Positions 1 to 31,801 of a stretch of DNA of 31,801 bases are shown piece after piece; position 1 is the first letter of the stretch, and every line of letters starts with the position of its first letter. The stretch is from positions 1 through 31,801 of the IMG/VR virus record IMGVR_UViG_3300045135_002353, one strand, 5' to 3'. The notes under the pieces were generated by a model. It worked only from the letters and a program-made list of their open reading frames with translations. It was not told where the DNA came from and ran no database searches. The DNA is from a virus. The translations under genes and the position numbers were made by a program.

Positions 1-1082
1 TGATCCAGTCGATTAACCGGTACATTCAACGACTTATATAGTTTCTTTTGGAAGTAAATAATATCATCGATTTGTCCAAGATTCTCCCCACCTGGAAGAG
101 TAGTAATTTCCGTACCTCTACCGCCTTCACGACGCGGTAGCCAGAAATCTTCTAGCATAGACATATGCTTACGATCGTCTTTTACCTCACCGGTATTTGC
201 ATCATAGACCAGCTTATTACGATAGCTGTTCATGATGTTCTTGAGGTATTCTTCTGCTTTACCCTTAGGTAAGTTACCTACGTCAATATAAAATATTCGA
301 CGTTCTGGTGCTCTTGATAATCGGTAGATTACCAATGAGTCTTCCATCATACGCAATTGGTTTACAGGCTTAATAGCCTTTTGTAGGTATGAAAGTACCT
401 TAGTGCGTGATGGGTCTAGCAATCCTGATGTAGTATATTGGATTGCGTCTTTAGAAATCTTAACACCCTGATTACTTTTAACAAGTGCTGTATCTTGGTA
501 TAGGTAATATTCGTCTACCTTTTTAACTACCTCAGCACCAGTAGCAGGATCTTTTTCTTTTTCTATCTCCTTAACCTTACGAATCTTAGTAGGGTCAATA
601 GGTCTAACTTCTAATATGCCTTTCTTAGGGCTTTTCTCGTCGACAATAAGATGATAAAATAAACGTCCATCAACATACCACCGTCGAAAGATTTCGTGTC
701 CATAATGATTAAATTGCAGTAATTCTACAATAGATTCAAATTCTTCGCGAATAAGCTTTTTAATATTATCAGGCTGATCCAGATCATCTGTAATTAGATC
801 AACAGGAGCTGAGTTAGAGTCAGATACAATAGCTTCATTAATAATATCTTCAATTGCAGCATCACATTCTGGCTGTGAAGCAGTCTCTCTGTAACGCCGA
901 ATTTGATCAGCTTCATTCGATGCTTGCCCACCATCAAGGTCTACGTACTGACCAAAGTGACCGCCAGCAGCTTGGACGTAACTAGAACCATCATCTTCAA
1001 GAGGAGCAACAAAGGATTTTTTCTTTGCATCTCCTTTATCCTGCTCTTTACGCTTAAGCTCGAAACCAAATAATTCTGCCAA
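1..1082 (-). CDS. 20: Portal vertex protein gp20, N-terminal part (runs off the window)
   Basis: This open frame starts at a TTG codon (1080-1082) and continues past position 1, giving about 360 residues of a protein that is 524 residues in T4. GGAG lies 8 bases upstream of the TTG, which supports this start, and no ATG fits better. Portal-like segments include an early NEA..VSDSNSAPVDL stretch, a RRWYVDGR.FYH segment, an IRPIDP-like EVRPIDPTKIR motif, and LSRAPERRIFYIDVGNLPK, which is a hallmark of T4-type portals. It forms the dodecameric head-vertex ring through which gp17 pumps DNA. It follows gp19 as in T4 and marine T4-like phages. A terminator-like hairpin separates it from gp19, so it may have a reduced or separate message. 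Confidence 0.93.
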   Translation of the reverse strand, partial: MAELFGFELKRKEQDKGDAKKKSFVAPLEDDGSSYVQAAGGHFGQYVDLDGGQASNEADQIRRYRETASQPECDAAIEDIINEAIVSDSNSAPVDLITDDLDQPDNIKKLIREEFESIVELLQFNHYGHEIFRRWYVDGRLFYHLIVDEKSPKKGILEVRPIDPTKIRKVKEIEKEKDPATGAEVVKKVDEYYLYQDTALVKSNQGVKISKDAIQYTTSGLLDPSRTKVLSYLQKAIKPVNQLRMMEDSLVIYRLSRAPERRIFYIDVGNLPKGKAEEYLKNIMNSYRNKLVYDANTGEVKDDRKHMSMLEDFWLPRREGGRGTEITTLPGGENLGQIDDIIYFQKKLYKSLNVPVNRLD

Positions 1083-1106
1083 TTTCTTTTCTCCAATGAA
1101 TAATAA

Positions 1107-1127
1107 GAGGGGAGAAAAACTCCCCTC
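1107..1127 (-). terminator. Hairpin terminator between gp19 and gp20
   Basis: There is a perfect 8-bp inverted repeat, GAGGGGAG at 1107-1114 and CTCCCCTC at 1120-1127, around a 5-base loop. Read on the minus strand, the stem has a TTTTT loop and is followed by TTATTATT. This is a GC-rich stem with a T-rich but interrupted tail. It sits about 22 bases after the gp19 stop and about 25 bases before the gp20 start. It is likely an intrinsic terminator or attenuator. Confidence 0.7.
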
Positions 1128-1148
1128 CTACTATTATCTATATGGCCT

Positions 1149-1682
1149 TTAAGATGTTGTATCTGATTCCCAGTACTGGACCTGAAGCTCAACAGTGAAC
1201 TCCTCAATACCTTCTGAATCGTAAGATACTTCAATTGTTGATAGATTCGTTGGCCATAAGCCTCGGAATGTATAACCCTTAAGGTTCTCACCATTTTTGT
1301 CTAACTGATATACAGATGCATCTGCAAAGTACTCAGACGGATCAGTAGCACCAGTGTTTGCATTATGGTTGTTGATGAGATTCATCCACTCTTCAAATGC
1401 ATTACGTAATACAAAGTTTGTATCGTTAATTACAGTAATTGTCCATGGCTCAAAAGTACGATCTCCAGCAATCTGGAGTTGACGCCCTCGGAAAGGAACT
1501 GTAATAGGAGTGATAGTTGAACCAGGTAGTGCAGCACCTTTAATAAGGAATCCGCCAATCTCTGATTCAGCAGCACCCGCTGCGATTCCAGCTGGCCAAC
1601 CCATCTCAACCTTAAATAGGTTTGAACGAGCACCACCACCTGTTAGTTTTGACTTAAAGTCATCTACGCCTAAAATAGCCAT
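1149..1682 (-). CDS. 19: Tail tube protein gp19
   Basis: The 177-residue product (T4 gp19 is 163) is the inner tube subunit of a contractile tail, stacked as hexameric rings inside the sheath. Typical features are the N-terminal FKSKLTGGGARSNLFKVE segment, a LPGSTITPITVPFRGRQLQIAGD stretch (given here only as its role: the first tube beta strands), and a C-terminal VELQVQYWE strand. The ATG at 1680-1682 is preceded by GGAGAG. That Shine-Dalgarno element overlaps the TAG of gp18, so translation is probably coupled to the sheath gene. It lies 12 bases downstream of gp18 and upstream of the 1107-1127 hairpin. The assignment rests on family resemblance and gene order. Confidence 0.95.
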   Translation of the reverse strand: MAILGVDDFKSKLTGGGARSNLFKVEMGWPAGIAAGAAESEIGGFLIKGAALPGSTITPITVPFRGRQLQIAGDRTFEPWTITVINDTNFVLRNAFEEWMNLINNHNANTGATDPSEYFADASVYQLDKNGENLKGYTFRGLWPTNLSTIEVSYDSEGIEEFTVELQVQYWESDTTS

Positions 1683-1694
1683 TCTTTATCTCTC

Positions 1695-3395
1695 CTATTG
1701 TCCGACGATTTCTGAGAATTCAACGCCGGTACGAGTAGCGATAAAGTTCAATGTGATGAAGTTGATCGAACGTGCTGGCTTAATGTAGATATCAGCTACA
1801 AACTGATTGCTATCAATAATCTGTCCAGTGTTGTTCGTTGCATCACATACAACCGCAAAATCCGTAATACCACGTCGACCTTTAATATCCCGTAGGAATG
1901 GTTCTACCATATTACGGAACATAGCTCGTGTAAATTCGTCGTTAAATTCAAATAATTGATATTTAGCAGCTGTGCTTATAGCCTTTTCCAAGACAATGAA
2001 TAGACGACGTACGTTAATACGATCAAATGCAGAAGGCTTAGCCTGTGCAGTCTTATCACCATATAGGACAATGCCTTGACCTGGGAAAGCAGCAATTGGA
2101 TTAACACGTGCTTTATAAAGCGTGTCACGATCTGCTTGCGAAGGATTAAAAGCCAGCTTGGTAACTCCAAGTAATTGACCTCGTGTGAATCCAGCTGGGG
2201 AGAACCAAGCATCTGCTACGTTGTCTGTGTTGGCACAAAGACCAGCAATATGACCACAAGCAGGAATCCAACGATATACGTCATTATACTTATCGTAAAC
2301 TTTTAGAGCAGTTGAATCGATTACACCGTAAGATGTAGAAGTTAACTGATCAGCAAAGGTCTTAACAGCTTCAGCAGGGGCAGTATTACCTACTGTATCT
2401 GTGATTGAAGGAGAAACAAATGCAACGCAATCTTTACGATCTGTTGCAGTAGCTAGAAGAGCCTGTGGAACACCTGTATCAGAGCCTTCTGTTATTCCGA
2501 AAAGAAGATTAACATCAACTGTTTCAGCATCACCTAACAAGGCAATACCCGTACTAATCTCACCAGTAGTAGGAGCATTATCATCTGAACCGCCAGATAA
2601 TGAATCAGTAATTGCAACAGCTGTAACGCCATCAAGATAATCACCAGCGACTGCTAGCGTACCATCAGCAGCATGAGTTACAGAATTAACACCAGCATGG
2701 GTTAATACAGCATAGTGACTTCCCCAACGTACCCATCGCGATGTATTAATAACATTAGCGTAGTATGCTGAAGTGCCATCTGATGCTTTAGCGTCAGAAG
2801 CTTGTGAAGCGTATGCAAATGTTTCTAGTACTGAACCCTTTGTACCAGTTATTAAACCGTCTTCATCAATGATTGCAATGTGTACTTCATCATTTATACA
2901 TCCTTTTGATGTAGCATAATCTGAAGTTCCTGGAGCGGTGTCAAATGAGCTTTTATAAGCCCAACTAGCAAATACTGTAGCATCTGCAGGACAGATAGAA
3001 ACGAGTAGTGAGTTACCCAAAGTACCTGGGTATTTAGCAACAAATGCCTCTGATGCTAGAGTAGCACCGATGCTATCGTAAGCATCTTGATTTTTTACCA
3101 AGATACCTGCGCCAGTAGCAGTAGCATTTAAGTTATCTGTTCCGACTCGTACAACCTTAAGAGCATTACCATACTGTAAGAATGATGCTGCAGTTAAGAA
3201 GTATGAGGCAGTGTTAGTATCCGGAGTACCGAAGATAGTTGCGAGTTCTTTTTCAGAACCTACAGTCGTAACTTCTTCTACAGGACCCCAGTTAAAGGCT
3301 CCAGCGAAACCACCGATAGAGGTGGAGACAGCAGGAACCACGTTTGTCAGATCAATTTCCTTGACCTGCACACCTGGTGATACTTGAAAAGCCAT
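1695..3395 (-). CDS. 18: Tail sheath protein gp18
   Basis: The 566-residue product (659 in T4) is the contractile sheath subunit. The N-terminus, VSPGVQVKEIDLTN followed by STSIGGFAGAFNWGPV, is the canonical start of T4-type sheath proteins. The C-terminal domain carries RRLFIVLEKAI, FEFNDEFTRAMFRNMVEPFL and a final RSINFITLNFIATRTGVEF segment, which is the conserved sheath core. The middle is variable, as expected for the surface-exposed protease-resistant domain. The ATG has AAAGAGGA upstream. A T4-type late promoter octamer lies 77 bases upstream (3472-3479), so gp18 and gp19 probably form their own late unit after the gp13-gp17 block. Confidence 0.96.
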   Translation of the reverse strand: MAFQVSPGVQVKEIDLTNVVPAVSTSIGGFAGAFNWGPVEEVTTVGSEKELATIFGTPDTNTASYFLTAASFLQYGNALKVVRVGTDNLNATATGAGILVKNQDAYDSIGATLASEAFVAKYPGTLGNSLLVSICPADATVFASWAYKSSFDTAPGTSDYATSKGCINDEVHIAIIDEDGLITGTKGSVLETFAYASQASDAKASDGTSAYYANVINTSRWVRWGSHYAVLTHAGVNSVTHAADGTLAVAGDYLDGVTAVAITDSLSGGSDDNAPTTGEISTGIALLGDAETVDVNLLFGITEGSDTGVPQALLATATDRKDCVAFVSPSITDTVGNTAPAEAVKTFADQLTSTSYGVIDSTALKVYDKYNDVYRWIPACGHIAGLCANTDNVADAWFSPAGFTRGQLLGVTKLAFNPSQADRDTLYKARVNPIAAFPGQGIVLYGDKTAQAKPSAFDRINVRRLFIVLEKAISTAAKYQLFEFNDEFTRAMFRNMVEPFLRDIKGRRGITDFAVVCDATNNTGQIIDSNQFVADIYIKPARSINFITLNFIATRTGVEFSEIVGQ

Positions 3396-3415
3396 GTTTA
3401 TTCCTCTTTCAAAAG

Positions 3416-3429
3416 ATAGATTAATCTAT
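3416..3429. repeat. 14-bp perfect palindrome upstream of gp18
   Basis: ATAGATTAATCTAT reads the same on both strands. It lies in the gp18 leader between the late promoter octamer and the Shine-Dalgarno sequence. It could be an operator or a weak RNA hairpin protecting the 5' end, but in such AT-rich sequence chance is also plausible. Confidence 0.35.
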
Positions 3430-3471
3430 TTATTATATGACACATAATACGAATTTTCTCAATCTAATCAT

Positions 3472-3479
3472 TATTTATA
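3472..3479 (-). promoter_or_regulatory. T4-type late promoter upstream of gp18
   Basis: The plus strand reads TATTTATA, which is TATAAATA on the minus strand. This is the exact T4 late-promoter octamer recognised by gp55-directed RNA polymerase. It lies 77 bases before the gp18 ATG, in the 100-base gap after the methyltransferase gene. Confidence 0.75.
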
Positions 3480-3495
3480 ATATAAGAATTTCTAG

Positions 3496-4011
3496 CTATT
3501 CGTTATTAAACCCTAGCCACATATAGACCTTATACTCTTCTGCTAAAGATTCTAAAATTGATCTCCACTCTTCTTTACTTTTTAGCGTACAATGAGCGTT
3601 TTGCCCATTAGCTAATACCTTTATCGCGGGGGTTGTACCAACCTTTAAGAAAACCGCTTTGTTTGCCTTTGAAAATATGTTTTTCAGTGCCTCGTCAAGT
3701 AACTCCCCTTCTGGTATATGCTCTAGGACATCAGTAGATATTACAAGGTCAAACTTACCCTCAGGCATTTCTGTCCAATCTGGATATGCTATATCATATA
3801 AAGCATACTCGGGAATCTTCATCTTTTTGTGGATTTTCCTTTCAGTCCACTGCTTACCGTGACCACACCCATAATCAAGCACGCTATTAAGCTTAAGTTT
3901 TTTGTTCAATGCATATATCATATCAATATGATGCCACTTTATTTCGCAGTCCATAGTATTACGATTCTGGTGATATATCTCATACTGCTCAACTAGTTCT
4001 TCTCTATTCAT
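3496..4011 (-). CDS. Class I SAM-dependent methyltransferase inserted between gp17 and gp18
   Basis: This 171-residue protein has a clear Rossmann methyltransferase core. Motif I is VLDYGCGHGKQW (about residues 44-55). The post-II region is YALYDIAYPDW. The motif IV-like segment is FDLVISTDVLEHIPE (about 87-101), as in UbiE/Methyltransf_11-type enzymes. The start codon overlaps the gp17 stop as TAATG, so it is translationally coupled to the large terminase and is presumably expressed late. The substrate cannot be read from the sequence. There is no DNA-methyltransferase NPPY or PCQ motif, which argues for a small molecule, sugar or protein substrate. In T4, gp17 and gp18 are adjacent, so this gene is an insertion in the core block. 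Confidence 0.85.
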   Translation of the reverse strand: MNREELVEQYEIYHQNRNTMDCEIKWHHIDMIYALNKKLKLNSVLDYGCGHGKQWTERKIHKKMKIPEYALYDIAYPDWTEMPEGKFDLVISTDVLEHIPEGELLDEALKNIFSKANKAVFLKVGTTPAIKVLANGQNAHCTLKSKEEWRSILESLAEEYKVYMWLGFNNE

Positions 4012-5603
4012 TAAAATTCTACTGACTCCCAGACAAGACCATCCTCTACAGTATATTTAGAACTATCATCTTCAACGTCTAATATACCTACAGGGACAAT
4101 ATCATCTTCCATAGCTCTTACTCTTTCAGAATATAGCATTTTCTTAACATCTATATCCGTTAATTCATTAAAGAACTGATTAGTAGTAAACCAAGCAAAC
4201 ATAACTAAATTCATTACTAGGTCATCGTGATTGCCGTTAGACGCTTCATATGAGCTGCCACGAGCTTCAAACGTACTTAGCTCTATAATCGTCTCTGCGT
4301 CATGTATTGCGATCTTATTCTGCTCAATTAAATCTTTTATATTTGAGCAACCTATTCTTTTAACCTTTCGAGTCATAGTTACGCCGATTGAGTTAGCTTT
4401 AATCATTGACTCTACATACACATTTTCATACTCAAGATCGTAGTATAACCCGTTACAAACCACAGCACCCTGATCGTTACTCTCAATAATAACATATGCT
4501 TGATTATACATGTTGGCATACTTATATATCACATCAGGATATAGCAACGGAGATATGTTATTATCCTGGAATACCGCCACTTGCTCAAAGGGTCTTGTAG
4601 ACACATCTATAATATTAAAAGTAGAATAATCTTGACCACGACCTTTTGCTACATCTACGAACATCATGTACTCATGACCAGGTTCTGAGTCTTTATAGAT
4701 TCTAGTATTCGATGTGACCTTTATAGGATCTTTTGATATTAAACCAAGTAACACATCAGGAGATATAAGTGTATTACCAGTTCCTACAAACGTATTACCA
4801 AATTCCTGATCAAACTGTAGCTGTGATGTATTTGATATAGTCTGTCTTTTCCACTCCTCATCCCTGCCTGGCACATCCCACCAGTCTACCCTGAAGTGCT
4901 TAAATTCATTTGTGCCTTGTACAGCACCTTCATATAGCTTATGATATACGTTGCCTAATCCATTGGCTGTAGAAGTAATAATAACCTGAGTACTTGTACC
5001 AGCAGCAACTACTGGATAGGTTGACGTGTAGAATCTTGCATCGTCATCCACAAAAGCAAACTCATCAAGGAAGAGTAAGTTTACAGATAAACCCCGGATA
5101 GATGAGCCAGATGTAGCAGCTGCAATAATACGCGAGTTATTTGAAAATTCAATAGAACCTTTATTGAGTGCCTTACATCCCGGCTGGAGAAAGAACGGTA
5201 GGTTCTCAAGCATAAGAGTAATCCTAGCAAGCATCTCACGTGCAGTAGCACCTTTGTTAGCTAGAATAGCAATAGTTTTTTCTGGGTGAAAACAAGCATA
5301 CCATAGTAAATAGGCTACAGACGATATAGACTTACCAGACTGCCGGCATGCAAGAATAATAGAGAATCGATTTTCTCTAAAATGCTTAAACATTTTTTCT
5401 TGATATGGGTATAGATCAAAGGGTACTAATCCCTTATCAAGAGATATAACCTTAATATACTTACGAGCAAAATAGGCAGGATCCTGCATGCACCTGGCAT
5501 ATTCAGCAACTTCATCTTTAGTAAAGTTCTGATCTATACCATCGCGCTTAACATTAGGATTGCCGAGATAGCCGGCTACGTTATTCTTCAGACTCAATGA
5601 CAT
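4011..5603 (-). CDS. 17: Terminase large subunit gp17 (packaging ATPase/nuclease)
   Basis: The protein is 530 residues from the ATG at 5601-5603. A TTG fifteen bases upstream is in frame but has no Shine-Dalgarno sequence. The ATPase domain has Walker A CRQSGKS (about 86-92) and Walker B LLFLDEF (about 176-182) followed by a coupling-type VIITSTANG motif. The C-terminal RNase H-like nuclease has the acidic triad visible as MMFVDVAKG (D317), VIIESND (E374) and NGNHDDLVM (D460/D461). It docks on the portal and drives DNA packaging and headful cutting. It overlaps the end of gp16 by 23 bases and shares a base with the downstream methyltransferase start. Domain order and length match the T4 family. 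Confidence 0.97.
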   Translation of the reverse strand: MSLSLKNNVAGYLGNPNVKRDGIDQNFTKDEVAEYARCMQDPAYFARKYIKVISLDKGLVPFDLYPYQEKMFKHFRENRFSIILACRQSGKSISSVAYLLWYACFHPEKTIAILANKGATAREMLARITLMLENLPFFLQPGCKALNKGSIEFSNNSRIIAAATSGSSIRGLSVNLLFLDEFAFVDDDARFYTSTYPVVAAGTSTQVIITSTANGLGNVYHKLYEGAVQGTNEFKHFRVDWWDVPGRDEEWKRQTISNTSQLQFDQEFGNTFVGTGNTLISPDVLLGLISKDPIKVTSNTRIYKDSEPGHEYMMFVDVAKGRGQDYSTFNIIDVSTRPFEQVAVFQDNNISPLLYPDVIYKYANMYNQAYVIIESNDQGAVVCNGLYYDLEYENVYVESMIKANSIGVTMTRKVKRIGCSNIKDLIEQNKIAIHDAETIIELSTFEARGSSYEASNGNHDDLVMNLVMFAWFTTNQFFNELTDIDVKKMLYSERVRAMEDDIVPVGILDVEDDSSKYTVEDGLVWESVEF

Positions 5604-5940
5604 TAGCTTTTTCTTCAAATTTAGAGGCTAACATTCTTTGTAGATCAGATGATGATCCAACAAAGACGTTATTCTGCGTCATACTATTAGGTAAAGCCGG
5701 GGCATTGCTATCGACCTTTTCAACTTCTTTCTTTTTCTTTTGAAGCTCCATAAGTCGATCAGCGATCTCAGCGTTTTGCTTCATCATATTAGATAGGACT
5801 TCGAATGCACGAGGATGCTCTGATTCACGAGCTAATTCCATCATAAGCTCCAAAGCTTCATCACCTTTATCTACTAGATTATAGTACTTTGCACGAGCAA
5901 ATTCATAATCGTCATCAATGTCAGTTTTATTTATTTTCAT
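5581..5940 (-). CDS. 16: Terminase small subunit gp16
   Basis: The 119-residue product lies exactly where gp16 sits in T4-like phages, between gp15 and gp17. It is highly charged, with an N-terminal acidic helix (DIDDDYEFARAKYYNLVDKG), a central helical segment with SNMMKQNAEIADRLMELQKKK that looks like an oligomerising coiled coil (about residues 50-72), and a flexible Asn/Ser-rich linker. In the family it forms a ring that recognises viral DNA and stimulates the gp17 ATPase. The start overlaps the gp15 stop as ATGA. The sequence is weakly conserved in this family, so the call relies strongly on position and size. Confidence 0.88.
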   Translation of the reverse strand: MKINKTDIDDDYEFARAKYYNLVDKGDEALELMMELARESEHPRAFEVLSNMMKQNAEIADRLMELQKKKKEVEKVDSNAPALPNSMTQNNVFVGSSSDLQRMLASKFEEKANVIESEE

Positions 5941-6695
5941 GGTGTTATCAAATTATCATCTGTTTCATCAATGCCAGTACTAATATCTAGTGTAGCTTGA
6001 TCCCCTATAGCTGCAACCTCTTCTAAGAATCCAAAAGTGTCTAGGTCATTTAGATCAGCTGAGGAATTAAGAATAACATTCTTTGTTTTGACAGGACCAT
6101 AAAACCTTACACGTAATTCAAAGCTTAGGGTATACACTATAGCTCTACGAGAAAGAAAATCCCCTTCATAATCGTCAGTTAAATTAACTGAATTCAATAC
6201 AATAGGTACGTCAGTCTTAAGACCAATCTCTGGTATTTCTTTAATTGTTATTGTGTAGTCAGGTTGGAAGTAAGGTAGTATTTGCTCTACGACCTGCAAG
6301 GCATCGTCCTGATTCTTAGCCATTACAGAAAGATCAATATTCATTCTATATGGCGTTTGTGTATATACCGCTTGCCGTGTACCATTAGAGATAGTACCTA
6401 GCTTAAGCTGGTTCATCTTATTTACTTGAGAAGCAGCATCATATGTCATTCCAGTAATTTCAAATGACATACGAGGAAGCTTAATAGCTACACCACCCTG
6501 GACTGTACCAAGCTGGGATTGACTTTCAATACGCGCTAAAAACTTTTGCTTAGGACCGTATGCTAGAGGTACACGAGTAATACTTTTAACCTCACCATCG
6601 CCGTCTTTTCGTACTACCTTTAAGTCATTAAAGATAGAGCCAAATGCTGCAATAGTACGGCGTATAGCTGCGTGATAAAAATGATCTGATAACAT
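5937..6695 (-). CDS. 15: Tail sheath stabiliser / tail terminator gp15
   Basis: The 252-residue protein (272 in T4) begins LSDHFYHAAIRRTIAAFGSIF, the typical gp15 start, and contains the VPLAYGPKQKFLARI segment. It caps the completed tail as a hexameric ring and connects it to the neck. Both ends are tightly packed: the start shares a base with the gp14 stop (TAATG) and the stop overlaps the gp16 start (ATGA). This indicates one polycistronic late message with coupled translation. Confidence 0.94.
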   Translation of the reverse strand: MLSDHFYHAAIRRTIAAFGSIFNDLKVVRKDGDGEVKSITRVPLAYGPKQKFLARIESQSQLGTVQGGVAIKLPRMSFEITGMTYDAASQVNKMNQLKLGTISNGTRQAVYTQTPYRMNIDLSVMAKNQDDALQVVEQILPYFQPDYTITIKEIPEIGLKTDVPIVLNSVNLTDDYEGDFLSRRAIVYTLSFELRVRFYGPVKTKNVILNSSADLNDLDTFGFLEEVAAIGDQATLDISTGIDETDDNLITP

Positions 6696-7612
6696 TAACC
6701 AAGGTCTCCAAACGGATTATTTTCAGTGAAATCTATAATATCACTTTGAACAGCTTCGAACTCTTGATTCTGGGATTGATCATCGTTTCCAAATGCTTCT
6801 TTATCTAATGTATCATTAATTTGATACACGTCTGTTACGCCCCACGAAGCTCCAGATGTTACCCCGACTAAATTGGAGACAAGATTGAAGTCGTGGTATT
6901 TACCGTCTGTAGTAGCCCATTCGTTTATGGATACTATTCTTGTAACAGAGTTAAAGTCTACAACATTGCCCGTAATATATTCACCGGAGCCAACTGTAAT
7001 CTCTTGCTGGATATTTTCCCCAATAATAAAGTCAATGGCATTATTATCTGTACTAAGATGGATATTAAGTTGGGGAGTAGCTTGGCTATTGATAGCGTCA
7101 TCCAATGACTCAAGACCAGTATTAAACTTCTCGCCAGAGAACTCGAAGAGCTCACATTGAAGCTTATAGACAGGGAGATTAGATAACTGATAGAACGGCT
7201 GTTCGTCTTCTACAAAGCGAATCTCAAACAAGCCTTTTGAAAGAGGGAGATATAGTAAATCCCCTTCTGAAGGTCGGACCGAATTAATGCCGTTATTATG
7301 AATACCGATAAGCTGTTCCCAGCGTCTTCGCGAAACAATAAACGTGGCTTGGTCTCTAATCTCTACACCAAACTTAGATAACAGATCACCATCACCTTCG
7401 AATCCATCAACGCTCTCGATATACATCTCAATAGTATAGGAAGCATCAAATGTGCTTTCTACATCTTCATTGAGTATGGTATCTTCGTGAACAACATCAC
7501 GGGGCAAGTAATAAATATCTTGCCCGTACATTTTCAAAGATTCTATAACGATGTCTTCGTAAAGGTTTTGTTCGGACTTTACCTTTTGCGAAAAGTAGAC
7601 ATTAGTAGCCAT
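6695..7612 (-). CDS. 14: Neck protein gp14
   Basis: The 305-residue product (256 in T4) starts ATNVYFSQKVKSEQNLYEDIV and continues ESLKMYGQDIYYLPR, both characteristic of the gp14 head-completion protein of marine T4-like phages. With gp13 it forms the neck that closes the packaged head and receives the tail. It follows gp13 after 3 bases and overlaps the gp15 start. The C-terminal 60 residues are acidic and Gln/Asn-rich, which is a variable tail in this family. Confidence 0.94.
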   Translation of the reverse strand: MATNVYFSQKVKSEQNLYEDIVIESLKMYGQDIYYLPRDVVHEDTILNEDVESTFDASYTIEMYIESVDGFEGDGDLLSKFGVEIRDQATFIVSRRRWEQLIGIHNNGINSVRPSEGDLLYLPLSKGLFEIRFVEDEQPFYQLSNLPVYKLQCELFEFSGEKFNTGLESLDDAINSQATPQLNIHLSTDNNAIDFIIGENIQQEITVGSGEYITGNVVDFNSVTRIVSINEWATTDGKYHDFNLVSNLVGVTSGASWGVTDVYQINDTLDKEAFGNDDQSQNQEFEAVQSDIIDFTENNPFGDLG

Positions 7613-7615
7613 GGG

Positions 7616-8365
7616 TTACCCTACAAAGAAGTCGACAGGGGTTTCATAATTTAATTGCATTTGCTCTCTAATTGTATTTAGCTCTTCGGTAGCATCGTCA
7701 AATATCTGTCGAGCATTAACGGTAACACCGCCGGGCATTGTCATACCATCAAACTTAATAAGGTTTGCACCCCATTGCTGTTTAATTAATGCTGTAGCAT
7801 ATTGCTTTAAGAACATATCATTATATATATCGGGATATGTAGAAGGGCTTACAACAGCTTGGCATTCCACAATAATATAGTCGTCGACCTTAACCTCATT
7901 ATCCCAATCAATATCAATGAATAACTTATTCATATGCCGATTGTAACGGGTAAACATGCCTGAGCCATTTAGCTTCATATCAAGTAAAGATATGTATTGT
8001 TGGAGCATCTCATAGTGTACAAGATCACCAATATAGCTCATATCATATAGATCATTGAGGTGCATCTGATACTTAATATCAAACATACCAACAGTAGTAT
8101 TAGAATCTGATATGGGAAATACGTTCTTAACGTATATAATACTGTCAGATATTGGTATGCTTTTGTTTGTAATATCGTCAGCAGTTACCTGATGCTTTAG
8201 ATAAGTTCGAATAGTTGCATCGTGATGATACTCCTGATAAAATTGAAGAGCATCATCAATTCTATCTTCGATCTGATCATCGTCAACATTTACTTCAATA
8301 ACTGGAGCTCCTAGTCGACGTAAGCAATACTCGACTAGGGTTTCTCTTGTTGTTGGATTAGGCAT
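7616..8365 (-). CDS. 13: Neck protein gp13
   Basis: The 249-residue protein (309 in T4) has the gp13 N-terminus, with REXLVEYCLRRLGAPVIEVNV-like sequence followed by DDDQIEDRIDDALQFYQEYH, and a central IYVKNVFPISDS segment. It is the head-completion/connector partner of gp14. It is the first core gene after the fibre-like gene ending at 8377, with an 11-base gap. In T4 the wac fibritin gene follows gp12 in this part of the genome, so the fibre-like gene just upstream is in a comparable setting. Confidence 0.94.
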   Translation of the reverse strand: MPNPTTRETLVEYCLRRLGAPVIEVNVDDDQIEDRIDDALQFYQEYHHDATIRTYLKHQVTADDITNKSIPISDSIIYVKNVFPISDSNTTVGMFDIKYQMHLNDLYDMSYIGDLVHYEMLQQYISLLDMKLNGSGMFTRYNRHMNKLFIDIDWDNEVKVDDYIIVECQAVVSPSTYPDIYNDMFLKQYATALIKQQWGANLIKFDGMTMPGGVTVNARQIFDDATEELNTIREQMQLNYETPVDFFVG

Positions 8366-8376
8366 TAGTTATATCC

Positions 8377-10122
8377 TTAGCCGTAAGTACCGCCATTAAC
8401 TTCAATCACTTCAACATTGCCAGCTGTTACTTGGAAGTTGTCAGTGCTAAACTTAGCAACACCTAATGTTGATGTTGTAGCAGTATTTATGAAGTAATCA
8501 ATTGAGCCTGCTATGTCGTTATATGTTACTGCAATATTGGTTTGTGTTCCAGCTGCAATAGCTATCGATAAAGCGTCTTGTGCAGCTTCATCAAAGTCTG
8601 TAACTTGGGTAGAAACAATAGAGATAGCAAGATCACCAGCTCCTGTTAAACGACCTTGTGCATCAACTGTAAATGTTGGTACAGAATCTGCCGCTCCGTA
8701 AATACCTGCTGATACTGAGGTATCATCTAGGTCATAGGTAAGAGTATCTGTACCAGATGTTGCTGTAGCTGTTAAACCAATACCACCAGCAAACGTCAGG
8801 GTTTCACTAAGAAGATCGATTGAAGAAGATGTACCACCGTCAGCGTTAATACCTAGTGTTGTTGCTACGTTAACAACGCCAGCTGCTGTTAAACGGCCTT
8901 TTGTGTCTACAGTAAACGTAGGGATTTCAGTTTGTGAACCGTATGATCCCGCAGAGACACCTGTATCAGCTAGTGTAAAGGCTATATCTGAATCCGATCC
9001 GCCATTAAAGGTTTGTGAACCAGTACCATCTCCTGATATTGAAAGAGTTCGTGTAGTTTGTAAAATCGTAGCTGAGCTAGCATTACCTACCAATTCACCA
9101 TAGAAGTTTTCAGCTTGAATCTCTGATAAAGCAAATGATGCGTCTGTAGTATCAATGAATACGTCTGTATCTGGTTCTGGGATATAGCTATCGAATACTT
9201 TAAAGCGGCCGTCAGAAGCATCTCTGAAGAAGCCAGCGTGTGCATATGAACCATCGTTATAACCAGCTGACCAACCAAGGTCAGGATTAGCCGCTGTTTT
9301 ACCGCGAGCTATACCGCCGGATACATAGGTGTCTGTAACAGTGGATTCAACAGTAAATGTATTTGATGTAACAGCAGTAATCTCAACGCCTACACTATTA
9401 ATATCGAATGATGAAGGTGTACATCCTGATACAGTAACGTTCATACCAACTACATAATTATGCGAACCGTCTACTGTATAGACTACGTCTGTTCCATCAC
9501 CAACAGCACCAGTAATAGTAGTTTCAACACCTGAATTCAGATAAATCATGTTATCAGAAACTGCTAGGTTTTGAGCAGAGATCGTAGTAGTAGAACCACC
9601 CACAATCAAATCACCGTCGATCTGAAGGTTACCAGCAGCATCAATATTGTTAAAGTAAACGTCTGAAGTACCAGTCTGAATATAGTTACGAGTTACTACG
9701 TCTTGTGCTAATGTTGGATCAGCAACGTTAGAGATCCGGGTTGAATCAGCTGAGATTATACCTGAACCGTTTGTAGATAATACAATGTTACCGTTCACGT
9801 CAAGTGAAGATATAGTATTACCGTTAAAGTCTAGATTATCCACTTTAAGATTATCTAGCTTCTTATCGTTATCTACGAGTAGAGCTGAACCAGCTGTAAG
9901 TGTACCAGGAAGGTGATCTAGTTTATCTGTAAAGTATTGACCACCGATAACAAGGTGTGATGCTGCATCGCCACCTGTCTCTGCGCCAATACCCACATAT
10001 AATCGGCCACCACCAGCAACGGTGCTATAGTCCGCAGCTGAATAAGCTAATTCACCGTCACCTAGTACACTAGGATCTCCAGCTGTACTGGTTCGTTTTA
10101 AGCGAATGATAGTAGTAGACAT
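8377..10122 (-). CDS. Fibre-like virion protein (fibritin/tail-fibre type)
   Basis: This 581-residue protein is rich in Gly, Thr, Ser, Asp and Val. It opens with a module also seen in phage head and tail fibres: IIRLKRTSTAG, a GDGELAYS turn and GGGRLYVGIG (residues 1-48). The same module type starts the 26293-26829 protein. A middle section (about 165-330) is shared with the 30768-31724 protein, including TTTISAQNLAVSDNMIYLN, TPSSFDIN and DTYVSGG. After that come two related beta units, each with DTxVSAGxYG followed by PTFTVD.xGRLT. No enzyme motif or S74 domain is seen. GGAG precedes the ATG. It is the first long gene of the gp13 block, so a collar fibre (wac-like) or side-fibre role is possible. 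Confidence 0.75.
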   Translation of the reverse strand: MSTTIIRLKRTSTAGDPSVLGDGELAYSAADYSTVAGGGRLYVGIGAETGGDAASHLVIGGQYFTDKLDHLPGTLTAGSALLVDNDKKLDNLKVDNLDFNGNTISSLDVNGNIVLSTNGSGIISADSTRISNVADPTLAQDVVTRNYIQTGTSDVYFNNIDAAGNLQIDGDLIVGGSTTTISAQNLAVSDNMIYLNSGVETTITGAVGDGTDVVYTVDGSHNYVVGMNVTVSGCTPSSFDINSVGVEITAVTSNTFTVESTVTDTYVSGGIARGKTAANPDLGWSAGYNDGSYAHAGFFRDASDGRFKVFDSYIPEPDTDVFIDTTDASFALSEIQAENFYGELVGNASSATILQTTRTLSISGDGTGSQTFNGGSDSDIAFTLADTGVSAGSYGSQTEIPTFTVDTKGRLTAAGVVNVATTLGINADGGTSSSIDLLSETLTFAGGIGLTATATSGTDTLTYDLDDTSVSAGIYGAADSVPTFTVDAQGRLTGAGDLAISIVSTQVTDFDEAAQDALSIAIAAGTQTNIAVTYNDIAGSIDYFINTATTSTLGVAKFSTDNFQVTAGNVEVIEVNGGTYG

Positions 10123-10146
10123 CTAAATCTCCGTTGTCCGTTATTT

Positions 10147-10398
10147 TTAGTAGTGTCCGCCTTCGAAACTAGTTCCATCGGCTAATGTTTGTTTTGCCTT
10201 CCATTGCCCGGCTGTGGCATCCCACACGAGCATTGCACCCTGCTCTTTCGCTGACATATCAATATCAGTCATATCGTTAAGAGTTACGGGTGTTCCTATA
10301 CCAATAGTCTGGGCTCTAAGCTTATCCCTATTAGAAGATATCTTGGCCTTAAGATTTGTCGAGGGGTTAATCCCAACAGTAGCTTTAATATTCGCCAT
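10147..10398 (-). CDS. Small virion protein of marine T4-like phages
   Basis: The 83-residue product has no known domain. It has a basic N-terminal half (KAKISSNRDKLRAQTIG) and a C-terminal motif MLVWDATAGQWKAKQ that resembles the short VWD...W segments found in phage fibre-associated proteins. GGGGAT precedes the ATG and overlaps the stop of the gene before it, which points to coupled late expression. Position between two virion genes suggests a structural or assembly role. No precise function is claimed. Confidence 0.65.
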   Translation of the reverse strand: MANIKATVGINPSTNLKAKISSNRDKLRAQTIGIGTPVTLNDMTDIDMSAKEQGAMLVWDATAGQWKAKQTLADGTSFEGGHY

Positions 10399-10400
10399 TC

Positions 10401-10736
10401 TTATCCCCTAGTAACGCTTGGAGTAATTTCTAACTGGCCCTCAATAACTCGTGTAACAGTTCCACCACCTGAAACTATTTCAACATCATAGACATAACGA
10501 CCAGCTTTCATTCCACCAGTCTGGGTATCAGTTAACTGGAGTTGTATCTGTCCGTTAGTTGGTGTATCGACTGTTGTAGTAAAGTCTATAGCAGTTGTTG
10601 AGCTATATGTCTTACGTACTTGTCCGGATGTGGTATAACCGGTAAGATCCAAAGGCTCATTTGTATCGTCTACCAGTGTAACTACACTAATAAAGGTAGA
10701 ACCTTGATCTGCTGTCAGGTTTGCGTATATAGCCAT
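10401..10736 (-). CDS. Ig-like/BppU-N-type virion protein
   Basis: The 111-residue protein has the pattern ADQGSTF, a short D..N.PLDLTGYT turn, GQVRKTY and an ending with GGGTVTRVIEGQLEITP. This is the beta-sandwich seen at the N-terminus of baseplate upper proteins and in many small structural proteins of T4-like marine phages. AGGA precedes the ATG. It is the first gene of the late block running to gp17, and a late promoter octamer lies 25 bases upstream. Its location in the virion (neck or baseplate decoration) is inferred only. Confidence 0.7.
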   Translation of the reverse strand: MAIYANLTADQGSTFISVVTLVDDTNEPLDLTGYTTSGQVRKTYSSTTAIDFTTTVDTPTNGQIQLQLTDTQTGGMKAGRYVYDVEIVSGGGTVTRVIEGQLEITPSVTRG

Positions 10737-10760
10737 TGATAAAATCCTAAGTCTTTCATC

Positions 10761-10768
10761 TATTTATA
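10761..10768 (-). promoter_or_regulatory. T4-type late promoter for the gp13-gp17 block
   Basis: There is an exact TATAAATA octamer on the minus strand, 25 bases upstream of the ATG at 10736. It directly follows a hairpin that ends the metabolic island, so it marks the switch back to virion genes. Confidence 0.78.
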
Positions 10769-10801
10769 CTAAAAGAGGACTAAAGAAACGCCCCTATTAG
10801 T
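10768..10801 (-). terminator. Hairpin after the bilin reductase gene
   Basis: The arms at 10791-10801 and 10768-10778 pair over 11 positions with one mismatch and one G-U, around a 12-base loop. The hairpin begins 8 bases after the bilin reductase stop. On the minus strand it is followed by the late promoter rather than a T-run, so it may be an imperfect terminator or a 3'-end stabiliser. Confidence 0.45.
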
Positions 10802-10809
10802 ATTTATGG

Positions 10810-11469
10810 CTATATTTCTGGGAAGAGACAGGTTTGAATGAATCTGTTCACTGTATCTGGATCGTATCCAAGTGATTCCATGACTCGCGGGGTGTGGGGG
10901 TTTTGCTTCTGGTAGTGGCAGTAACGATTCTGTGCTTCTGTATAGTCCGATGAAGTAGTATCTTCATCTTCAAGGTAATCTAGATATTCCAATAGATTGC
11001 AGGCTGACAAATTAAGTACTTCATCTAGTTCTTTTGCGTCTCTTATATTACCAGCTGATACCATGTTCTCTGAAAATATTGCCTTTGCCCATGGCGGTAG
11101 CTCACGCTTCTTGCTCCAAGAATAACCTTCTACCCTTTTAGCAAATGTATCGTTTAGAGGGTGATCACATTTTATAGGGCTAAAGTCGTGAAATGCACCA
11201 GTTACCTTGTTCGGTCCAGCAATGAGATCAAATCCATATACAGGTGCAGAAGAGTTTACCGAGGGGAATACACAAAGGTGCATCATATAAAGCTTTTTCT
11301 CTTCTCTCTTATCGACAATATCAATATGAGCTCGGCGTGCACCTTTGCCGTTATAGACTAGATTATCCCAAGGGAAGTCGTGCGTCTCGTCCGCGCGAGA
11401 GAGTCTAGAATTAAGTATAGCTTGAAGATTTTGAGCATGCTCTTCTAATCTATTAAAGATTAAACTCAT
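10810..11469 (-). CDS. pcyX: Ferredoxin-dependent bilin reductase (PcyA/PcyX type)
   Basis: The 219-residue protein starts at the ATG at 11467-11469, with GAGG 9 bases upstream. A frame extension to 11505 lies inside the heme oxygenase gene and is rejected. The fold signature is continuous: ARRAHIDIVD (D50), LYMMHLCVFP (H64), APVYGFDLIAGP (D81), VTGAFHDFSP, then a C-terminal NRYCHYQKQNPHTPR and FIQTCLFPE. This matches HY2-family reductases, which use reduced ferredoxin to reduce biliverdin IX-alpha. The His in the HLCVFP segment corresponds by position to PcyA His88, and the Asp in YGFDL to PcyA Asp105. This favours the PcyA/PcyX side over PebS, though pebS or pcyA remain possible names. The gene overlaps heme oxygenase by 17 bases. 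PcyX enzymes from oceanic viruses make phycoerythrobilin. Confidence 0.85.
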   Translation of the reverse strand: MSLIFNRLEEHAQNLQAILNSRLSRADETHDFPWDNLVYNGKGARRAHIDIVDKREEKKLYMMHLCVFPSVNSSAPVYGFDLIAGPNKVTGAFHDFSPIKCDHPLNDTFAKRVEGYSWSKKRELPPWAKAIFSENMVSAGNIRDAKELDEVLNLSACNLLEYLDYLEDEDTTSSDYTEAQNRYCHYQKQNPHTPRVMESLGYDPDTVNRFIQTCLFPEI

Positions 11470-11983
11470 CAGTAAGATCCTCAAATAATGAAATAGCAAA
11501 CTCAAAGGCTACACGTGCTTCGGGACCTAGATCATCAGTAAGCTTTGCTCTTGTCTTTTCGATTAGGCCTTTGCGATCCTCAAACTCATACATTGAACCT
11601 GATCCAGGCACACGAGACTTTAAGATCTGCCCGCCATATAGATCGCCAAAGTGTCGAGTGTAGATATGAGCAAGTACGTTTTCGTTTAGCTCAGATAAAT
11701 GGTTAATGTACATAAAGGTAGTTGTTGCAACTACAAGAGTGTCATTCTCTACACCAAGCTCCTCTATATCCGCTCGAATAGCATCAGCTCTTTTAATGTC
11801 TTCAATACCTTCTAAGACATTTTGGGAATCAGCTACCTTTTCCAAGACAGAGTATATTAGCCATAGATTAGAAAGATAGCTAGCATACTGGTGTTCATTA
11901 ATATCACCAGAAAGAAGTAATTGAGCAAACTTATTCTTTTCTGCTTTCTCGTGTAAATCCCATGTAATATCTTTTAAGCTCAT
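11453..11983 (-). CDS. ho1: Heme oxygenase (short phage form)
   Basis: This protein of 176 residues cleaves heme to biliverdin, CO and Fe(II) using reduced ferredoxin or a similar donor. The proximal heme ligand is visible in ITWDLHEKAEK (H11). The distal-helix signature, RHFGDLYGGQ at about 110-119, matches the RHLGDLSGGQ hallmark of the family. I prefer the ATG at 11981-11983 because it forms an ATGA overlap with the oxygenase stop. An ATG at 11998 would add MEKRK inside the preceding gene. Cyanobacterial and many phage heme oxygenases are about 230-240 residues, so this is a short form lacking a C-terminal extension. The bilin reductase follows with overlap, implying substrate hand-over of biliverdin. 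Confidence 0.92.
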   Translation of the reverse strand: MSLKDITWDLHEKAEKNKFAQLLLSGDINEHQYASYLSNLWLIYSVLEKVADSQNVLEGIEDIKRADAIRADIEELGVENDTLVVATTTFMYINHLSELNENVLAHIYTRHFGDLYGGQILKSRVPGSGSMYEFEDRKGLIEKTRAKLTDDLGPEARVAFEFAISLFEDLTDEFNL

Positions 11984-12561
11984 TTTCCGTTTTTCCATTT
12001 AGGCAGTTTAGGATCCGTCTCGGCGGGGTGCCTTGCTAATCCCCATATGACTAAAGAGTATCTATTACCCCACCAAACAGTGTTTGCTTCATGTAACATA
12101 AGGGATGGAAATGCTATTAAACTACCCTGTGTTCTCGGTTGAACTTTAGCCTTGCTATGATTATGTATGGTAATACCGCCACCAATATAATCTTTCGGAT
12201 TACTTAATTCTATAGTAGCAGATATAGTTCTCATAGGTGCTACCTTCTGAACATCAACATGTGCTTTATAAAACCCTATAGGCTTATATGCTGTAAACTG
12301 TGGGTCTTCAAAGGTAGTTATTTCGGTCTGATGTAGCTTCCAAGCTATATCTATTATTATATTCTGCATGCGCTTTACTAAAGGCTGCAGAGGATGATCC
12401 TTTCCCCTTATAAAAGATACCTGACTTTTTCTTACCTTCTTAGCAACCTCTATACCGCCACCAACCATGGCCTGCTTAACCCTGTGGAGTTGATCGTCAA
12501 TAATAGCTTGACACTCCTCTGGGGTTAACACGTTCTTTACGTGGGCAATCTCATTACGCAT
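11980..12561 (-). CDS. 2-oxoglutarate/Fe(II)-dependent oxygenase (prolyl-4-hydroxylase-like)
   Basis: The 193-residue protein has a complete double-stranded beta-helix active site. The iron ligands are H101 and D103 in FYKAHVDVQ, and H157 in SLMLHEAN. The 2-oxoglutarate arginine is R167 in GNRYSLVIWG. The preceding RTISATIELSNPKDYIGGG is typical of PKHD/P4H-type phage hydroxylases. The N-terminal LTPEECQAIID is also usual in this family. Substrate is unknown: protein prolyl, sugar, nucleotide or small molecule hydroxylation are all possible. The start overlaps the methyltransferase end by 8 bases and the end overlaps heme oxygenase by 4. It shares the need for Fe(II) released by its neighbour, but a functional link is only inferred. 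Confidence 0.88.
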   Translation of the reverse strand: MRNEIAHVKNVLTPEECQAIIDDQLHRVKQAMVGGGIEVAKKVRKSQVSFIRGKDHPLQPLVKRMQNIIIDIAWKLHQTEITTFEDPQFTAYKPIGFYKAHVDVQKVAPMRTISATIELSNPKDYIGGGITIHNHSKAKVQPRTQGSLIAFPSLMLHEANTVWWGNRYSLVIWGLARHPAETDPKLPKWKNGK

Positions 12562-13219
12562 GATTTATTTTCATATACCAGATATCTTCAGGCCATACCC
12601 TAGAAGGGAAAGCCTTAGTTATTTTTAAGCTATTTTTTTTAATCATATCTTTAAAGGTATTAATATTTGATCCCTTTATATTTTCCATTAGGAGAATACA
12701 CCCATCCTCTGCTAAATATTCTGAAACGTTATTAAAAAAATCTTGATGAACCTTCCAGTCTTTATCTAGATGCTTTCTATCTTCGTTATAAAGATCAAAC
12801 TCCTTTTTATTTTCTGGTTTCCAGTTATCATCGAAATTAAAATGGGGGGGATTACCAAATATTACATCAAATTTTATTTTAGGTATGTTATTAAAATTAT
12901 CAGAGTGAATAAACTCTGCTCTATCCCCTAGACAGTTATCCTTAATAGACTTATTAATAACCTTTATTATTGGTTTATGTATGTCAGAAAAAACACAATA
13001 ATCTATAATATTATATCTTAAAAGAATAAATCCGATATATCCGGGGCCAGAACACCATTCCATTCCTTTTTTAACGGATTTCCCCTCTAATAGGGTATAA
13101 AAAGAATTTGCAATATCCGTTATATGCTTTAACCCGTAGCCGTCAAGCTGACCCGAAGTGGATATTGAATATCCATTAAGATCAACCTGAACAATCTCTC
13201 GAGGATCCGGTCTATCCAC
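12554..13219 (-). CDS. HemK/PrmC-like SAM methyltransferase with GNPPHF motif
   Basis: The 221-residue protein has motif I EWCSGPGYIGF (about 54-64), an acidic post-II residue in FSDIHKP, and motif IV FGNPPHF (about 121-127). The NPP[YFH] motif IV is typical of enzymes that methylate planar nitrogen (Gln in release factors, adenine, guanine). The start is GTG at 13217-13219 and overlaps the carbamoyltransferase stop as TAGTG. AT content looks higher here than in the flanking structural genes. Possible substrates include protein Gln, nucleobases or an amino-sugar; the sequence does not decide. The PPH in place of PPY may narrow substrate choice. Confidence 0.8.
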   Translation of the reverse strand: MDRPDPREIVQVDLNGYSISTSGQLDGYGLKHITDIANSFYTLLEGKSVKKGMEWCSGPGYIGFILLRYNIIDYCVFSDIHKPIIKVINKSIKDNCLGDRAEFIHSDNFNNIPKIKFDVIFGNPPHFNFDDNWKPENKKEFDLYNEDRKHLDKDWKVHQDFFNNVSEYLAEDGCILLMENIKGSNINTFKDMIKKNSLKITKAFPSRVWPEDIWYMKINHA

Positions 13220-15027
13220 TACAGTATATCTATATTCGGTCTAGTAATTAGCTTACCGTATTCTGGAAGGTAGAGATATTGAATATCGCTTTGTTCAAGT
13301 GTCCAGATAGCATCATCTAATGTTTCGACTAAAGGTTCACCACCAAGATTAAACGAAGTATTAAAGATAATAGGACATCCTGTCTTTTCTTTAAATTGTT
13401 TAATAATTCTATAATAAAGCGGATTATCCTCTTCTGTTACTGTCTGTATACGACATGTTCCGTCAACGTGGATAATAGAAGGGATTTTTTCTTCAATACC
13501 TGGCTGACAGTTAACAGCATACATCATATGGGGTGAATCTTTCATACCACGTAGATCAAACCATTCATGTACGTCTTCAGCAAGAATAGATCCAGCAAAT
13601 GGACGGAAATATTCTCGTCGCTTAACCTCGTTAACAAAGTCTTTACCGTCTTTAAAAGTAGGATCAAACATTAACGATCTATTACCCAATGCACGAGGTC
13701 CGTTTTCAGATCTACCCTGAAAACAACCAACAATATTTTTAGAGGTCATTAAATTAACAACATCCTCATCATTTGCATCTTTTACAGAAGCACCATACTT
13801 GTTGGCTATTTCTAGAATTTGATCATCAGAATAATCATACTCGAATCCTAGATAAATATCACGACCATTAAGCTTTTCTGTATCCTGGGATGTTTCGTAG
13901 TAGCCCCAAAGAGCTACCCCGATTGCAGTACCACCGTCATTGGAGATAGGCTCAACATATAAATTAATACCTGCTTTATTAATTTCATCTAAGAAGTAAT
14001 AGTTAGCTACACAGTTAAGAGCATAGCCTCCAGAGAATACTACATTCTTTTTACCAGACATCTTTGATGCTGATAGTATAATATCTAGTACTTCCTTTTG
14101 TGTTTCAGTCTGAAGAGCGTAAGCCATATCTCTACGGTTTTGCATTGTAGTAGGGTCAATTCCTGGCTCTGGTCTTTCAGAAAGATATTCAAACCACTGA
14201 TCATTAACTATTGCACCTCCAGGATATCTTGGAGTAATTAAGTTTCTGTTTGATATTGAGAATCTTCCGTCTTTTGTAAAAAGCTTAGGTATTTTATTAT
14301 TTGGTTTTCCGTAGGGAAATAACCCCATAGTTTTACCAGCTTCAATTCCTGAGAATCCAACGTATTCTGTCACTGCTTCATATGTTTTAGTAATACCTGC
14401 ATGGCCAGTTTTTAAAGATACGTGGGTACCTTCTTCTCCCAAATATTCAGACGATTCATTAAAATCTACTGCAGAAACTATAGAATCTCTAGATGCGGAA
14501 TGCTTATATAAGGTTTTAAAGTTAGCTGGATAAGAACAGTCTAGTATAGTTTCTACTTCCCATAAAGAAATTGGATCTTGCCCAAATTTTCCGTACTTTA
14601 CTGACCCAGCACCATCTACCACAACAGCAACTGCTTCATCAAATCCAGATCTATAAAAAGCACAAGATGCATGAATCTTGTGGTGCTGTGCTGCTAGATC
14701 GATAACTTGGGGGTGATTTTGCAAATCAACATTTTTTCTATCTATTAAACCAAGTTTTCTAGCATATCCGGTAAAATCATCATCTCCTGTATAATCAATT
14801 TTACCAGCTGTATCTTTTAGAGCTTGGGTATGAGATACAAAGATATAGTCAACTTTGTCTGTATAATCTAATACCTTGTGCATAGCAGCAAAAGGTCCAC
14901 CGTCGTACTTTTGTCTAGATAATCTTTCTTCCTCGATAGCAAATACTATTTTGCCGTCTTTTAGAAGACATGCACCAGCATTATGGCCTCGGGAAATACC
15001 TAGGATATATCCTGTTTGATTAGACAT
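13219..15027 (-). CDS. O-carbamoyltransferase (NodU/CmcH/TobZ family)
   Basis: The 602-residue product matches the full two-domain family length. The N-terminal Kae1-like half has ILGISRGHNAGACLL, the metal-binding HHKIHA (about 115-120) and VVVDGAGS (about 135-142). The centre has NVVFSGGYALNCVANY. The C-terminal half has QGRSENGPRALGNRSL and NTSFNLGGEPLVET. These enzymes make carbamoyl-adenylate from carbamoyl phosphate and ATP and transfer the carbamoyl group to a hydroxyl, often on a sugar. Related genes occur in marine T4-like phages, and in other phages carbamoylate modified cytosine. The acceptor here is unknown. A GAGG element precedes the ATG, 24 bases after the glycosyltransferase gene. 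Confidence 0.94.
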   Translation of the reverse strand: MSNQTGYILGISRGHNAGACLLKDGKIVFAIEEERLSRQKYDGGPFAAMHKVLDYTDKVDYIFVSHTQALKDTAGKIDYTGDDDFTGYARKLGLIDRKNVDLQNHPQVIDLAAQHHKIHASCAFYRSGFDEAVAVVVDGAGSVKYGKFGQDPISLWEVETILDCSYPANFKTLYKHSASRDSIVSAVDFNESSEYLGEEGTHVSLKTGHAGITKTYEAVTEYVGFSGIEAGKTMGLFPYGKPNNKIPKLFTKDGRFSISNRNLITPRYPGGAIVNDQWFEYLSERPEPGIDPTTMQNRRDMAYALQTETQKEVLDIILSASKMSGKKNVVFSGGYALNCVANYYFLDEINKAGINLYVEPISNDGGTAIGVALWGYYETSQDTEKLNGRDIYLGFEYDYSDDQILEIANKYGASVKDANDEDVVNLMTSKNIVGCFQGRSENGPRALGNRSLMFDPTFKDGKDFVNEVKRREYFRPFAGSILAEDVHEWFDLRGMKDSPHMMYAVNCQPGIEEKIPSIIHVDGTCRIQTVTEEDNPLYYRIIKQFKEKTGCPIIFNTSFNLGGEPLVETLDDAIWTLEQSDIQYLYLPEYGKLITRPNIDIL

Positions 15028-15051
15028 TATAAAACCTCATCAATTAATAAT

Positions 15052-16080
15052 TTATTTCTTAGCAAAGGGGGGAGAAAGTGGTTGCCCAGCTTTACCGTGG
15101 GAACAATTAGGCCCATGAACATGGGGAGTATTTTCTATATTAGATTTCGTATTTTTGGATTTACCTAGCTTATTTGTAACGCTTTTAATAGCTTTGTTAA
15201 TGGTGTCAGAGGACATAATCATAAGATCCTCATTATTACGTTCACCGGTATAGTCGTAGGTAATTCTCATAGGAATATATTTTCTTTTGTCTTTACCATT
15301 ATCTATGATGGTAAAATCTTTATTATCTGGATAAGATATATTCTCAGGACAGGTAGATCCAATAATTACAGTTGCTGGCTTTTTTAAAGCATGGGCGTAA
15401 TGCTGACCCATACTGTCACAACCAAAGAAATAATCCGCAGCATTAATAATACCCATCCATTGTAAAAGATTAACATTAGTAGGCATTGCTATACCGATTT
15501 GATTTGGTGGGGGAGGTACTTCAATATTAGTCATCATAATTACAGAATAGTCTTTAGACAGTTTTTCTGCTATATCATAAACGTCTTTAAGTTCTATAGA
15601 TCGTCCAGAAGAATCAAATATGAAATTACCCTCAGACTGAACCCCAGATCCAAAGGGCTGAAAAACCACAACTTTTTCTTTACCTAGGGATTGTCTAGTT
15701 TGCTCGACTAGGTTGTATCCATATACTTGGTCAACCTTATTAATTTCAAGATTAAATTTCTTGGTCTCTGGTACTTCCTTTAGATCGTTTATAAGAATAT
15801 CAAACGCTTGGATCAAATTACACTTTTGATTAAAGTAAGAATTTAATCTATATGGTTCGGGTGAGATTATTTCGCGATCCTTTAGCTTTTCCTCAAATAG
15901 ACCTTTATGACCCATAGGAAATACATTATCGCGAATAACGGGAGAAGCCATGAATAGCTCGTTCCAAGCCTCTGCTACGATTACAACATCTTCGTCAACA
16001 TTTTGCTTGTGCCATTCGAGAGCTGGGATAGAGCAGAGCACACGCCCTGCACCACCATTAATAAAAAAAGCTTTCTTCAT
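15052..16080 (-). CDS. GT9/heptosyltransferase-like glycosyltransferase with C-terminal His/Cys tail
   Basis: The 342-residue protein has the GT-B pattern of ADP-heptose:LPS heptosyltransferases. The start is FINGGAGRVLCSIPAL, the linker VVVFQPFGSG, and the nucleotide-sugar site LLQWMGIINAADYFFGCDS followed by MGQHYAHALKKPATVIIGST (about 205-243). It lacks the longer N-terminal domain sequences of enterobacterial WaaC, and the usual DSGPMH reads CDSMGQH. The C-terminus adds a low-complexity linker and an HVHGPNCSHG motif (320-329) that looks metal-binding, then a Pro-rich end. It is the first gene of the six-gene island. A sigma70-like promoter lies 47 bases or more upstream, and TAGG precedes the ATG. 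Likely role is adding a sugar to a host glycan or phage component that the next gene carbamoylates. Confidence 0.75.
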   Translation of the reverse strand: MKKAFFINGGAGRVLCSIPALEWHKQNVDEDVVIVAEAWNELFMASPVIRDNVFPMGHKGLFEEKLKDREIISPEPYRLNSYFNQKCNLIQAFDILINDLKEVPETKKFNLEINKVDQVYGYNLVEQTRQSLGKEKVVVFQPFGSGVQSEGNFIFDSSGRSIELKDVYDIAEKLSKDYSVIMMTNIEVPPPPNQIGIAMPTNVNLLQWMGIINAADYFFGCDSMGQHYAHALKKPATVIIGSTCPENISYPDNKDFTIIDNGKDKRKYIPMRITYDYTGERNNEDLMIMSSDTINKAIKSVTNKLGKSKNTKSNIENTPHVHGPNCSHGKAGQPLSPPFAKK

Positions 16081-16126
16081 TTTTACCTACCATAGTTTAA
16101 CTTTCAAAAATAATATAATAGTATAT

Positions 16127-16155
16127 ATTATACTACAAAACTAGCGATTTGTATA
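16127..16155 (-). promoter_or_regulatory. Candidate sigma70-like promoter of the metabolic island
   Basis: On the minus strand there is TATACA (16150-16155), a 17-base spacer and a perfect TATAAT (16127-16132). The -35 matches four of six consensus bases. It lies in the 85-base gap before the glycosyltransferase gene, where no TATAAATA octamer exists. The AT-rich context raises the chance of a false match. Confidence 0.5.
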
Positions 16156-16165
16156 CCTCTAATTA

Positions 16166-17374
16166 TTAATCAGTATCCCAGGATATACAAATTAAGCCAG
16201 CTCTTCCCGTTCCACCAGGACACGCATTACATCCTCCATAGACGGAACTACCTACTGCTCCCATCCCAGGGACACACATTCCACTCGCTTGCACATTAAA
16301 GCAATGCCCGTTGCAGGTGCTTCCGGTAAATGGGATATAACCGTTTTGTAAGGGATCTGTGCCGTCTTGTTGTTTAGTAAATCCATATACAGGAGCAGGT
16401 TGGGAAAATCCTGAGTCCTGCATAGAGGCTCCAATAGCAACTTCGGGATATATTGTAGGAATTCCTCGAATTACCATATTCTTATTCGTAACCTGTTCTA
16501 TCGCCCCGGTTATAGATGGTATTCTACAACCATATATTGGAGGCATATATGCGTCATCGGCTCCCGTATCCCAACAGTAATGCCAACCGTTCCCGCACTC
16601 CATAATTGAACACTCATTACATAGATCAGCACTAAGGGTGGTTAATTCAGCGCCAACACTAGTGCTTTGCCCTGCTTTAATACTGGGCAAATTATTATTG
16701 CAAGCGGTTGTATACCCAGAAAATGTTTGGCAGGTCCTGCAATTCCACTGACAAACACATGATAGATCTGCTCCGGGTGCGCAGAGTTTAAAAACAGAAG
16801 AACTCCCACCAGCTACATCACCGCCATTAGGATTACCGCAATAACACATAAATGATCCACAAACACCGCCCGGAGCGCCAATAGTAGTATTAGTTGCACA
16901 GCAGCAATATGCACACCCTCTACAAAAGCAAAATACCTCACCAGGACACACGTCAATCTGGGCTACTACATATGATCCATTTATTCCAGGAGGGCTCATC
17001 CCGCAGCAGCACATTGCCCCGGAACCACCGCCAGCTCCCCACATTTGAACTGTTATTCTACTTGTATTTGCTGGTACGGTCCATGCAAACGCATTTCCGC
17101 ATCTATAATTACCCGATGTATCAAAGCAACAAAGAGAATTAGCCTTTGGCGTAGTATACGGGTCTATATTAGTTCTCCATTCCGAAATCATTGTACTACG
17201 CCAGATTGATGCAGCATCACCGCTTTCGATCGGATAAGAACTTACAATACCAGAGCTGTCGCTGCTATTACTTCCGGACAAGTCATAGGATGGGTTTACC
17301 GCGCCTGCTGCTGAACCAGTACCGTATAATTTATCCTGAGCTACTATAGATGCATATAATAATAAATCAGCCAT
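16166..17374 (-). CDS. Cys/Gly-rich fibre or adhesin-like protein, paralogue 1
   Basis: I count about 33 cysteines in 402 residues, including CCC clusters. After a non-Cys N-terminal 80 residues comes FAWTVPANTSRITVQMWGAGGGSG, the beta-sandwich followed by a Gly-rich turn found in many phage fibre tips. Then come stretches such as GEVFCFCRGCAYCCC and FMCYCGNPNGG. The overall plan, and segments such as WxVPAGxT..xQ(L/M)WG.GGG, Cys-rich patches and a Gly-rich C-terminus, match the protein at 18096-19226. AGGAAA precedes the ATG. It belongs to a late unit with the 17386 gene. A receptor-binding tip with disulfides or metal sites is a reasonable inference. The family is not one I can name. Confidence 0.7.
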   Translation of the reverse strand: MADLLLYASIVAQDKLYGTGSAAGAVNPSYDLSGSNSSDSSGIVSSYPIESGDAASIWRSTMISEWRTNIDPYTTPKANSLCCFDTSGNYRCGNAFAWTVPANTSRITVQMWGAGGGSGAMCCCGMSPPGINGSYVVAQIDVCPGEVFCFCRGCAYCCCATNTTIGAPGGVCGSFMCYCGNPNGGDVAGGSSSVFKLCAPGADLSCVCQWNCRTCQTFSGYTTACNNNLPSIKAGQSTSVGAELTTLSADLCNECSIMECGNGWHYCWDTGADDAYMPPIYGCRIPSITGAIEQVTNKNMVIRGIPTIYPEVAIGASMQDSGFSQPAPVYGFTKQQDGTDPLQNGYIPFTGSTCNGHCFNVQASGMCVPGMGAVGSSVYGGCNACPGGTGRAGLICISWDTD

Positions 17375-17385
17375 TTTTTATTTCC

Positions 17386-18060
17386 TTAATCTATTTCTGG
17401 TAGCTGGTTAAATAGTAACTGTATGCTAACAGGAATTTTAGGTATTTCTGTAATATCCATAGTTATATATTTCCATGGATATGCAGTCTCTATAGTTTCC
17501 AAATACGTGTTAATTGCCAGGATAAATGAATCTATTTTAGCTTGATCCGAATCATCAAAATCGTATGCATCATTATATTTTTTAACCTGTGCTAGTCTAG
17601 AGGTAGCAGTAGTTTTTAAAACATTTGAAGTTTCTTTATAAATTGGATCAGCAAAGCATTCTGCTTGATCGGGAGAGCTACTATTAATTCTATAGTTTAC
17701 TATAAAATAATCTCTTAAATCCGGATTTGTAATTTTTTGATAAATTGATCCATCGTGATTAATCTCATCCTCGAAAGTATGAGCTGTATCACTAGTACGG
17801 GGGTAGAGGAGCTGGGCAAGATCCGGATTATCCTCAGAATTAACTGTTATAACATACTGAAAAGATGATTTTTCTTCTTCAGTGAAATCGTCTGCTTCGA
17901 CCTCATCATCTCCATACCTTAATTCTAAAAGGCTTAAATTATGATCTAATCCAATATAAAAATATTGAGGCCCTTCATATGTATATGTTTTTGTTAATCC
18001 GTCTTCCCAGCTATTTACCCAAAGCTGGTCAGGAACATTAACTGTAAATTCTTTTTGCAT
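17386..18060 (-). CDS. Acidic protein between the Cys-rich paralogues; assembly partner candidate
   Basis: The 224-residue protein has no recognised domain and only one Cys (AECF), unlike its neighbours. It starts with KEFTVNVPDQLWVNSWEDG and a beta-rich acidic half. The C-terminal part, about residues 155-215, is helical with ARLAQVKKYND-like and FILAINTYLETIE segments ending in a WKYITMDITEIP stretch. This layout resembles tail-fibre assembly chaperones, which often follow or precede a fibre gene. A late promoter lies 25 bases upstream, and GAGG precedes the ATG. It is co-transcribed with the 16166 gene. The chaperone idea is inference only. Confidence 0.55.
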   Translation of the reverse strand: MQKEFTVNVPDQLWVNSWEDGLTKTYTYEGPQYFYIGLDHNLSLLELRYGDDEVEADDFTEEEKSSFQYVITVNSEDNPDLAQLLYPRTSDTAHTFEDEINHDGSIYQKITNPDLRDYFIVNYRINSSSPDQAECFADPIYKETSNVLKTTATSRLAQVKKYNDAYDFDDSDQAKIDSFILAINTYLETIETAYPWKYITMDITEIPKIPVSIQLLFNQLPEID

Positions 18061-18084
18061 TTAAGGAATTCCTCTTTAAATTTA

Positions 18085-18092
18085 TATTTATA
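18085..18092 (-). promoter_or_regulatory. T4-type late promoter before the 224-residue gene
   Basis: There is an exact TATAAATA on the minus strand, 25 bases before the ATG at 18060, in the gap after the 18096 gene. Confidence 0.75.
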
Positions 18093-18095
18093 ATA

Positions 18096-19226
18096 CTAGC
18101 AATAAGTTACTCGAATAGCTGCACCACGACCCGTATCACCGCATATAGTATTGCCACCGCCCATAGCATGGCTAAATACAGCTCCATGACCAGGCATACA
18201 GGCAAATAGCGCTGAGGCCATACCAGCTGAAGCGGTAGAGCATGCACCTCCACAGCAGTTACCCGAAGTAAACGTAAAGCAGCAGTCCGAATTAGGAGCC
18301 TTTTGTGTTGTTGGACCGGTCGGGCCGAAACATACTGTTGGAGCATATTGGACAAAACCATAATGGCTTACATTGAAACAGAACGCATTCCATCTTATAG
18401 GGATAAATCCACATTCTGGATTTCTTGCAGAATCAATAGCTGTAGTAGATGGAGTACAATGACTAATAATATATGGTATTATTCCTTGGGTCGACCGAGA
18501 ACCACCAGTGCAATAATCATAGCCTGAGTTACAGAAACAACCTCCAGTGGGATCAGGCGAATAAGGGCTTTGCATTCTGCAAACCCTAGTATTTTTCTTT
18601 ATATCCCCATCAGAATAATCTAAGTATTTTAATTTCTCAGTATCAAAGCCAAAAGTATAAGCATTAGTACCATTAGCAATAGAGCAAGACCAAGAGCATA
18701 AAGTCCCACACCCTCCTTTAGCACAGAGGGTAGTAATACCAGGTCCTGTTACACACGATATCCCACTGGTTAGCTGTATTCCACCCTGTCTGCCAAGGCA
18801 GCAATTGTTACAGCCATTACATAATATATAAGAATCGCCGGGTGTTACGTCCATTATTACAGAAACAAATTCACCTGTGGAACCTCCAGGGTGTCCGCCA
18901 CAGCAGCAACCTGAGGAAGATCCGCCTCCTCCACCCCAAAGTTGAAATCCTGCTTTAGTTACTCCTGCCGGTACTACCCAAGTACATGTAGATTGGCATC
19001 TATTATATGAAGGATCCCATACACAAAATACACCAGCGGTGCCGTCAGGACAATCTGAGAGTAATCCGGTATCATCTAATTTAGGTATAGATTCAGCCCA
19101 AGTATTTGGATCCATCTTAGTTAAATTATCTATCTCGTCTTGTGATAAACCAGTAGAAAGCTGGCCAGCGGCGTCTGCTGCATCCAATACTTTTAATATC
19201 TGATTATATATTATAGCATCTGACAC
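18096..19226 (-). CDS. Cys/Gly-rich fibre or adhesin-like protein, paralogue 2
   Basis: I count about 32 cysteines in 376 residues. An N-terminal helical segment (AIIYNQILKVLDAADAAG) and a WAESIPKLDDTGLL stretch come first. Then TWVVPAGVTKAGFQLWGGGG leads into SSSGCCCGGHPGG and later NGCNNCCLG, SDCCFTF and GNCCGGAC. The last third is Gly/Ala-rich and ends in a Cys. The start is GTG at 19224-19226 with GGAG upstream. A late promoter octamer is 28 bases upstream, so this gene has its own unit. Such Cys density is unusual for a cytoplasmically assembled virion protein. Metal binding, disulfides formed outside the cell, or dense packing in a glycine-rich sandwich are alternatives. Confidence 0.7.
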   Translation of the reverse strand: MSDAIIYNQILKVLDAADAAGQLSTGLSQDEIDNLTKMDPNTWAESIPKLDDTGLLSDCPDGTAGVFCVWDPSYNRCQSTCTWVVPAGVTKAGFQLWGGGGGSSSGCCCGGHPGGSTGEFVSVIMDVTPGDSYILCNGCNNCCLGRQGGIQLTSGISCVTGPGITTLCAKGGCGTLCSWSCSIANGTNAYTFGFDTEKLKYLDYSDGDIKKNTRVCRMQSPYSPDPTGGCFCNSGYDYCTGGSRSTQGIIPYIISHCTPSTTAIDSARNPECGFIPIRWNAFCFNVSHYGFVQYAPTVCFGPTGPTTQKAPNSDCCFTFTSGNCCGGACSTASAGMASALFACMPGHGAVFSHAMGGGNTICGDTGRGAAIRVTYC

Positions 19227-19253
19227 TATTTTATCTCCTTAATACTATAAAAG

Positions 19254-19261
19254 TATTTATA
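19254..19261 (-). promoter_or_regulatory. T4-type late promoter before the second Cys-rich gene
   Basis: There is an exact TATAAATA on the minus strand, 28 bases before the GTG at 19226 and just after the giant fibre gene stop. Confidence 0.75.
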
Positions 19262-19266
19262 ATAAT

Positions 19267-22200
19267 TTAAACAACAGTTATAGTATCAATTAGGTTTGTT
19301 GTTGCATTATAGTTCAATGTAATGTTCTGTGTTGTTATGTTTGATCCTGAACCAAATGATTCGGTCCAAGATGATAGTCTCCAATAGCGGGTATCGTCTC
19401 CCCCAAAAACACTCCAATCGGTACCAGCATGATACCAAGTAACATTGGTGTAAGTAATATCGTCGGCGATTGCTGAACTAATATTACCGTTTGCATCAAA
19501 AGTAACATTAGAGTAATCAAATGCTTGGGTAGAGAACCTACCCAAGCTTCTCGCATCTACATAGGTTTTAACAGCTTGTTCTGTTGGTACTGCAATGTTT
19601 GAATTACCAGCCAATGTGCCATCAGATGAGAATTCGTTAATTGATTCACCGAGCTGCGCACCGATCGAACCAAGTCGTAAGCTAGTCAAACCAGCTAGGT
19701 TAAAGGCGTTAGCATTTAGTGTTGCTGTACCTGTTGCCTGATCGATCTTAAAGAATTCACCAACTCGGAAGTTACCGTTTTGGTCAGTAGACACGTAGTA
19801 TACACGACCAGGGAACGTCTCCTGGATTTCATTGCCTTGTGCAGGTGGTTGAGTAGGTTCGTTCGGGTGGTTTGTTGTAACAGTACCACCAGTACCAATC
19901 TGTAGGAAGTCATGACCTGTCAGACGTACTTGTGAGTAGTTATAACGTACTGTAGCAGCTACACCCTCAGCTGAACCTGTAGGTTTCTCCTGTGAAAGAA
20001 CCACAACCATATTTGATGTATTATCTACATAAGTTCCAGATACACTCTGAATTACATATGAGATACTATCATCAGCAAGCGAGATACTGCCACCTGGCCT
20101 TGGTTCAGCAGAAAGACCCGTAAGAATTAGAATAAATCCTCGAACATCTTGTACAGCGCCAAAGTCTGCTGTAAAGAGACCACCGCTTGACGTTGTAAGA
20201 TTATTACCTGCTCCAAATGTTCCTACAACATTTTCAACGTAAACCTTATCAGCCGAATATTGAATATTCAGAATATCAGCAGTAGCACCAGTTACGTCGT
20301 CTGTAATTGTATCCCCAACGTTAGCTGTACCACTTATGTACACTGCGTTTAGTTCTTGACCTACGACTGTACCTGTTAGAGGTACTTCTGCAGCATCGAA
20401 ACCGCTTGATGATGCACCGTATGTACCATATGAACAGTTACCGTTAAGTGAACGAATTTCTGATCCATTTGTACAAGTGTATCCGAAGTAACAGAAGTAT
20501 GTAAAGTTAGATACTAACTCTGCTAAACCGCCGTTATCAACCCAATATCCTACACCGTTGTCGGATATAATAGTATAACCGTGGAAGATCATACTCTTAT
20601 TACCGCTACCGTGCAGCGTGCCGTCGATATATGCGCCAATACCGCCATCTCCAATAAAGGAGCATTCGAGTACGTATGGTGACTTGGTAGAAACTGGGGA
20701 TAGCTCGTTAAATGCTACCGCGATACCAGCTGGTGTTGATGTAGTAATATCATCTGCCGTAGAGCCAGGAACCCAACCGGTCATACCCTTAAACGTCATT
20801 TTGTTCAGGATAGCACCGTTAGATAACTTCCACATTGTACCAGTCTCAAAGCCTGATGCTGCATGAACCGATACAGTACGTTGGTTATCACCTACAACCG
20901 CTGTATTACTTCCTACTACAATTGGAAGTTCTTCTGTATAAGAACCGGTCTTAACAAAGATTGTAGCATTGTCACCAGCTTGCTCACATGCGTACTTAAT
21001 TGAGGCAAATGGTGTTGATTGGTTTCTACCTGAATGAGGAGTATCAACACCATGTGGCGCTACATAATAGACCTTATCGGATTCAGTAGCACCAATAAAC
21101 TGAGAGGATGTTCCTGAATTAGTAACAGTTAGTGAACGACCAGCAACACCAACATCACCAACTTGATCTTCTACAAGATTTGTAGCAATTCTATCTGTTA
21201 AATCGTAGTAGACTACGTCACCTTGATTGGTATCAGGCATTGTCTGAATTTCACCAAGGTGATTAAGTATAGAAAAGCCAATGAATTCGTACTTTTCAAA
21301 TGGTAGTCCGAAGTCTTTGAGCTCTTCAATCTCCGGAGTAGCTTTCATGTAAGCTTCTACAAGAGAATCAAAGATATATTCACTTGGGATTTTAATTACA
21401 TTATCGACGCCGTTAATAGCTACAAAGTATGTAATAGTAAACTTACCGGCCGGGATATTATTAAAATCGTACTGTCCAGCAGTATTTTCATTATATTGAG
21501 GTACAGGAGTTAGATTGGAGGTAAATGTTGCTCCAGATCCTGTTGGGGAGGTAATAATAATATCTGCATAGGTATATTGCTTACCCCCATTCGTCACGGT
21601 AACAGATAGAATACTACTTGCCTCCGTTGCAGAATCAAAGGCTGCACCGTTTCCAGCTCCAATATTACCTAGAGAAAGTGTAGCTGTAGTATATCCAGAT
21701 CCAGGATCTGTTAATGTAAGACCGTTAATGGTGTTACCTGAGGAAAGTGCAGTTGTAATAGAAGCTGGTGTAGGTGCATTTGGTGAATTTGGGGATCCAC
21801 CATCTAGTACAATACCAAATCCATCTTCTACAATACTTACTGTAGGATTAACTGTGTAGTTTTTACCACGGGCATCATTATTTTCAAAGCTAATTGAAGC
21901 AATTGGATAACCACTTAATCTTGGCTCTGCAGTAGCACCAGTACCATCACCTGTAATTGTCATTGTAGCGTAGGTATAGTTATAACCAGGGTTTGTAATT
22001 ACAATATCAGCCACACCACCAGCAGTAATAGAAGCAGTAGCAGTAGCGCCTTGTCCATCCCCGTCAATTGTTACCGAAGCTGTAGTATATCCAGAACCAA
22101 CGTTTGTAATAAGATAATCCACAATCTCATTTTTTAACGTGTAAACTGTAGCTGCTGCGCCAGTACCATCACCGGTAATCTCTACGGTTGCTGTGGTATA

Positions 22201-25200
22201 TCCAGTGCCGGCATTTGTAATGTTAATATCTGATACTGCATTAGCAGTAATAGTAACATCAGCTGTTGCTCCAGTACCATCACCTGATATTGTTGCTGTT
22301 GCTGTAGTATATCCAGAGCCAAGACTATCCATTTGAATAGCAGCAATTGGTGTACCTAGATCTAGGGTATGAGATATTACTGCACCTTCACCTGTTGTAT
22401 CACCAGCATCGTTAACAACTGTAATAACTGGATTAGTATAACCGGATCCGGGGTTAGTTAAATTTAATCCGCCGCCAGCCTGTGTTGCAAGGTTTTTACC
22501 AGCTGGAATATCTACTGATACTGTTGCTCCTGTACCATCACCCGTAATTGCTGCTGTTGTTCCAGCATCATAATCATAACCACCGTCCGTTAGTGTAACA
22601 GATGCAATAGGAGCAGCAGAGAAGCCAAGCTCAACTGTTGCTTCTGATCCATCCCCCTGTACTACCGCTGTTGTTGTTGCACCTCTATAACCAGATCCGC
22701 CGTTATCAACTGTAACAGAGCCAAGAATACTTAACTTGTTGGATATTAAAGTATTACCAAAATCTGATATCTTCCAATCAGTTGCAAGACGAGAAGCAAA
22801 CTTATTTGATGTCTTAATTGGTGCATCGATTCTTAGATCAGCGTTTCGAAGTACACCAGCAGAGGTTGATACGTAGTTTTCTGATCCAGCAGTTGCAGTT
22901 AGACCAAAACCGCTAATTACCTGCAAGCCATCTGTATTAATAGCATAGACTAAGCTATCACCATCAATTGAAATACCGTGTCTTTCATCTGAGATGTAGG
23001 TAATACGGTTATTAGATGGACTAATATAGAGTGAAGCAACTTGAGCGTTGCTAATTAATGATGCATCGTCGCGAGTAGTTGAAGTGCTTAATACGCCATC
23101 AGCAAAGTGGAAATAATGGTATAATGTAGGTGTACCAGCTAATGTAACTGACTCTAGTGCAGTCTTTTCGTATCTTACGCCGTTAACGTAGTAAGTAAAG
23201 TTAGCTTGACCTGAAGCAGGATACATAACCAACGTATTTGCAGTAGCAGCAACTGAGTATGCTGTACCAGTAGCAAAGGTTGAATCCTCCCGCTCTGTAA
23301 CAACGCCATCTGTACCAATTGAATAGACTCTTGTACCGTTATCAGAGAATTCGATAATACCACGTGTAGTTGGATGACTGTTATCGAAGCCTGTTGGATC
23401 AAGAGAAGTGTTAGTGTAAGTAGTACCACCGATACCGGTATCTAATTCGCCAGTAAGATATGTGTTACCTGTAACACTCAGTGTCTCATCAACGACGACT
23501 GTATCGATGCTAGCAGTACCATCAATGTAGATATCTTTCCATTGCTTAGTTGCTGTACCTAGGTCGTAGGTATCATCGATATTTGGAATAACGTTTGAGT
23601 TAACATCCGCACCGAATACAACGTTATCTGCATCGCCATCACCAAGCTCAATTGTACCACCGTTAAATGCAGTTGTACCAGTAACTACAAGGTTGTTGTT
23701 AATGGTTGTAGTACCAGTAGCAGCACCAATACTAAGAGATGTAGCATCACCAGCAAAGTTAACTGTCTCAGCATTTGCATTAACAATGTTAATAGAAGTT
23801 TGAGTAGTATCTAAGTTACCACCGTTAAGGTTAATATCACCTGCAACCGTAACTTCAGCAAGGGTTGAAGCTGCGTCAATTGAAAGTGTAGCACCATTCT
23901 GAAGAGTAACAGAGCCACCATCTACAGTGATGTTAGCACCATTTTGCAGTGTTAAACCAGCACCACCAAGGGCAGTATTATCAAATACTAATGGGCCTTC
24001 AACCGTACCACCGTCTGTTGCATTAACGAAACGGTCAACATAAGATTTAGTTGCAGCATGAAGAGCATCAGTAGGATCTGCAAACAATGTAAGGTAACCC
24101 AACATTGTATCGCCATCTTTTGACAAGAAGCCTTCAGCGCCAGTAGCGAAGTTTTCCCATTCAGGTGGAACAGGATCGCTTGCTGGGCTATTACCACCAA
24201 TCACATCTTCGCTTGCAATATAAGATGATGAACCAGCTTTAACTACATCATCTTTAAAATATTGAGTACCTGATGACCAGACGCCTCTCCAACGAATGCC
24301 AGAGTTAAACTTCTGCCAATATCCGTTAGTATCGTTATCTACATTGAAGTCTGCATTTGATGCGTGTGGTACGATACAGATAAAGGTGTTACCACCATAT
24401 GTAACTACTTCGTCTGTAGCATATTCAGTTGAAGCTGTCCATGGACCTGTTACTTTAATGCCTGATACGATCTTTGTCCAATCTGCAAGATCGGAAGGTG
24501 TATCCCCAATTGTATCAACATCTGCTTGGTATAGTGAACCACCAAAGCTAACAACTTCATTAATGTAGTATTGAGTTGTTGATGAATAATCGCCTTGGTA
24601 TGAGAAACCAGCAGAGAATCTATTCCAGTTATTTGTATCTGTCGGAACGTTAGCTACTGTTTCGATACTAGCAATATAGTTGTTGCCACCATATGTTACG
24701 ATATCACCGATGTAATATGTTGTGGCGTTAGAGTAATCACCCTTATATGAGGTACCAGCACCGTAAAGTACCCAATCCACTAATGTAGTTGGGTTTGTGC
24801 CTACTTGGGTAGTAGTTGATCGATAAGACTGATTACCATATGCAACAATATCACCATCGAAATAGGTTGTTGCTATATCCCAATCACCCTCAAAGGAAAC
24901 GCCGCCAGTTAGTTTTTCCCAGCCTGTAACAACTGTAGGAAGGACTGCAGTTTGTGTTTCTCGCGATCGATATAGGGTATTACCGTAAACTACAATATCG
25001 TTTACATAGTATTCTGTTACGTTATCGTAGTTACCTAAGAACTTAATACCACCTACATAAAGCTCCCAATAAGTCGTATTGGAAGGAGCATTACCTGTTG
25101 ACTCGATCTTGGCACGATAGATGTTTGCGCCATATGCTACCAAGTCGTTTGGTACGTATGCTGTAGCATCGTTATAGACACCTGAAGGACTAACACCTTC

Positions 25201-25674
25201 TACAAACTTATCCCAGAAGGTAGTATTTGTAGGAAGATTGCTTGTGGTATCTTGTCTTGCAATGTAGATTGAACCACCATATACGACCACATCATTCTTT
25301 TGATATGGGGTGTTCTCGTCATATGATCCTTCGTACTGAATACCGTCTAAGAACCTGCTCCAATATGTTGCATTTGGAGGGGTAATATTAAATGAATCTT
25401 TAACCGATACGTATACAACACCACCGTGTGCAACAGTATCACCAATCTTATAGTTAACTGCTGTATCGAATTCACCCTGGAAGTTGAAGCCTTCAATCAT
25501 TAAGGCCCAATGGGTATCTACAGTGGGTAATACACCCGATGACTTTAATGCATAGGTATAGACATATACATTACCACCATATTTTACGATATCATTTGAT
25601 TCGTAGGTGGTAGAGTTACTCCAGTCCCCTGCAAAGTGAAATCTTAATTTACCTAAATCTATTAGTTGTGTCAT
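19267..25674 (-). CDS. Giant mosaic tail-fibre protein (2135 residues)
   Basis: Several regions follow in order. Residues 14-516 are ten repeats of about 49 residues with the pattern W/Y..xTxYxxxDxVxYGGxxYxxxx....P....W...xxG, like carbohydrate-binding CBM5/12-type units. Residues about 530-980 form a fibre shaft (TLFADPTDALHAATKSYVD and NGATLSID-type beta segments). Residues about 985-1390 hold units of GSGYTTAT..I.GDGTGATA. From about 1530 comes a YYVAPHGVDTPHSGRN.STPFASIKYAC start, typical of right-handed beta-helix (pectate-lyase-like) domains. The C-terminus has FPGRVYYVSTDQNGNFRVGEFF and a SLRLGSIGAQLGESI segment known in T4-like marine phage fibres. The start overlaps the preceding stop (ATGA). 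It probably forms a long host-binding fibre with glycan-binding repeats. Confidence 0.85.
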   Translation of the reverse strand: MTQLIDLGKLRFHFAGDWSNSTTYESNDIVKYGGNVYVYTYALKSSGVLPTVDTHWALMIEGFNFQGEFDTAVNYKIGDTVAHGGVVYVSVKDSFNITPPNATYWSRFLDGIQYEGSYDENTPYQKNDVVVYGGSIYIARQDTTSNLPTNTTFWDKFVEGVSPSGVYNDATAYVPNDLVAYGANIYRAKIESTGNAPSNTTYWELYVGGIKFLGNYDNVTEYYVNDIVVYGNTLYRSRETQTAVLPTVVTGWEKLTGGVSFEGDWDIATTYFDGDIVAYGNQSYRSTTTQVGTNPTTLVDWVLYGAGTSYKGDYSNATTYYIGDIVTYGGNNYIASIETVANVPTDTNNWNRFSAGFSYQGDYSSTTQYYINEVVSFGGSLYQADVDTIGDTPSDLADWTKIVSGIKVTGPWTASTEYATDEVVTYGGNTFICIVPHASNADFNVDNDTNGYWQKFNSGIRWRGVWSSGTQYFKDDVVKAGSSSYIASEDVIGGNSPASDPVPPEWENFATGAEGFLSKDGDTMLGYLTLFADPTDALHAATKSYVDRFVNATDGGTVEGPLVFDNTALGGAGLTLQNGANITVDGGSVTLQNGATLSIDAASTLAEVTVAGDINLNGGNLDTTQTSINIVNANAETVNFAGDATSLSIGAATGTTTINNNLVVTGTTAFNGGTIELGDGDADNVVFGADVNSNVIPNIDDTYDLGTATKQWKDIYIDGTASIDTVVVDETLSVTGNTYLTGELDTGIGGTTYTNTSLDPTGFDNSHPTTRGIIEFSDNGTRVYSIGTDGVVTEREDSTFATGTAYSVAATANTLVMYPASGQANFTYYVNGVRYEKTALESVTLAGTPTLYHYFHFADGVLSTSTTRDDASLISNAQVASLYISPSNNRITYISDERHGISIDGDSLVYAINTDGLQVISGFGLTATAGSENYVSTSAGVLRNADLRIDAPIKTSNKFASRLATDWKISDFGNTLISNKLSILGSVTVDNGGSGYRGATTTAVVQGDGSEATVELGFSAAPIASVTLTDGGYDYDAGTTAAITGDGTGATVSVDIPAGKNLATQAGGGLNLTNPGSGYTNPVITVVNDAGDTTGEGAVISHTLDLGTPIAAIQMDSLGSGYTTATATISGDGTGATADVTITANAVSDINITNAGTGYTTATVEITGDGTGAAATVYTLKNEIVDYLITNVGSGYTTASVTIDGDGQGATATASITAGGVADIVITNPGYNYTYATMTITGDGTGATAEPRLSGYPIASISFENNDARGKNYTVNPTVSIVEDGFGIVLDGGSPNSPNAPTPASITTALSSGNTINGLTLTDPGSGYTTATLSLGNIGAGNGAAFDSATEASSILSVTVTNGGKQYTYADIIITSPTGSGATFTSNLTPVPQYNENTAGQYDFNNIPAGKFTITYFVAINGVDNVIKIPSEYIFDSLVEAYMKATPEIEELKDFGLPFEKYEFIGFSILNHLGEIQTMPDTNQGDVVYYDLTDRIATNLVEDQVGDVGVAGRSLTVTNSGTSSQFIGATESDKVYYVAPHGVDTPHSGRNQSTPFASIKYACEQAGDNATIFVKTGSYTEELPIVVGSNTAVVGDNQRTVSVHAASGFETGTMWKLSNGAILNKMTFKGMTGWVPGSTADDITTSTPAGIAVAFNELSPVSTKSPYVLECSFIGDGGIGAYIDGTLHGSGNKSMIFHGYTIISDNGVGYWVDNGGLAELVSNFTYFCYFGYTCTNGSEIRSLNGNCSYGTYGASSSGFDAAEVPLTGTVVGQELNAVYISGTANVGDTITDDVTGATADILNIQYSADKVYVENVVGTFGAGNNLTTSSGGLFTADFGAVQDVRGFILILTGLSAEPRPGGSISLADDSISYVIQSVSGTYVDNTSNMVVVLSQEKPTGSAEGVAATVRYNYSQVRLTGHDFLQIGTGGTVTTNHPNEPTQPPAQGNEIQETFPGRVYYVSTDQNGNFRVGEFFKIDQATGTATLNANAFNLAGLTSLRLGSIGAQLGESINEFSSDGTLAGNSNIAVPTEQAVKTYVDARSLGRFSTQAFDYSNVTFDANGNISSAIADDITYTNVTWYHAGTDWSVFGGDDTRYWRLSSWTESFGSGSNITTQNITLNYNATTNLIDTITVV
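21500..22720 (-). repeat. In-gene tandem units encoding GSGYTTAT...GDGTGATA
   Basis: Within the giant fibre gene, short near-identical DNA blocks recur, for example the plus-strand run agtaccatcacc at several positions. They encode repeated G-S/T-G-Y-T-T-A-T and G-D-G-T-G-A-T-A motifs with variable spacing. They are protein repeats on a coding frame, not a CRISPR or transposon. Confidence 0.7.
24129..25635 (-). repeat. Ten tandem ~49-residue carbohydrate-binding-like repeats
   Basis: Residues 14-516 of the giant fibre gene hold ten units. Eight are 49-50 residues and the last two are expanded (54 and 56). Each has a conserved aromatic start (GDW, GEF, GDY), a central D-x-V-x-Y-G-G-x-x-Y and a closing W before a Gly. 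Unit divergence at the DNA level suggests old duplication. Confidence 0.8.
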
Positions 25675-25928
25675 ACGATTTTAACCTGTAAGTGACCGTT
25701 AGTACTCCATTGGAATTGAAGGGCATTTTGTGACCAAACCCAATGCTTATATGCGTATTTATCGATGATTCCATCTTGCAAGTTTGGAAGTTCTACAGCT
25801 TGAGTATCATCATCTATTAGTTGAACTTCTAGCCCGCCATTATCAGGATTAAGCTTAAACCCGTAAAAGGTTTTGTTGCCTAGATCCAACCCTTCTGGGA
25901 AGCCATCAGCTCCTTCTATACCAGCCAT
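25671..25928 (-). CDS. Small virion-associated protein, 85 residues
   Basis: The product starts AGIEGADGFPEGLDLGNKTFYGFKLN-type sequence and contains DDDTQAVELPN, then a WVWSQNALQFQWSTNGHLQV segment of beta character. Short proteins of this type precede long fibres in marine T4-like phages. The start shares a base with the preceding stop (TAATG). The stop overlaps the giant fibre start (ATGA), so it sits at the head of that message and is probably translated in coupling with it. The function is unknown. Confidence 0.65.
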   Translation of the reverse strand: MAGIEGADGFPEGLDLGNKTFYGFKLNPDNGGLEVQLIDDDTQAVELPNLQDGIIDKYAYKHWVWSQNALQFQWSTNGHLQVKIV

Positions 25929-26245
25929 TAATTAACTCCTGTTAAAAGAGATAAAACTATGTCGGCTGATAAATCAATAGCTGATTCAGCTTTGATTGAA
26001 TCACCAACCTGCAAAACTATCTTGTTGCCTCTCATAACTTCGTCACTAAAACCATTCTCTATTCTGAAGTTTTTCTTTATATAAACGTCATTAGACCCAT
26101 CATTTAAGATAAGACTAATAGGCACAATTTGGTTAATAGTATTAGATACGTTACAACCAATAAGCACAGTTTTTTCTGTAGCAGTGAATAGGGTAGTTAG
26201 TGTAGTACCAACCCCTGTTACTGCTACGTTTGTAAATGATGACAT
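25928..26245 (-). CDS. Small beta-rich virion-type protein, 105 residues
   Basis: It reads FTNVAVTGVGTTLTTLFTA, then TVLIGCNVSNTINQIVPISL and an ILNDGSNDVYIKKNF stretch. This is the pattern of small beta-sandwich proteins found among structural genes of many tailed phages. It ends in DIVLSLLTGVN. TAGGA precedes the ATG, and a late promoter octamer lies 34 bases upstream. It is the first gene of the unit that includes the giant fibre. No specific function is claimed. Confidence 0.65.
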   Translation of the reverse strand: MSSFTNVAVTGVGTTLTTLFTATEKTVLIGCNVSNTINQIVPISLILNDGSNDVYIKKNFRIENGFSDEVMRGNKIVLQVGDSIKAESAIDLSADIVLSLLTGVN

Positions 26246-26278
26246 AAATCCTACTTTAAGATCTTAGTATATAGATAC

Positions 26279-26286
26279 TATTTATA
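26279..26286 (-). promoter_or_regulatory. T4-type late promoter for the giant fibre unit
   Basis: There is an exact TATAAATA on the minus strand, 34 bases before the ATG at 26245. It would drive the 105- and 85-residue genes and the giant fibre. Confidence 0.75.
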
Positions 26287-26292
26287 CGAATT

Positions 26293-26829
26293 CTAACCTA
26301 AAGCTATGGCATAAGTTATAACATCGTCCTCAAAAGCTGCTAATCTATTCTCTACCCATTTTTTATCTACTGGGATATGTGTCTTCCAAGTTGTTCCGTT
26401 ATAAACAAGATCTACCCTTACATTACCAACATCTAAATCAATTGTACTGCCAGCTACGTCTCCGTCTATAGAAGATAAACCTGGATCTATAATAAGGGGA
26501 TCTGTTGTCCATGAACCACCGTCAAACAAAGTAACAAATGCTCCGGCGGTTGGTGAAGGCGGAAGGGTTAAAGTAAATGCCCCTGAGGATGTATCTGCAA
26601 GAAGAAAATCCCCTGCTGATGCTACAAAGTTACTTGATATTCTGGTAATTGTTATACCAGATGCACCACCAACGGCTTTACGTGCAATGATATCAATAGC
26701 ACCTGCATTATTTTTGTAATACAGTATACCGTCATCATAGTTAATAGCAAGCTCACCATACTCAAGATCCGAAGTTCCTGGCTGACTCGTTGGAGTCGAG
26801 GATTTTTTAAGTATAATTTTTGCTGCCAT
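26293..26829 (-). CDS. Fibre-module protein, 178 residues
   Basis: The N-terminus IILKKSSTPTSQPGTSDL followed by EYGELAINYDDGILYYKN is a common fibre attachment or trimer module, also seen in the 8377-10122 protein. A middle region with LADTSSGAFTLTLPPSPTAG is a beta segment seen in phage structural proteins. The C-terminus has WKTHIPVDKKWVENRLAAF. AAGGA precedes the ATG, 10 bases after the zinc-ribbon stop. Size fits a short fibre or tip protein. Confidence 0.7.
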   Translation of the reverse strand: MAAKIILKKSSTPTSQPGTSDLEYGELAINYDDGILYYKNNAGAIDIIARKAVGGASGITITRISSNFVASAGDFLLADTSSGAFTLTLPPSPTAGAFVTLFDGGSWTTDPLIIDPGLSSIDGDVAGSTIDLDVGNVRVDLVYNGTTWKTHIPVDKKWVENRLAAFEDDVITYAIALG

Positions 26830-26838
26830 GTGTATCCT

Positions 26839-27039
26839 TTACTCTTCGGTTATATCCTTGACCTCGATCTTTTCCCATTTGCCTATCGGGCATCGAGCTC
26901 CGGATAATCTAGTTTTGGCTGGCATAAAGCAGCCGCACTTCTTACATACGTTTATATTAGGTATAAGATGAACACACCTTCCGCAGAGAGCAATTCTTCT
27001 TGCTACTTCTGGATGTCCCTTACCTTCTACTATTGACAT
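26839..27039 (-). CDS. Mini zinc-ribbon protein, 66 residues
   Basis: The sequence has CGRC, then CKKCGCF and ARCPIGKW, so six cysteines in a C-x2-C...C-x2-C-x-C...C layout. This is typical of a small treble-clef or rubredoxin-like zinc fold, as in DUF6171-type phage proteins. AAGGA precedes the ATG, and a late promoter is 19 bases upstream. It sits in a fibre-gene neighbourhood but carries no fibre motif. Its function is unknown; nucleic-acid or protein binding are possible. Confidence 0.7.
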   Translation of the reverse strand: MSIVEGKGHPEVARRIALCGRCVHLIPNINVCKKCGCFMPAKTRLSGARCPIGKWEKIEVKDITEE

Positions 27040-27057
27040 AAAGAAAGTCCTTACTTG

Positions 27058-27065
27058 TATTTATA
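27058..27065 (-). promoter_or_regulatory. T4-type late promoter before the zinc-ribbon gene
   Basis: There is an exact TATAAATA on the minus strand, 19 bases before the ATG at 27039, in the short gap after the 27068 gene. Confidence 0.72.
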
Positions 27066-27067
27066 AT

Positions 27068-28111
27068 TTATTTCTTTCCAGGTACGGCTTTAACCGGTAC
27101 TTTTTTAGCACCTCTATCGATGTCACCTCGACCTTGAGACAGTGGACGGTATAGCTCACGAAGCTCCTGTGTTTTCTTAAAGTAAGCATCCATTCTTTCT
27201 TCGACATCGTCTTGCCAGTCAAAATAGAGACCAGACCATTTACATGCTAGTATATTACCTAGAAGTCTTTTTGCTTCGTCAATTCCGTGGCGTCGTTGGG
27301 CTATAGTTAATACACGAGAAAATGGCTGATATACCCCAGCACCCTCTGACTGATATTTGGAAATATTCGTAACAACCTTACCGAGAGCAGCTCCTGTAAT
27401 AGAGAATTCAGATGCAGTTGTAGTATAAACATGCGTACAGTTTTCAAGTAACTTTACACCAGAAGCGTCTTTTGGTAAAATCTTATTCCATCCAACTCTA
27501 CCAGCTAAGCCGTGTACTGCATCCCCTACTGTCAAAGGATGGGGCTTAAGATATACGTCATCTGTTTCGTTTATAAGTCTTAATACGTAATCCACATCAG
27601 CTAGGTCTAGAAGATTATGACCAGGCATAAACACAACATGGTTTATACCCTGATATTTTTCTTCTAGATCAAGTAGATCGTACTTGTCACATAGAGAATC
27701 AACAAAATGGGAAAGAGCTTCTTCCCCTTCTAACCCTGCGTCTTCTTTAGAGGCAAAATCGATTAGTCTAGAGTTAATCTCTCGAGATTGGGTAGCAGAA
27801 TAAAGACCCCCACCCGGGAATTCGGTATAGGTATATTCTGAGAAGTTGTTAGATTGATTTGCTGAAACATCGTAGGAGATGTAATAGAAATCTGGGCACT
27901 TACTACGAAGAGTAGCTTCTTGCTCAGTAGCCCAATTATTCCTTTTAGATCTTGAGATATAAGGACCTATCTTACCAGCACCAAATGTCTTTTCATCAGA
28001 CATAAGCTGGTCAGATAGGCGAGGAGCAATCTTAGGTTCGACCTTTGGCTCTTTTTCTCCGCTTGCCGGAGAATAGTTTGCATACTGGTCTAGATTTGTT
28101 TTTACTTCCAT
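27068..28111 (-). CDS. Putative capsule-type (KpsS/KpsC-like) glycosyltransferase
   Basis: This 347-residue protein has a GT-B-like C-terminal half. HVVFMPGHNLLDL is followed by DDVYLKPHPLTVGD (the KPHP motif) and then CTHVYTTTASEFSITGAALG with KVVTNIS. The same order, KPHP then a v.T.tS..g.eAal.G element, occurs in capsular polysaccharide or Kdo transferases. The first 100 residues are variable, with a basic SRSKRNNW stretch, and the C-terminus is Lys-rich. AAGG precedes the ATG. It lies among fibre genes, so virion glycosylation or host-glycan change is possible. The match is to short motifs only. Confidence 0.5.
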   Translation of the reverse strand: MEVKTNLDQYANYSPASGEKEPKVEPKIAPRLSDQLMSDEKTFGAGKIGPYISRSKRNNWATEQEATLRSKCPDFYYISYDVSANQSNNFSEYTYTEFPGGGLYSATQSREINSRLIDFASKEDAGLEGEEALSHFVDSLCDKYDLLDLEEKYQGINHVVFMPGHNLLDLADVDYVLRLINETDDVYLKPHPLTVGDAVHGLAGRVGWNKILPKDASGVKLLENCTHVYTTTASEFSITGAALGKVVTNISKYQSEGAGVYQPFSRVLTIAQRRHGIDEAKRLLGNILACKWSGLYFDWQDDVEERMDAYFKKTQELRELYRPLSQGRGDIDRGAKKVPVKAVPGKK

Positions 28112-28143
28112 AGTATTACCTTATCAAAATAACAAAAAGCATT

Positions 28144-28653
28144 TTATTCTATAGTTATAGTACTAGCATCAATTAAGAATGGATCTTCGTTAGAATCTGT
28201 GATATCAGCTAATTCTTGAGCTTTAGCATATAGTGTATCTATATTGTCTGTAGGAGTGAGTCCTAGAGCAACCTCTCGCTGATTCCTAAGTACCATCCAA
28301 TCGATCTGTCTAAGAACACGATCTCGACGTGTTCGGAGATAATTCCATCGACCAGAAAGACGTGGCAATCTAGCTGCTTCAGGTACTTCTTCTAGTCCAT
28401 ATGTTCTTACCCATTTACCTGTTTCTGGATCCTTTGAACAGGAGACTGCTTTAATAGCCATCTCTGCAGTTGCTTGAACAGTAATTTCATCAGGACCTAC
28501 CGGGGGAACCATTACATAGTCTGTACCAGCCAAAGTCATTTCGGTAATTCTAGCTGGTAGTGTTGTATTAACAAGAGAGTCGCGAAGCTCCTTCTCTGTC
28601 AACGGAAACTCTAAAACCTCATCAGTTTCTTTGTTTACTCTTGCGTATAGCAT
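28144..28653 (-). CDS. Tail-fibre assembly chaperone-like protein
   Basis: The 169-residue protein has a C-terminal helix-rich segment WNYLRTRRDRVLRQIDWMV (about residues 103-121) followed by a further helix. The R..RDR.L...DW pattern is the hallmark of phage tail assembly chaperone families (Phage_tail_APC/DUF4376 type). The N-terminus, YARVNKETDEVLEFPLTEKEL, fits the same group. GGAG precedes the ATG. It directly follows the repetitive Thr-rich gene, so that protein is the likely client. Confidence 0.65.
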   Translation of the reverse strand: MLYARVNKETDEVLEFPLTEKELRDSLVNTTLPARITEMTLAGTDYVMVPPVGPDEITVQATAEMAIKAVSCSKDPETGKWVRTYGLEEVPEAARLPRLSGRWNYLRTRRDRVLRQIDWMVLRNQREVALGLTPTDNIDTLYAKAQELADITDSNEDPFLIDASTITIE

Positions 28654-28663
28654 AGGATGCTCC

Positions 28664-30340
28664 TTATTGCGTGAACCAGGTCGTAGACCTAGAAGTCGTA
28701 AATGTTGTTGTTACGTTATCGTCTGTGAGCCAAGATGTAATAACCTCTGTATCTCGCGACGTTTCTTGCTGCGTTAGGTAATCTGTATCATATGTAGTCG
28801 TAGTTTCTCGAGTAGTTGGAACTTCATATGCAGTAGCACCAGTATTCTGCAGGTATGTAGTTGTGGTTGTACGAGAAGTACTCTGAGTAGTTATGTAATC
28901 AGTATTTCTATATGATGTTGATATACCAGACTCGGTTGGATATGTAGTAGGCTCCAATATAGAACTAAAAGTAGTTGAAAAACTAGTATACTGCGTTGTA
29001 CCCGGAGTAAGCTGGGTATACTGTGTTGGGTAAGTTGTGGACCCAGTATATTGTGTTACATAGACGTTATACCCTTCGCCCTGTGTAGGAACATAATAGC
29101 TACTATCATAGGTGGTAGTCCCAGGGGTATACTCAGTAACAGTTGTGTTAGCGTATATAGTATCCCTAGAGTAGAGCGTAGATCTTGAGCTTGGAGGTAC
29201 ATATCCGCCAGAGGGATTAGCCTCAATTATTGTTTGAGTAGTATTACAACTCAAAGAGCAATCTTGGCAGGTGCGCGCTAAATATGAAATAGTTGTATAT
29301 TGATCAAGCGTATATCCTGAATTATAAAACACAGTAGAAGATACAGGGAAATTCTGGTAAGACTCGTTAATTACAGTAGTATAAACAGCCACTTGACATG
29401 GTTCGCATCGAGACTCTACGTCTTGGCAATATGCAACTACGCCTGGATCCGAGGATGGATAACAGTCAAACACCCCATTATCGGGGTCAGTTTGGCCAGA
29501 CTCATAACCAACAAACTGGCTTGTGGTAGAAAATGATGTTACAGTCGAAACATACTGGGAAACATAAAAGGTTGGTTGACTATATGAATAAGCAGTTAGT
29601 ACCTGCGCTGGACTATAATAATTTACACCAGGAGAGCATGATACAACTGAGCAGCCGGCCGGTATAGGATCTTGTCCAGAAGGAGAACCATCTACATTGT
29701 AGTAGTAACATCCTGATGCAGAAGACGGGTATGAGTACGATGTAGTTGATGTACTGTATGTAGTAAAGAAATACCCAGTAACAGTTGTATTCTGGGAATA
29801 ATCTGTTGGCCTGGTAAGGTCGTACGAGGTAATATTAGTATAAGTAGTCGGCCGCGTAACTTCTGAAGTGTATAATGTATTATACGTATAAAAGTAAGTA
29901 TAATTAGTAGGTGTTGGAGTAATTACAGCAGCAGTAGTATTTTGCGGTGTATAACTAGTATACACCGTTCCCTGAGGAGTAAGGATTGTATCAATCGACG
30001 TATTATAATTACCTTTAAACGTATCATTACTAGTCGGAGTATATAATGTAGTTACATCATATGCGGTTGATACAGCATAAACCCAAGATGTAGGAAAATT
30101 TGTAACAAAACTGCTTGAGTATTCAGTATCTACACCAGGATCAGTAAATAGGGTATCGAAGGTAGTAGTAGTTATATTCGACGTAGGGGTAGGTGTATAC
30201 CACTGGGTTATATAAGTGGTAGGAGACAGCGTAGGAGCTGAAGTAGTAAAACTAGTATTAGTTAGCCTAGATGTAAGAAAGCTAGTAATAGCTGACGTGT
30301 ACTGACCTTTTGGAGTACCTAACCAGAGTCTACGTGACAT
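28664..30340 (-). CDS. Thr/Ser/Tyr-rich repetitive virion protein
   Basis: The 558-residue protein is dominated by Thr, Ser, Tyr, Pro and Asn in short degenerate runs such as TTTYLQNT, TTYDTDYLT and TPTPTNYTYFYTYNT. It has few charged residues and almost no Lys after the first 30 residues. About ten cysteines sit only in the middle (about residues 209-363), with SCSPGVNYY and ESRCEPCQ. The start used is the ATG at 30338-30340 with AAAGGA upstream. An in-frame start at 30379 lies inside the preceding gene. The opening, RRLWLGTPKG, is a plausible attachment segment. No known domain is recognised. A surface fibre or a heavily modified (possibly glycosylated) filament is inferred. Confidence 0.65.
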   Translation of the reverse strand: MSRRLWLGTPKGQYTSAITSFLTSRLTNTSFTTSAPTLSPTTYITQWYTPTPTSNITTTTFDTLFTDPGVDTEYSSSFVTNFPTSWVYAVSTAYDVTTLYTPTSNDTFKGNYNTSIDTILTPQGTVYTSYTPQNTTAAVITPTPTNYTYFYTYNTLYTSEVTRPTTYTNITSYDLTRPTDYSQNTTVTGYFFTTYSTSTTSYSYPSSASGCYYYNVDGSPSGQDPIPAGCSVVSCSPGVNYYSPAQVLTAYSYSQPTFYVSQYVSTVTSFSTTSQFVGYESGQTDPDNGVFDCYPSSDPGVVAYCQDVESRCEPCQVAVYTTVINESYQNFPVSSTVFYNSGYTLDQYTTISYLARTCQDCSLSCNTTQTIIEANPSGGYVPPSSRSTLYSRDTIYANTTVTEYTPGTTTYDSSYYVPTQGEGYNVYVTQYTGSTTYPTQYTQLTPGTTQYTSFSTTFSSILEPTTYPTESGISTSYRNTDYITTQSTSRTTTTTYLQNTGATAYEVPTTRETTTTYDTDYLTQQETSRDTEVITSWLTDDNVTTTFTTSRSTTWFTQ

Positions 30341-30350
30341 TATATTTCCT

Positions 30351-30731
30351 TTATGCGTTTTGACGCCAAGCCTGAACACCTAACCAATTTGATCCATTAT
30401 CATATGTTTCTAAGATAATTAGGGTCTTGCCAGAAGCATTAAGAATAGGGTAATTACCTTTGTCCCAAGTAGTTGTTGGTGGCCAGGTAATAGTTCCTTG
30501 ACCAGGATTAGTTAGGTAAAAGTAAATGGTATTTACTGATCCGCTTACAAGATTTGTAGCAGTAAATGTAGTATTGCCGGTAATAGTTGCTGTAATAGTC
30601 TCACCAGCATTTAAGTCTAGGGATATAACACCTGAGATGCTACCTAGATCTTGCTTCTTACCTCTGACATTGGCGTCGACGAGATTACGATTATCATCAA
30701 TAATCGTAGTGCCTGATACCTTTATTGCCAT
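30351..30731 (-). CDS. Fibre-associated protein, 126 residues
   Basis: The product starts AIKVSGTTIIDDNRNLVDANV, a fibre N-terminal motif common in marine T4-like phages. It continues with beta-rich ITATITGNTTFTATNLVSGS, a WPPTTTW segment and a C-terminal ETYDNGSNWLGVQAW typical of small virion or fibre tip domains. GGAG precedes the ATG, 36 bases after the S74 protein gene. It ends 10 bases before the start of the Thr-rich gene. Confidence 0.7.
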   Translation of the reverse strand: MAIKVSGTTIIDDNRNLVDANVRGKKQDLGSISGVISLDLNAGETITATITGNTTFTATNLVSGSVNTIYFYLTNPGQGTITWPPTTTWDKGNYPILNASGKTLIILETYDNGSNWLGVQAWRQNA

Positions 30732-30767
30732 CTTCGTATCTCCTAGAGAAACTCGGCTATAGGTCTT

Positions 30768-31724
30768 TTATTTGACTTTAGCTGATAACTCTTTAATTGC
30801 CTCAATGAGTATAGGAATAAGCGAGTCATAGGATACTCTCTTAATTCCATCTGAACCTGTGTTAACGACGACTGGAACTACCTCTTCTACCTGCTGAGCA
30901 ATCACGCCTATAGCAGCTTTAGAAGAATCTTTCCATTCAAAGTTTACGCCTTCTAATCTGTTTACCAGATCTAAAGCATTTTCTATAACGCTCACGTTTT
31001 TCTTTAAACTAATATCAGAAGTTGAATTAAAATCTGTTGCTGATATTGTTGACCCAGCAATTGGAGCCAATGCAAAGCTAGCATGACCCGTATCGATATC
31101 GATACCAGCAGAAGGCTCTGGTGTATACCCTTGATAGAACTTCCAGGTACCCCCATCTGTAGCATCACGGAATACGCCAGTGTGTGCATATCCAGAGGCA
31201 GTGCCATCAGAGTTATAACCGCCAGCTAATCCTAAGTCTAGATTGACATATGTCTTAGCATAGGTAGAACCGCCAGAGACGTAGGTGTCTGTGTTAGTAG
31301 AAGCAACTGTAACTGATGTTTCTGTTGTTGCAATAATTTCAGCACCATCTATATTAAAAGATGATGGTGTTACACCTTGAACAACAAGGAAATCCCCAAC
31401 TACATAGTTATTATCAACAGTGTATGTTACGTTAGTTCCGTCACCAGATGCTGCAGTTAGAGTACCTGCAGTTCTTTGATTCACGTAAATCATGGTATCA
31501 GCAACACCAAGATTCTGTACGTTTACAAAGGTAGTTGTACCTGATACTTCTAGGTCACCATCAACAGTCAAAGCACCAGTAAACTGGCCTGAACCAGTAA
31601 ACACAGGATTATTAATAGGAGCTTTAAGATCAAGCTCAGTACTAATATTAGTAAAGTTGGTATCTACCTCGCTATTTAATAGTCGGGTACCTTTTACACT
31701 ACGAAGTGTGAGTGCTACAGACAT
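30768..31724 (-). CDS. Tail fibre/spike with C-terminal S74 intramolecular chaperone
   Basis: The 318-residue protein has fibre-shaft segments in front, such as VNTFTNISTELDLKAPINNP-like sequence and TTTFVNVQNLGVADTMIYVN. A module with TPSSFNIDG and DTYVSGGS is shared with the 8377-10122 protein. The C-terminal 85 residues are a Peptidase_S74 chaperone: TSDISLKKNV, then LVNRLEGVNFEWK, IGVIAQQVEEVVP and VSYDSLIPILIEAIKEL. The serine before D-I-S-L-K fits the autocleavage position. S74 domains help a trimer fold and are then released by self-cleavage. AGGAA precedes the ATG and overlaps the stop of the gene upstream. Confidence 0.88.
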   Translation of the reverse strand: MSVALTLRSVKGTRLLNSEVDTNFTNISTELDLKAPINNPVFTGSGQFTGALTVDGDLEVSGTTTFVNVQNLGVADTMIYVNQRTAGTLTAASGDGTNVTYTVDNNYVVGDFLVVQGVTPSSFNIDGAEIIATTETSVTVASTNTDTYVSGGSTYAKTYVNLDLGLAGGYNSDGTASGYAHTGVFRDATDGGTWKFYQGYTPEPSAGIDIDTGHASFALAPIAGSTISATDFNSTSDISLKKNVSVIENALDLVNRLEGVNFEWKDSSKAAIGVIAQQVEEVVPVVVNTGSDGIKRVSYDSLIPILIEAIKELSAKVK

Positions 31725-31732
31725 TGTGATTC

Positions 31733-31801
31733 CTATTCTTTATTTACTAAAGCAGTAAGTAAATTCTTGATGTCAGATAAATCGGTCTTTATATTATTTA
31801 T
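31733..31801 (-). CDS. C-terminal end of an upstream gene (partial, runs off the window)
   Basis: On the minus strand an open frame enters from the window edge and ends at TAG (31733-31735). The 22 visible residues end NIKTDLSDIKNLLTALVNKE, an amphipathic helix suited to a coiled-coil C-terminus, as often ends a fibre or S74 protein. The stop is 8 bases before the next ATG and overlaps its Shine-Dalgarno sequence, a typical coupled arrangement. The start and most of the gene lie beyond position 31801, so no function is given. Confidence 0.55.
   Translation of the reverse strand: MNNIKTDLSDIKNLLTALVNKE

Follow-up and report, generated by a model that had tools for sequence, protein, structure and literature searches.

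Two cysteine-packed proteins and the gene between them

The window, by which we mean the whole 31,801-nucleotide stretch of viral DNA analysed here (IMG/VR record IMGVR_UViG_3300045135_002353, positions 1 to 31,801), carries on its minus strand two genes, A and B, whose products are packed with cysteine. A (P0002, positions 18,096–19,226) begins with a GTG codon and encodes 376 residues, of which 32 are cysteine (8.5%), and B (P0001, 16,166–17,374) encodes 402 residues with 33 cysteines (8.2%). These counts agree with the approximate ones given in the original prediction, which was made from the DNA letters and their translations, and both open reading frames are real. The 28 other genes of the window have a mean cysteine content of 0.77%, placing A and B about tenfold above them; at that rate the binomial chance of such a load is ~10^-22 for A and ~10^-22 for B.

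The two proteins had also been proposed to be paralogues and this holds, with 34% identity over residues 64–374 (311 residues, E 7e-15) and with a W-x-VP start, a WG-x-GGG run and a CCC cluster directly after it common to both. In A this cluster is formed by residues 107–109 (18,900–18,908, minus strand, computed from the ORF start), after a WGGGGG run, and in B by residues 122–124 (17,003–17,011, minus strand). Each protein has a second cluster that had not been described, CxxCxxCC at residues 136–143 of A (18,798–18,821, minus strand), where each cysteine is present in 94–100% of 70 close relatives, and CxxCxxCCC at residues 151–159 of B (16,898–16,924, minus strand). Glycine makes up 13–14% of A and B overall, with few glycine runs.

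The cysteine-poor gene that separates the pair was likewise absent from the earlier description. This spacer gene (P0003, 17,386–18,060, minus strand) encodes 224 residues with a single cysteine, belongs to phrog_9740 (E 2e-7) and is probably related to tail-fibre assembly chaperones. It has no relevant Pfam match of its own. In a profile–profile comparison it matched the proteins found in the same place in the S-SSM7 and S-CAM phages (97.6% probability, E 4e-12), and one of these, S-SSM7_118, matches PF16778 Phage_tail_APC (1.1e-9, above the cut-off). The predicted structure of P0003 (pLDDT 94.9) has a beta-rich N-terminal part and a helical tail, and gave no convincing match to a solved chaperone among PDB folds; the helical tail alone resembles the lid helices of DnaK. 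We read A and B as two fibre tips sharing one putative chaperone.

Directly upstream of the tips is a gene for a long tail-fibre-like protein of 2135 residues with 0.3% cysteine (19,267–25,674, minus strand), and P-SSM2, S-SSM7 and S-CAM1 each have an annotated "tail fiber protein" flanking the cassette at that end. Downstream are a gene for a GT9-like (heptosyltransferase-like) protein (15,052–16,080, minus strand; phrog_8954) and, as the next conserved gene of the cassette, that for a Nol-like O-carbamoyltransferase (13,219–15,027, minus strand).

Relatives in other phages

Relatives of A and B were gathered by scans of viral contigs. A scan for close relatives with the 376-residue protein alone gave no match, and queries based on alignments were needed. 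The fetched loci held 304 distinct full-length relatives, with a median of 10% cysteine and a range of 5.4–12.3%. Prochlorococcus phage P-SSM2 has the same trio of genes in the same order, PSSM2_304, 305 and 306 having 36, 0 and 36 cysteines respectively, and the trio is also found in order in the single-cell virus AG-345-F15. The Synechococcus phages S-SSM7, Sf-FS3, S-CAM1 and S-CAM3 have three tandem copies of the tip gene each, with 24–36 cysteines apiece. The direct relatives that occupy this place in the gene order (PSSM2_304/306, SSSM7_114-116, SXBG_00224-226, phrog_35878 and phrog_4205), with 25–36 cysteines each, are annotated only as hypothetical or of unknown function.

Since psbA-type genes were present in three of the 14 contigs tested and the hosts of the named isolates are Prochlorococcus or Synechococcus, the viruses bearing these tips are at least largely cyanophages. 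The window contains a heme oxygenase gene and lacks psbA. Its virus would be a T4-like marine phage, most likely a cyanophage. A scan of host genomes gave one weak match, in a Chitinophagaceae MAG, and none in cyanobacteria.

Conservation of the cysteines

The original prediction had called for a search of homologues for cysteine conservation, and the positions proved to be conserved. Across 70 relatives, cysteine is invariant at positions 136, 139, 143 and 239 of A and present in 94–99% at positions 77, 81, 108, 109, 142, 168 and 232. Between sequences of 45–97% identity it is better conserved than any other residue type tested; at 45–60% identity it was kept in 91% of aligned cases, compared with 78% for glycine, 64% for tryptophan and 56% for all residues, these counts being of pairs that include related sequences, such that the events are not independent. 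The nearest relative, 73% identical in both genes, retains 64 of the 65 cysteines of the window's two proteins, and 20 of these 64 codons have changed synonymously. The cysteines are under purifying selection. Given that the same cysteine-packed tips and gene order are found in hundreds of related viruses, they are clearly needed.

The number of cysteines is even in only 51% of the relatives, with no preference for even numbers in a parity test, and between close relatives differences of one cysteine (455 pairs) are more common than differences of two (254), the latter made up of 157 swaps and 97 joint losses. On the tree, 12 pairs of cysteines had at least three joint changes where 5.4 were expected (p 0.01). 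Controls with glycine (23 against 15 expected) and alanine (40 against 26) behaved alike, and the co-change was therefore rejected as evidence for disulfide pairs. These observations, with no pairing signal above the controls, speak against disulfides formed entirely within each chain, though bonds between chains could blur the pattern. Three cysteines, C77, C139 and C142, vary as a set, their loss being correlated from subfamily to subfamily (r 0.81–0.92).

Linkage to the GT9-like gene

The cassette was recovered at ~170 loci, where the order is mostly tip–chaperone–tip or tip–tip–tip–chaperone followed by the GT9-like gene and the O-carbamoyltransferase. Where at least 2.5 kb of downstream sequence was available, the GT9-like gene followed the tips at 145 of the 146 loci anchored on the cysteine-rich proteins. 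For a test in the reverse direction, loci were fetched by the GT9-like gene alone, with no selection on cysteine. In the first set, an ORF with a cysteine content of 5% or more lay upstream at every one of the 62 usable loci. A more distant set had a cysteine-packed protein upstream in 63 of 69, the other six having a cysteine-enriched protein with 22–29 cysteines and a local density of 7–11%; the sets picked by the GT9-like gene and by cysteine overlap in some contigs and close relatives are counted repeatedly. In P-SSM4, S-SM2, P-HM2 and Syn1 a search for the GT9-like gene found no match, and ~49–50 kb of the tail-fibre region examined in each held no plausible hyper-cysteine protein.

At nine of the 131 loci picked by the GT9-like gene the only proteins present were ones that the family profiles did not recognise. 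One type is found in AG-345-P14, L235 and L268, with 36% identity between P14 and L235 over 162 residues, and another, in AG-345-O18, L283, L284 and L286, comprises proteins of 674–894 and 257–290 residues with ~9–12% cysteine. A third is glycine-rich, of 530–575 residues, and could represent a distant version of the tip fold. Because the unrecognised proteins at this position are cysteine-packed too, the cysteine-packed state goes with the gene's position and neighbourhood and not with a single sequence family. The similarity to GT9 itself (PF01075) is weak: the window protein scores below the cut-off (E 0.027) and its S-CAM1 relative reaches 22.0 bits at a cut-off of 22 (E 1.1e-4). Genes of the heptose pathway adjoin the cassette in P-SSM2, S-CAM1 and S-CAM3.

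Predicted fold of A

An AlphaFold2 model of A, built from 92 sequences, had a pLDDT of 76.5 and a pTM of 0.77, with residues 187–213 and parts of the N-terminus poorly modelled. In the model an N-terminal helix is followed by a TNF-like/glycine-rich fold. The closest match in the PDB was the fibre gp24 of phage Pam3 (7ypx_A; Z 12.0 over 192 residues at 3.2 Å), with the tail tip of Bxb1 (Z 11.0) and the glycine-rich domains of ALK/LTK (Z 7–10) next, after which the scores fell to Z ~4 (the next being 4.2). Matches in BFVD were to the P-SSM2 and S-CAM3 relatives and then to many viral "glycine-rich domain" proteins. Consistent with this, 14 of 92 relatives match the Pfam family Gly_rich_2 (PF21722) at E ≤ 0.01, some above its cut-off; A and B gave no match to the profile, and a sequence search of the PDB with the family profiles found no relative.

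The cysteine clusters had been placed in glycine-rich loops. While the CCC cluster does follow the WG-x-GGG run, the cysteines also occur outside loops (in the model of A, 17 of the 32 lie in coil, against 66% coil overall), and the idea that they occur only in such loops was dropped. The suggestion of a fibre-like, receptor-binding tip, on the other hand, is supported by the predicted fold with its resemblance to Pam3 gp24 and Bxb1, by the fibre-like gene upstream and by the adjoining probable relative of chaperones.

The role of the cysteines

It seems somewhat probable that A and B are chaperone-assisted, receptor-binding tail-fibre tips of a T4-like marine phage in which the cysteines provide stiffness through disulfides. 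We infer that the proteins are located in the virion, that they are trimers docked by their N-termini, that the chaperone acts on them and that the cysteines are disulfide-bonded; the TNF-like/glycine-rich fold is a prediction of the model. As in Pam3 gp24, the N-terminal helix of each chain would serve for docking and for trimer formation, and the TNF-like sandwich would follow it, its loops forming the distal tip. In the cytoplasm of the host, where the cysteines would remain thiols, the product of the spacer gene would guide folding and trimerisation. Once lysis has released the phage into oxygenated seawater, disulfides would form densely among the conserved cysteines, within and between the chains, giving a stiffer tip and replacing part of the role played in Pam3 by the glycine-rich lattice. 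This hardening, which the original prediction had also suggested, is a plausible mechanism and the leading one. Yang et al, in PNAS in 2023, are said to have described Pam3 fibres that are disulfide-linked to the baseplate. A precedent is also provided by the contractile phage Milano, where the tail is stabilised by disulfides (PMC10811340).

The clustered cysteines (CCC, CxxCxxCC and CxxC) might instead bind zinc, copper or iron, including Fe–S, either at structural sites or as cargo delivered to the host surface in the manner of a Ferrojan horse, with thiolate rather than HxH ligands. We consider this unlikely, though it has more in its favour than the readings below. The near invariance of CxxCxxCC in close relatives would suit such a site, as would the absence of an even-number rule, and the joint loss of C77, C139 and C142 is what would be expected of a site with several ligands, although the coupling follows the splits between subfamilies and may reflect shared ancestry. 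Iron is held by HxH motifs in T4 gp37, and similar motifs occur in fibres of marine phages (PMC11705849), but the translations of A and B contain no HxH motif. The original prediction had gone as far as Fe–S or heme-like ligands; the positive evidence for metal is limited to cysteine motifs such as CxxCxxCC, while no Pfam metal family (ferredoxin, rubredoxin, zinc ribbon and others) matched at E ≤ 1 and no metal protein in the PDB matched by sequence. That the cysteines are free thiols at the host surface, exchanging with disulfides of envelope proteins to attach the phage covalently or to act as a trigger, with no structural role, is a good deal more doubtful. The many cysteines show no pairing signal, and contraction of the Milano tail in vitro needs disulfide reduction (PMC10811340), but the thiols would have to survive oxygenated seawater and so many conserved cysteines exceed what a few reactive thiols would require.

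The linkage described above brings in a further reading, that the GT9-like protein places a sugar, possibly heptose, on the cysteines and the O-carbamoyltransferase decorates it. If true, this would account for the cysteine-packed state of tips that occupy this position but belong to different families. It draws on the almost constant presence of the GT9-like gene after the tips, on the cysteine-packed proteins found upstream when loci were picked by the GT9-like gene, including those of unrecognised families, on the neighbouring heptose-pathway genes of P-SSM2, S-CAM1 and S-CAM3, and on the four cyanophages that have neither a GT9-like match nor hyper-cysteine proteins in the regions examined. 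We nevertheless regard S-glycosylation as improbable, if slightly less so than free thiols, since the similarity to GT9 is weak, the strong conservation fits buried structural residues better than acceptors on the surface, and the linkage by itself would also be compatible with a role in modifying another fibre or the LPS of the host. That cysteine is a neutral by-product, without function, of drifting composition in a rapidly evolving fibre locus has next to no probability. The tips do evolve fast overall, pairs with 30–45% identity being common, but the retention of cysteine above the other residue types tested, the synonymous changes at retained codons and the fact that different proteins encoded at this position are rich in cysteine as well refute it.

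Comparison with known systems

The fold and the arrangement of fibre and chaperone are already known. In the CC-licensed papers searched, no description was found of the hyper-cysteine state, of how widely it occurs, of its reappearance in tips of other families or of the linkage to the GT9-like gene, nor was any literature on cysteine-rich cyanophage fibres found among them. The original prediction's statement that so high a cysteine content is rare in virion proteins fits the published figures for phages of 0.7–2.1%, with 2.1% for Milano structural proteins and 0.9% for T4 proteins (PMC10811340), and 8–13% in a putative structural protein is far above these. Hundreds of phage contigs retain this state, and tip proteins of other kinds that occupy the same place in the gene order have it too. 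As laboratory hosts are named for P-SSM2, S-SSM7, S-CAM1 and S-CAM3, the question of disulfides, metal or S-glycosylation is directly testable, and the answer would bear on host recognition and possibly on whether ocean phages carry metals.

A and B differ from the iron-binding tips of the T4 gp37 type in having no HxH. The fold predicted for A shares the combination of TNF-like and glycine-rich elements with the extracellular domain of ALK/LTK; this is an animal receptor and common descent is not claimed. With the Gly_rich_2 proteins A and B have in common the W-VP...WG-GGG start, the matches of some of their relatives to PF21722 and the mostly "glycine-rich domain-containing" viral proteins found in BFVD, but A and B are themselves unmatched by the profile and are cysteine-packed. 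Agrobacterium phage Milano is, like the present virus as we interpret it, a contractile phage, with many stabilising disulfides that extend to the attachment of its fibres (PMC10811340), whereas disulfides are only proposed here; its cysteines are spread over the sheath and baseplate, and it has no hyper-cysteine tip.

The closest known system is Pam3. Its receptor-binding fibre gp24, a trimer, comprises an N-terminal helix, a TNF-like domain and a tip rich in glycine, and is assisted in folding by the chaperone gp25 (PMC9608196). The distal domain of gp24 is 39% glycine, with GGGGxGG motifs, and the paper makes no mention of cysteine (PMC9608196). The helix, the TNF-like sandwich and the loop tip are predicted for A too, the gene adjoining A and B is a putative counterpart of the Pam3 fibre-assembly gene, and Pam3 is a phage of cyanobacteria, as the present virus probably is. 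In contrast, most relatives of A and B have 8–12% cysteine and ~13–17% glycine, there are two or three paralogues at each locus, and the model of the spacer protein matches no PDB chaperone. The dense glycine lattice that marks the Pam3 fibre is absent from A and B, and we therefore regard them as a variant of the Pam3-type fibre rather than as a member.

Hyper-Cys proteins at the tip position

Proteins with approximately 8-13% Cys that were missed by the profiles of the tip family occupy the same slot, ahead of the GT9-like and carbamoyltransferase genes, at seven of the fetched viral loci (L180:3015-6160, L181:5117-5965, L235:4523-5425, L268:4674-5516, L283:1394-4947, L284:2116-4913 and L286:2017-5162; positions local to each locus). 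At least two sequence families are represented among them. In the L235 protein the Cys-rich domain is preceded by an N-terminal region with a Cys every few residues (NTNTCVGNVLTCVQ...), a spacing reminiscent of a repeat or coiled coil in which Cys occupies fixed places. Three Gly-rich relatives (21-25% Gly, 16-25 Cys) lie in tandem at L040:4469-7169, and this trio may be intermediate between the Gly-rich and Cys-rich tips.

Other genes of the window

Elsewhere in the window, a 66-residue ORF (26839-27039, minus strand) carries six Cys as CxxC-type pairs (CGRC...CKKCGC) and appears zinc-ribbon-like. A 571-residue protein rich in Thr, Tyr and Ser (28664-30379, minus strand) has 10 Cys and no match in Pfam or PHROG. 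Distant relatives of the GT9-like gene (phrog_8954; 15052-16080 in the window, and L182:5989-6726) adjoin tail genes in Vibrio phages such as D505, where the neighbouring tail protein has 1757 residues and 41 Cys. At 11453-12561 (minus strand) a heme oxygenase gene adjoins a 2OG-Fe(II) oxygenase gene, neighbours typical of cyanophage auxiliary genes.
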